From: a bacterium | Lineage (GTDB): Bacteria; Planctomycetota; Planctomycetia; Planctomycetales; Planctomycetaceae | Direction: 5' to 3' | Assembly: GCA_016124895.1 (NCBI GenBank) | Contig: WGMU01000025.1 | Coordinates: 1 to 46,197 of the forward strand | DNA length: 46,197 nt | Part shown: positions 1 to 46,197 of the stretch, in pieces | How positions within the stretch are numbered: the stretch's first letter is position 1 | Layout of the letters: the number at the start of each line of letters is the position of its first letter | Made by a program: the position numbers and the translations under genes | The notes under the pieces: generated by a model | What the model saw: only the letters and a program-made list of their open reading frames with translations | What the model was told of the DNA's origin: nothing | Databases searched by the model: none

Positions 1-2027
1 ATCATCTCGTTGATCCGCATCTCGATCGGCTGTGTCATGGCGATTCGCTGGCCCGGCATGTCGCGCAGCTCGCGCTGGATTAACGCGGTCAGCTCGGCCT
101 GAGTCGTGGCCCTTGTCCATTGATCGCGGGGCTTCAGCGTGACGAACAGGTCTGTCAGTTCCAGGCCCATTGGGTCAGTCGCGACCTCCGCCGAGCCGAT
201 GCGGCTCCAGGCGTGAACCACTTCGTCCGGGAACGCCTTCAGGATGGCTCGTTCCATTTGCGTGTTGTACGTGATGGAATCGTCCAGCTCGGTACCGGCC
301 AGTCGTACGACATTGATGGCCAGTGCGCCTTCCGACAGCTTTGGGACGAACTCGGAGCCCAGATTCGGTGCGACAAATCCGAATGCCAGCAGCAGCACAC
401 ACAGGGCGAAGCCGATCACAGCGGTCTTCTGCCGCATCGTAAAATGCAGGACCGGGTGGTAAATCCGCTTCGCCCATCGAATCAGAAATGGTTCTGTTTC
501 ATTCAGATATCTGGGGAGCACGTAACTGGCCAGCACGGGCATCAGTGTGAGCGACAGCACCATCGATCCAGCCAGGGCAAAGATGACGGTGAGTGCCATC
601 GGCCGGAAGAGTTTGCCTTCGATTCCTTCCAGCGTGAGGATCGGCAGGTAGACGATCATGATGATCAGCTCGCCGAACATCGTTGGTTTGCGGACTTCGA
701 TCGCCGCGTCGCGGATGACGTCGAGTTTGGTCTGGCCCCGCGGGATGCCGTGTGACAGCTTCCGCACGCAGTTCTCAACCATGACGACCGAGCTGTCGAC
801 AACGAGGCCAAAGTCGATCGAACCGAGACTCAGCAGACTGGCCGCAATGCCGAACTGCAGCATGCCCGAGAACGCGAACAGCATCGACAGGGGAATCGCC
901 AGCGCGACGATCAGTCCGGCCCTCAGGTTTCCCAGAAATACGAACAGGATCGCGACTACCAGCAGACCACCCTCGAACAGGTTCTTGCGGACCGTGTCGA
1001 TGACGTGATCGACCAGTTCCGTACGGTCATAAACCGTGCGGATTTCAATGCCCGCCGGCAGCGTGTCTTTGATCTCATCGAGTTTCTTCTTCAGAGCCCA
1101 CGTGACCTGATGACTGTTTTCCCCCATCAGCATGAAGCCCAGTCCGAGCACCGCTTCTCCGGTTCCGTCTGCCGTCACGGCTCCCTGCCGGATTTCGTGG
1201 CCGATTTGCACGTCGGCAACGTCGCGAATGCGGATCGGGACGCCGTCGCGAGCGGTCACGACGATGTTCCCGATCTGCTCGATGTTGACCGTACGGCCCT
1301 GTCCGTGGACAAGCAGCATGCGTCCCATGTCGCTGATATTGCCGCCGCCGACGTTGCGGTTGTTGGCTCGCAGGGCCGTCTCCACTTCGTCAAAAGTCAA
1401 CTCGTGACGGATGAGTCGCTGGGGATCGAGCCGCACCTGAAACTGCTTTTCATAGCCACCCCAACTGTTGACCTCGGCCACTCCGGGAACGCTCCGCAAT
1501 TGCGGCTTCACCACCCAGTCGTGAATCGTTCGCAGTTCCGTCAGCTCTGCGACGCGCACGTTTTCCGGCAACCTGGAAAAGTCGACACCCGGCTTCGTCA
1601 GCACGTAATGAAACACTTCGCCGAGACCCGTTGAGACCGGCCCCATCTTTGGCCGCTCGATCCCGACCGGCAGTTCGACCGTGCCAATCCGTTCGTTGAT
1701 AAGCTGCCGCGCGAAGTAGATGTCGGTGCCGTCTTCAAAGATGACAACCACCTGCGAGAGCCCGAATTTCGAGATCGACCGCAGCTTTTCCAAACCGGGA
1801 AGTCCGGCGATGGACTGCTCGATGGGAAATGTGAGCTGCCGTTCCACTTCTTCCGGACTGAGCGACGGTGCGACGGTGTTGATCTGCACCATCACCGGCG
1901 TCGTGTCCGGAAAGGCATCGACGTCGAGGAACTGCAGTGAAAACGCACCCGCCACGACGACCGCCAGCACCGCCACAAGGACGATCGCGCGGTTTCGCAG
2001 TGAGAAGTCAATCAGCCAGTTCAGCAT
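1..2027 (-). CDS. Heavy-metal efflux RND pump, CusA/CzcA family (second pump of the operon, C-terminus cut by the window)
   Basis: This is the inner-membrane proton/metal antiporter subunit of a tripartite metal efflux system. About 675 residues are visible from an ATG at 2027; the family is usually 1020-1080 residues, so roughly the last third lies outside the window. The N-terminus MLNWLIDFSLRNR and the following helix are typical. The TM4 motif DFGLVVDSSVVMVE carries the HME-type charged residues Asp405, Asp411 and Glu418, equivalent to CzcA Asp402, Asp408 and Glu415. The adaptor gene (2165-3778) lies just upstream on the same strand. No Shine-Dalgarno sequence precedes the ATG; a copy of the dispersed repeat abuts it instead. 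The metal (Zn/Co/Ni/Cd versus Cu/Ag) cannot be told from what is visible. Confidence 0.93.
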   Translation of the reverse strand, partial: MLNWLIDFSLRNRAIVLVAVLAVVVAGAFSLQFLDVDAFPDTTPVMVQINTVAPSLSPEEVERQLTFPIEQSIAGLPGLEKLRSISKFGLSQVVVIFEDGTDIYFARQLINERIGTVELPVGIERPKMGPVSTGLGEVFHYVLTKPGVDFSRLPENVRVAELTELRTIHDWVVKPQLRSVPGVAEVNSWGGYEKQFQVRLDPQRLIRHELTFDEVETALRANNRNVGGGNISDMGRMLLVHGQGRTVNIEQIGNIVVTARDGVPIRIRDVADVQIGHEIRQGAVTADGTGEAVLGLGFMLMGENSHQVTWALKKKLDEIKDTLPAGIEIRTVYDRTELVDHVIDTVRKNLFEGGLLVVAILFVFLGNLRAGLIVALAIPLSMLFAFSGMLQFGIAASLLSLGSIDFGLVVDSSVVMVENCVRKLSHGIPRGQTKLDVIRDAAIEVRKPTMFGELIIMIVYLPILTLEGIEGKLFRPMALTVIFALAGSMVLSLTLMPVLASYVLPRYLNETEPFLIRWAKRIYHPVLHFTMRQKTAVIGFALCVLLLAFGFVAPNLGSEFVPKLSEGALAINVVRLAGTELDDSITYNTQMERAILKAFPDEVVHAWSRIGSAEVATDPMGLELTDLFVTLKPRDQWTRATTQAELTALIQRELRDMPGQRIAMTQPIEMRINEM

Positions 2028-2028
2028 G

Positions 2029-2125
2029 AGTGAGTCCAGAGTCGAGGGTCCAGAGTCCAGAGCGAAATGAGTGACCAGAGTTGAGAGTTGCTGGAGGTCT
2101 CTGGACTCTCATCTCTCAACGCTGG
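2029..2125. repeat. Array of dispersed repeat units (GTCGAGGGTCCAGAG family) between adaptor and pump genes
   Basis: The stretch is built from variants of GAGTCCAGAG and GTCGAGGGTCCAGAG in both orientations, including exactly GTCGAGGGTCCAGAG at 2041-2055. Arms GTTGAGAG and CTCTCAAC toward the right end could form a hairpin. The array starts within 4 bases of the pump start codon. The same 15-mer occurs reverse-complemented at 7769-7783. Confidence 0.75.
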
Positions 2126-2164
2126 AAGCGAAGCGACCGACCGGTCGCGTCAGTGGCCGCACAG

Positions 2165-3778
2165 TCACCCGGCGCCCAGGTTGTTTTTCAGAAGTTGCGC
2201 CCGCAACACATCGCTGCTGAGCGTGGCGACGACTTCACCCGGCAGTACGCCGGCGATGACTTCCGTGTAGTCATCCGTCTTTACACCCACTCGCACGGAC
2301 CGCGTGTAAAACAGCTTTGGTGACTTCTCCTCGAACCAGGCTTTGTCGCGGACAAAGACCACCGAGCAGCTTCCGTCCCACTGCACGGCTTCGTTGGGAA
2401 CAACGATCGCATCGGGCTCCTCGCGGAGGACCACACGGCCGGAGCCGAAGGCTTCATTAAGCAATTCTCCGTCGGAATTGTCGACGCTGGCTCGAACCAT
2501 CAGCGTGCGGGTCCGCTGGTCAGCCGAAGTGCTTTTCCACTCGATTGTTCCCGTGACTTCCGTTGGACTGCCATCGGGTCGAAACACAATCTTCTGACCG
2601 GGCGCCACATAAGCAGCGTCTTCCAGAGGAATGTTGAGCATCAGCCACATGCGGCTGGTGTCGGCGACTTCAAACAGCATCTTTGAGGTATCGACGACCT
2701 CACCCGGAACCACGCGGCGACTGGCGACACCGCCGTCAAAAGGAGCAGTCACGGGAAGCAGATTCGACGATGTTGTGTCCGGGTCGAGTTCCAAGGTCAG
2801 TGAACGCGGCAGTCCGAGGAATCGGATCGACCGGGCCAGTTGATCGGCCGGAATGTCACGCATCTGCTCGACAGACACCGGCAGACCAAGATTGATCAGC
2901 GTCTGTGAGGCACTCAAAACGAGGATATGCGCTTTGCTGTATTCGGTCTCAGCTTCCTGCGCCAGTCGCGCTGCCGTCACTCCCTGGGCAGCCAGTTTCT
3001 GCAACCGTTCATGGTTTTTCTTCGCCAGGTCTTCCTGAGCGAGGGCCGCCATCAATTCTGCCTTGGCCCGCCCGACGTCGACGGCATCCACGATCGCCAG
3101 CAGTTCTCCTTTGAAGACTCGGTCACCGACCTGCTTTTCAACACGCCAGACGGTTCCTGCCGCCTTCGAAGCAAGCTGAGCGACGCGGGTCTCGTCGTAA
3201 CGGATTTCTCCTGTTGCCAGGACAGATTCGGTGATTGCGGATCGCATCACCGGCTCGACATCGACTCCGGCTTTCGTGGCCGCATCGCGTGATACAAACT
3301 GAATCCGACGACCCGGATTCTGGCAGGCGAAGTTGTTCTCCGGGCGCGGCCGGAGCTTCAAAGCCCGTTCCGCCCTGTCGAGATCACTTTGCTCGATTTC
3401 CGGAACGGTCTTGAGTTGAGCGACATCAGGATGATCCAACGGGCATTCGTGAATCCCGTGGACTTTGCACCAGCCGTGCAGTTCCCGCTTCGGATACTCA
3501 TCCGGATTGCATTCGACGCACATCGACTCTGGCACGCCGTGTTCTTCGCACCAGTCGTCGGGCAACGCTGCCGTTTGGCCGGTAACCTCGGAGAACTTTG
3601 GCAGAGCCCAGCCGGAGTGATGTCCCCACCAACCGAGCCCCGCGAGAAGAGCGAGGACGACCGCCGTAGGTACCGAATGGAACAGCCAGCCAGCGAATCG
3701 ACGAAGTATCGACTTCGCAGGCGGCGGACTGCTGTCCGGCGCAGCGTCTGCGCTGGCAGGAAGAGTCTGAGTGCTCAT
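2165..3778 (-). CDS. RND periplasmic adaptor (CusB/CzcB, HlyD fold) with Cys/His-rich N-terminal module
   Basis: This is the membrane-fusion subunit linking the RND pump to the outer-membrane channel. The ATG at 3778 (MSTQTLPAS) gives 537 residues; an in-frame start 20 codons upstream is less likely because a signal anchor at about residues 33-52 fits the shorter form. A metal-binding-like module follows the anchor with Cys77, Cys87, Cys90, Cys104 and Cys112 and nearby His (WCEEHGVPESMCVEC, WCKVHGIHECPL). Next come a barrel-sandwich/lipoyl region (AAGTVWRVEKQVGDRVFKGE), a helical hairpin, and a beta-barrel region (VTAPFDGGVASRRVVPGE). The Cys module is common in planctomycete adaptors of this kind and may hand metal to the pump, which is an inference. 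The cognate pump gene follows about 140 bases downstream. Confidence 0.92.
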   Translation of the reverse strand: MSTQTLPASADAAPDSSPPPAKSILRRFAGWLFHSVPTAVVLALLAGLGWWGHHSGWALPKFSEVTGQTAALPDDWCEEHGVPESMCVECNPDEYPKRELHGWCKVHGIHECPLDHPDVAQLKTVPEIEQSDLDRAERALKLRPRPENNFACQNPGRRIQFVSRDAATKAGVDVEPVMRSAITESVLATGEIRYDETRVAQLASKAAGTVWRVEKQVGDRVFKGELLAIVDAVDVGRAKAELMAALAQEDLAKKNHERLQKLAAQGVTAARLAQEAETEYSKAHILVLSASQTLINLGLPVSVEQMRDIPADQLARSIRFLGLPRSLTLELDPDTTSSNLLPVTAPFDGGVASRRVVPGEVVDTSKMLFEVADTSRMWLMLNIPLEDAAYVAPGQKIVFRPDGSPTEVTGTIEWKSTSADQRTRTLMVRASVDNSDGELLNEAFGSGRVVLREEPDAIVVPNEAVQWDGSCSVVFVRDKAWFEEKSPKLFYTRSVRVGVKTDDYTEVIAGVLPGEVVATLSSDVLRAQLLKNNLGAG

Positions 3779-3790
3779 AACAAGGCGTCC

Positions 3791-3805
3791 ACAACTGAGA
3801 GTTGT
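3791..3805. repeat. Short perfect inverted repeat upstream of adaptor gene
   Basis: Arms ACAACT and AGTTGT flank GAG, 12 bases upstream of the adaptor ATG at 3778. It may be a small operator. It also resembles the TTGAGAGTTG part of the dispersed repeat in this operon, so it could be a degenerate repeat copy. Confidence 0.4.
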
Positions 3806-3928
3806 CAGCGCAGGGCGGAACCCGAACGCAGAAAACAAGGGGCAGAATCGGATCAGAGAGCAATCAGCGAAGTCGACCAGCGAATGACATGCGGTCGAAC
3901 TTGCTTCTCTGAAACGAACCGCGGGCTC

Positions 3929-4360
3929 TCAGAGCAGATAAGACTGCGTCAGCGCGCAGAGCGACGTTCCCGTTATCAGCGGCGGGAAGTGCGGGCAGCC
4001 ATCGGTCCGGAATTCTTCAGTATCAACAACCAGCAGGCGTGCATCAGACAGTTCGACGTCCGGCGACGCCAGCAGTTCACCACCAGCCAGCAGGTCCGGG
4101 CATTCCACCGAATCCGCCTGCACCGCTCCGCCGCACAGACAATCGAGCGGTCCCGGATTGTCAGGACAGGCCGGATCGTCACAGGGAGCTGGCTGATGCT
4201 CACCAACAGCGGATTCCGACTGACAGCAATCGTCGCAGCCATCATCAGCAACCGCACATTGAGCCACCGCGCACGCTCCCCTGCATTCCCCGCAATCGAG
4301 GAGCGGACAGGCCATTACCTGCGCCAGCATCAGCAGAGTCACAAAAACGCGAGCGGTCAT
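3929..4360 (-). CDS. Small secreted Cys-rich protein in metal efflux operon
   Basis: A 143-residue protein of no family I can name. It starts with a hydrophobic signal-like segment (MTARVFVTLLMLAQVMA), followed by a very Cys-rich stretch: I count 15 Cys in all, including the cluster DGCDDCC and the motif CLCGG. It lies between the first pump gene and the second adaptor gene on the same strand, so co-transcription is likely. The composition and position suggest an exported metal-binding or metal-sensing accessory protein, but that is inference. A copy of the dispersed repeat lies six bases upstream of the ATG, where a ribosome binding site would be expected. Confidence 0.7.
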   Translation of the reverse strand: MTARVFVTLLMLAQVMACPLLDCGECRGACAVAQCAVADDGCDDCCQSESAVGEHQPAPCDDPACPDNPGPLDCLCGGAVQADSVECPDLLAGGELLASPDVELSDARLLVVDTEEFRTDGCPHFPPLITGTSLCALTQSYLL

Positions 4361-4366
4361 TGGTCA

Positions 4367-4390
4367 GTCGAGAGTTGAGAGTCCAGAGAA
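4367..4390. repeat. Dispersed repeat copy ahead of the Cys-rich gene
   Basis: The + strand reads GTCGAGAGTTGAGAGTCCAGAG with flanking bases. It matches the copy inside tolC at about 20 of 22 positions (minus strand there) and belongs to the same family as 2029-2125, 6292-6370 and 7769-7790. Confidence 0.65.
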
Positions 4391-4467
4391 GACGACGGGG
4401 CAGACAGGTTACCCTCTGAGAGGCATCGGCAGCAATGTCCGAAACTCTACATTGAATCAATCAGGGC

Positions 4468-7400
4468 TCACGACGGTGAAGACGTGTCGCTCCTGACATC
4501 GCTTGCTGGAGGCTCGAACCAGCGGTAGATGGCGGGGAGGATGATCAGGGTCAGGAGGCTGGACGTGAGGACTCCGCCGATGACGACGGTGGCCAGTGGG
4601 CGCTGGACTTCGGCTCCGGCGCTGGTCGAGAGGGCCATTGGCAGGAATCCCAGTGCGTCAGTCGTGGCGGTCATCAGGACCGGACGCAGGCGGTCCATCG
4701 CTCCGTGGTAGATCGCGTTGCTGGTATCGACTCCCGTTTTGCGAAGGTCGCGGATGTGTTCCACCAGAACCACGCCGTTCATCACCGCGATGCCGAACAA
4801 CGCAATGAAGCCGACTCCGGCGGAGATCGAGAATGGCATGTCTCGTAGCCACAGCAGGAAGATGCCGCCGGTCGCCGACATCGGTACGTTCAAATAGATC
4901 AGCAGTGCCAGCCGGCCGGATTTGAAGGCCATGTAGAGCAGTGAGAAGATCAGGAACATCGCCACCGGCACGGCGATCATCAGGCGGCGGTTGGCTTCCT
5001 GCAGATTACGAAACTGCCCGCCCCAGGTGATGCGGTAGTTCGGCGGAAGTTTGACGTTCTCATCGACGGCCTGCTGAGCGGCGGCTACGAAGCTGGCGAG
5101 GTCCCGGCCGCGAACGTTGCACTGCACGAGAATTCTTCGCCGCACGTCGTCGCGACTGATCAGAGCCGGGCCTTCTTCGACCGTGATTTCGGCGAGTTGC
5201 TCCAGTGGAATCTGTCGGCCGCGCGGATCGGCGATTCGCAGTTTGCGGATGGCGTCGATGTCTTCGCGCCATGGCTCGCCGAGCCGCACTTGCAGGCCGA
5301 AACGCTGCTGACCTTCGTAAACCTGTCCCACCGACTTCCCGCCGACGATCGAGACGGCATCGAGCACGTCGCGAGCGTTGATGCCGTAACGGGCAATCTG
5401 ATCGCGACGCACTTTGACTCGCAGGTACGCCATGCCGCCGAGCTGTTCAGCCCGCACGTCGGACGCGCCGCGAACCTGCTGAATCGCCCGCACGATTTCA
5501 TCGGCCTTACGCGACAGCGTTGGCAGATCGTCGCCGTACAGGCTGATGCCAACGTCAGCCCGCACTCCGGCGATCAGCTCCTGCACGCGCAGTTCAATCG
5601 GCTGGCTGAAGCTGAAGCCCTGGCCAGGAATTCGCTCGGCCAGCGTGTTTTCCATCGCTTCGACGAGTTCGTCCTTGCTGTCGAAGTTCTGCCATTCGTC
5701 CTGCGGTTTGAGAAGCACGAACATATCGGTCCGGTTGACGCCCATCGGATCGGTGGCGATCTCGGGTCGGCCGATCTTCGAGACCACCGTGCGAATTTCC
5801 GGGAACTCGGCCAGCAGCGTCTGTTCGATCTGCGTGCTCAGCTCGATGGACGTCTCCAGCGAGACGCTCTGCAGCCGGTAGCCCTCCATCGCGATGTCGC
5901 CTTCGTCGAGCCGCGGGATGAATTCGGCCCCAAAGTGCGACGCCACCACGACGCTGGCCACGAAGACGCCAGCCGCCGTCGCCGTGACCGGCAGCGGATG
6001 CGTGATCGACCAGCGCAGCACCGGCGCGTAGATGCGTTTGCAGTTGCGGACGAGCCATGTCTCGCGATCACTGATGTTGCGGGCCAGAAACAGCGACGCC
6101 ATGACCGGAATGACCGTGACCGACAGGATGAGAGCACCGGTCAGCGCCGACATAAAGCTGAAGGCCATCGGCCGGAACATCTTACCCTCGATGCCGTGCA
6201 GGCTGAGGATCGGCAGGAAGACAATGATGACGACCATGCCGGCAAACAGAATCGGCCGAGCGACTTCTCCCGCCGCGACGTTGATGGCGTTGAGTCGAGA
6301 GTCCGGAGACGAGAGTCCAGAGGGATGTTCTGTTGCGGAGTCTCTGGACTCTGGGCCCTCGACTCTGGACTGCGATAGCCGTCGCACGATCTGCTCGACC
6401 ATCACCACTGAGCCGTCGACGATGATGCCGAAGTCCAACGCTCCGAGACTCATCAGGTTGGCGGGGACTCCGGCCAGTCTCATGGCGATGAACATGAACA
6501 ACGCCGAGAGTGGGATCGACGCGGCGACGATCAGTCCGGCCCGCAGATCGCCCAGCAGCAGGAACAGCATGATCACGACAAGGACCGCGCCGCCGGTGAT
6601 GTTCTCCCGGACCGTGGCGATGGTGCGGTCAACCAGCGTGGTGCGATCGTAGAACGTGTCGATGACGACGCCCGGCGGCAGCGTTTTCTGAATCTCGTTG
6701 ACCCGCTCATCGACTCGGCGAGCGACCGTGCGCGAGTTCTCGCCCATCAGCAGCATCGCCGTACCGAGCACGACTTCACCGCGGCCGTCGCGTGTCGCCG
6801 CGCCGTATCGCAACTGCGGAGCGAATCGCACATCGGCGACGTCGCGGATCATGATCGGCGTGTCGTGGTTGCGGCTGTCGAGCACGATCGTTTCGATGTC
6901 GGCGAGTTTTTCGATCAGCGCTTCGCCGCGCACAAGCTGCTGCTCGTCGTGATGCGCGATGTAACCGCCGCCCTCGTTGGCGTTGTTCTGTCGCAGTGCT
7001 TCGAACACCTGACTGATTGAGAGGCCGTACTTCAGCAGTTTGTTCGGATCGAGCTGTACTTCGTACGTCTTGAGCTTTCCGCCCTGTGTGTTGACTTCGA
7101 TGACGCCCGGCACGCTGCGCAACTGATACGCGACCTGCCATTCGAGAATCGTGCGCAGGTCCATCACGCTGTACTGCGACCCCGGTTCGGCCCGCACTTC
7201 AAAGTGGTAAATCTCACCGAGGCCCGTGGCGATCGGCCCCATCTGCGGTTCGCTGAAGCCGTCGGGAATCTGGTCGCGAGCCTCTTTGATCCGCTCGCCC
7301 ACCAGATTGCGAGCCCAGTAAATGTCGGTGCCTTCCTCGAAGACCACCGTGACGGCCGACAGTCCCGGCAGCGACAGCGAGCGGATTTCTTCAACCCGCG

Positions 7401-7719
7401 GAATGCCGCTGAGCGACGTCTCGACGGGAAACGTTATGAACTGCTCGACCTCGACCGGCCCCAGCGACGGCGCCTGAGTCAGTACCTGCACCTGCGTGTT
7501 GGTCAGGTCGGGCACCGCATCCACCGGCAGCCCGACCATCGACACGATGCCGGCACCGATCAGCACCAGCGTCAGCAGCACAACCACAAACCGATTGTTG
7601 AGCGAAAATCCAGAGGCCGCGCTCTGTCCAGAGACTGGCGTTGCGGGTCCAGAGGCTGGCGTGGACGGTTGGCCGCTGTCGGCAGCACCGTCGTCTGCTT
7701 TTCTTTCCGATTCACTCAT
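4468..7719 (-). CDS. Heavy-metal efflux RND pump, CusA/CzcA family, with repeat-encoded insertion
   Basis: A full-length inner-membrane metal/proton antiporter of 1083 residues. The ATG at 7719 (MSESERKADD) is preceded by GGAAC and fits better than an in-frame start 15 codons upstream. The TM4 motif DFGIIVDGSVVMVE carries the HME-type residues Asp429, Asp435 and Glu442. C-terminal helices (LLYMAFKSGR, GIAVMNGVVLVEHI, LPAIYRWF) are present. The loop after TM4 is about 17 residues longer than in the second pump of this operon. The extra residues (SRVEGPESRD..., ...SSPDSRLNA) are encoded by copies of the dispersed repeat. Cognate adaptor lies upstream (7790-9355). The frame stays open and all expected motifs are intact, so function is probably kept. 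Metal specificity is unknown. Confidence 0.95.
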   Translation of the reverse strand: MSESERKADDGAADSGQPSTPASGPATPVSGQSAASGFSLNNRFVVVLLTLVLIGAGIVSMVGLPVDAVPDLTNTQVQVLTQAPSLGPVEVEQFITFPVETSLSGIPRVEEIRSLSLPGLSAVTVVFEEGTDIYWARNLVGERIKEARDQIPDGFSEPQMGPIATGLGEIYHFEVRAEPGSQYSVMDLRTILEWQVAYQLRSVPGVIEVNTQGGKLKTYEVQLDPNKLLKYGLSISQVFEALRQNNANEGGGYIAHHDEQQLVRGEALIEKLADIETIVLDSRNHDTPIMIRDVADVRFAPQLRYGAATRDGRGEVVLGTAMLLMGENSRTVARRVDERVNEIQKTLPPGVVIDTFYDRTTLVDRTIATVRENITGGAVLVVIMLFLLLGDLRAGLIVAASIPLSALFMFIAMRLAGVPANLMSLGALDFGIIVDGSVVMVEQIVRRLSQSRVEGPESRDSATEHPSGLSSPDSRLNAINVAAGEVARPILFAGMVVIIVFLPILSLHGIEGKMFRPMAFSFMSALTGALILSVTVIPVMASLFLARNISDRETWLVRNCKRIYAPVLRWSITHPLPVTATAAGVFVASVVVASHFGAEFIPRLDEGDIAMEGYRLQSVSLETSIELSTQIEQTLLAEFPEIRTVVSKIGRPEIATDPMGVNRTDMFVLLKPQDEWQNFDSKDELVEAMENTLAERIPGQGFSFSQPIELRVQELIAGVRADVGISLYGDDLPTLSRKADEIVRAIQQVRGASDVRAEQLGGMAYLRVKVRRDQIARYGINARDVLDAVSIVGGKSVGQVYEGQQRFGLQVRLGEPWREDIDAIRKLRIADPRGRQIPLEQLAEITVEEGPALISRDDVRRRILVQCNVRGRDLASFVAAAQQAVDENVKLPPNYRITWGGQFRNLQEANRRLMIAVPVAMFLIFSLLYMAFKSGRLALLIYLNVPMSATGGIFLLWLRDMPFSISAGVGFIALFGIAVMNGVVLVEHIRDLRKTGVDTSNAIYHGAMDRLRPVLMTATTDALGFLPMALSTSAGAEVQRPLATVVIGGVLTSSLLTLIILPAIYRWFEPPASDVRSDTSSPS
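6292..6370 (-). repeat. Dispersed repeat copies inserted in frame in the RND pump gene
   Basis: Several units of the CTCTGGACT / CCCTCGACTCTGGAC type lie inside the coding sequence. On the gene strand they read SRVEGPES and SSPDSRL. CTCTGGGCCCTCGAC at 6349-6363 differs by one base from the exact unit at 7769-7783. The position corresponds to the short cytoplasmic loop between TM4 and TM5. Confidence 0.75.
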
Positions 7720-7768
7720 AACCGTCGTTCCGTTTCCTGTCCGTCGTCTTCCGACCCTCGTCACTCAG

Positions 7769-7790
7769 CTCTGGACCCTCGACCCTCTCT
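7769..7790 (-). repeat. Dispersed repeat copy at the adaptor stop codon
   Basis: The + strand reads CTCTGGACCCTCGAC at 7769-7783, the exact reverse complement of 2041-2055, followed by CCTCTCT. It abuts the stop codon of the adaptor gene ending at 7790 and fills part of the 70-base junction before the pump gene. Confidence 0.7.
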
Positions 7791-9355
7791 CAATCGTCAT
7801 CCGCGAACTGGCCCTGAAGCATCTGCGACTTGAGAAAGAATCCACCGACGGCCACAACAGAGTCACCGGCATTGAGTCCTGCAATGATCTCCTGGCGACC
7901 GTTGAACGAGCGGCCAACCGCGACGTCTCGGCGTTCAAACTGGTCTTCCCTGGAATGGATAAAGACGAACGTCTGACCCGCGTGGTCCAGCACGGCTGTT
8001 GCCGGGACAGTCAGCACGTCCGGCACGGTCTCGTCGGGCAATTCCACCTCGACGAACATCCCTGGCTTGAGCAATTGTTCGGGATTCGCGGCCAGAGCAG
8101 TCATCGGCAGTGTGCGGGACTGGTCGTTGACGATTGATCCGGTGGAGAAGACCCGAGCCTCGAACAATCGATCGGGATAGACCGCCGTGCGAAAACGGAT
8201 CGTGCGACCTTTCAGGCCGGCAAGCGTGCCCATGTGACGCTCGTAGATGTCGGCGGTGACCCACACGGTGCGCAGGTCGGCGATCGCGAAGAGCTGCGTG
8301 GCCGGCCCGACGCGTTCCTTCAGGACCACATCCTTCTCGATGATCGTGCCGTCAAACGGAGCCCGGATTGGATAATGTGACACGGCTTCACCCTCCGTTG
8401 TGGGATCAGTCGCCGAGGCGGCAGCGTCGCCCAGTCCCATGATGCGGAGACTGGTCTCGCTGATGGATTCGGCCGTCTGTGCCTGGTCGAGAGTCTGATC
8501 GGCCGTCAGCCGGTTCTGCCGTGCCGTGAAGCGAATCTGTTCCAGCAGTGCCTGCAGCAGCGCCTGATCCGCTTCAAACGTGGCACGGGCGGCGATCCGG
8601 TCTTTGCCCGCCGAGATGCCCTGATCGCTCAGCTTGCTGAGCCGCTCGAAATCCGCGCGAGACTTGTGCAGCCGGGCGTAGGCGGAGACCAGTTGCTCGC
8701 GCCATGTGCCCATCGACTTGCCGGTGAACCGGGCTTCGATGTCGGCGATGGGAATCTGTTCCGTCAGACTGCCGATCAGGTTCAGCACGTTGGTTTCGAT
8801 TTCCCGCTGCCACTCGGCGTCTACGACCGCCAGTTTTGTCGCCAGCCGAGTCCGGAACAGTTCGAGCTTGGCCTGACCGACTTCCCGACTGTCGATAATT
8901 GCCAGCGTCTGCCCGGCTGTGACGTCGTCGCCAAACTGCACCTTCACGTCGTGAACGATGCCCTCGACCAGCGGATCGATCTGAGCCAGCCGGTCTTCAT
9001 TAAGTGCCACGGTGCCGGTCACCCACTCCGACGCGACAATGTCGGAACGCTGCGCCGTTTCGATACGAATGCCAGCGACCGGCCACTTGACTTCCGGCAG
9101 CGTGACGGCATCGGAAGTCGGCTCGTCATCGTCACTCGGAGCGGCGAAATCGTTTGATTGGTTCGGCAAGTGCGAGTCGCCCGCCGGAGTCACAGTCGAC
9201 CACACAGCCGCTCCGCCCAGCAGGGCCGACACGACGGCGACGATTGGCATCAGACCGAACGCCGAGTGCCGCGCGACCGGTTTCGCGGACGCGTCGTGTG
9301 AGCGAGATTTCGATGGCGGAGACAGAGATTCCTGAGCGCTGTGCGTATCGTTCAT
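7790..9355 (-). CDS. RND periplasmic adaptor (CusB/CzcB, HlyD fold)
   Basis: Membrane-fusion subunit of the first tripartite metal pump, 521 residues from the ATG at 9355 (MNDTHSAQES). A TTG three codons upstream is also possible. It has a signal anchor near residues 32-54, an N-terminal beta segment (GIRIETAQRSDIVASEWVTG), a barrel-sandwich half (VEGIVHDVKVQFGDDVTAGQ), and a long helical hairpin with Ala/Gln/Leu heptads. The second barrel-sandwich half (YPIRAPFDGTIIEKDVVLKE) and membrane-proximal beta domain (VLTVPATAVLDHAGQ) follow. Unlike the second adaptor of this operon it lacks a Cys-rich N-terminal module. It lies directly upstream of its likely pump partner with 70 bases between them. 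Confidence 0.93.
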   Translation of the reverse strand: MNDTHSAQESLSPPSKSRSHDASAKPVARHSAFGLMPIVAVVSALLGGAAVWSTVTPAGDSHLPNQSNDFAAPSDDDEPTSDAVTLPEVKWPVAGIRIETAQRSDIVASEWVTGTVALNEDRLAQIDPLVEGIVHDVKVQFGDDVTAGQTLAIIDSREVGQAKLELFRTRLATKLAVVDAEWQREIETNVLNLIGSLTEQIPIADIEARFTGKSMGTWREQLVSAYARLHKSRADFERLSKLSDQGISAGKDRIAARATFEADQALLQALLEQIRFTARQNRLTADQTLDQAQTAESISETSLRIMGLGDAAASATDPTTEGEAVSHYPIRAPFDGTIIEKDVVLKERVGPATQLFAIADLRTVWVTADIYERHMGTLAGLKGRTIRFRTAVYPDRLFEARVFSTGSIVNDQSRTLPMTALAANPEQLLKPGMFVEVELPDETVPDVLTVPATAVLDHAGQTFVFIHSREDQFERRDVAVGRSFNGRQEIIAGLNAGDSVVAVGGFFLKSQMLQGQFADDD

Positions 9356-9520
9356 GGGACACAACCTGACCGAGTCAGAAGGCGAGGGACTGGCACGAAG
9401 CGAGTACCAGCGAGGAGAAGGCAGAGCCGAAAGCAGTCAGTTCAGGCAGCAATCGCGATGACGATCACGATGGACCGCGGCGACTGCTGCGTGCCGTGAC
9501 TGCCGGCTCGATGCACGCGA

Positions 9521-9961
9521 CTAAATCTGCAGAACGCAGATCAGCGCAGCCCTTGCGCCATGATTGCGCAGGGAACAGTGACGATCGGCCAGCGTCGAGC
9601 GGACTGCCCGCCGCAACACCAGGGGCATCCGATCCTGCAGAGTCGCGGGAGCAGGCGTGGGCGCGACGTCCGGTCCACCGGACGCAACACTTTGCGATGA
9701 AGCCGCTGAACCGGTGCTGACGACAAACTCCGGCCCATAGGGTGACGTCGAGTCTTCGTCCGACGGCTCACGAAACGGGCCGCGATCAATGTCGTCTGGG
9801 GCCGCAACGCCGAGCAGCATCGGATGCCAGGCATGCAGGTCAAACACACTGTCAAACGGCACGCCGCGATCTTCCCAGTCCGCATCAAACGACGGAACCG
9901 GGCAATGCCCCACACACAGGAGCAGTAACCAGCACAGCATCTTGTGAAACGGTGAATTCAT
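9521..9961 (-). CDS. Small secreted protein of unknown function in the efflux operon
   Basis: A 146-residue protein starting MNSPFHKMLCWLLLLC, a convincing signal peptide, followed by an acidic, Pro/Ser-rich region and a basic C-terminus with a few Cys. I recognise no domain. It sits between tolC and the first adaptor on the same strand, and small secreted proteins at such positions are common in planctomycete efflux operons. The start ATG at 9961 is the first in frame. The 165 bases between this gene and the adaptor hold nothing I recognise. The reading frame is moderately secure because of the signal peptide and the conserved gene order. Confidence 0.55.
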   Translation of the reverse strand: MNSPFHKMLCWLLLLCVGHCPVPSFDADWEDRGVPFDSVFDLHAWHPMLLGVAAPDDIDRGPFREPSDEDSTSPYGPEFVVSTGSAASSQSVASGGPDVAPTPAPATLQDRMPLVLRRAVRSTLADRHCSLRNHGARAALICVLQI

Positions 9962-10004
9962 CGTTCAGCCAATATGCGACCCGATGAGCTAGTTTGCAAG
10001 GCCC

Positions 10005-10067
10005 GTAGGTTCTGCATGCCGGGCAGGACCAGCCGCGTTGCGGTCCTCTCCGACAGAGAGGACCTAC
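10005..10067. repeat. Compound palindromic element overlapping the tolC stop codon
   Basis: A perfect 9-base stem GGTCCTCTC (10042-10050) and GAGAGGACC (10056-10064) closes the five-base loop CGACA. The whole element is bounded by GTAGGTTC on the left and GGACCTAC on the right, which are near inverted repeats. It overlaps the tolC stop (complement of 10064-10066). The shape is REP/MITE-like. There is no T-tract, so it is not a classical terminator, though it may stabilise the 3' end of tolC mRNA. Confidence 0.6.
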
Positions 10068-11734
10068 TGTGTCGTGCCGGGATTGAAGAGTTGGAGTCTC
10101 GCGCCCTGCTGCTGCTGGATGTTCTGCAGCACTCCGCGTCGCTGATCGCCGCCTTCGGCTGCTCCCTGAATTGCCGTGCCGATGGTGGCCGGGTTCAGTC
10201 CGCCGGTCAGCAGCAAGCCTTCCAGTTGCATGCGGGCCTGCTGAGCCTGGCTGCGGGCCGTCAGCCAGTTCATGGTCATTTCAAACCAGGTCTGCCGTGC
10301 GGCCAGGACGCGCGGCAGGTCGAACTGCCCCTGCTCATATCCGCTCGTTACCAGATCGAGGTTCTGCTTCGTTTTCGGAAGGATGTGTGTTGCCAGTCGC
10401 TGTGACTCGTTGCGTGCCGTTTCGTAGTCGCAGTACGTCAGAGCGAACTGATCCCGCAGCACGAGCCGCGTTCGTTCGACCTCCTGTTCAGCCCGAGCCG
10501 CGTCGTGCCAGGCGTTGTAAATGTTGCCCTGGTTGCGATCGAATAAGGGCAATGGCAGAGCCAGCAGTGTGCTGACCGTTGAGCCGCCGTTGACATGATC
10601 GACCTCGCCAACGACCTGCACTGTCACGTCAGGAATTGGTTGAGCTTCCTGCCGCTCCAGCGTCTTCCGGGCAACTCCTACTTGAGCCTGGGAGGACCGG
10701 AGCAGGCCACTTGTTTCTAACAGTTGCTGCCAGAGCGCATCTCGATCCAGTTCCGGAAACTCTTTCGGGAAGTCACCCGCAAGCTGTCCGGCTGCCTGGT
10801 CCGGCATTCCGACCATATCCATCAGGTGTTGCCAGGCGAGTTCATAATTCGACCGGGCGCGATCCCGCGACGACTCAAACACCTGAAGCTGAACTTCCGA
10901 CTGCAGCACATCAGAGACCGGAGCCTCACCAGCGTCATAAAGTTTCTGTGCGGTCGTCACTCCTTCACGGGTCACGGTGACGATTTCGTCCGCCAGTTTC
11001 AGTTCTTCCTGCACGGCCAGCGCGGCGTAGAACCGCTGCCGCACGTCGTTGAGCACACGTTGCCGCTGGGCCTCCTGCTGAAACGCGACATCCTGAATCC
11101 CGAAGTCCTCGATCTCGCGATTCAGTGTCAGCTTGCCGCCTGTGATGAAAGTCTGCTGGACGAAGGCACCATCCGTGCGCCCCCCGCCGGACGAGGCGGC
11201 ATCCGAACGCAGGTAACCGACCGTTGGGTTCGGATACAGGCCGACCTGAGTCCAGTTGCCGCGTTCCTTTTCGATCTCCGCCTCAGCCATTCGCAGCGTC
11301 GGATTATTCCGTAGAGCCAATTCCTCAAACGCTTCGAGAGTCGAGGGCGGGAGTTCGTTCGCTGACGGTTGCATCTGAGCGGCACAAGCCGGCGACACGC
11401 GATTCGGCGAAGCCTCCGTCCGGGCAGCGGTGAGTTTCGAGACGTTGTGTGGCTCGATGGTTTCGGTGGCCTGCCAGCCAACAGCAGAAATCACGGAATC
11501 GTCAGCCTGACCATCGGCTGCGGTCCCTGCAGCAACCTTTGGCAATCCTGCACGCGGACCGTCGTTGAGTCGCGGATGACCGACTGCGACGATGGATTGA
11601 GGACTTTCAGACTCGAATCTTTGGACTCCGGGCGGCGTTCCGCTCGGCTCCGGACGCTCAACTCTCGACTCCACTGCCGCACACCCGCTGATCAGAGCGG
11701 ATGCCAATGCCACCCAGCGTGCAGAATGGTTCAT
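10064..11734 (-). CDS. TolC-type outer-membrane efflux lipoprotein
   Basis: Outer-membrane channel of the tripartite efflux system, 556 residues. The ATG at 11734 (MNHSARWVALAS) has the ribosome site GAGG six bases upstream and opens a lipoprotein signal ending ISGC with lipidated Cys18; a longer in-frame frame upstream lacks these features. The mature N-terminus (about residues 19-130) is low-complexity and includes a stretch, VESRVERPEPS, encoded by the dispersed repeat. The OEP domain follows with two repeats, seen in ALRNNPTLRMAEAEIEKERG and the Arg/Gln-rich coiled helices (AQRQRVLNDVRQRFYAAL, LVTSGYEQGQFDLPRVL). It is the first gene of the operon and the only channel present, so it probably serves both pumps. 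Confidence 0.92.
   Translation of the reverse strand: MNHSARWVALASALISGCAAVESRVERPEPSGTPPGVQRFESESPQSIVAVGHPRLNDGPRAGLPKVAAGTAADGQADDSVISAVGWQATETIEPHNVSKLTAARTEASPNRVSPACAAQMQPSANELPPSTLEAFEELALRNNPTLRMAEAEIEKERGNWTQVGLYPNPTVGYLRSDAASSGGGRTDGAFVQQTFITGGKLTLNREIEDFGIQDVAFQQEAQRQRVLNDVRQRFYAALAVQEELKLADEIVTVTREGVTTAQKLYDAGEAPVSDVLQSEVQLQVFESSRDRARSNYELAWQHLMDMVGMPDQAAGQLAGDFPKEFPELDRDALWQQLLETSGLLRSSQAQVGVARKTLERQEAQPIPDVTVQVVGEVDHVNGGSTVSTLLALPLPLFDRNQGNIYNAWHDAARAEQEVERTRLVLRDQFALTYCDYETARNESQRLATHILPKTKQNLDLVTSGYEQGQFDLPRVLAARQTWFEMTMNWLTARSQAQQARMQLEGLLLTGGLNPATIGTAIQGAAEGGDQRRGVLQNIQQQQGARLQLFNPGTTQ
11609..11672 (-). repeat. Dispersed repeat copies inside tolC just after the lipoprotein signal
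   Basis: On the gene strand the segment contains GTCGAGAGTTGAGCGTCCGGAG and further GAGTCCAAAG and TCGAGTC units. They are read in the same frame as the copy in the pump gene (SRVERPE versus SRVEGPE). The position, three residues after the lipidated Cys, is a flexible linker that should tolerate insertion. Confidence 0.6.
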
Positions 11735-12104
11735 GTTCAACCTCGACTTCCGTGTCCTCACACATCGGATATCGACAGGCCGTAGAGAGAACTCCAAACG
11801 GACGAGTAAAATGCGGCGACTTCTTCGCGAGGCCATTGTGTATTTTGCAAATGTCTCCTCTGGCTGCCCACTTTCACTCAAGTTGGAGACAGACGCGCAC
11901 GCAGCGTGAGCCGACGCTTGAACGACAACGTGAGAACGGGCCAGACATCTCCCGGATGCATCACACAATCTGCCACCACTGGAGCGACGCGGCAGGGATG
12001 CGAATCGGCGTTATGGCGAGTCACAATGTTCTCATCGCAGTGATACAGTCATGGCAAACAAAGTGGTGCAAACCAAATTTCAAAGGGGCAGGATCCGAAC
12101 TCTC
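11735..12104. other. Divergent intergenic region between tolC operon and DUF1552 gene
   Basis: About 370 bases between two divergently transcribed units. It must hold the promoters of both, but I see no convincing sigma-70 pair, no clear operator palindrome and no RNA structure. The ribosome sites are visible: GAGG before tolC and AGGA about 11 bases before the DUF1552 ATG. Confidence 0.5.
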
Positions 12105-13397
12105 ATGAACAATGCCAGTTTCAACCGTCGCCAGTTGCTTCGCGCTGCCGGAACGATCGTCGCATTGCCCGCGTTCGAATCCGCTGGCTTCAGGAGATTC
12201 GCGTCTGCAGCAGAAGCCAGATCGCCACGACCGAAGCGTGCCGTCTTCCTCGGTTTCGGCTGGGGGGTGACTGAGGAGACGTGGCTGCCCGATGCGAACG
12301 TCACCGGGGCGGATTATGTTCTGCCGTCGGGACTCGCACCGCTCGCCCGGCACCAGGCGGACTTCTCGATCGTGCAGGGGTTGGCGAACAAATTCGCTAA
12401 CGAAGCGCACTGGGGCAGCACGTTCTGGTTGACCGGCGCGAATCGCTATGCCGAACCGGGGCAGAGTTTTCATAACAGCATTTCCGTGGATCAGGTCGTC
12501 GCGGAGCAACTCGGTCAGGGCACACGATTCCCTTCGATCCAACTCAGTTGTCCGGATGGCGTGGCGAACGGTCATGGACCGGGCCTGTCGCTGGCGTGGG
12601 ACGAACGCGGCAAGCCGCTCGCGGGACTTGACAGCCCGCTGCGAGCCTATCACCGGTTATTTTCGGACGACTCGATGCCGCTCGCCCGGCGGCAGGCACT
12701 GCTGGCCGAAAAGCGGAGCGTGCTGGACGCGGTCCTCGCTGATGCCCGGCGCGTGCAGCGCGTTCTGAACCGGACCGATTCCGCCAAGCTCGACGAATAC
12801 TTCGACGGCGTACGTGATATCGAGACACGGCTGTCGAAAGACGAGCAGTGGATGACGGTGCCGAAGGCAAAGACATCGCTTGCCGAGCCGCCGTCCGGTG
12901 TAGCCGGCCGTGACGAAATCGCACTCATGTACGACCTGATCGTCGCCGCACTGCAGACCGACACGACGCGCGTCATCACGTATCGTCAACCGGTGACTTC
13001 ATTGCTGAGCAGTCTGGGCATCAAGCTCGCCGCGCACGACATGACGCACTACACGACCGGCGAGCGACTGGAGGCCTCGCAGCGCCGCGATGTCGCTCAG
13101 AGTGAACTGCTCGCCGGACTGCTCGACCGGCTCAAAGCGACGCAGGAGCCCGACGGCAGCTCGCTGCTGGATCACACTGTTCTGGCCTACGGCAGCAACA
13201 TCCGCACGGTGCATTATCTCGACAACTGCCCGCTGCTGCTGGCTGGAGGCGGCGCAGGATTGAAATGCGGTCAGCATCTGGTTCTGCCGAAAGACACTCC
13301 ACTCGCCAGCGTCTGGCTCACGCTGCTGCACGGTCTCGGAGTCGAAGCCGACCGCCACGGCGACAGCACCGGGATCATGAAGGAGCTGCAGGCATGA
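12105..13397 (+). CDS. DUF1552 family protein with Tat signal
   Basis: A 430-residue exported protein of the DUF1552 family, of unknown activity and typically paired with DUF1592-type cytochrome proteins in planctomycetes and relatives. The start is the ATG at 12105 (MNNASFNRRQ); an in-frame ATG 18 codons upstream would bury the Tat signal. The twin-arginine motif NRRQLLRAAG is followed by a hydrophobic stretch and AEA. Recognisable family segments are the early FLGFGWG, the central WGSTFWLTGA and ISVDQVVAEQLG, and the C-terminal AYGSNI plus LLLAGGGAG. Its stop overlaps the start of the next gene (ATGA), so translation is coupled. The pair probably acts as one periplasmic system. Confidence 0.9.
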   Translation: MNNASFNRRQLLRAAGTIVALPAFESAGFRRFASAAEARSPRPKRAVFLGFGWGVTEETWLPDANVTGADYVLPSGLAPLARHQADFSIVQGLANKFANEAHWGSTFWLTGANRYAEPGQSFHNSISVDQVVAEQLGQGTRFPSIQLSCPDGVANGHGPGLSLAWDERGKPLAGLDSPLRAYHRLFSDDSMPLARRQALLAEKRSVLDAVLADARRVQRVLNRTDSAKLDEYFDGVRDIETRLSKDEQWMTVPKAKTSLAEPPSGVAGRDEIALMYDLIVAALQTDTTRVITYRQPVTSLLSSLGIKLAAHDMTHYTTGERLEASQRRDVAQSELLAGLLDRLKATQEPDGSSLLDHTVLAYGSNIRTVHYLDNCPLLLAGGGAGLKCGQHLVLPKDTPLASVWLTLLHGLGVEADRHGDSTGIMKELQA

Positions 13398-16033
13398 GAG
13401 CCGGCTTGCTTTACATGCTGCTGCTTGTCGTGCTGGCGCCGGTCGCAGGTGCCGAACCGGTTCCCGCACGGCTGAATGAAACGCAACGCGGCTTTTTCCG
13501 TGACTACTGTGTCGAGTGCCACAACGCCGAGACGCAGGAAGGCATGCTGCGACTCGATGAGATTCCTTTCGTGATCGAATCAGTCGAACAGGCTGACCGC
13601 TGGCAGAAGATCCTGAACCAGCTCAATTCCGGCGCGATGCCGCCGGAAAATGCGACACAGCCGGAGCCGGCGCGCAAAGCGGATTTCCTTGACGTTCTGT
13701 CGCATACGCTCGTCACGGCGCGGAAGACGCTCGGCGATCAGGGAGGCCGGATCACGCTGCGGCGTCTGAATCAGCGCGAGTACCGGAACACAATCCGCGC
13801 GCTGCTGGGAGTCGACGTGGAGACCAGCGATCTGCCGGCTGACAGCGGCACCGGCACGTTCGACACGGTTGGCGCGTCGCAATACATGTCGGGTGACCAG
13901 ATCGAACAGTATCTGGCGCTCAGCCGCCGGGCACTCGACGAGTCTTCTGCGCGGGCTGCGGGGGGAACTCAGCATCATCGGGCGCGCGAAGAAGCCGAAG
14001 ACTTCGGTAATCGCCGCATGGACTCGCTCTTCAAACGCACGCGCGAACTGCACGAACAGCACGCGAGCTGGGCCGCCGCAGTCGATGCCGCCGCCGAGCG
14101 TCCGGAGAATCTGGATATTGCCGCGGTGTTGCGCGAGAAGGCGAAGAAGCCGCGACCTTCTTCGGGCGTCCCGTATCCCACGCCGCTGTTTTTCTATTAC
14201 GACTGGGATCAGATCAAAGGCGCTCCGCCGCCGACCGAGTTTGGCTTCAACGACGCTCAGGCGGCGTTCTTCTCGGAAAACCAGTATCTGCACTTCTTTC
14301 CTTACTACGACGACTACCAGAAGCTGCCCGGCCGCGAGTCCGGTGCGTGGCTGCTGTTCTACCAGGCGTACCGGGAAGCGTACGTGTCGGCTGGCGAGGA
14401 CTGGCCGCCGGGAACGTACACGCTCCGGATGCGGGTCGCTGCGAATGAGGCCGCGCCGCCCGAGCGACGCTTTCTGGAAGTCGGTCAGCGCGGCGACGAC
14501 GTCAGCGACTTCACCGTGTTCGGCGCGCATCAGGTCACCGGGACGCTTGACGATCCGCAGATCATCGAACGGGTCGTCCAGATCAGCACGGACGGCAAGC
14601 GGGAATTCGCGATCCGCGAGAAGCGGCCCAATTCACGCACCGCCGAGATTCGCAGCTATCACGACGAGTTTGAGAAAACCGGACACGGGCCGGTGCCGGC
14701 GATCTGGATCGACTGGCTGGAAATCGACGGGCCGGGCGACGCGCCTTCAGGTATCGTTTCGCTGACGGCAGACTCTCAGGGTCGAGCCGGTGCCCGCGAT
14801 GTGATCGAACGGTTTGCCACGCGGGCGTTTCGCGGTGTAAAGCCGGAACCGGAGTATCTCGATCGGCTTGTCGCGTTGTTCGAGTCGCGCCTCGATGTCG
14901 GCGATGACTTTGACGACGCGCTGAAAACGCCGCTCAGTGTGGTGCTCGCCTCGCCCGGCTTTCTGTATCTGAGCGAGCCGTCCGGCAATGGCGGCCCACG
15001 GAAACTCGACGGATTCGAACTCGCCTCGCGACTGTCGTATTTCCTCTGGAGCGCGCCGCCGGATGACGAACTGCTCGCGCTGGCCGGCAGCGAAGAGCTG
15101 CTCGAACCGGATGTGCTCGCCGCGCAGGTCGATCGAATGCTCGACGACGGACGATCGCATGAGTTCGTGGCCGGCTTTGCACACCAGTGGCTCGGCCTGG
15201 AACGACTGGACTTCTTCCAGTTCGATTTCCGGCTGCATCGCAGCTTTGACGACAGTACGAAGGCAGCGGCGCGCGAAGAGGTGTACCAGACCATCGCCCT
15301 GCTGCTGCGCGAGAACCTCAGTCTGTCCCGTTTGCTGAAGTCGGACTTTGCGGTAATCAACGGGCTGCTTGCCAGCTATTACGGGATCGACGGCGTGACT
15401 GGCGATGAGTTCCGCCGGATCGATCTTCCCGATCACTCGCCGCGCGGCGGATTACTCGGCATGGCAGCGATCCTGGCGATGGGCAGCAATGGCCAGGTAA
15501 CAAGTCCCGTCGAGCGCGGTGCCTGGGTGCTGCGCAAACTGCTGAATGATCCGCCGCCTCCCGCGCCGCCGAACGTTCCACAACTGGCGCGGCTCGACGG
15601 CCAGTTGCTCAACGTCCGCGAACGACTGCGAGCTCATCAGGAACAGCCTCAGTGCGCGAACTGCCATCGCCGGATCGATCCACTCGGACTGGGTCTGGAG
15701 AACTTTGACGCGGCAGGGAAATGGCGGACGGAAGACACACTGGTTCGCGATGGCAGTGTCAGAAAGACCTGGCCGATCAAACCTGCCGGCGCGTTCTTCA
15801 ACGGCCCCGAGTTCAACAGTTACCTCGAACTCCGCGACATCATCGCGTCACGTCCGGACGGCTTCGCCCGGGGTTTCAGCGAGTCACTGATCGAATACGC
15901 GCTCGGTCGTCCCTGCGGCTTTACAGACGCCGACCTCACAGCGGCCATGATTCAGCGTGCCAGAAGCAAAGACTTCGCCGTTCGCGAATTCATTCAGGCA
16001 CTCGTTGCCAGCAGCGCATTCCGGTCGAAGTGA
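13394..16033 (+). CDS. DUF1587/DUF1592/DUF1588/DUF1585 protein with planctomycete cytochrome-type Cys motifs
   Basis: A secreted multi-domain protein of 879 residues whose start overlaps the DUF1552 stop by four bases. Signal peptide at residues 1-20. The heme-type motif CVECH at residues 39-43 marks the PSCyt1-like domain. DUF1587 follows (RITLRRLNQREYRNTIRALLG). A large insert of about 250 residues before DUF1592 contains aromatic-rich segments (LFFYYDWDQI, LHFFPYYDDY). DUF1592 includes FELASRLSYFLWSAPPDDEL. DUF1588 carries a second motif, CANCH, near residues 754-758 (RRIDPLGLGLENFD), and DUF1585 ends the protein (IEYALGRPCGFTD). The family function is not established; electron transfer or polymer breakdown is inferred from its Cys-His motifs and secretion. 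A decayed copy of its 3' end lies at 20854-20986. Confidence 0.92.
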   Translation: MRAGLLYMLLLVVLAPVAGAEPVPARLNETQRGFFRDYCVECHNAETQEGMLRLDEIPFVIESVEQADRWQKILNQLNSGAMPPENATQPEPARKADFLDVLSHTLVTARKTLGDQGGRITLRRLNQREYRNTIRALLGVDVETSDLPADSGTGTFDTVGASQYMSGDQIEQYLALSRRALDESSARAAGGTQHHRAREEAEDFGNRRMDSLFKRTRELHEQHASWAAAVDAAAERPENLDIAAVLREKAKKPRPSSGVPYPTPLFFYYDWDQIKGAPPPTEFGFNDAQAAFFSENQYLHFFPYYDDYQKLPGRESGAWLLFYQAYREAYVSAGEDWPPGTYTLRMRVAANEAAPPERRFLEVGQRGDDVSDFTVFGAHQVTGTLDDPQIIERVVQISTDGKREFAIREKRPNSRTAEIRSYHDEFEKTGHGPVPAIWIDWLEIDGPGDAPSGIVSLTADSQGRAGARDVIERFATRAFRGVKPEPEYLDRLVALFESRLDVGDDFDDALKTPLSVVLASPGFLYLSEPSGNGGPRKLDGFELASRLSYFLWSAPPDDELLALAGSEELLEPDVLAAQVDRMLDDGRSHEFVAGFAHQWLGLERLDFFQFDFRLHRSFDDSTKAAAREEVYQTIALLLRENLSLSRLLKSDFAVINGLLASYYGIDGVTGDEFRRIDLPDHSPRGGLLGMAAILAMGSNGQVTSPVERGAWVLRKLLNDPPPPAPPNVPQLARLDGQLLNVRERLRAHQEQPQCANCHRRIDPLGLGLENFDAAGKWRTEDTLVRDGSVRKTWPIKPAGAFFNGPEFNSYLELRDIIASRPDGFARGFSESLIEYALGRPCGFTDADLTAAMIQRARSKDFAVREFIQALVASSAFRSK

Positions 16034-16186
16034 AACGTGCGGTTCTGCCACCTGTTTCTGGATCAGGCCTGGCTGATTCGAGTCACTGCGTAGCCAGTCC
16101 CAGCCACTCCCTGACGCGAGGCAGTCGTTTGAAAACGGTCTGTTCAAGAAGGAATACGAGCAGCAGCAGTCGTTAAAGGTGCCTTT

Positions 16187-16315
16187 GTGCGTTGTATCGC
16201 GCTGTTGCTGGCCATGAGTCTGGCCTCGTGTTCGTCGTCAACCGCCTCGGATTCGACGGTCGGCGCGACTGTCAACGGGTCGACGAAAACGGCGCAGCTT
16301 GTGCTGACCCGTTAG
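16187..16315 (+). CDS. Tiny putative lipoprotein (possibly a remnant)
   Basis: A 42-codon frame starts at GTG with AAAGG seven bases upstream and reads VRCIALLLAMSLASC, a good lipoprotein signal with Cys15, then a Ser/Thr-rich tail ending at TAG 16315. The ribosome site and lipobox argue that it is or was a real start. A mature part of only 27 residues suggests a truncated gene; such signals in planctomycetes usually precede 100-200 residue proteins like the one at 18212-18589. No homologous continuation is visible downstream. Confidence 0.4.
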   Translation: MRCIALLLAMSLASCSSSTASDSTVGATVNGSTKTAQLVLTR

Positions 16316-16566
16316 ACCACGGTCGATCCGTTCGTCGTGCCGTCAACCCTGGATTTGATCCCGCTCAATTCCGTCGCAATCCGCTGGCACATACTGTGAT
16401 CCATACGACTTTGACAGCGAAACCACTAAATCGAAGGAAACCCGACGCATACTCGCTTTGTCGCGCACCGTCGACGAATCGCGGATTATGCCAGATTTTT
16501 TTGAACGCAGTGATCACGCGGGGCGTCCTGTTTGAGTCCAAATGTAAAGCAGGCCTGAGATTCAGG
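16316..16566. other. Non-coding leader before ECF sigma factor gene
   Basis: About 250 bases with no gene I can support. A perfect TTGACA lies at about 16410, but no matching -10 hexamer is found at proper spacing. A run of seven T lies near 16495-16501. No terminator hairpin is evident. Confidence 0.4.
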
Positions 16567-17187
16567 ATGCGGGAACACCATGTGTCCATCCTGCATCATC
16601 AGACTGGCCATAAGGAGTCGTCCGCCATCGAACAGAGACTTCGACAGACCGAAGAGCGGCTGGCAGTCGCCCTGGCGCAGACGGGTGACCGTGGCGCATT
16701 TGGACGGCTCGTGGACCTGTATGACAAGCGATTGTACTACTTCATCCGACGAATCGTTGGAAACGCAGAAGATGCGTTTGACGTTTTGCAGACAGTATGG
16801 CTGCAGGTTCATCGGCACCTCGGATCACTCCAGTCGCCATCAGCATTCCGTGTCTGGGTATATCAAATCGCACATTCTCAATCCGTATCAGAACTTCGCC
16901 GGAAATCAAGACGCCCGGTAACAGTTGATGAACCGGACGAGATCGACGGAACCTCCCAAGCTGACGAAGGAGAAGTAGAGCCATTTGACAACGCCGAACT
17001 CGTACACATGGCGCTGGACCGCATGTCGGTTGACCAAAGGCGAATTCTGACACTGCGGTTTCTGGAAGAGATGAGCATTGATGAGATCTCACTCGTAATT
17101 GACGTGAAACCCGGAACTGTGAAATCGCGACTCCATTACGCGAAGCTGGCGCTGCACGGGACAATCAGGGAGCTTCTCGATGAATAA
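16567..17187 (+). CDS. ECF-type RNA polymerase sigma factor
   Basis: A 206-residue alternative sigma factor with region 2 (FGRLVDLYDKRLYYFIRRIVG, then DAFDVLQTVWLQVHRHL) and region 4 (ISLVIDVKPGTVKSRLHYAK) well conserved. The start is taken as the ATG at 16567, with GAG about eight bases upstream; the open frame extends about 125 codons further but without sigma-like content. It overlaps the following membrane-protein gene by eight bases, suggesting translational coupling and a functional pair. No FecR or zinc-finger anti-sigma gene is adjacent, so the two-helix protein is the candidate regulator (inference). Its base composition is slightly more AT-rich than the neighbours. Confidence 0.9.
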   Translation: MREHHVSILHHQTGHKESSAIEQRLRQTEERLAVALAQTGDRGAFGRLVDLYDKRLYYFIRRIVGNAEDAFDVLQTVWLQVHRHLGSLQSPSAFRVWVYQIAHSQSVSELRRKSRRPVTVDEPDEIDGTSQADEGEVEPFDNAELVHMALDRMSVDQRRILTLRFLEEMSIDEISLVIDVKPGTVKSRLHYAKLALHGTIRELLDE

Positions 17188-17647
17188 ATCTAATCGTGAT
17201 TTCAGTCTCCACGAGCAACTCCTTCAACAGGATGACTCGCTCCAACAAACTCGATATCAGGAGCATCGCATGAAACTCGAATCTGCACTCGATCAGCTCG
17301 AACGTCGTGAACAGTTCATCCTGAAACTCTGCAAACTTTTCGTCGTGATCACAATCGCCCTGATGATTTTGGGAGGGAGTGAAGTACTCGGTGGGTTTGA
17401 TCCATGGAATGCTAACGCCAACATTCTTTCCATTACCCTGGGGATCATTTATGTGATTTTTGCGGTCTCCACAGCGATGCTGGCCGCGTACTACTTTTCG
17501 AACCTGCGACCGACGACCCGACAGACCAGAGACACCTTGTTCCAGCATTCGCTCAGCGAAATGGCTCAGGCACTCGACGCAATTCGAGAAGAGGTACGAT
17601 CCCTGAAAGACCGGGACGCCGGAGACACGGATCAGCCGATTCAATAG
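17180..17647 (+). CDS. Two-helix membrane protein coupled to ECF sigma factor
   Basis: A 155-residue protein of no named family. The N-terminal 50 residues are polar, Gln/Glu-rich and helical (EQLLQQDDSLQQTRYQEHR). Two membrane helices follow at about 53-72 and 82-106, then a polar C-terminus with a predicted helix (MAQALDAIREEVRSLKDR). Both tails would face the cytoplasm in a hairpin topology. The ATG lies inside the sigma gene's last codons (ATGAATAA overlap). Position and topology fit a membrane-bound partner or anti-sigma factor, but no sequence motif proves this. No terminator follows; the next sequence is a decayed region on the other strand. Confidence 0.75.
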   Translation: MNKSNRDFSLHEQLLQQDDSLQQTRYQEHRMKLESALDQLERREQFILKLCKLFVVITIALMILGGSEVLGGFDPWNANANILSITLGIIYVIFAVSTAMLAAYYFSNLRPTTRQTRDTLFQHSLSEMAQALDAIREEVRSLKDRDAGDTDQPIQ

Positions 17648-17649
17648 CT

Positions 17650-17826
17650 GACACGTTCCTGTGTTGGAATTCGCCAGAGTTCCCGAAATGAGAATGTTGA
17701 GCGACATCCACTGCGACTGCAGTTGGCCCAAGTTTCAAGCTCACTGCGTAGACCTGACGGTCGCCACGCGTGTTTGAGTGGAAGGCGATCCACCGTCCGT
17801 CGGACACGAACGTGACATCCGGTTCC
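17650..17826 (-). pseudogene. Scrap of a PD40/TolB-like beta-propeller gene
   Basis: Read on the minus strand in a frame different from the PepSY fragment, the segment gives SDGRWIAFHSNTRGDRQVYA, a textbook PD40/TolB-propeller blade ending. There is no start, no stop of its own with meaning and no further blades. It joins the PepSY fragment at about 17826 with a frame change, so this is a junction of two broken genes rather than a fusion protein. Confidence 0.55.
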
Positions 17827-18081
17827 CGGGGTCAGGCTGGCTGCCTTTGCATCTGGCCTCGCCGCCCGAGCTGCCTCAAGCTGCTGTTCCAGTGACAGCT
17901 TCTCGCTCCCGACAGCGACGGTTTGCAGATCGCAGTACAGCAGTGGTTCCACATACGGTTTGAACAGGTAGATTGCGCCGGTTGTCCCCAGAAACATGCA
18001 GATGGGAATCGACAGCAGTCCGGCATAGAAATGCCACCGCCATATCGCCGTGTAGAGTTTCTGGCGCTGTGGTTTATTCAC
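17826..18081 (-). pseudogene. Truncated PepSY-associated membrane protein
   Basis: From GTG at 18081 the frame reads VNKPQRQKLYTAIWRWHFYAG and continues with a membrane helix (SIPICMFLGTTGAIYLF), the hallmark N-terminus of PepSY_TM iron-uptake/reductase-like proteins, which usually run to 400-500 residues. Homology stops after about 85 residues (AARAARPDAKAASLTPG), where it meets the PD40 scrap out of frame. The start overlaps the stop of the small Cys peptide gene (GTGAATAA). An in-frame ATG at 18117 is unlikely because it would run through that peptide. Confidence 0.7.
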
Positions 18082-18181
18082 AATCTCCCCCGCACGTTCG
18101 ACACATGGCGTCTGCATCCGATTGAATCGATGTCGGTTTCGGAGCGGACTCGCCGCTCGCTGTCACTTCAAAAGAACTCAT
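18074..18181 (-). CDS. 35-residue Cys-containing peptide upstream of PepSY fragment
   Basis: The ATG at 18181 has AGGGG seven bases upstream and encodes MSSFEVTASGESAPK and onward to MCRTCGGDCE, then TAA overlapping the PepSY GTG. The ribosome site, the coupled overlap and the C-terminal CxxCxxxC cluster support a real small gene. The Cys cluster could bind metal, which would match a PepSY-type metal-reduction partner (inference). With the partner truncated it may no longer matter. Confidence 0.5.
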   Translation of the reverse strand: MSSFEVTASGESAPKPTSIQSDADAMCRTCGGDCE

Positions 18182-18211
18182 GATGTTCCCCTGCATTCAG
18201 GGTGGAAGAAT

Positions 18212-18589
18212 TCAATTCAACGAGAGCCCCGGCACGTTCAGTTTCAGGACGTCGCCGCTGGTCCACTCCATCTTCAGGGGTGTCGAGTCGCGGTCGAGGT
18301 ATTCCTCAGGGAGTTCCGTCGGAGCGCCAACGGATTCCAGGACCATAATGTAGGAGCCGGGTTCCAGATGCAGCGGACCGGTCGAATCCTGGGCCACCAG
18401 TTCGAACGATCCGTCACCGGACGTCACGGCGTATCCCAGAGACGTGTCGGCATCGGTCGAATAGATGCGGACCAGCACGTCTGGAATCGGATTTCCATCA
18501 GTCAGCAGGACACCCGATGTGCCACCGGTAATCGGACGCTGGCCACAACCGCTGAGCATGGCGAGCATCACGACCAGCCACGTCCCCAT
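18212..18589 (-). CDS. Small lipoprotein with carboxypeptidase-regulatory-like beta-sandwich
   Basis: A 125-residue lipoprotein from the ATG at 18589 (AGGTG about five bases upstream). The signal ends LSGC with lipidated Cys15. The body (SGVLLTDGNPIPDVLVRIYS, GYAVTSGDGSFEL, LEPGSYIMVLE) matches the Ig-like carboxypeptidase regulatory/transthyretin-like domain seen in many planctomycete lipoproteins. It follows the DUF1559 gene on the same strand, a very common pairing in the phylum. The longer open frame upstream to 18742 has no signal and is rejected. Function unknown; probably an envelope structural protein. Confidence 0.85.
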   Translation of the reverse strand: MGTWLVVMLAMLSGCGQRPITGGTSGVLLTDGNPIPDVLVRIYSTDADTSLGYAVTSGDGSFELVAQDSTGPLHLEPGSYIMVLESVGAPTELPEEYLDRDSTPLKMEWTSGDVLKLNVPGLSLN

Positions 18590-18662
18590 GAAGCACCTGG
18601 AGGAAAGTTGCACAGACGACTTCAGATATGGAACCTCACTACCTGAGTGAATTGACTGAGAT

Positions 18663-18731
18663 CGGGAACGTGTCCGAATTCTCTGGCCGAATCTGAGACG
18701 CAGATTTGGAACTGGTACGGACACGCTCCCG
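18663..18731. repeat. Long-range inverted repeat between DUF1559 gene and lipoprotein gene
   Basis: CGGGAACGTGTCCG (18663-18676) and CGGACACGCTCCCG (18718-18731) are complementary at 13 of 14 positions. Between them AATCTG and CAGATT form a smaller hairpin. It lies 74 bases upstream of the lipoprotein ATG in the gap after DUF1559. It could act as a processing or attenuation structure that lowers lipoprotein expression, or be a dispersed palindrome. Confidence 0.55.
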
Positions 18732-18872
18732 GTGACGCACATCGTTCCTGCGGCAATCCGGCGCGAACGGCTGTCCGCCGAGTCATGCGCTACGGATCAC
18801 TCGACGGGTCTTCGCGCCGACAGATCACACACGGATTCGCGTCTGCCGCAGACGGCGAACGTCGCTGTCCGG

Positions 18873-19958
18873 TCAGAATTCACCGACAACTTCGTCACCA
18901 TTCCGGCTGTGCAGAGCGCGGCTGAGATCCGTATCGAGGCTTGCACTGAGGAAGCGGACCGATCCGTCCCCCATAGCCACGTGTGCTCCGCCGGTGTGAT
19001 GGCTGCGCGGGGCAAAATAGCCGGTCCAGTGCGTCACGATATCTGGAATGCGGCTGTTGGGAGGCAGGTATCCGTTCGTCATCGAATTGATGGCTCCGGA
19101 GAAGGCCCACGAGATCCCACGGCCACGTAACGCAGGACTCGCCCCACCGCGCCAGCTTGTAAACGTTGTCCAGAATGTTGACAGATCAGGATTGGAAATC
19201 ATGCCGTTACTGTCGGTAAAGGACGACCAGCCGCCACCCGTAGCTGCCATCCCCGGCACCGGATTCAGCCCTGAACTCACTCCTGATGATCCATTCCGTG
19301 TGAACTGATAGGGAAAGGGCGGCGTAACTCCGGACGGCAGCACCATGTCAGCTCCGACGCTGCGAACCGTTTCGCTCATGATCACCGAGTGAGAAGTTCC
19401 GTCTGTAAAGTCTCGAAACCGGACGCTCGAATGTTCAAAGACTGCGCCATCGGTCGGCCAGCGGAAGTCATTATTGGTCTGCTTGCCGCTTCCGAAGCTG
19501 ACCATGTAGCTGAGGCCGCCGTAGAGAAATGAGTTGGCCTGCTGCTGCGACGGAGCAGGATCGCTGGGGCAGAGAAACACCGGAATCGGAGTTGCAAACG
19601 CGGCAACGAACTGAGGATTCGGAGTCTTCCCACTCCACCCGCCACTGAAAGCGGTCTGCGTGAAGTCCAGCAATCCTTGCAGATTGGCCTGTTCGATATA
19701 CGGCAGCAGCCTCGCCTGAACGGAAAAGTCCGAGTCGCGAGTCCCGCCTGGTGGAAACGTCGTATAAGTCGATTCGTAGTTGTGCATGGCCAGTGCAAGC
19801 TGCTTGATATTGTTCTTGCACTGTGACCGGCGGGCCGCTTCACGTGCCTGCTGCACGGCTGGCAGCAGCAGCGCGACAAGAATTGCGATGATCGCAATCA
19901 CCACCAGCAGTTCGATCAGAGTAAACCCGCGCGCAGCGCGACGTCGTTGAGGAAACAT
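18873..19958 (-). CDS. DUF1559 protein with type IV pilin-like N-terminus
   Basis: A 361-residue member of the greatly expanded planctomycete DUF1559 (SBP_bac_10) family. The ATG at 19958 has GGAG nine bases upstream. The prepilin motif [20 protein letters not shown] is followed by the invariant [17 protein letters not shown] and [14 protein letters not shown]. The C-terminus [15 protein letters not shown] is the family's H-X9-DG motif. These are pseudopilin-like envelope proteins of unknown role. The gene follows the Cys-rich secreted gene (84-base gap) and precedes the lipoprotein, forming a likely three-gene unit. Confidence 0.97.
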
Positions 19959-20042
19959 TTTTCACTCCATCAGAAAGCGATTTGAAAAAGGCGTACGACC
20001 GACAGCAGCCATTAAGGAGCGTCGGGACGGCGACCGTGATGT

Positions 20043-20711
20043 TCAAATCGTCAACGACTCTGGTGGTGGAGTTTCGGGAGCAGGAAACCGCTCGGGGAAA
20101 TGCAGGCCGAGTGTAGCCCAGCCGTCGCGACCGGGGTGAAGTTCGTGAGGCCGTGACGCTTCGGTGACCAGTCTCGGATCCGCATTCACAACGAAACCGG
20201 ATTGCGAACCCCCAGTGCAGTCGCACGCTGAAATGGTGTTGCCAGCCGGGTGCCTTGACTGCCTGGCAGAGGGCGGCTCCGCTGGACAATCGTCAGACGG
20301 ATCGCCGGAGACGTCGTTGCCTGAAAGCCGAACAGTTCGACTGCAAGAGGAACCAGCCGATTTCGTTGTGTTCGTGACCAAGCGGCCTGGCGAATCAGAC
20401 AAGCGCTTATCAGCCACTCCCGAACCGCCATCCCGCAGACCGCTGCGCTGGGCAGATGCGGCCTCGGTCGACCTGCAGCATTTGCGGGCACCAACGTCAG
20501 TAATCGCCGCCGGCTTTTCAGCCGCACAGCAGCAGCGGCCTGAGGATTTGAGTTCCAGACGACAACAACACCCGGCCGCGACCCGCTGCCGCGAAACCTG
20601 GCTGACAGGAAAACCCAGTGTGGCGATTGCATACGCGAGCATCGCCATCGTGCAGCAGGCACGATGGAATAATCTGTTCCTGCGCAAATTCCTCAAAATC
20701 CAACACAACAT
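20043..20711 (-). CDS. Secreted Cys-rich protein upstream of DUF1559 gene
   Basis: A 222-residue protein from the ATG at 20711. A hydrophobic segment near residues 18-38 (CCTMAMLAYAIATLGFPVS) could be a signal. Cys clusters follow (GCCCRLELKSSGRCCC, KCCRST) and later CDCTGG. The second cluster recalls the CLCGG of the Cys-rich protein in the efflux operon. No named family recognised. An open frame on the opposite strand (20164-20886) overlaps it, but that frame lacks a signal and conserved features. Same strand and close spacing suggest co-transcription with DUF1559. Confidence 0.6.
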   Translation of the reverse strand: MLCWILRNLRRNRLFHRACCTMAMLAYAIATLGFPVSQVSRQRVAAGCCCRLELKSSGRCCCAAEKPAAITDVGARKCCRSTEAASAQRSGLRDGGSGVADKRLSDSPGRLVTNTTKSAGSSCSRTVRLSGNDVSGDPSDDCPAEPPSARQSRHPAGNTISACDCTGGSQSGFVVNADPRLVTEASRPHELHPGRDGWATLGLHFPERFPAPETPPPESLTI

Positions 20712-20825
20712 GGGCTCTGATCCAGACCAGATTCAATCGCATCGATTGTGGCACCGGGAAATCACGTCTGCAAGCGGTGCCAGATACAGGTCCGTGAACG
20801 AGTCGCAGGTGCGTGGGTTAGTTGC

Positions 20826-20848
20826 GTACCAGCCGGATATCCTGGTAC
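20826..20848. repeat. Perfect inverted repeat upstream of the Cys-rich gene
   Basis: GTACCAG (20826-20832) and CTGGTAC (20842-20848) flank nine bases. It lies about 115 bases upstream of the Cys-rich gene on the minus strand and just before the DUF1592 remnant on the plus strand. It may be an operator or a remnant-associated palindrome. Confidence 0.4.
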
Positions 20849-20853
20849 TGGTC

Positions 20854-20986
20854 TTCAGCGAGTCAGTTATCGAACACGCGCTCTGACCTGACCGGCGCCA
20901 TGATCCAGCGTGTCAGGAGCAAAGACTTCGCCGTCCGTGAATTCATTCAGGCACTCGTTGCCAGCAAGGCGTTTCAGTCGAAGTGA
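20854..20986 (+). pseudogene. Decayed 3' end of a DUF1592/DUF1585 cytochrome-type gene
   Basis: The segment is clearly homologous to the last 160 bases of the gene ending at 16033. It starts TTCAGCGAGTCA, loses about 25 bases where the intact gene encodes GRPCGFTD, and resumes to encode IQR-RSKDFAV-REFIQALVAS and SKAFQSK before TGA. The internal gap breaks the frame and no upstream part of the gene remains. It marks a former second DUF1592-type gene or a partial duplication. Confidence 0.85.
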
Positions 20987-21010
20987 GCCGGGCGAGAATC
21001 GTCCCGGCTC
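20985..21010 (+). terminator. Strong hairpin right after the gene remnant
   Basis: Arms GAGCCGGG (20985-20992) and CCCGGCTC (21003-21010) pair perfectly, and the loop CGAGAATCGT can extend the stem with CGA/TCG. It begins at the remnant's stop codon, where a terminator would be expected. No T-tract follows, so intrinsic termination is uncertain. Confidence 0.45.
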
Positions 21011-21200
21011 TGCCGCTGGGCAAACGTTGCGAATTGCGCTGCTCTGACTTTGGCGGACGCTGGATGTGACGTCTTTTGAATCTTCTTTCGAAAATCCATG
21101 AAACGTTTCCCGGCTGAGAATCACCTTTCTCCACCGGCAGTGAGCTGTCGCGTGGTCGGTTTTGCAGATCAGCATTTCAAAACTCAGTCAGGAGTCGCTC

Positions 21201-22244
21201 GTGAAGTTTTCAAAACATGTATTCGGTATTGTGGCAGGGATCGTGATCGCGACCGTTGCAGGCGGTACGGCGGTCAGTCAGGAACCCGAACGCCGGGAAG
21301 GTGATCGACCACGAACGGAGCAGCCGCGCGAGGGCGAGCGTCGGGAAGGCGAAGTCCGGGAGCGAGGTGACGGTGAGCGCCGAGAGGGCGAACGACGGGA
21401 GGGTGAATCACGGGAACGCGGTGAACGCGAGCGCTCCGAAGCTCAGCAGCGAGAGCGCCAGGCGGTGGAAATTCGTGGAAAGCTTGAAGAACTCGAAAGA
21501 CAGATGCGTGAACTGCGTGAGGCTGGTAAAGGCGACGCCGCGGCTGAACGGCTGCGGGAGTTCAACCAGTTGCGAGAGCGTCTGAAAGGACTGAGTCGCG
21601 AGGGTGGAGACCGCGAACAGGCTGAACGCCGCGAAGGAGAATCTCGCCGTGAGTTGCCGGAAGAAGCACGCCGGCGATTCGAGCAGCTTCGCCGGCAACT
21701 GGCCGAACATCGCGAAGCAGGTCGGCAGGAAGACGCGGCCCGCACGGAGCGTGAACTGCAGGAATTTATGGCCCGCATCCAGCGGGAGTTCGGTCCGCGT
21801 CGTGAAGGCGAACGGGCAGAAGGGCGCGAAGGCGAAGAGGGACGTGGCAGCGAAGCAGCTCGTCGCCTGCAACATCTGCGTGCGGCGGTCGAACACCTGC
21901 GGGCCGCCGGGCTGAATGAACTTGCCGGCCAGGCTGCCGAACAGATCGGTCGCCTGGAACGCGAAGCCGCGGGTGATCGTGGTCGCGACGGCGAAAGGCA
22001 GGACGGCGAACGTCGAGATGGTGACGCACGGGAACGGCGTGACGGCGAACGTCGCGAAGGTAATCAGCGAGAAGGAGATCGCGAGCGACGTGAAGGCGAA
22101 CGTGGTCGCGAAGCGGGAGAGCGGCGCGAAGGTGAGCGCCGGGACGGCGACCGCGAACGTGGTGAGCGGGGACGCGAACGCGCGGAATCACGCGAGCGAA
22201 GTGACTCGCCGGAACGCGAACGCGAGAATCGGGATCGCGACTGA
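21201..22244 (+). CDS. Secreted Arg/Glu-rich protein with three helical-hairpin repeats
   Basis: A 347-residue protein starting at GTG 21201, chosen because AGGAG lies seven bases upstream and a clean signal peptide begins there (VKFSKHVFGIVAG through TAVSQ). About half of the protein is low-complexity Arg/Glu/Gly/Asp sequence of the GERREGE type. Embedded are three similar helical hairpins at about residues 88-130, 154-194 and 218-256, each with the pattern L-x2-L-x6-L-R-E/A-A-G followed by a second helix (MRELREAG, LAEHREAG, VEHLRAAG). I know no function. It lies upstream of an ECF sigma operon whose FecR-like protein has an Arg/Glu-rich tail of the same composition, so a common role at the envelope is plausible. 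Confidence 0.75.
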   Translation: MKFSKHVFGIVAGIVIATVAGGTAVSQEPERREGDRPRTEQPREGERREGEVRERGDGERREGERREGESRERGERERSEAQQRERQAVEIRGKLEELERQMRELREAGKGDAAAERLREFNQLRERLKGLSREGGDREQAERREGESRRELPEEARRRFEQLRRQLAEHREAGRQEDAARTERELQEFMARIQREFGPRREGERAEGREGEEGRGSEAARRLQHLRAAVEHLRAAGLNELAGQAAEQIGRLEREAAGDRGRDGERQDGERRDGDARERRDGERREGNQREGDRERREGERGREAGERREGERRDGDRERGERGRERAESRERSDSPERERENRDRD

Positions 22245-22284
22245 CGTTTTACAATTCGCCTGTAACAGTTCGTACAACGGCGCG

Positions 22285-22319
22285 TCCTGTCTGTCGGCTG
22301 CGCATCGCCGCGGACAGGA
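22285..22319. repeat. Hairpin in the sigma-operon leader
   Basis: TCCTGTC (22285-22291) and GACAGGA (22313-22319) are perfect complements around a GC-rich loop. It lies 97 bases upstream of the sigma ATG, between the Arg/Glu-rich gene and the sigma operon. Confidence 0.4.
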
Positions 22320-22345
22320 TGTGCCGTCGAGCTGGTTGAACTCCA

Positions 22346-22369
22346 GACGGACTGGAAGTCCGTCGTACT
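22346..22369. repeat. REP-like palindrome in the sigma-operon leader
   Basis: GACGGACT (22346-22353), GGA, AGTCCGTC (22357-22364) form a perfect 8-base stem with a 3-base loop, followed by GTAC. A related unit, GACGGGCTGGGAAATCCGTC, occurs inside the next operon gene at 23277-23296. It lies about 50 bases upstream of the sigma start codon. Confidence 0.65.
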
Positions 22370-22415
22370 TCGGCTGCCGCCTTTTCCGGCCGACAAAGTA
22401 ACGTTTGACTGATCC

Positions 22416-22964
22416 ATGCCTGATTCCCGCAACAGTTCTTCATCCACGAACCGGCAGCAGCAGTTTCAGCGTCTGGTGGACGAGCACTATCGCTCGGTCT
22501 GGCAGTATGTGGCGACGCTGATGTGCGGGGCGGCGGAAGCGGAAGATGTGACGCATCAGGCGTTCCTGCTGGCGTTTGACCGACTGGTCGAAGGGCGGAC
22601 AATCGACAGTCCCGGCCTGTGGCTGAAGGGTGTCGTGAGGAACCTGGTTCGCGAGTGGTGGCGGAAGAACCGTCGGATGCCGGTCGAACTGGCTGATCAG
22701 CTCAGCCGCCTGGCGGAAGAAGCGGACCTCGCGGCAGACGAGCGACGCTCCGAGCAGGAAGCGGCATTGGCAGCGTGCCTCGAAAAACTGCCGGACCATG
22801 ACCGTCACATGGTCCAAGCCCGCTATGAAGACGGTCTGCCGATCACAGAGATTGCCGAGCGGCAGCAGACCAGCGTGCAGACAGCGCGGGTCCGGCTGTT
22901 CCGCATTCGCGAACGGCTGAAGGCATGTGTTGAGTTTACCTTCGCACGGGAGGCCATCGAATGA
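22416..22964 (+). CDS. ECF-type RNA polymerase sigma factor
   Basis: A 182-residue sigma factor. Region 2 is seen in FQRLVDEHYRSVWQYVATL and AEDVTHQAFLLAFDRLV, and region 4 in YEDGLPITEIAERQQTSVQ followed by ARVRLFRIRERLK. The ATG at 22416 lacks a clear Shine-Dalgarno sequence. The gene overlaps the FecR-like gene by four bases (ATGA). In the well-known FecI/FecR pattern the downstream FecR-like membrane protein controls the sigma factor; here that is inferred from coupling. It begins a four-gene overlapping operon with a thioredoxin/PDZ protein and a G8 protein. Confidence 0.92.
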   Translation: MPDSRNSSSSTNRQQQFQRLVDEHYRSVWQYVATLMCGAAEAEDVTHQAFLLAFDRLVEGRTIDSPGLWLKGVVRNLVREWWRKNRRMPVELADQLSRLAEEADLAADERRSEQEAALAACLEKLPDHDRHMVQARYEDGLPITEIAERQQTSVQTARVRLFRIRERLKACVEFTFAREAIE

Positions 22965-24907
22965 GCACCTGGCTGGAGATACTCGGTCGCGTGCTCGACG
23001 GTGAGGCTGTTTCATCCGAGGAAGCGGCTGAACTGCACGCGGCGCTGCTGGATGATTCGCACTCGGAGGAAGCCCGGCGCTGGCTGCAGTTTGAATTCAC
23101 GCTGACCGGTCATACTCTGAATGAAAAGCACGTCGAGGTGTCGCGGGACCGGCTGCTGGCTCGCGTGATCCTGCGGGAGAAACATACCGAAGTCACAGGC
23201 CATGACCGGACGTTTGCAGACAGAGCAGTCAATACGGCGGACGACGAACTTCCCGGTCCGTCGTCCACTCCACAGCGACGGGCTGGGAAATCCGTCGTAC
23301 TGGCCACAGCGGCTTCGCTCCGCCAGACACGCCGCTACTGGAAACAGGCCGTGGTCGCGATCGCCATCGGTCTGATCATGGCGGGCGCCTTCTGGCCGGA
23401 CTCGTTCAGAGACTCGTATGCCGGACCGAAGGCTCAAGGTGACTTCCGGATCCTGGGAGCAGCGGACGCCGGACATCGTCAGGAGATTGAGCGTGGCGAT
23501 CGGATCGTCTCCGGCGGCCAGGGGGTACAACTGGAACTCGGTGACTACTGCCGCCTGGAACTCGACGCTCACTCCGACGTGACGGTTCATGGAGCACCGC
23601 ATCAGGAAGTGGTCGAGCTGCATCAGGGGCGGCTGAGAGCACGGATCACGCCCGATCGCGGGAAGTTCCAGGTGCAGACGCCGCTGGGTCCGGTCACGGT
23701 CAAGGGCACGGCGTTTGACACGACGGTTGAATACCCGAATGGAATGTCGGACGACCTGAGTCCGCGTCGCGCCCGGAAAGTTGTGGTGACGGTCGCGGTG
23801 GCGTCCGGCTCTGTTCTGTGCGAACTCGGCGATACTCCGGTGCTGCTCGAAACGGGAAGCCGACAGGTCTTCGAGCGGGAAGTGGAACACCGCAGGACGT
23901 CCGGCGAAGTCACCTCGGTCACGGATACCACAGTGACCATCCGCGTGAACGATCGCCGGGAGCAGACAACGTTCCACATCGGCGACAGCACACTGACGAT
24001 TCACGAAGCCGGTCAACTGCTCAAAGGTGATCGGGTAACAGTTACGTGGGACGAACAAGGTGGCCAGCGCTGGATTCGTGACATCGATGGCGAAGGCGTC
24101 CTGGAAGGCACGGTGACTGCTCTGGGTGATGCCTGGCTTGAGATTGAGACGCGCGACAAAGGCCGAGTGAAACTGCAGGCTCCGTGGCGCGGAGGCAATC
24201 CCGCAGACGGAGGCGGACCGGATCGCGACATCACTCAGAAGATTGCTGCACTTAAAACCGGCAATCAGGTGGCCGTGACGTGGGCCATGCCGGAAGGCCG
24301 GCGCGTCATGGATGTCCGCCTCCGCAATGCCGCCGACCTCGCGAGGTTTCCGCCGGAACTGCATGGCCTGACCGGTCGGGTAGTCGGCCGGCTTCACAGC
24401 CGAAACGTCGAGCGGGGTGAGCTGACATTGAACATGATCCGCGTCGACCGGGTCGGACCGGACAGCACGGCGCGCAATCCGCAGGCCATCCGCGGGCGCA
24501 CGCTCACCGTCGACGGAGTCACCGGCAGATATCTGGACGTGCTTCGCAACCTGCAGGAAAACGAAGGTGTCCTGATCAACGTCCGACACGTTCGCGGCGA
24601 TCGTCTACGGTTCGCGGGTGACGAACTCCAACATGTCGAGATCGGTGAAGAAGCCGCGGAGCGCCCCCGTGAAGCGCGGAGACCGGAACGCGATGGCGAA
24701 ACAGAACGCCGGGACCGCGATGACGAAGCAGAGGGTGAGCGTATCCGGGAAGGCGAAGCGGAGCGCCGTGAAGTACGGGAACGCGAAGTCCGGCGCGAAC
24801 GTCAACGGGAACCGGAACGCCGCAGTCCGGCCTCAGCGGCAGCACACAGACCTCTCGACGACATGACCGACAAAACTGATTCACAACGATCTGGAGGAAC
24901 TGACTGA
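22961..24907 (+). CDS. FecR-like membrane protein with extra beta modules and Arg/Glu-rich tail
   Basis: A 648-residue putative sigma regulator. The N-terminal 80 residues resemble the cytoplasmic anti-sigma part (LDGEAVSSEEAAELHAALL, WLQFEFTL). One membrane helix lies at about 129-146. The periplasmic FecR domain follows (ERGDRIVSGGQGVQLELGDY, VQTPLGPVTVKGTAFDTTVE). Two or more beta-rich modules follow that FecR proteins usually lack (GEVTSVTDTTVTIRVNDR, LEGTVTALGDAWLEIETRD), then a tail of about 65 residues rich in Arg and Glu. The linker before the membrane helix contains two REP-like palindromes read in frame. Overlaps on both sides (four bases with sigma, one base with the Trx/PDZ gene) show tight coupling. 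Confidence 0.85.
   Translation: MSTWLEILGRVLDGEAVSSEEAAELHAALLDDSHSEEARRWLQFEFTLTGHTLNEKHVEVSRDRLLARVILREKHTEVTGHDRTFADRAVNTADDELPGPSSTPQRRAGKSVVLATAASLRQTRRYWKQAVVAIAIGLIMAGAFWPDSFRDSYAGPKAQGDFRILGAADAGHRQEIERGDRIVSGGQGVQLELGDYCRLELDAHSDVTVHGAPHQEVVELHQGRLRARITPDRGKFQVQTPLGPVTVKGTAFDTTVEYPNGMSDDLSPRRARKVVVTVAVASGSVLCELGDTPVLLETGSRQVFEREVEHRRTSGEVTSVTDTTVTIRVNDRREQTTFHIGDSTLTIHEAGQLLKGDRVTVTWDEQGGQRWIRDIDGEGVLEGTVTALGDAWLEIETRDKGRVKLQAPWRGGNPADGGGPDRDITQKIAALKTGNQVAVTWAMPEGRRVMDVRLRNAADLARFPPELHGLTGRVVGRLHSRNVERGELTLNMIRVDRVGPDSTARNPQAIRGRTLTVDGVTGRYLDVLRNLQENEGVLINVRHVRGDRLRFAGDELQHVEIGEEAAERPREARRPERDGETERRDRDDEAEGERIREGEAERREVREREVRRERQREPERRSPASAAAHRPLDDMTDKTDSQRSGGTD
23241..23300 (+). 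repeat. Two REP-like palindromes inside the FecR-like gene
   Basis: ACGACG...CGTCGT at 23241-23264 and GACGG...CCGTCGTAC at 23277-23300 are palindromic units of the same type as 22346-22369, in opposite orientations. They encode part of the linker (DDELPGPSST, QRRAGKSVV) between the cytoplasmic domain and the membrane helix and keep the frame open. Confidence 0.55.
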
Positions 24908-26229
24908 TGCGAATGCTGATCTGTGCTCTGGCTGTGTTAAGTCTCGCGTCGACTGCGACGGCTCAAACCCGCGAAGAAATTGTGCGGGGTGACCGGAAGA
25001 AGGTCGAAGCCGCCGGGTTCTGGATTTACAACGACCTGCCAAAGGCCTTTGCCGAGGCGAAACGGACAGGCAAGCCGATCATCGTTGTTCTGCGCTGTCT
25101 GCCCTGTCATGAGTGCGTGAAGCTGGACGACGAACTTGTCGACACGGACCCGGTCATCCGCCCGCTGCTCGAACAGTTCGTCTGTGCCCGACAGGTCTCG
25201 ACCAACGGGCTCGATCTGAGTCTGTTTCAGTACGACACGGATCAGTCGTTCGCGGTGTTCTTCCTGAATGCAGACAAGACGGTCTACGGTCGGTTTGGCA
25301 CGCGGTCACACCGCACGGAATGGATCGGTGATGTTTCACTGGAAGGGCTGGCGAAAGCGCTGCAGAAGACACTCGATCTGCATCGCAACTACGACGCCGT
25401 GAAAGACTCGCTGGCCGGCAAACGCGGCCAGCCGCTGGAAGTCGCCTCGCCCGAGCTTTATCCGTCACTCAAAGGTAAGTTCACGGACAAGCTGAACTAC
25501 GAAGGTGACGTTGTCAAAAGCTGCATCCATTGCCACCAGATCGGCGATGCGCAGCGCGAGTTCTACTGGCATGCGAACAAGCCCATTCCGGATAAAGTCC
25601 TGTGGCCGTACCCGCATCCCAAATCGATCGGGCTCGTTCTGGATCCGGATGAACTGGCCTCGGTCACGGAAGTGCAGCCGGACTCACCCGCAGCGGAAGC
25701 GGGATTCCAGAGTGGAGACACGATTCAATCATTCAACGGCCAGCCGATTCTCTCGTTCGCCGATGTGCAGTGGGTACTCCACAACATCGATCCGGCTGGT
25801 GATGAGATTCCCGTGACCGTTCATCGATCCGGCGGAACGCGCAGTCTGACGCTGAAACTGTCGAATGGTTGGCGTCGCAAAGGCGATCTGTCGTGGCGAG
25901 TCACGTCGTGGGGCCTGCGGCGCATCGCAACGGGAGGCCTGCTCCTGGAACCACTGCCTGCGGAAGCCCGGCGGGAACGCGGACTCCCTGCCAACGCGAT
26001 GGCTCTACGAGTGAAGCACGCCGGCAAGTATGGCCCGCATGGGACGGCTCACCGCCTGGGCATTCGTGAGGACGATGTGCTGATCGAGTTTGATTCGCAC
26101 ACGGACCTGCTGGCCGAACAGGACGTCCATGCCTACGTGGTCACGTCGAAGAAACCAGATGATCGCGTTCCGGTGACGGTACTCCGCGGCCGCCAGAAGT
26201 TGAGTTTTCAACTGCCGATTCAACCTTAG
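24907..26229 (+). CDS. Secreted thioredoxin-like/PDZ protein
   Basis: A 440-residue exported protein. Signal peptide 1-20 (MRMLICALAVLSLASTATAQ). A thioredoxin-like domain carries CLPCHEC with Cys64, Cys67 and Cys70. A second Cys motif, CIHCH, lies at residues 206-210 and could bind heme or act in redox chemistry. A PDZ domain follows (about 239-330: DSPAAEAGFQSGDTIQSFNG), and a second PDZ-like part near the C-terminus (HRLGIREDDVLIEFDSHTD). The layout fits the Trx7/PDZ family, some members of which are annotated as selenoproteins; here the active-site codons are ordinary TGT/TGC. The ATG overlaps the preceding stop (TGATG). Likely acts in periplasmic redox or protein quality control with the sigma/FecR pair. 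Confidence 0.88.
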   Translation: MRMLICALAVLSLASTATAQTREEIVRGDRKKVEAAGFWIYNDLPKAFAEAKRTGKPIIVVLRCLPCHECVKLDDELVDTDPVIRPLLEQFVCARQVSTNGLDLSLFQYDTDQSFAVFFLNADKTVYGRFGTRSHRTEWIGDVSLEGLAKALQKTLDLHRNYDAVKDSLAGKRGQPLEVASPELYPSLKGKFTDKLNYEGDVVKSCIHCHQIGDAQREFYWHANKPIPDKVLWPYPHPKSIGLVLDPDELASVTEVQPDSPAAEAGFQSGDTIQSFNGQPILSFADVQWVLHNIDPAGDEIPVTVHRSGGTRSLTLKLSNGWRRKGDLSWRVTSWGLRRIATGGLLLEPLPAEARRERGLPANAMALRVKHAGKYGPHGTAHRLGIREDDVLIEFDSHTDLLAEQDVHAYVVTSKKPDDRVPVTVLRGRQKLSFQLPIQP

Positions 26230-26280
26230 ATCAGCCCCTTGCCCTTAACCTCTTCAACTCTGACTTCAATGAGGAACCTC

Positions 26281-29100
26281 ATGCCGGATTCACATCTGTC
26301 ACACCGTCTTCTCCAGCGACTGCTGGTCACAGCATTGTGCTGCTGCGTTGTGGCGCCTGCCCATGCTGATAATTCCACGGATAGCCGTTCCAGCGTGATC
26401 GAGTCTGCCCGTTCCGGCAACTGGTCTGCTTCGTCCACCTGGACCGCCGGACGTGTTCCCAGCGCGGGAGCCCGAGTGCTCATCCGCGAAGGGCATCGTG
26501 TGGTGTACGACGTCAACTCGGACCAGGCGATTCGCGGCATCAGTGTCGCGGGCGTGCTGTCATTCGCCACGGATCGAGACACTCGCCTGGATGTCGGTCT
26601 GATCGTGATTCAGGCGGGCAATGAATACAGCGAATCCGGGTTTGACTGCGAACATCACATCGAACCACCGACTGATGAAACACGTCGTCCGGCACTCGAA
26701 GTCGGCACCGCGAATCAGCCCGTCGCGAACGATCACACCGCGCGGATCCGGCTGGTTTATTTCGAGGGCATGGACCGGGAATCATGCCCGGCCATCGTGT
26801 GCTGTGCGGGCCGGATGGACTTCCACGGAGCACCGCTTCGCCGGACCTGGCTGAAGCTCGATCAGCCAGCGAACGCCGGAGACCGCCAGCTTGTGGTGCA
26901 AGAGTCCGTGGATGACTGGCGTGTCGGCGATCAGATCATCGTGACCGCCACGACGCGGCAGAACAAAATCCGCAAGACGTTCCGGCCGAGCACGCGCGAC
27001 AGCACGCAGACGGAAGAACGCACCATCTCCGCCATTGACGGCGCGACAATCACGCTGGATCAACCGCTGCAGTTTGATCACATCGCTGCCGGAGACTATC
27101 GCGCCGATGTCGCGAATCTCAGCCGCAATGTCGTCGTCGAGTCTGCTGAACCCGATGGCATTCGCGGTCACACCATGTATCACCGGCACTCGGCCGGAAG
27201 CATCAGTTATGCCGAGTTCCGTCACCTTGGTAAGCAGAACGTGCTCGGCCGCTACAGCCTGCACTTCCATCTGGTCGGCGACACGATGCGCGGCAGCTCC
27301 GTCATCGGAGCATCCATCCATGACAGCCACAATCGCTGGCTGACGATTCACGGGACGAACTATCTCGTCGTGCGTGACTGTGTCGGCTACCAGAGCGTCG
27401 GGCACGGGTTCTTTATGGAAGACGGAACCGAGGTCTACAACGTTCTCGATCGCAACCTGGCCGTGCAGGCCTACATCGGGAAACCGCTGCCGAAGCAGGT
27501 AATCCCGTTTGATAAGAACGACGGATCGGGTTTCTGGTGGGCGAACTGCCACAACACGTTCACCCGTAATGTGGCCTGTGATTGCGACGAATACGGTTAC
27601 TTCTTTCAGGCCGCGAAGACACCCGACTTTGATCCAGTCCTCAGCATCCGACAGCCGGACGGTTCATCGCGGGAGGTCGATATCCGCACGCTGTCGTTCG
27701 TCCGGTTTGATAGCAACGAATCTCACTGCCAGCGCCGTCATGCCTTCAATCTCGGCGGTGGCGTTCCCTTCGGAACTCCCAACGTGGATGGCATTGGCCC
27801 GGACGTCGCTCACCCGTTTGTGATCCGAAACATGCTGCTCTGGAACGTTCACTGGGCCATTCATCCGGTCTCGCCTTCCGTGCTGCTGGAGAACTTTGAC
27901 ATCCACGACGCGGAATACGGAGTCTGGAGGCCGGTTTACGAGAACCATGCTTACCGCTCCCTGCACATGACCCAAGTGCCGAACAAGCGGGACTACGCTT
28001 TCGTCGACGGGCCGCCTCCCAATGGTGACGCTCCGTTCCCGAAACCGCTCGCCCCGGTTGATGACGAACCGCCAGCGACCGTGATCACTCATGTGCAGCC
28101 CACGGAGTCAGGCAGGCTGCTGGTGCGCGGAACGACCTCCGACAACGGCCAGGTGTCCCAGGTCACGGTCAATGGAAATGAAGTCCGGCAGCTCGCTCCG
28201 AACTACGCGGAGTGGGAATTGACGCTGGACACGCCGCGCGACGGCGTACTGACCGCGGCGAGCCGAGACGCAGCGGGCAATGTTGAACAGACGCCTGACG
28301 TGCAGACGGTCCCGGCGATTGAGCCACAGGACGAGCAACCCGCCAAGAAAGCCGAGCACGCACTCCAACCCGGCGGCACTCTGACAATCGAGTTTCCCGA
28401 CATGCCACAGACGTTTTTCGCCATGCAGCAGAAGAGAGACGTCCCGGCGCAGATGACCGTCTACCTGCCGACGAACTACGACCCAGCGAAAAAGTTTCCG
28501 CTGCTGATTTGGCTCAGCGGCGGTGATGGCGGCAACGGCACAACCGTTGGCGTCGCCCGTGAGCTGACCCAAGGCCGGGATTTCGTCTGTGTCAGCATGC
28601 CGCTCTTCAAGGCCAGCTTGGCGCCGGTCAGCGGACCCAAAGGTCCACGCCCGGGCTTTGTCATTAATGCCGCGGATGGCGAGTTGATGTGGCCGCATTT
28701 CAAGACCATGCTGGACAAGCTGGAACAGGTGGTGGTGAATATCGATCCGGATCACCGGGTGCTGGGTGGGTTTTCCAATGGGGCGCACGCTACTGCGGCA
28801 CTCATCGACGCATCGGATGGCGAAGTGGCACGGCGGTTCTCCGCTTTTCTGTTCGTCGAGGGGGGCGGCAAGCTGCAGCAATACGATCTGCTCAAGGACA
28901 AGCCGGTACTCATGGTATCCAGCAATGCCAAGTCGCAGCCGCGTGCCCAGGAGATTTGCGACATGGCCAAAGCAGCGGGGGCCAGGGCGACGCTCGTCGT
29001 TGAGGACGTCGGCGCCCACGATTTTCCGAAATCGGCGTATCCCGCAGTGCGCGATTGGCTGCGGACCAGCGATGTCCGTCATCACCGTTCAGACAAATGA
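26281..29100 (+). CDS. G8-domain/beta-helix protein fused to an esterase-like domain
   Basis: A 939-residue secreted protein; ATG 26281 has GAGGA six bases upstream and starts a signal peptide ending AHA. A G8 domain lies at about residues 38-165 (GNWSASSTWTAGRVPSAGAR). A right-handed beta-helix with CEMIP-like features follows at about 290-560 (YSLHFHLVGD, NRWLTIHGTNYLVVRDC). An Ig-like module follows at about 605-680 (SRDAAGNVEQTP). The C-terminal 230 residues form an alpha/beta hydrolase (FPLLIWLSGGDGG) with nucleophile elbow GFSNG at Ser832 and a candidate His913 (GAHDFP). G8 beta-helix proteins are linked to polysaccharide binding or cleavage, so an enzyme for acylated polysaccharides is a reasonable guess. 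It is the last gene of the sigma operon, 51 bases after Trx/PDZ. Confidence 0.87.
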   Translation: MPDSHLSHRLLQRLLVTALCCCVVAPAHADNSTDSRSSVIESARSGNWSASSTWTAGRVPSAGARVLIREGHRVVYDVNSDQAIRGISVAGVLSFATDRDTRLDVGLIVIQAGNEYSESGFDCEHHIEPPTDETRRPALEVGTANQPVANDHTARIRLVYFEGMDRESCPAIVCCAGRMDFHGAPLRRTWLKLDQPANAGDRQLVVQESVDDWRVGDQIIVTATTRQNKIRKTFRPSTRDSTQTEERTISAIDGATITLDQPLQFDHIAAGDYRADVANLSRNVVVESAEPDGIRGHTMYHRHSAGSISYAEFRHLGKQNVLGRYSLHFHLVGDTMRGSSVIGASIHDSHNRWLTIHGTNYLVVRDCVGYQSVGHGFFMEDGTEVYNVLDRNLAVQAYIGKPLPKQVIPFDKNDGSGFWWANCHNTFTRNVACDCDEYGYFFQAAKTPDFDPVLSIRQPDGSSREVDIRTLSFVRFDSNESHCQRRHAFNLGGGVPFGTPNVDGIGPDVAHPFVIRNMLLWNVHWAIHPVSPSVLLENFDIHDAEYGVWRPVYENHAYRSLHMTQVPNKRDYAFVDGPPPNGDAPFPKPLAPVDDEPPATVITHVQPTESGRLLVRGTTSDNGQVSQVTVNGNEVRQLAPNYAEWELTLDTPRDGVLTAASRDAAGNVEQTPDVQTVPAIEPQDEQPAKKAEHALQPGGTLTIEFPDMPQTFFAMQQKRDVPAQMTVYLPTNYDPAKKFPLLIWLSGGDGGNGTTVGVARELTQGRDFVCVSMPLFKASLAPVSGPKGPRPGFVINAADGELMWPHFKTMLDKLEQVVVNIDPDHRVLGGFSNGAHATAALIDASDGEVARRFSAFLFVEGGGKLQQYDLLKDKPVLMVSSNAKSQPRAQEICDMAKAAGARATLVVEDVGAHDFPKSAYPAVRDWLRTSDVRHHRSDK

Positions 29101-29219
29101 TTGGGCGTCTGGAGAGTCGAGAATTCCGGACATGTGCCGCACTGTTGTTGGTTACCTGCTGGTCGGATTAGAGGGAGGTCGAAGACCAAGTGTACACTAA
29201 CTACGGAGAGATCGGTGAC

Positions 29220-30410
29220 ATGAAAAGCCAGCCTCAAGCCGCGGTCACATTGTTGACGCTGGCCGACGGCGGGCGGACGCGAGAACTTGCAACGCAGAGC
29301 CCCGCATTCGGTGCCGTCGCAATCATTGCCCTGTGTGGATTGACCATGTTGTTCCACCATGCACAGGCGGCCGAATTCCAAGTCACCGCGCTGGTTCCGC
29401 CACTCGTTCATCCGGCGGCGATTCACGGTGTTGCGCTCAGTCCGGATGGGAAATGGGCGGCCACAGGGTGTTCGGACCATTTCCTGCGGATCTGGGAAGT
29501 CTCCACCGGCAGACTTCATGGCGAACCGTTGCCACATGACGGTGAGGTGTATCCCGTGGCGTTCAGTCCCGACAGCCGGAGTGTTGTGGGTGGGAGCGCG
29601 AACGGTGCGAAGCTGTGGGAGGTCGGCACCGGCAAGGTGATTGCCACACTGCCGCATCCGGGCTTTGTCTATGCGCTGGCCTTCCGACCGGATGGCAAGG
29701 CCATTCTGACGAGCAGTCACGACGGCCCGCAGGACGGCACCGCCCGCTTCTGGGCCGCGAGCAACGGACAACCGATCGGCGACTTTATTGGCAATCGTCA
29801 GCGTTTTTACGCCGTGGCCTTCAGTCCCGACTCGAAGCTGGCCGCCGTCAGTGGTAACGGCAACGTTGCGCATCTGCTTGACGGCCTGACGGGCAAGCCG
29901 AAGGGAATCGAACTGCAACACGACGGTTCGATTCGCGCGCTCAGCTTCAGTCCCGACAGCTCGAAGCTGTTGACGGGCAGCCTCGATGGCTCGGCCCGCG
30001 TCTGGGACGTGACCACAGGCCAGCCGGTCACACCACCGTTCAGACACGACGACCAGATCCGCGCCGTCGCCTTCAGCCCGACCGGCAAGAGTGTTGTCAC
30101 CGCAGGTCGTGATAAGACGGCGCGCTTGTGGGACGCGACGACCGGAACACCGCTCTGCCCGCCGCTGGCGCATCCGACAGAGGTGCGCTGCGTGGCCTTC
30201 AGCCCGGACGGCAGATTCGTGGCGACTGGTTGCTATGGCGATACGGCTCACGTCTGGGACGCCGCTAGAGGTCGGCCCATTGGCTCCACGTTGCAACACC
30301 GCGCCCTCGTTCGCGTGATCGCCTTCGGCCCTAACAGCCGCGTACTACTGACCGGCAGCTTCGACAAAACAGCGCGACTGTGGAAGATCACAGAGGTGGA
30401 AGCAGAGTGA
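29220..30410 (+). CDS. Membrane-anchored or secreted WD40 protein with eight repeats
   Basis: A 396-residue protein from the ATG at 29220; an in-frame GTG ten codons upstream is possible. A signal anchor lies near residues 32-51 (AIIALCGLTMLFHHAQA). I count eight WD40 repeats of the planctomycete type, each with AFSPD/LSPDG and ending in RLWD/RIWE-like strands (VYPVAFSPDSRSVVGG, IRALSFSPDSSKLLTG, ARLWDATTG). Repeat 4 is degenerate. No catalytic domain is attached; in planctomycetes such repeats often form the end of Ser/Thr kinases or serve as scaffolds. It is separated from the G8 gene by about 120 bases and converges with the minus-strand operon beyond 30472. Confidence 0.88.
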   Translation: MKSQPQAAVTLLTLADGGRTRELATQSPAFGAVAIIALCGLTMLFHHAQAAEFQVTALVPPLVHPAAIHGVALSPDGKWAATGCSDHFLRIWEVSTGRLHGEPLPHDGEVYPVAFSPDSRSVVGGSANGAKLWEVGTGKVIATLPHPGFVYALAFRPDGKAILTSSHDGPQDGTARFWAASNGQPIGDFIGNRQRFYAVAFSPDSKLAAVSGNGNVAHLLDGLTGKPKGIELQHDGSIRALSFSPDSSKLLTGSLDGSARVWDVTTGQPVTPPFRHDDQIRAVAFSPTGKSVVTAGRDKTARLWDATTGTPLCPPLAHPTEVRCVAFSPDGRFVATGCYGDTAHVWDAARGRPIGSTLQHRALVRVIAFGPNSRVLLTGSFDKTARLWKITEVEAE

Positions 30411-30471
30411 AGTCGAGCCAGGGTGAGCGGGCTCCGCTGTTGTGCAGCACAGCCGAACGTTTCTCGTGGCC

Positions 30472-33294
30472 TCACTTTGCTCTGAGTTCATAGTCACCCG
30501 GTTCGGCCCGCCACGCGACTTCGCTCGCCGTCCAGGTGACGCCTTGCTCAATCGGTTTCATGACGCCGTCCGCCTGACGGCGTGTCAGGGTAAAGGTTGT
30601 CCCCTCGGGAAACTTCGGCTGCATGGCGTGCAATTGAAGTCGCAACGTGACCGGCTTGCTGACCTTCAACCCGACCGTCTTGTCGCCAGGGGATACGGCG
30701 ATTTCGATCGGCTCGCGGTAGGCGGGGATTTCGGCAACGGCCCGCAGGATCTCATCACCGGCCTTGCGACCGAGGTCTTCCGAGTGAACGACAGCGGTGG
30801 GCCGTGATCTGGAAAGCCGGTTCCAGATCTGCAGACGAAATCCGTCTGGCTTCAACCGCTCGACCTTTGTCTCGAACCAGCGGCTGCCGGGCGACATGTC
30901 GAGCGCCCAGCGGACCATCGAACTGCCGGCGTTGGACAGCTCAAGCCGGCGATACGGCCCGGTGCCAGCGCTGAGCACACGGCCCGGCTCGGGGCGAGTT
31001 GCGGCCGACCATTCGATCAACTCACCAACCAGCCCGCGGTAGAATTCGAAGTCGTCGTGCAGGTAGATACCGATCTGGTTGCGGAGACTCGTGTGTCCGC
31101 CGTGGTTGCAGGCGCGGATCGCCGTCACGTTGTCGGTCTCGAACGTGTCAGAGATTTGTCCGCTGAACACGAACCAGCGGGCCTGAGCGGCGACGAACTG
31201 AGTCGCTTTGTCGCGACCGATGACATCAAGCATCTTTTCGGACCAGAGCGAAGTGACTCCTCGTTCGTAGGCCACGGGATTGTAAACCGTGTCATACTTG
31301 TCGGCCTGCGGAGTCCATGACCACGCCGGGAAATAACCATGCGGATTCCGCTCGACCAGCCGCATCAGGTCGTCAAACAGAATTCTCGCGGCGTCGATAT
31401 AACGCGGATCCTTTTCCAGCGAATACGCGTGCAGCATCAGCGGGATCGTCGGCACGCAGCGGCTGGGCCATTCGGCTTCCAGGTTCGTGCGGAACTGTTC
31501 CAGATCGAACGGCGTGCCGCCCAGCAGTTCCAGTCCGAAATCGGCGAATTGCACGCAGGCCCGTCGGTAATCATCCAGCGGGACAGGCAGGTCGAAGTAC
31601 TCCATCGTGCGAATGGAAACGGGCATCAGCGCCGCGTGATAACACGGATTGCCGGTCCAGCCTTCCAACCGGCTGCCATCCGGTTGCTGACCACCGCCGC
31701 TCGAAGGCTTCATCCCCGTGGCCACACTGCGGCGGATGATGTCGATGTAAAAGTCCGTCCGCTCGGTGTGGTTCTGGAACCGATCGCGCAGCGCCTTGTC
31801 GATGGCCGCTCTGTCGTCGGCGATCACGGCGGAGACGACCTTCAGCAGACCGATCTCCGACGACTGGCCACCGCGTCCGATTTCATCCATCAGCGAGACC
31901 AGCAGCGCGGCGACTTGTTCCTCGCTGAATGGCCGATCGATCCAGCCCGAGGCCGCGCCGAGCACGCTGCGCAGCGCGCCTTCGGCGGATTCCGCCTGCT
32001 CGCCGACACCCAGCACGTACTGCCGATAGAGCCAGTCGTTATTCGCCTGCCAGCCGAGACTGTTCGCAGCTCCATCCGATGACTTCTTCAGAGCAAGATG
32101 TCCGTTGACGATGCCCAGCCCCTCGCGAGTCATCAGTCTCGCAATGGCCGAATCGTCGATCTGATGAAACCAGCGCAACGCCAGCCTGCCATCCTCGACG
32201 TCCGCCCGCGGTTCCTTGTTCGGTCCTTCGGCGGTGACCGTGAAGGGATTGTTGCCGTAGCCGGTCGTCAGCGGCGTGGCAAAGAAGAGATGCGCCGCCG
32301 TGAAGCCGCGATCCCCGACCTGATGCACATACCAGGGTGCGTCCCAACTCGGCCCGCGAACCTGCGTGAAGCCCTCGACACCGTCAGGCGGAGCGAGGAT
32401 CTCAAGCTTTTGATGCCCGCCTCGATAACCGGCCGGCTCGGTCAGGCTGTAACCTTCCAGCGCACAGTAAGCTCCTTCAGGGAACAACCAGTACGTCGAC
32501 TGCCAGCGTTGCGTGCCGCCTTTGCTCCGCGGCGTTTCGCCGGTCACCGTCAGCTTCGTAATAATTGCCTGAGTCGCTTCGATCGTGAACGGCCGGGAGA
32601 AATCGGCACGACTGACAGTTCCGGTCGCAGCGCCGGCATCGAAGCCCGCCAAACGAAACAACTCCCGGCCCTGCCACGACAGACTGAGGCGATCGGGTAA
32701 CCCGGCGATATCCAGGCCCCCTTGCTTCACGCTGGTGCGCTCACTTACTTCGCTGCTGCGCCAGACAGTGTGGTGCGGCTCAACCTGCTGCTGGTCATGG
32801 ATGCGGAGTGTCAGCCGCTGCTTGCCGAATGCCGCGACCTGGTAACGAAGCAGATACATGGCCGCGCAAACCGAGTCACCATGCGTGCGTGCATCGTCGT
32901 CCTCGGACTTCAGCTTCCCGCCCAGTTGCGGAAGATGCTCGACAGCCCAGCGGATCTTCTCATCGCGAGCAGTCTTCACGTCCGTCGCATCACCGGCGGC
33001 ATGATTCAGCGGCGCGTAGCGGTGACCCCAGTCGGCACGGCCTTCGCGCGCCTCGCGCCACGTCATCGAATCCCAGACGAAATAAGGAACCTCCCGCCCT
33101 GCGGCGTCGACGAACTTTACGGACCAGGGATCGGCCAGTTCGCCGGGCTCGAATTTCGCACGGACGAAAACGTACGGACTTTCGTTACCGGCTTGCGCCA
33201 GATGAACCTGAAGCTCGCGCGGCGCGGCAGATACGAAATCCGCCGCCGCGAACGACAACGCGAACAATACAGCAGCAACAGCCAGCTTCTTCAT
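30472..33294 (-). CDS. Large secreted protein, possibly a polysaccharide-active enzyme
   Basis: A 940-residue exported protein. ATG 33294 has GAGGA seven bases upstream and opens the signal MKKLAVAAVLFALSFAAADF. The N-terminal third looks beta-rich (LQVHLAQAGNESPYVFVRAK, VPYFVWDSMTWREAREG). The middle is helical with repeated aromatic and Arg/Asp pairs (GWTGNPCYHAALMPVSIR, NPHGYFPAWSWTPQADKYDT) as in alpha/alpha-toroid lyases or hydrolases, and the C-terminus is beta-sandwich. The layout and length resemble RIFT-barrel/exo-rhamnogalacturonan lyase-like proteins, but I cannot prove that family. It is the last gene of a sigma-controlled operon, 10 bases after DUF1501, so it may be the operon's substrate-facing product. 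Confidence 0.75.
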   Translation of the reverse strand: MKKLAVAAVLFALSFAAADFVSAAPRELQVHLAQAGNESPYVFVRAKFEPGELADPWSVKFVDAAGREVPYFVWDSMTWREAREGRADWGHRYAPLNHAAGDATDVKTARDEKIRWAVEHLPQLGGKLKSEDDDARTHGDSVCAAMYLLRYQVAAFGKQRLTLRIHDQQQVEPHHTVWRSSEVSERTSVKQGGLDIAGLPDRLSLSWQGRELFRLAGFDAGAATGTVSRADFSRPFTIEATQAIITKLTVTGETPRSKGGTQRWQSTYWLFPEGAYCALEGYSLTEPAGYRGGHQKLEILAPPDGVEGFTQVRGPSWDAPWYVHQVGDRGFTAAHLFFATPLTTGYGNNPFTVTAEGPNKEPRADVEDGRLALRWFHQIDDSAIARLMTREGLGIVNGHLALKKSSDGAANSLGWQANNDWLYRQYVLGVGEQAESAEGALRSVLGAASGWIDRPFSEEQVAALLVSLMDEIGRGGQSSEIGLLKVVSAVIADDRAAIDKALRDRFQNHTERTDFYIDIIRRSVATGMKPSSGGGQQPDGSRLEGWTGNPCYHAALMPVSIRTMEYFDLPVPLDDYRRACVQFADFGLELLGGTPFDLEQFRTNLEAEWPSRCVPTIPLMLHAYSLEKDPRYIDAARILFDDLMRLVERNPHGYFPAWSWTPQADKYDTVYNPVAYERGVTSLWSEKMLDVIGRDKATQFVAAQARWFVFSGQISDTFETDNVTAIRACNHGGHTSLRNQIGIYLHDDFEFYRGLVGELIEWSAATRPEPGRVLSAGTGPYRRLELSNAGSSMVRWALDMSPGSRWFETKVERLKPDGFRLQIWNRLSRSRPTAVVHSEDLGRKAGDEILRAVAEIPAYREPIEIAVSPGDKTVGLKVSKPVTLRLQLHAMQPKFPEGTTFTLTRRQADGVMKPIEQGVTWTASEVAWRAEPGDYELRAK

Positions 33295-33304
33295 GCGATC
33301 ATCC

Positions 33305-34615
33305 TCACAGCAATTCACGAATCACTTGTTCGTCCTTGTCCACAATCCGAATGGGGCGGCCGTTCGGTGCGATGACTTCCTTTCCATAGTCGATCTCCAG
33401 CAACCGGCAGACGGTCGCCATGAAGTCCTGAACCGAGATCGGACGGTCGGTCACTTCCTGTCCCTGGCGATCGGTCGCTCCAACAGTCTGCCCACCCTTG
33501 ACTCCTCCGCCCGCCAGCAGCGTCGTCCAGGCTTTGGCATAATGATCTCGACCGCCGTTGCGGTTGATCCGCGGCGTGCGGCCGAATTCGCCCATCCAGA
33601 CGATCAGAGTGTCATCGAGCAGGCTGCGATCGTGCAGGTCGCTGAGCAGTGCTGACAGGCCCTGATCGACCTGTGTCATCAGCGTCCGCGTGTTGTCGGC
33701 GACGTTTTTTTCGTGCGAGTCCCAGTTGGCCAGATAGACTTCGACGAACGGTACACCGACCTCGACCAGCCGTCGCGCCAGCAGGCAGCCACGACCGAAG
33801 TCGCTGTTCCCGTAAGCGTCCCGCACACGGTCGGATTCGCCATCCAGATTGAATGCCGTTCGCCGATCGCTGCGCATCAACCGCACAGCCGCCGCCAGAC
33901 CGGCCAGATGCGCGTCGGCCGCCGGGGCGAGCGTCGCCTTTGCAAATCTCTGTTCGAGATGATCGAGCAATCCTGTGCGGCGATCGAACTCGGCGGTTTC
34001 CACACGAGGCGTGGCGTTGTCCAGGCCCTGGCTGGCGTCGGCCAGCACGAGAGGCTGGTAACGCGGGCCACGATAACCGGCGTCGCGCAGCACGTCGTGT
34101 TTGGTCAGCGGAGTTCCCGTCACGATGAAGTTGGGCAAAGTCGCATCCGACTCGCCCAGTTCCGCCGCAACCGTCGAACCGAGCGTTGGATAGGTCACCC
34201 CTCCGAAGCCCGGCCGGTAGCCGGTGTGCATGTAGATTCGCGCCCGGTCGTGATCGGCTTCGGGTGTGCTCATCCCGCGCAGCAGCGCCGCATACTGCAT
34301 CCAGCGCGAGAGCTGCGGAAACTTCTCGCCGAGCTGGATTCCGGGCACCGAAGTCTCGATAGCACCGAGTTCGCCACGTACATCGGCGGTGGCTTCCGAT
34401 TTTGGATCGAACGTCTCAACGTGACTTGGACCTCCATCCATCCAGAGCAGTACGCATGACTTGCGACGCGTGTTCGGTGACTTGTCCTCAGCCGCTCGCG
34501 CCGCCAGCGCGCCAAGCCAGCCCGATGCCGACACCCCGGTCACTCCGGCCGTTGCCAGCCGCATCAACTCGCGGCGTGTTGGTGTCAGCGGAGACTTCTT
34601 CTGCTGCGAAAACAT
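33305..34615 (-). CDS. DUF1501 family protein with Tat signal (operon copy)
   Basis: A 436-residue exported protein of the DUF1501 family, which has an alkaline-phosphatase/sulfatase-like fold. ATG 34615 has GAGG seven bases upstream. Tat motif TRRELMRLATAG near residues 14-25. Family motifs present: LLWMDGGPSHVETFDPK, YMHTGYRPGFGG, FVEVYLANWDSHEKN and GEFGRTPRINRNGGRDH. The biochemical function of the family is unproven; it is nearly always paired with DUF1549/DUF1553 proteins, as here (20-base gap upstream). Only 10 bases separate it from the next gene, so it is clearly part of one operon. Confidence 0.95.
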   Translation of the reverse strand: MFSQQKKSPLTPTRRELMRLATAGVTGVSASGWLGALAARAAEDKSPNTRRKSCVLLWMDGGPSHVETFDPKSEATADVRGELGAIETSVPGIQLGEKFPQLSRWMQYAALLRGMSTPEADHDRARIYMHTGYRPGFGGVTYPTLGSTVAAELGESDATLPNFIVTGTPLTKHDVLRDAGYRGPRYQPLVLADASQGLDNATPRVETAEFDRRTGLLDHLEQRFAKATLAPAADAHLAGLAAAVRLMRSDRRTAFNLDGESDRVRDAYGNSDFGRGCLLARRLVEVGVPFVEVYLANWDSHEKNVADNTRTLMTQVDQGLSALLSDLHDRSLLDDTLIVWMGEFGRTPRINRNGGRDHYAKAWTTLLAGGGVKGGQTVGATDRQGQEVTDRPISVQDFMATVCRLLEIDYGKEVIAPNGRPIRIVDKDEQVIRELL

Positions 34616-34635
34616 GATTTACCTCACTGGATCGT

Positions 34636-37600
34636 TCAGTGGTTGAGCAGGAACTCAGAGCTGTTGAGCAGCGTCCAGAGCAACCCGGACGACGCCTTCC
34701 GTGGATCGGGCGATCCGTCGAAATAGCGCTGTACCAACTCCAGTTCCTCACTGGTCGGGCGGCGCGAATACGCGGCCAGATACAGCCGCTCAATGCTGTC
34801 AGCCGGCTCGTCGTGCGATCCTGCAAATCGCTGGACTCCGGAAGCGCCGTCGTCCAGCAACGAACCGTTCATCAGGCGCAGAAACTGAGGAATCCCCTGG
34901 TTCACCACGCTGCCTGTGTTCTCATCCGCAACCGACGCAAAGAAGCGAACAAACTCGTCACGCGAGACTTCGGGAATCGGATTGACATGGGCCACCGTCA
35001 CCGACTTCTGCTGTCCGCCTTTCGCCACCGGCGGATACAGAACGATGCTGAGCGAGTCGTAGAGCACGTGCGGACGAATCACGCGCACCGCCATGTGGCT
35101 GAACAACTCGCTGTCCATTTCATTGGCTGCCACCGGCCGACTGGTCCGCTGATAAGTCCGGCTGTTGCAGATGCAGCGAATCAGATGCTTCAGGTCGAAA
35201 TCGGAATCGACAAACTCGACCGACAGCCGCGCGAGTAACTCGGGATGCGAAGGCGGGTTGCCTGCCTGGAAGCCGTCGAGCGGATTTACCAGTCCGCGTC
35301 CGAAGAAATGAGCCCATAGCCGGTTCACCGCGTTCGCAGCGAAGAACGGATTGTCTTGTCCCGTGGCCCACCGGCTGAATCGCGGCCGATAGGGGCCGTT
35401 GTCCGGCCAGTCGACGTCCTCACCCTGCAGGAATCGCGCCTTGACGATCGCTCCGGATTGTTTGCCTGCGGATGCTGGCAACGTGATGGCCGGTCCTAAT
35501 CCGGACGGCACGACGAACGACTCCGGCAGGCTCGTTGTCTCGCTTTCATCCGGTGCCGCTTCGGTCAACGTCCAGCCAGCCGGATTCTTGCCGTCGGTGT
35601 ATCCTTTGCGCAAGCGGCTGAAGAATGCGGCGGTGCCCCAGAAATCCGTTTGTTTCCACGGGGCGAACGGATGGTCGTGACATTCAGCACAGCGAAGCTG
35701 TACGCCCCAGAACAGTCGCGACGTGGCATCGGCCACCAGGTTGGCCCGCGGTTCCTGATTCTCGCTGTTGGCCATGATGAAACCGGTCTGCGGCTGCTCG
35801 CGGAGTTTGCCTTCCGCTGTCAGCATGTCGTCGACCATCTCGTTCCAGCCGCGATTTCGGTTGAACTGTTCGGTCAGCCATTCGGCGAACGGATCGCGTC
35901 CCGTTTTGGCCTTGCCGGTTTCGCGGGGACCGATCAGTTCGCGCCAGATGATCGCGAAGTTCGCACCGTACGACGATTCGGCCAACAGTGCATCGATCCA
36001 CTTCTGCCGCTTGTGTGGATCGTCGCTGTCGAGAAACGCGATCGTTTCGTCGTACGTCGGAACGCGCCCGGCGATGTCGAGCGTTACGCGGCGCAGGAAC
36101 TCGCCATCATCAGCCAGCGGCGACGCCGGGACGCCCGAGTCCATCAAATGATTCTCAACGATGCGGTCAACCGCTTCCGCCACCGGCAACGGGTCGCGGC
36201 TGGAGACCCGGCCAACCGAAGCTTTGGGCGACGGCTTTTTGACATCATTCGACGACGGAGATTTCGCCGGCTGCGGCATGCGCCTGCTGGTCGGAGAACC
36301 ATCTTTCGCAGGCTTCGCGGAGTCTGGGGCCTTCGATGTCGGTTTTTTCGGTTGCGGTTTGTGAGTCTCTTCTGGCTCTTTGCCTGCAGTGTCTGTCTTC
36401 GCAGCAGGCTTGTTTTCTGCAGGCTTCCCTGCAGGAGACTTGTCTGGCGGCTTTCGGGGCGTGTCTGGTACATCGCCAGCGCCCTTCTGCACCAAGCGGA
36501 AGCGAGCATCAATCGCCCGATCGGTCTCTGCTGCGGTCCAGATCTCCACCCGGTAGTCCACGGTCGGACGCTCGCCATCCGGCTTGACCCCGCGGTAACT
36601 CAGCCGCGTCTGATCCGTCAACCGGATTTCCCGCTTCAGCGGCGCATCTCCTTTGCGAAAAACCTCGACTGTCATTGAGCGCGCGTCGTCGGCCACTGCA
36701 ACGACGATCCCGGAGATGTCCGGCTGTGGGTTGCCAAACTCGATGCGGACGGCCTGATCAGGCGATTTTTCACTGAGTGTTGCGACCGCCCGATATCCGA
36801 CCGTGGGCCGGTCGCCATCGCGACTCACACCGTAATACGACAACTCGGTGGCAGCGCTGATCTCAACTGTTCGCTGCGGAGCCGGAGCGTTGGGTTTAGG
36901 GGGATCCCCTTCGAGCGTCAGCCGTGTGCCGTCGGCTTCGACCTTCATCACACGTCCGGAAAACATGGGCACCTTCTGCGATGAAAACACCCGGCGTTCA
37001 CCTGCGGCGACCGGCACCTTGACCGTCTGTGTTTCGTCCTGCACGTCGACCTGTCCGGCCAGTACCGCGACGGTCAACAGCACTAAAGCCTGGGGCTGCA
37101 TGGCAGGTTCTCCTGACAGAAAAGTCTCTTGAAGATCAACCTCGAACTGCGTGTCCCGCCCCAGAATCGTTCCTGCGGACGTTTGAATCTGAATTGGCTC
37201 ACCTGCTGTGGCACGAAATTGCCCCCCGCCGGACACCAGTCGAATAAGCGGTGATGTTCCGCCGCGATGAAAAACAGCCGTCGTGGCGGGTTCCAGCACC
37301 GCATCTGCACCACCGGCCAGACGCAGCGACGCCGTGCCCGGGCCGCGCACTTCGAACGAAGTGTCAAAGGGAACTGCCGATGTCGCGACGCCATCGACAG
37401 CGACCTGCCCGGACAAAACTTCACTGGCGGCTTGCGGTTTGTGGCGCACCGGTTCGCGCCAAAAGAGGACACTCATGACGACCAGTGCGGCAATGGTGGA
37501 TGCAGCGACCGCTACCCGCCTGGCCATCCCGATTCCGGACCTTGCAGGCTGGACGCTCCGCGGCAATTCGATCTCCGTTCGCTGCTGTGCGAAGTACTGC

Positions 37601-37761
37601 TCCAGCATCACGTCCAGCCGACAGGCCCGAGCCAGCTCGTCCGACAAAACGGGATCGGCAGCCAGCAGGCCGCCTAGTTCTCTGGTTTCCTCATCGGTGG
37701 CGCACTGGTCGAGATACCGGCCGATCAGATCATCAGCGTGAGTTCGATTGGAATCGGCCAA
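34636..37761 (-). CDS. FecR-like domain fused to DUF1549/DUF1553 cytochrome-type protein
   Basis: A 1041-residue multi-domain protein. The start is the TTG at 37761, with GGAGGAG seven bases upstream inside the sigma gene's last codons; the longer open frame to 37875 overlaps the sigma gene and looks non-coding. A cytoplasmic helical part (residues 1-80) and one membrane helix (83-101) precede a FecR-like domain (GQVAVDGVATSAVPFDTSFE, IQTSAGTILGRDTQFEVDL). Two copies of a beta module follow at about 300-365 and 372-415 (DGDRPTVGYRA, DGERPTVDYRV). A Pro/Lys-rich linker spans about 430-515. DUF1549 follows (EFLRRVTLDIAGRVPTYDET) with CAECH near 688-692, then DUF1553 (NAVNRLWAHFFGRGLVNPLD). FecR plus DUF1549 in one chain implies the sigma factor is tied directly to this periplasmic system. 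Confidence 0.88.
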   Translation of the reverse strand: MADSNRTHADDLIGRYLDQCATDEETRELGGLLAADPVLSDELARACRLDVMLEQYFAQQRTEIELPRSVQPARSGIGMARRVAVAASTIAALVVMSVLFWREPVRHKPQAASEVLSGQVAVDGVATSAVPFDTSFEVRGPGTASLRLAGGADAVLEPATTAVFHRGGTSPLIRLVSGGGQFRATAGEPIQIQTSAGTILGRDTQFEVDLQETFLSGEPAMQPQALVLLTVAVLAGQVDVQDETQTVKVPVAAGERRVFSSQKVPMFSGRVMKVEADGTRLTLEGDPPKPNAPAPQRTVEISAATELSYYGVSRDGDRPTVGYRAVATLSEKSPDQAVRIEFGNPQPDISGIVVAVADDARSMTVEVFRKGDAPLKREIRLTDQTRLSYRGVKPDGERPTVDYRVEIWTAAETDRAIDARFRLVQKGAGDVPDTPRKPPDKSPAGKPAENKPAAKTDTAGKEPEETHKPQPKKPTSKAPDSAKPAKDGSPTSRRMPQPAKSPSSNDVKKPSPKASVGRVSSRDPLPVAEAVDRIVENHLMDSGVPASPLADDGEFLRRVTLDIAGRVPTYDETIAFLDSDDPHKRQKWIDALLAESSYGANFAIIWRELIGPRETGKAKTGRDPFAEWLTEQFNRNRGWNEMVDDMLTAEGKLREQPQTGFIMANSENQEPRANLVADATSRLFWGVQLRCAECHDHPFAPWKQTDFWGTAAFFSRLRKGYTDGKNPAGWTLTEAAPDESETTSLPESFVVPSGLGPAITLPASAGKQSGAIVKARFLQGEDVDWPDNGPYRPRFSRWATGQDNPFFAANAVNRLWAHFFGRGLVNPLDGFQAGNPPSHPELLARLSVEFVDSDFDLKHLIRCICNSRTYQRTSRPVAANEMDSELFSHMAVRVIRPHVLYDSLSIVLYPPVAKGGQQKSVTVAHVNPIPEVSRDEFVRFFASVADENTGSVVNQGIPQFLRLMNGSLLDDGASGVQRFAGSHDEPADSIERLYLAAYSRRPTSEELELVQRYFDGSPDPRKASSGLLWTLLNSSEFLLNH

Positions 37762-37762
37762 G

Positions 37763-38281
37763 TTACATCTCCTCCGCCAGACGCAGCCGCCGCTCAATGC
37801 ACTCGCGCAGCTTGCCGCGAATTCGCGACAGCGTCTTGTTAACCGCGTCCAGAGTGCTGCCCACATGCTGTGCAATCTGTTGCAACGAGTGTCCCTGCTC
37901 GTACTTCAGCACCAGCAGCGTGCGCGACTTCTCCGGCAGTTTGTCCAGACAGTGCTCCAGCGCGTCGCGTCGCGCGTCGAATGGCTCCTCGGTTCGGTCG
38001 AACGCAGCCAGCAGGACAGGAATCGCTTCTGCGGGCAGCGCCTTATCCCAGCGCTCACCGCGGTCCAGCCGCTGCAGCAGCTTTTTCGCAGCGATCCCCC
38101 GCGCCCACGCTCCGAACGACCGGCTCTCGTCGAATCGCTCGAACTCGCGCCACAACACGAGTGCCGTTTCCTGCAACACGTCTTCGCGAGCCGCTCGTTC
38201 CCGCACGACAGAACCAATGAACGCGCGCAGGTCGTCCTGATGCTTCAGAAACTGAATCAGAAACTCTTCCTCGTCTTTCAC
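37763..38281 (-). CDS. ECF-type sigma factor, probably the Rhodopirellula/Verrucomicrobium family
   Basis: A 172-residue sigma factor. Region 2 reads FLKHQDDLRAFIGSVVRE and REDVLQETALVLWREFERF, with the family's SFGAWARGIAA; region 4 reads YEQGHSLQQIAQHVGSTLD and TLSRIRGKLRECIERRL. GTG 38281 is preferred because GGAGG lies eight bases upstream; GTG codons at 38302 and 38296 are alternatives. Its stop is two bases from the TTG start of the FecR/DUF1549 gene, whose ribosome site is inside this gene. The arrangement suggests that the fused FecR-like domain is its regulator. Confidence 0.92.
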   Translation of the reverse strand: MKDEEEFLIQFLKHQDDLRAFIGSVVRERAAREDVLQETALVLWREFERFDESRSFGAWARGIAAKKLLQRLDRGERWDKALPAEAIPVLLAAFDRTEEPFDARRDALEHCLDKLPEKSRTLLVLKYEQGHSLQQIAQHVGSTLDAVNKTLSRIRGKLRECIERRLRLAEEM

Positions 38282-38438
38282 GCCCTCGACCTCCACAAGC
38301 ACCTTCCAGGATCAGGTCGACACTGGACATGGAAAATGTCAGGAACGCTGATTCGTGCCCCGTTTCCGTCAACTGTCCCGCTGAGAATGTCATTGCCCGG
38401 CTGGGAGTTTCGGCAAGTCGGCAGTCATCCACAGCACT

Positions 38439-38454
38439 CTGCCGCGAGCGGCAG
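38439..38454. repeat. Perfect palindrome upstream of sigma gene
   Basis: CTGCCGC, GA, GCGGCAG give a 7-base stem with a two-base centre, 157 bases upstream of the sigma start. It may be an operator for the sigma operon or a simple dispersed palindrome. The 38282-38592 stretch otherwise holds no gene; GTAACGTTTTG (minus strand, 38502-38512) is noted separately. Confidence 0.4.
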
Positions 38455-38592
38455 GCGCAGAACTCCTGCCGGGCGGCAAAGCGACGACTGGAGGGTATGC
38501 ACAAAACGTTACTCGGACTTTCAATTTGAAAACTGCGCGATAACGCTGGACAGCCATGAAGAATCTCAGCGGTCCGGGTGGTCTCAAAAAAC

Positions 38593-38623
38593 AAAAAAGG
38601 CCCATGAGAAAACTCACAGGCCT
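38593..38623 (-). terminator. Intrinsic terminator of the monocistronic DUF1501 gene
   Basis: On the minus strand AGGCCTGTGAG, loop TTTT, CTCATGGGCCT, then TTTTT. The 11-base stem is complete if two G-T wobbles are allowed. It begins 42 bases after the DUF1501 stop at 38666, the ideal place for a rho-independent terminator. It is the clearest terminator in the window. Confidence 0.9.
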
Positions 38624-38665
38624 CGGCTGGGATTGCATATTCTATGTTTGATCCGGCGCGGCGAA

Positions 38666-39970
38666 TCAGACCAGTTCTTCAATCGGTTTGCCGTGCTCGA
38701 CCATGTAGGTTGGTCGGCCGGCCTGGTTTGTGAACTGGATACGACGATCGATGTTCAGCGTCTGGAAGATCGTGGCCAGAAGATCCTGAGGCGTGATCGG
38801 AGTCGTCTTTGGCACGTCCACTTTCTCAGCCGACTCGCCAATAACCTGACCCATTTGCAGTCCGCCACCGGCCAGAGCGAGTGTGCTCAGCGGAGCCCAG
38901 TGGTCACGGCCCGCACCGCCGTTGATTTTCGGAGTGCGACCAAACTCGCCGCTGATCACCAGCAGGATGTCATCGGACTGACCACGAAGAGCGAGGTCTT
39001 CAACCAGTGCGGCAACCGCTCGGTCGACCTGCGGGCCGAGGTTGTCCATGGCCGCCTTGATGCCGCCGTGCATGTCCCAGCCGCCGAACTGCAGGGTGAC
39101 GAAGCCACAACCGGCTTCACACAGACGGCGGGCCTGCAGCAGTTGCTGACCGAGTCCCGTGCCGTATCGATCGACGACTCGCGGGTCTTCGTACTTCAGG
39201 TCGAATGCCTGCTGCGATCGGCTGAGGATGATGTTGAAAGCCTGCTGGTCGAACGCATCCAGACCGTCCATCACCTTGCTGCGATCGATATCACGTTTGA
39301 CATTGTCGATGCCTTCCAGCAGCGACCGTCGAGTGTCCAGCCGGTCCTTCGCAACGTTGAGGGCCATGTTGCGACGGGCTTCTCCACCGGAATCAAACGG
39401 GCCGAAAGCCGTACCCAGGAACGCGGGGCCGTCAGCGTAAATCCCGCCGAGCCGCACGTAGGTCGGCATCCCGGTTTCCGGATGGTTCGTGCCTCGGACG
39501 CGGGACACGATCGAGCCGATTCCAGGCCGGTCGGACGCGGCCCCGTTATCCGCCAGCCGGTTGTCGTAGCCGGTCATCACATAGTGCGTGCCGCCCGAGT
39601 GGCCACTGTTGGTGTGAGCGAACGAGCGGACGAACGCCATTTTGTCGGCCACTCCTGCCATGCGTTCGAAGTTGCCGCCCAGCGTGACACCGGGCAGGTT
39701 CGTTTTGACTTCACCAGTAACACTCCGGTATTCGGCCGGAGCCGTCATTTTTGGATCAAACGTCTCGACATGAGTTGGCCCTCCGCCCAGCCAGAGCCAG
39801 ATCACAGACTTGCCATTCGAAGCCCGACCGTTTTCTGCGGCCTGAGCATTTGACCGCAGCGTGTCTGCCAGCGTCAGTCCTCCCAGTCCGAGAGCACCAA
39901 CCTGCAGAAAATCACGACGCGTCGTTCCTTCACAGTTTTCTCGACACCGGGAAGTAGCAAGTTTCAGCAT
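38666..39970 (-). CDS. DUF1501 family protein with Tat signal (second copy)
   Basis: A 434-residue DUF1501 protein. ATG 39970 has AAGGA eight bases upstream. Tat motif TRRDFLQVGALGLGG. Family motifs: IWLWLGGGPTHVETFDPK, HYVMTGYDNR, TLQFGGWDMHGGI and SGEFGRTPKINGGAGRDHW. It differs considerably from the operon copy at 33305-34615 and belongs to the subgroup usually placed with DUF1549/PSCyt1 proteins and WD40 cytochrome proteins. Such a WD40 protein lies upstream on the same strand (40276-45132), but a 305-base gap with two hairpins intervenes, so it may have its own promoter. A clear terminator follows. Confidence 0.96.
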   Translation of the reverse strand: MLKLATSRCRENCEGTTRRDFLQVGALGLGGLTLADTLRSNAQAAENGRASNGKSVIWLWLGGGPTHVETFDPKMTAPAEYRSVTGEVKTNLPGVTLGGNFERMAGVADKMAFVRSFAHTNSGHSGGTHYVMTGYDNRLADNGAASDRPGIGSIVSRVRGTNHPETGMPTYVRLGGIYADGPAFLGTAFGPFDSGGEARRNMALNVAKDRLDTRRSLLEGIDNVKRDIDRSKVMDGLDAFDQQAFNIILSRSQQAFDLKYEDPRVVDRYGTGLGQQLLQARRLCEAGCGFVTLQFGGWDMHGGIKAAMDNLGPQVDRAVAALVEDLALRGQSDDILLVISGEFGRTPKINGGAGRDHWAPLSTLALAGGGLQMGQVIGESAEKVDVPKTTPITPQDLLATIFQTLNIDRRIQFTNQAGRPTYMVEHGKPIEELV

Positions 39971-40045
39971 TGAGGTAGTCCTTAAATGTTGCCGAACATC
40001 GAAGGCCGCTCTGGATCAGAGCCCTTCAGAAGGTACATCGACAAG

Positions 40046-40069
40046 ACACATCATTGAGCATTGATGTGT
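40046..40069. promoter_or_regulatory. Inverted repeat upstream of DUF1501 gene, possible operator
   Basis: ACACATCA (40046-40053) and TGATGTGT (40062-40069) are perfect complements around eight bases, 76-99 bases upstream of the DUF1501 ATG. Size and symmetry fit a dimeric regulator site. The surrounding DNA is more AT-rich than the genes. No -35/-10 pair could be assigned. Confidence 0.4.
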
Positions 40070-40164
40070 AGAGTACAAATCCTGCGACAAAATGCACATA
40101 GCATTGGGTTGAAGCGTCTGCCCGTTCGCGCGCTTGAAACGCTGACTGGCGAGACGGCATTCAG

Positions 40165-40215
40165 GGAACGCTGATCAACGCTAACGACAGGACCATTAGC
40201 GACGGTCAGTGTTCC
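40165..40215 (-). repeat. Long imperfect hairpin downstream of the WD40 gene
   Basis: GGAACGCTGATCAACGCTAA (40165-40184) and TTAGCGACGGTCAGTGTTCC (40196-40215) match at 16 of 20 positions as inverted repeats around 11 bases. It starts about 60 bases past the WD40 stop. It may serve as a 3'-end structure. There is no T-tract, so termination is uncertain. Confidence 0.5.
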
Positions 40216-40275
40216 ACCAATCGTCAGAGTTTTCCGAATGTGGTCTCCTTTTCTGATTGAGGCAGGTTGTATCAG

Positions 40276-43200
40276 TTATTCTCCAATGGTCAGCGTCTTC
40301 AGCGTTTGGCCGTTGTTTCCGTTCCACAGGTAAACTTTGCCGTCCGCGGTTCCGGCTGCGACGAGGTTGCTGTCAGGCGTGATGTCGACGCTGTGCAGCC
40401 ACGCAGACGCTCCGCCGAAGTTCCGGAAGTTGCCGCCGTTGGTGGCCGTGTGCATTCGCACGAGCTTGTCACCACAGCTTGAGACAATGTTGTCCGTCTC
40501 GCCGATGTAGCGAACAGCCGTCACGTGCCTGCCGAAGTTGGGGATCGTCCGGCTCTGGTCTCCTGTTTCAGGATCCCAGACCTTGATCGTGTTGTCAGCG
40601 GCGGCCGAAACAAGCGTGCTGCCATCACCCTTCCATGCGAGATCGAGCACGTAGTTCGTATGCCCTTCCAGCCGTCTGAGCGGGTGGCTGCTGGCGACAT
40701 CAAACGTGCGGATATATTTGTCCGCCGAACCGGACGCGATGCGTTTACCGTCTGGCGAAAACCGTGCTGCATAAATCACATCGTCATGAGCCTGGGGCAG
40801 GAAGAGTTGCCGGACTCCGTCTGCGACGTTGAACACGAGCAGTTCGCCGCTGCGAGACGGAGTGCCTCCGGCCACGAGCAGGCGGTCGGCTTCGGTCGTG
40901 AAATCAAGCGACGTGACTCGATGCGAAATCAACTGCGGCTGGTCGACCGCTCCGATCGTGCGCTCCAGTCCCCAGCCAGGATTCAGTTCCCAGACACGGA
41001 CGGACTGATCGGTCGAACCGGTGACGATGGCGTCATCATCAAGGAACGTGACACAGCCGGCCGATGCCGAATGTCCAGCGAAAGCCGCTAAAGCGGTGCC
41101 GGTTTCGCCGTCCCATGTGTGGATGCTGGAATACTCGCCGCCACTGGCCAGCAGTCGCCCGTCCGGCGAAAACGCCAGCGAGCGAACCGCCAGGTCCGCT
41201 TCCTGCGACAGCTTGTTCGCCTCTTCGAGTGCCTTCTTCGCAGCTTCCAGATCCGCTTCGAGTCTGGCATGAGCGTCCTTTGCAACAGGCACAGCCGCCT
41301 TTGCCTCTTCCAGTTCCCGCGCGGCGATGACCTGCTGCTGCGATGCCAGATTCTGAGCCGACTGCGCCGTCGTCAATGCGGCCAGCGCATCGGTGTACGG
41401 CTTCTGCGTCTGTGTGACTTTCTGCGTCGCCTGATTCGCTGTATTCACGGCTGTCTGTGCAGCCTGCGTCGGAGCCTGCACGGCCGCCGCCAGCTTTTGC
41501 GATTCCGCCTGAGCCGCCTGCACCGCCGCAGTCGCATCCGTCGCGGCCTTCTTCAACTCCGCGTTGTCGGGTGATGCGTTGGATGCAGTCGTCAACTGAT
41601 TCGACTTCGCTACGGCCTGCTGCACGGCTTCTGTCGCAGCCTTCGCATCTTCTTCTGCGCGCAGCTTCGCAAGGAGCGCATCCTGAGCTGCCTTCGATGC
41701 TTCAATTGCAGCTTTCTCCGCCGCTACCTTTTCCGCCATCGCCTTATCACGAGCAGCCGTCTTTTCCTGCACGTCCTTGCTGGCAGCGGCCAGAGTTTCA
41801 TCGGCCTTCTTCGCCGCTTCCGTTTTGACTGGCAGGTCTTTCTCGACAGCATCGAGCTGCTGCTTTGCCGCGTTCACCCGGGCCTGGGCGGCGTTCTGCT
41901 GCTGCGTCGCGCGAGCCACTCGAACCTTCCGCTTCACGTCTCCGCGCATCTCGGCGATCTGCTGGCCATTGATGTTCCACAGCTTCGCCGTATGGTTGTC
42001 GCTCGCCGAAGCGAGGCGCTGTCCGTCCGGACGCACCGCCACCGCAGTGACCGCCCCGCCGTGGTTGTACTGGCCAAGCTGCTGCGCGCTCGCGAGATTC
42101 CAGCGCCGCGCCGTTGCATCCAGGCTGCCGGAAAACACCTCCATCGGAGTGCCCGGCAGCGCCGCGAGCGACGTGACCTGATTGCCATGACCGGGAATCT
42201 GTCGCATCGCATGAGTCGTCCACGTCATCAGTGAATCCGCATCCGCCGACAGGACGTGTCCTTTCTCACCGACAAGCACGAGCCCGGTCACAGGCTTTGC
42301 GTGCTGGGTGAATCGTTGCTGCAGCGCACCTGACTGCAACTCGAACACCAGCGTCGCCGGCTTGTCTCCCGCAGAGCCGGCCAGCACCGAAGCTCCATCG
42401 AGTGAGAACGACACGCTTTTCACCGGACCGGGAAAACCCGTCAACTGCTGCGGACCGAAACCGCCGCCGTTCGTCTGCCACAACCGCACGACGTTGTTCT
42501 CTCCAGCCGTCGCCAGTGTCTGCTCGTCGGGTGAAATCGCCAGCGAGTTGATCGCCGCACCGTGATTCGTCGCAAACGTCTGCTGGCCGTTCGCCGTTGA
42601 ATACCCGCGGAACGAGCCGTCCTTGCTTGTCGCGAAAACTGTCTGACCGTTGGAGTGAACCAGCAGCGACGTGATCGCCTGCTGGTTGCCGTCCAGATGC
42701 CGCACAAACCGCAGCGGTCGCTGGGCGAGCATTCCGGACTTATCACCAGTAAGCAGCCGGTCGAGCTGAAAATCAAACACTGCCGCCGTCAGTGACGCAT
42801 CGGCTGACGATTCGAGCAACCGTCCGCTCGCCACGTCCCAGACGATCAGCTCGCCTTTGGCAGTGACCGAAAGCAGCCGATTGTCGTCCTGAGAGAAAGA
42901 CACCGAAGCCGGAGCTTCCGCATGACCGGTCAGCGTCTGCAGGACCTGACCATTGTTGATCTGATAAATGCGAACGAGCTTGTCATCGCCGGCGATTGCG
43001 AGCTTCTGCCCGTCGGGGCTGAGCGCCGCCGCGGTCGGCGTTGCCGGATGGTTGAATGCGCGAGTCTGACTGCCGTCGTCCGGATTCCAGAACCTCACGG
43101 ACTTGTCCGCCGACACGGAATACGGCTGAGTCCCTGGCCAGAATCCTGCCGAGACGATCGATCCAGTGTGCCCTTCAAAATCCTTGAGCACCGCGGCGTC

Positions 43201-45132
43201 GGCCACATTCCACAACCGCAGCTTGTTGTCCGCAGTCCCACTCAGAACCTGACTGCCACTGGAAACGAAGGCCACCGCAGTAATGCTGCCGGTTGAACCT
43301 TCCAGCCTGATCTGTTCCGGCTGCTGAGCGTTCGCCGGGTTCCAGATGCGCACCGTCCTGTCTGCCGATCCAGTCACCAGCCGTGCGTTGTCTGCGGAGA
43401 AAGCAATCGCCGTGACCGCTGCCGAGTGCCCTGTCAGAGTATGGAGCAACTGGCCGTTTTCAAGATTCCGCACAAAGACGACGTGCTTTCCATTGGCCAC
43501 GCCAGCCACCGCAGCGAGCTTCCGCGAGGGGCTCACGACAATTTCAGACACCGGCGCGCCGACAGTCCCTTCAAACGCCACTGTTTGCGGCAGAGCCAGA
43601 TTCCACAAAGTGATGCCACCGTTCTCGACGCCGGTCACAAGCTGCCTGCCGTCTGCCGAAGAAGCAACCGCCGTTGCCGGCACAGCGTTCGTGTTCGCCG
43701 TCGCGCCCGACCAGCGGGCGATCAGTTTCTTCCCGGCGACATTCCACAGACTGACACTGCCATCGGCCGCAGTCGTTGCCAGTTGAGGCACCAGCTTTGA
43801 CAACGCCTCCGTGTTACCACCGGCGGCTGCGACGGCGACATGATCGACGACGAATGCCATCGAAGTGGGAACGCCGTTGTCGAGTTTCCATGTCACCAGC
43901 TCTCTGTTGTCATCCGCCGCGATGACACGAACCGTCCCATCTGCCGCACTCATGGCAACAAACCGACGATCACCGCTGACGGCAAGCTGCTGCAGATTCG
44001 GCAATCCCACCGCCAGTTTCTGCGGAGCTGACGACGGCAGCGTCCATGTGCGCAGCAGATTCTCAGCTCCCCCCGAGACCAGCAGCGGTTCGGGATTCGG
44101 CTGCTGTTCTGTCGGCACCGCGGTCGCCACGAGTTCGACCGCATTCACAGCGACAGGCGTCTCGATCAATCCAGACAGAGAACCATCCGCTGTATTCCAC
44201 ACGCGAATCGACTGGTCAGCCGATCCGGAAACCAGTCGCGTACTGTCCGTCGAGAATTTCAACGAGGTGACTCGGTCGGTATGTCCGTTGAGTGTCGCTC
44301 CAGCCGCTCCGGTTTCTGCGTTCCACAGACGAATTGTGTGATTCGGTCCGGACGACGCGATCCACTTGCGATCAGGACTCACCGTGAGTGCGGTCACCTC
44401 CGCTCCCGTGGCGAGCGTCGTCCGGACGACGTCGCTCGGCCGCCGCCACAGCTTGACTTCACGAAAGCTGCCTGACGCCAGCAGGTCGCCGTCGATGCTG
44501 ATCGCCAGTGATTGAACGAGGTCACGATGAGCAATCTGCGGACTGCCCTCACCCGCCGATAGTGCCGGATCGCTGAGCCGAGTGACCAGCTTGCCGGTCG
44601 GCACATGATACAGGAACAACTGATTGGCCCGGCTCGCCGCGACGTACTGGCCGTCGGGTGTGACGGCAACGGCATAGACCGGTCCGATCGTTTTCGCCAG
44701 AGCCTGCCATTTCTTCGGCGAGAGCGTTGCCACGCCGCTGCTGCCGCGTGCCCCCTGATCGATCCACAGCTTCAGCAGTCCGAGTTCCTGAGACGTCAAT
44801 GGTTTCGCCGCGACGTCATTTCCGGCCGGAGGCATCACCGGTTCGTCCTGATGCGACGCCACCTTCAAAATCAGGCTCACCTCTCCCTTTCCAGGAATCG
44901 CCGCCGGTCCAGTGTCGCCCCCCTTAAGAATCCCCTGTGGAGACTCCAGCACGAGATCACCCTGCTTCTCCGTCAGGCTGTGACAAGCCAGACAGTTCTT
45001 CTGCAGGATCGGCAGAATGTCCTTTTCGAAAATCACCGGCTCGGACCGCTGCACATTCGCAACAGGAATCGGCGCCGCCTGACCTGAGTTCAAGGCAGCA
45101 ATCAGTATCAATAAAAAGGAGAACCGTCTCAC
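40276..45132 (-). CDS. Giant periplasmic cytochrome C/WD40 protein with coiled-coil insert
   Basis: A 1618-residue exported protein. GTG 45132 starts the signal VRRFSFLLILIAALNSGQA; a longer frame to 45204 is possible but adds polar residues before the signal. A planctomycete cytochrome C domain follows, with LQKNCLACHSLTEKQGDLVL, the typical VMPPAGND and LGLLKLWIDQGA. Then come WD40-like repeats: by eye I count 21 before and 7 after a coiled coil of about 245 residues (roughly 1066-1310; Ala/Gln/Lys/Glu heptads such as VARATQQQNAAQARVNAAKQ). Many repeats are canonical (TGHSAAVTAIAFSADNARLV, SADRTVRIWNP), some degenerate. Likely a large periplasmic scaffold linking heme-type chemistry with protein or polymer binding. 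The neighbouring upstream gene also encodes an Ala/Gln coiled coil. Confidence 0.93.
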   Translation of the reverse strand: MRRFSFLLILIAALNSGQAAPIPVANVQRSEPVIFEKDILPILQKNCLACHSLTEKQGDLVLESPQGILKGGDTGPAAIPGKGEVSLILKVASHQDEPVMPPAGNDVAAKPLTSQELGLLKLWIDQGARGSSGVATLSPKKWQALAKTIGPVYAVAVTPDGQYVAASRANQLFLYHVPTGKLVTRLSDPALSAGEGSPQIAHRDLVQSLAISIDGDLLASGSFREVKLWRRPSDVVRTTLATGAEVTALTVSPDRKWIASSGPNHTIRLWNAETGAAGATLNGHTDRVTSLKFSTDSTRLVSGSADQSIRVWNTADGSLSGLIETPVAVNAVELVATAVPTEQQPNPEPLLVSGGAENLLRTWTLPSSAPQKLAVGLPNLQQLAVSGDRRFVAMSAADGTVRVIAADDNRELVTWKLDNGVPTSMAFVVDHVAVAAAGGNTEALSKLVPQLATTAADGSVSLWNVAGKKLIARWSGATANTNAVPATAVASSADGRQLVTGVENGGITLWNLALPQTVAFEGTVGAPVSEIVVSPSRKLAAVAGVANGKHVVFVRNLENGQLLHTLTGHSAAVTAIAFSADNARLVTGSADRTVRIWNPANAQQPEQIRLEGSTGSITAVAFVSSGSQVLSGTADNKLRLWNVADAAVLKDFEGHTGSIVSAGFWPGTQPYSVSADKSVRFWNPDDGSQTRAFNHPATPTAAALSPDGQKLAIAGDDKLVRIYQINNGQVLQTLTGHAEAPASVSFSQDDNRLLSVTAKGELIVWDVASGRLLESSADASLTAAVFDFQLDRLLTGDKSGMLAQRPLRFVRHLDGNQQAITSLLVHSNGQTVFATSKDGSFRGYSTANGQQTFATNHGAAINSLAISPDEQTLATAGENNVVRLWQTNGGGFGPQQLTGFPGPVKSVSFSLDGASVLAGSAGDKPATLVFELQSGALQQRFTQHAKPVTGLVLVGEKGHVLSADADSLMTWTTHAMRQIPGHGNQVTSLAALPGTPMEVFSGSLDATARRWNLASAQQLGQYNHGGAVTAVAVRPDGQRLASASDNHTAKLWNINGQQIAEMRGDVKRKVRVARATQQQNAAQARVNAAKQQLDAVEKDLPVKTEAAKKADETLAAASKDVQEKTAARDKAMAEKVAAEKAAIEASKAAQDALLAKLRAEEDAKAATEAVQQAVAKSNQLTTASNASPDNAELKKAATDATAAVQAAQAESQKLAAAVQAPTQAAQTAVNTANQATQKVTQTQKPYTDALAALTTAQSAQNLASQQQVIAARELEEAKAAVPVAKDAHARLEADLEAAKKALEEANKLSQEADLAVRSLAFSPDGRLLASGGEYSSIHTWDGETGTALAAFAGHSASAGCVTFLDDDAIVTGSTDQSVRVWELNPGWGLERTIGAVDQPQLISHRVTSLDFTTEADRLLVAGGTPSRSGELLVFNVADGVRQLFLPQAHDDVIYAARFSPDGKRIASGSADKYIRTFDVASSHPLRRLEGHTNYVLDLAWKGDGSTLVSAAADNTIKVWDPETGDQSRTIPNFGRHVTAVRYIGETDNIVSSCGDKLVRMHTATNGGNFRNFGGASAWLHSVDITPDSNLVAAGTADGKVYLWNGNNGQTLKTLTIGE

Positions 45133-45210
45133 GGCTTCACCGCCCAAAAATGAGTGATTCAGATTCACGGAACTCTGATCCTGGTGTCGATCAGCCTTCC
45201 CCACTTGTTT

Positions 45211-46197
45211 CTATTTCTTTTCTTCAATGGCAATGACTGTCAGCTTCAGCGGATGATCGAGCACCAGGTTCTGTCCGTTGAAATTCATCTGCAGACGGAA
45301 CGTCATGGCGTGTTCGCCCGGCGTCGCATTTGCGTTGGCAGTAATCTTCACCGTGCCGTCGGTCTTGTTCTGATCGATATTGATCCCCGGAATCGACAGC
45401 CCACCGACTCCGCCGGGCAGTTGCGGCTGCACGCTGACGTTCGCATTGAAGTCGAACAGGCGCGTCACCTTAAAGACGACATCCACGCTCTCGCCTTGCT
45501 TCACCGTCGCCGCATCCGGACCTGCATGAGTGATGGGATACTCGGCGATTCTGATCGTTACTGGTGTCGAGGCCGTGTTGAAATTGAAGCCGCGCTTATT
45601 GGCCTGCTGCTGAGTCTGCTGAGCCTTCTGGTCGGCTCGCTGTTTTTCCTGCTGAGCTTGTTGCTGGAACTGCTGAGCAGCCTGCTGTTCCTGATCCGCT
45701 TTCGTCTTCGCTTCCTGTGCCGCCTTCTGCTTCGCGGTTGCTTCTTCCTGTTTCTTTGCCGCCGCCGTGGCAGCTTCAGTTGCGGCTTTCAGTTTTTCAG
45801 CCGCCGCCTTTTCATTCGCTTCCGCCGTGGCGACGGCCTGCTTCAGCCCGGCGTCTTCTGGCTTCGTGGCCAGTTGCTGCTTCGCTGCGTTGAGCTGGTC
45901 AGTCACAGCTTTCAACTCGTTCGCTGCCTGAGCTGCCGCCTGATCGGCCTGAGTCTTCGCTGAGTTGGCTGCATTCAATGCGTTGTTGGCCTCATTGAGC
46001 GTGTTGTTCGCCTGCTGAGCCGCCTGCTGCGACGCCTGCAACTTCTGCTGTGCTTCCGTGAGAATCTTCGCCATTTCCTCCTGACGCTTTTTCGCAGCTT
46101 CCGCCGCTTCCGGATTACGGCTGTACTGCACTCCCTGGGCCATCGACGCCAGATAGAACGTGTAGGTTCCCGGCGGCGTATTGGCCTGCAGACGCAG
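45211..46197 (-). CDS. C-terminal part of an exported coiled-coil/beta-domain protein (cut by the window)
   Basis: The frame runs open to the right edge; 328 residues are visible. It starts mid-domain with LRLQANTPPGTYTFYLASMA, a beta-sandwich strand typical of pre-peptidase/PPC-like repeats, so the ATG at 46143 is internal. A long coiled coil follows, rich in Ala, Gln, Lys and Glu (AQQKLQASQQAAQQANNTL, EKQRADQKAQQTQQQANKRG). A beta domain ends the protein (GESVDVVFKVTRLFDFNANV, GEHAMTFRLQMNFNGQNLVL). It precedes the WD40 gene by 78 bases on the same strand and probably shares its transcript. The matching coiled coils suggest that the two proteins may associate (inference). Confidence 0.85.
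   Translation of the reverse strand: MRLQANTPPGTYTFYLASMAQGVQYSRNPEAAEAAKKRQEEMAKILTEAQQKLQASQQAAQQANNTLNEANNALNAANSAKTQADQAAAQAANELKAVTDQLNAAKQQLATKPEDAGLKQAVATAEANEKAAAEKLKAATEAATAAAKKQEEATAKQKAAQEAKTKADQEQQAAQQFQQQAQQEKQRADQKAQQTQQQANKRGFNFNTASTPVTIRIAEYPITHAGPDAATVKQGESVDVVFKVTRLFDFNANVSVQPQLPGGVGGLSIPGINIDQNKTDGTVKITANANATPGEHAMTFRLQMNFNGQNLVLDHPLKLTVIAIEEKK

Follow-up and report, generated by a model that had tools for sequence, protein, structure and literature searches.

A putative FecR-like sigma regulator fused to DUF1549 and DUF1553 domains behind an ECF sigma gene of a planctomycete

RsgI of Clostridium thermocellum is described as a single chain across the membrane that binds sigma at its cytoplasmic end and has an outer sensor, which may be a carbohydrate-binding or glycosidase (GH10) domain (PMC12203970). 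In Escherichia coli FecR, the N-terminal residues are reported to be essential for sigma activity, and short N-terminal fragments to activate sigma (PMC7406223, PMC9249621). IutY of Pseudomonas putida is presented as a protein for sigma signalling that consists of one chain and has a single membrane helix (PMC9249621). As for DUF1549/DUF1553 genes, a 2017 paper on Verrucomicrobia stated that their functions were entirely unknown (PMC5615132).

The window, that is, the whole stretch of 46,197 nucleotides analysed here, contains a gene that can be compared with each of these systems. Like FecR of the FecI/FecR pair and PupR, its product is encoded directly behind an ECF sigma gene and consists of a head, one predicted membrane helix, and a FecR-like domain, but its C-terminus extends into beta modules and a DUF1549-DUF1553 unit. 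RsgI, compared by architecture only, comes nearest as a precedent for an anti-sigma factor that bears an enzyme-like domain; it differs in its SigI-type sigma, its autocleaving periplasmic domain, and its phylum, as far as its description goes (PMC12203970). In IutY, as described, sigma and regulator form one polypeptide, whereas in the window the sigma has a gene of its own and it is an enzyme-like domain that is joined to the regulator. With the planctomycete-specific PSCyt2-PSD1 (DUF1549-DUF1553) proteins, which are paired with DUF1501, the window protein shares near-full-length domains, a CxxCH motif, and an adjoining DUF1501 gene; a hydrophobic N-terminus is present in most of the separate copies, while the window protein has none just before DUF1549.

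Table 1. Features of the sigma locus in the window (residues refer to the fusion protein).
Feature	Coordinates	Strand	Evidence
Terminator-like hairpin separating sigma from the DUF1501 gene upstream of it	38597..38624	minus	Stem of 12 pairs, T run
ECF sigma factor gene (TIGR02989 / gvs1 type)	37763..38281	minus	NCBIfam TIGR02989
Fusion gene, 1041 aa, TTG start	34636..37761	minus	Stop-free open frame
Helical anti-sigma-like head, presumably cytoplasmic, residues ~1-75	37537..37761	minus	Homology
Single membrane helix, predicted, residues 77-95	37477..37533	minus	Hydropathy window
FecR-like domain, presumably exported, residues ~115-265	36967..37419	minus	Pfam FecR at 142-215, sub-threshold; profile A1
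Duplicated beta module, residues ~269-434	36460..36957	minus	Self-alignment score 95, maximum of 500 shuffles 46
Pro/Lys-rich linker, residues 441-525	36187..36441	minus	Composition, 16 Pro and 15 Lys
DUF1549 / PSCyt2 domain, residues 531-718	35608..36171	minus	Pfam E 2e-44
DUF1553 / PSD1 domain, residues 792-1013	34723..35388	minus	Pfam E 4e-37
DUF1501 gene	33305..34615	minus	Pfam DUF1501 370.9 bits; 20 bases 3' of the fusion gene
940-aa protein gene	30472..33294	minus	Signal-peptide-like start; ATG 10 bases past the DUF1501 stop

The fusion gene is real and forms one continuous frame. Its product starts with the anti-sigma-like head and a predicted membrane helix, followed by the FecR-like domain, the two beta modules, the Pro/Lys linker, and then DUF1549 and DUF1553 (Table 1). 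Both DUF1549 (152.5 bits, profile positions 2-208/209) and DUF1553 (128.5 bits, 2-243/244) scored over their cut-offs and are nearly full length within the frame, so the DUF1549/DUF1553 fusion claimed in an earlier note on this DNA was borne out. The same holds for three other elements of that note: the duplicated beta module, the Pro/Lys linker, and a GGAGGAG ribosome site, read from the sequence 7 bases 5' of the TTG. The TTG, placed by the note two bases after the sigma stop, is indeed at +2, but only 1 base separates the stop TAA (37765-37763) from TTG 37761. This close spacing of the sigma stop and the fusion start is consistent with translational coupling.

A merger of two neighbouring genes by an assembly or sequence artefact is highly improbable. 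The source assembly is a draft of 195 contigs, the fusion is unique in the sample, and a split form occurs in another genome (G031, see below). Against this, the frame runs continuously through the linker with no signal peptide inside it and no hydrophobic stretch just before DUF1549, whereas such a stretch precedes DUF1549 in 10 of the 13 separate homologues of the same tree clade, which are the nearest ones. A merged frame would therefore need both a lost stop and a lost hydrophobic stretch; moreover, other fusions are present in many genomes. Export of the DUF1549-DUF1553 half, if any, would proceed via the membrane helix of the regulator.

The FecR-like nature of the N-terminal part, also put forward in the earlier note, was detected unevenly by domain searches. 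Pfam FecR reached 18.7 bits with the whole protein and 22.9 bits with its first 265 residues, both below the cut-off of 24. However, profile A1, which represents the regulator half, matched the PDB entries 4m0h (E 1.4e-8), a putative anti-sigma factor according to its deposition, and 6ovk (E 1.1e-6), which presumably holds PupR, and Pfam FecR was matched at E up to 0.1 by 13 of the 14 members of A1. An ECF sigma gene is located directly upstream, on the same strand, in 36 of the 37 loci of FecR-part relatives; the remaining one (L112) runs off its contig. The sub-threshold gap in Pfam is closed by these profile matches together with the sigma-adjacent neighbourhood of the relatives, and homology and gene neighbourhood thus support the assignment of the regulator half as FecR-like. 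The set of 37 loci leaves out two matches (G074:C99 and G098:C530). Two sigma genes were observed at locus L189.

The single membrane helix is predicted from a hydropathy peak of 1.65 at a threshold of 1.6, and an AlphaFold model made without an alignment (pLDDT 37) was too poor to bear on topology. The head preceding it is common to sigma-adjacent FecR proteins; it has no Pfam name and gave a weak match (E 0.09) to chain 3hug_B, presumably the anti-sigma factor RslA. DUF4880, which is presumably the family of the FecR N-terminus, was matched by one of the 14 members of A1 (best E 0.099), hence not closely, and this argues against the N-terminal half being an activator or chaperone for sigma in a FecR-like pro-sigma role, with the fused part timing the release of an activating fragment. 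Such a role is quite improbable here, even though the E. coli FecR residues described as essential for the activity of its sigma provide a precedent (PMC7406223, PMC9249621). The present data fit either inhibition or activation of sigma by the head.

Kinship of the beta modules with other sigma-linked FecR proteins was not supported. The highest score, 46 with a shuffle maximum of 47 (n = 200), came from aligning module 2 with the window's other FecR protein, and the other five comparisons were lower. Within DUF1549, the CxxCH motif is CAECH at residue 691, a haem-binding motif as judged from its letters.

The exact FecR-DUF1549 fusion was seen in the source genome only. DUF1549 was found in none of the 37 FecR-part frames of relatives; in 11 of them, which are incomplete because the locus or contig ends within them (L106, L111, L112, L113, L115, L116, L117, L119, L125, L182, and L186), the absence covers the visible part only. 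A contig scan gave a single distant DUF1549 match (L128, 31%), and no row spanning both halves of the window protein was among the matches listed for 58 other genomes. In G031, the halves are split within an operon of sigma, a 569-aa FecR protein (26.9 bits, over the FecR cut-off), a DUF1549/DUF1553 protein, and DUF1501; the DUF1549/DUF1553 protein has its own hydrophobic N-terminus and a similar Pro/Lys stretch preceding DUF1549. The same unfused gene order occurs in G014 and on contig C181 of the source genome. These observations are compatible with an incidental join in one lineage, after which the FecR-like half would act alone and DUF1549-DUF1553 would merely be an enzyme carried along and anchored in the membrane, so that no signal would pass from one half to the other; with its roughly 85 residues, the linker could uncouple them, and G031 manages with separate genes. 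This explanation was judged unlikely, because a similar join is kept in at least 74 of the 170 genomes of the taxonomic family, in one clade, with sigma adjacent wherever checked. Joins that recur beside sigma genes are unlikely to be useless for signalling.

That similar join is represented in the source genome itself by a second fusion, on contig C10, which lacks the FecR barrel. The count of 74 comprises 73 genomes with a match starting at query residue 26 or earlier (counted by eye) and G105, included for its head match and the sigma gene at its locus; one internal stop was marked in 5 of the 73 rows, and in L078, L079, and L082 this stop precedes the real start. A sigma gene lies upstream of the C10-type fusions in 30/30 loci of one set and 17/17 of another, the two sets having 11 genomes in common, and CxxCH is invariant in 17 aligned fusions. 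The C10-type and window proteins share the sigma gene, a related head, one predicted membrane helix, a linker, DUF1549-DUF1553, and usually DUF1501 in the row; in the C10 type, DUF1501 and often a second DUF1549/DUF1553 gene stand ahead of sigma. They differ in that no FecR barrel was found by Pfam in the C10-type protein P0005 and no beta modules were seen in the C10 type, and in the DUF1549/DUF1553 clade. The relationship of the heads was indicated by profile-profile alignment with hhalign (probability 95.7 local and 87.7 global) and by the window-type profile, which finds the C10 protein at E 7.7e-6; in the direct search with the C10-family head profile, the window head was absent from the matches.

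Two trees of DUF1549/DUF1553 regions were considered, the first with 101 of 111 regions (those longer than 620 aa were left out) and the second with 67 rows, for which four rows were added and eight loci as well as redundant fusions were dropped. The C10-type fusions made up one clade of 48 rows in the first tree. The window row was placed in a 14-row clade (98; 100/97 in the second tree) with 13 proteins without a recognised head, a label meaning no match to the two head profiles used. Membership of the window fusion in the C10 clade was rejected, since both trees put it outside; regulator heads therefore appear, from these trees, to have been joined to DUF1549/DUF1553 at least twice independently. 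Another family of the class has a further form of fusion, whose cytoplasmic head the head profiles did not recognise. With the profile of the A2 fusions, no solved structure was matched at E up to 1. The earlier note's view of the arrangement as singular thus holds for the FecR-containing form, which was seen only here, but not in kind, given the conserved barrel-free fusions in relatives and the copy in the same genome; of that note as a whole, the FecR-like regulator fused to DUF1549/DUF1553 stands and the singular oddity does not.

The preferred reading, with a probability of roughly 0.6, is that the window protein is a single transmembrane chain that regulates sigma and carries, as its exported part, an enzyme belonging to the same operon, on the pattern of RsgI. 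What we infer here comprises the topology, the binding of sigma, the signal, the proteolysis, co-transcription of the genes, and the promoters that sigma would target. Judging from family and gene order, the N-terminal ~75 residues would hold sigma in the cytoplasm, and the one predicted helix would cross the membrane. The FecR-like domain, the two beta modules, the long linker, and the intact cytochrome-like DUF1549-DUF1553 unit would then lie outside the cytoplasm. A changed state of this unit (substrate, redox or haem state, or DUF1501 partner) may act as the trigger, the signal being relayed by the FecR domain, with regulated proteolysis as the probable mechanism. Sigma, once freed or activated, would transcribe the operon of sigma, the fusion gene, DUF1501, and the 940-aa protein. 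The fusion gene most likely originated when a sigma-linked FecR gene was joined to a DUF1549/DUF1553 gene with its own export signal, in an ancestral operon like the one still present in G031.

A broader proposal, that planctomycetes repeatedly made an operon enzyme the receptor of the operon's sigma by fusing a copy of the cytochrome-like DUF1549-DUF1553 enzyme to an anti-sigma head, is tentative and leans towards doubtful. It would take the window fusion and the C10-type clade as two joins and perhaps the fusions of the other family of the class, with their different cytoplasmic head, as a third, each chain giving a readout of the substrate of its enzyme, of the redox state of that enzyme, or of its DUF1501 partner.

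In the source genome, DUF1549/DUF1553 proteins make up a very large and uncharacterised family, with 103 DUF1553 matches, a few of which are pieces of one gene. Their recurrent fusion to a sigma regulator would link part of this family to a defined transcriptional switch, so that operon induction could be used to find the substrate or signal of the family. If true, the RsgI-style design of an enzyme as sensor, described in Clostridium, would be extended to a distant phylum. No papers on DUF1549 with FecR were found in the open literature searched, and earlier notice of such fusions is possible; planctomycete sigma factors are said to have been surveyed by Jogler in 2012 and Wiegand in 2020.

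The sigma protein matched the whole TIGR02989 model (Sig-70_gvs1; 1-158 of 158) with 146.7 bits at a cut-off of 124.55. Its likely start is GTG 38281, with GGAGG 8 bases upstream; a longer frame begins at GTG 38302, and the TIGR02989 match begins at residue 12 of that frame. No sigma-70-type promoter sites were found in 30300-39000. A motif search 5' of sigma, run on 37 distinct loci (C10-type and f5), gave shared words far above shuffles; these words are taken to belong to the coding sequence at the end of DUF1501 and hence provide no promoter evidence. The hairpin ahead of sigma is a possible, only suggestive, boundary of the sigma operon; the terminator consensus scan over the region gave 9 sites with a shuffle mean of 6.7. 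At the other end, the 940-aa protein gene is a probable further operon member. At E up to 1, neither Pfam nor NCBIfam gave a match for its product, whose best PDB match was a protein named sc-CC-6-95 (E 0.028).

The window fusion (1041 aa) is the second gene of a minus-strand row that opens with an ECF sigma gene and continues with a DUF1501 gene and a gene for a 940-aa protein. The TTG lies one base past the sigma stop with GGAGGAG seven bases 5' of it; both elements were seen in the sequence, and their spacing fits the translation from this TTG, with GGAGGAG as the ribosome site, that the earlier note had proposed. The 940-aa protein matched nothing in Pfam or NCBIfam, and its PDB sequence matches were not convincing; its gene is probably a further member of the sigma operon, and its product could indicate the pathway that the operon serves. 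The hairpin is at most suggestive of a terminator between the sigma row and the upstream pair.

Coordinates of features in the window and in compared loci
Feature	Location	Position	Strand	Remarks
ECF sigma gene	window	38281-37763	minus	TIGR02989 146.7 bits (cut-off 124.55)
Fusion gene	window	37761-34636	minus	TTG start; 1 base past sigma gene
DUF1501 gene	window	34615-33305	minus	20 bases past fusion gene
940-aa protein gene	window	33294-30472	minus	signal-peptide-like start; 10 bases past DUF1501 gene
Terminator-like hairpin	window	38624-38597		between sigma row and upstream DUF1501/WD40 pair
Second DUF1501 gene	window	38666-39970		after WD40 gene
WD40 protein gene (1642 aa)	window	40276-45204	minus	long Ala/Glu/Lys-rich stretch interrupts repeats
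Second sigma/FecR pair	window	22416-24907	plus	sigma TIGR02989 122.1 bits, just below cut-off
Sigma and fusion	L049 (G020)	6992-8842		cut off by contig end
FecR-VIT protein	L113 (G344)	1477-3660		frame continues past locus end
FecR protein (2247 aa)	L061 (own contig C50)	3642-10385		FecR domain 49.7 bits

In the fusion chain, DUF1549 (residues 531-718) and DUF1553 (792-1013) were each nearly complete according to Pfam, a CxxCH motif was located at residue 691, and the sole predicted membrane helix covered residues 77-95 (hydropathy peak). FecR was matched at residues 142-215, under the Pfam cut-off. The duplicated module and Pro/Lys linker described earlier between the halves were both recovered: the internal repeat, whose two modules are read as beta from sequence, scored 95 against a maximum of 46 in 500 shuffles, and the linker of about 85 residues comes after it. 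A similar Pro/Lys stretch lies directly ahead of DUF1549 in a separate protein of genome G031, which suggests a fusion point ahead of the linker.

A search for relatives of residues 1-460 across three overlapping genome sets gave matches in 5 of 59 genomes, 19 of 392 phylum genomes, and 15 of 170 family genomes, the own genome being counted in each. A sigma gene was directly upstream on the same strand in 36 of the 37 fetched loci, including L189 (two sigma genes, the second one in place); the remaining locus, L112, runs off the contig end. DUF1549 was found in none of the 37 FecR frames, 11 of which are incomplete. The profile of the FecR half, built from 14 sequences including that of the window, matched PDB 4m0h and 6ovk at E 1.4e-8 and E 1.1e-6; the first was deposited as a putative anti-sigma factor, and the second is taken to be PupR. 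The head region weakly matched 3hug_B (E 0.09), presumably RslA. Designed Pizza proteins scoring between and below these matches covered a short stretch and were taken as noise. Pfam FecR was matched by 13 of the 14 profile members at E up to 0.1. Because of the profile homology and the sigma neighbourhood, the N-terminal half is assigned as a sigma-linked FecR-like protein by these two lines rather than by the Pfam threshold; the FecR-like identity claimed in the earlier note stood on profile and structure matches and sigma neighbours, but not on the Pfam score.

Among the matches listed, the closest DUF1549/DUF1553 relatives stand as genes of their own, and most have a hydrophobic stretch before the domain. 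The G031 row (L036) begins with a sigma gene, followed by genes for a 569-aa FecR protein (26.9 bits, above the cut-off), for an EF-hand-bearing DUF1549/DUF1553 protein and for DUF1501; the unfused row in the same order was also found in G014 (L055) and on own contig C181 (L059). The window gene is what the joining of the second and third genes of a G031-like row would be expected to produce.

Against TIGR02989, six sigma genes of the own genome exceed 120 bits, and four of these also exceed the cut-off. A FecR match lies just downstream of five, that of the window being sub-threshold; the sixth (contig C10) is followed by P0005, a head-TM-linker-DUF1549-DUF1553 protein with no FecR match. Fusions of this C10 type occur in at least 74 of 170 family genomes (73 with listed matches spanning the head, and G105), so a DUF1549/DUF1553 fusion in place of a separate, presumed anti-sigma protein is no lone oddity. 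Of 28 listed family genomes, 24 had such a fusion: 21 showed it in rows of full length, the other three in loci whose heads matched. In a set of 30 loci, sigma was directly upstream in every one, and CxxCH and several head residues were invariant across 17 aligned members. In L049, the head-TM-linker-DUF1549 fusion and its sigma gene have a DUF1549/DUF1553 gene and DUF1501 upstream, the typical operon order.

Twenty wider loci comprised 17 of the C10 type (11 of the 17 genomes shared with the 30-locus set) and three of f5, another family of the same class. Sigma was upstream of the fusion in all 20; DUF1501 was found ahead of sigma in 15 loci and behind the fusion in two, and was not seen in three (two on short contigs). 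In 10 of the 20, DUF1501 is itself preceded by a further DUF1549/DUF1553 gene, so that the regulator often bears a copy of an enzyme from its own operon. The f5 loci (L174, L175, and L176) have TM and DUF1549/DUF1553 behind sigma, with a different, presumably cytoplasmic head that neither head profile recognises; L175 and L176 share the window order sigma-fusion-DUF1501.

The window-type and C10-type head profiles were linked by hhalign, with a probability of 95.7 (local) and 87.7 (global). Searched with the window-type profile, the C10 protein matched at E 7.7e-6 and the G020 fusion at E 2.6e-4. Against kinship of the heads, the window protein was absent from the C10-type search up to E 10. 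Several of the sigma-linked FecR proteins also gave a weak score or none with one of the two profiles, and neither profile matched the large C50 FecR protein or four controls (DUF1501, WD40, headless DUF1549 protein, and sigma).

In a tree of 101 DUF1549/DUF1553 regions, 48 C10-type fusions grouped into a single clade with support 100; the window protein fell in a separate clade (98*) with 13 proteins lacking a recognised head; the fusion label needed two changes, versus a shuffled mean of 33.9. A second, slower tree of 67 rows again placed the window protein in a 14-row clade with 13 proteins without a recognised head (100/97*), its exact place inside having low support, and f5 fusions adjoined a headless f5 paralogue (100/97*). 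Because the trees separate the window, C10-type, and f5 fusions, regulator and DUF1549/DUF1553 are concluded from sequence to have been joined independently at least twice, and possibly a third time.

FecR-type regulation is well known. For an enzyme-like domain attached to an anti-sigma factor, RsgI provides a precedent in the literature (passages of PMC12203970); on both grounds the window fusion is regarded as a variation on a known design. In the most likely mechanism, the head would bind sigma and keep it at the membrane, with the DUF1549-DUF1553 unit outside, suspended from FecR and the beta modules. A change in its ligand, redox state or partner may alter the hold on sigma, and freed sigma would transcribe its own row, presumably as one transcript, from putative target promoters. 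Release could be proteolytic, by analogy with passages on FecR (PMC9249621) and RsgI (PMC12203970). According to passages of PMC7406223 and PMC9249621, FecR can activate its sigma as well, so the control of sigma here may be activation or inhibition. The gene families described suggest that the organism is a planctomycete. An open-literature search, with two key planctomycete surveys outside its scope, found no paper linking DUF1549/DUF1553 with a sigma regulator; one stress-response passage of a Rhodopirellula baltica paper contains DUF1549/DUF1553 and also reports ECF sigma factors.

In L113, a sigma-adjacent FecR protein is fused instead to a VIT domain and to a von Willebrand A-type domain that scored under its cut-off; from the domains predicted, the FecR chassis seems to carry varied outer modules. 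In the second pair of the window, the sigma gene overlaps that of a FecR protein 648 aa long, which scores 40 bits to Pfam FecR; the frame of a 440-aa protein with CxxCH starts at the final base of this FecR gene. On C50, a sigma-like gene (32.7 bits) lies about 0.9 kb upstream of the 2247-aa FecR protein.
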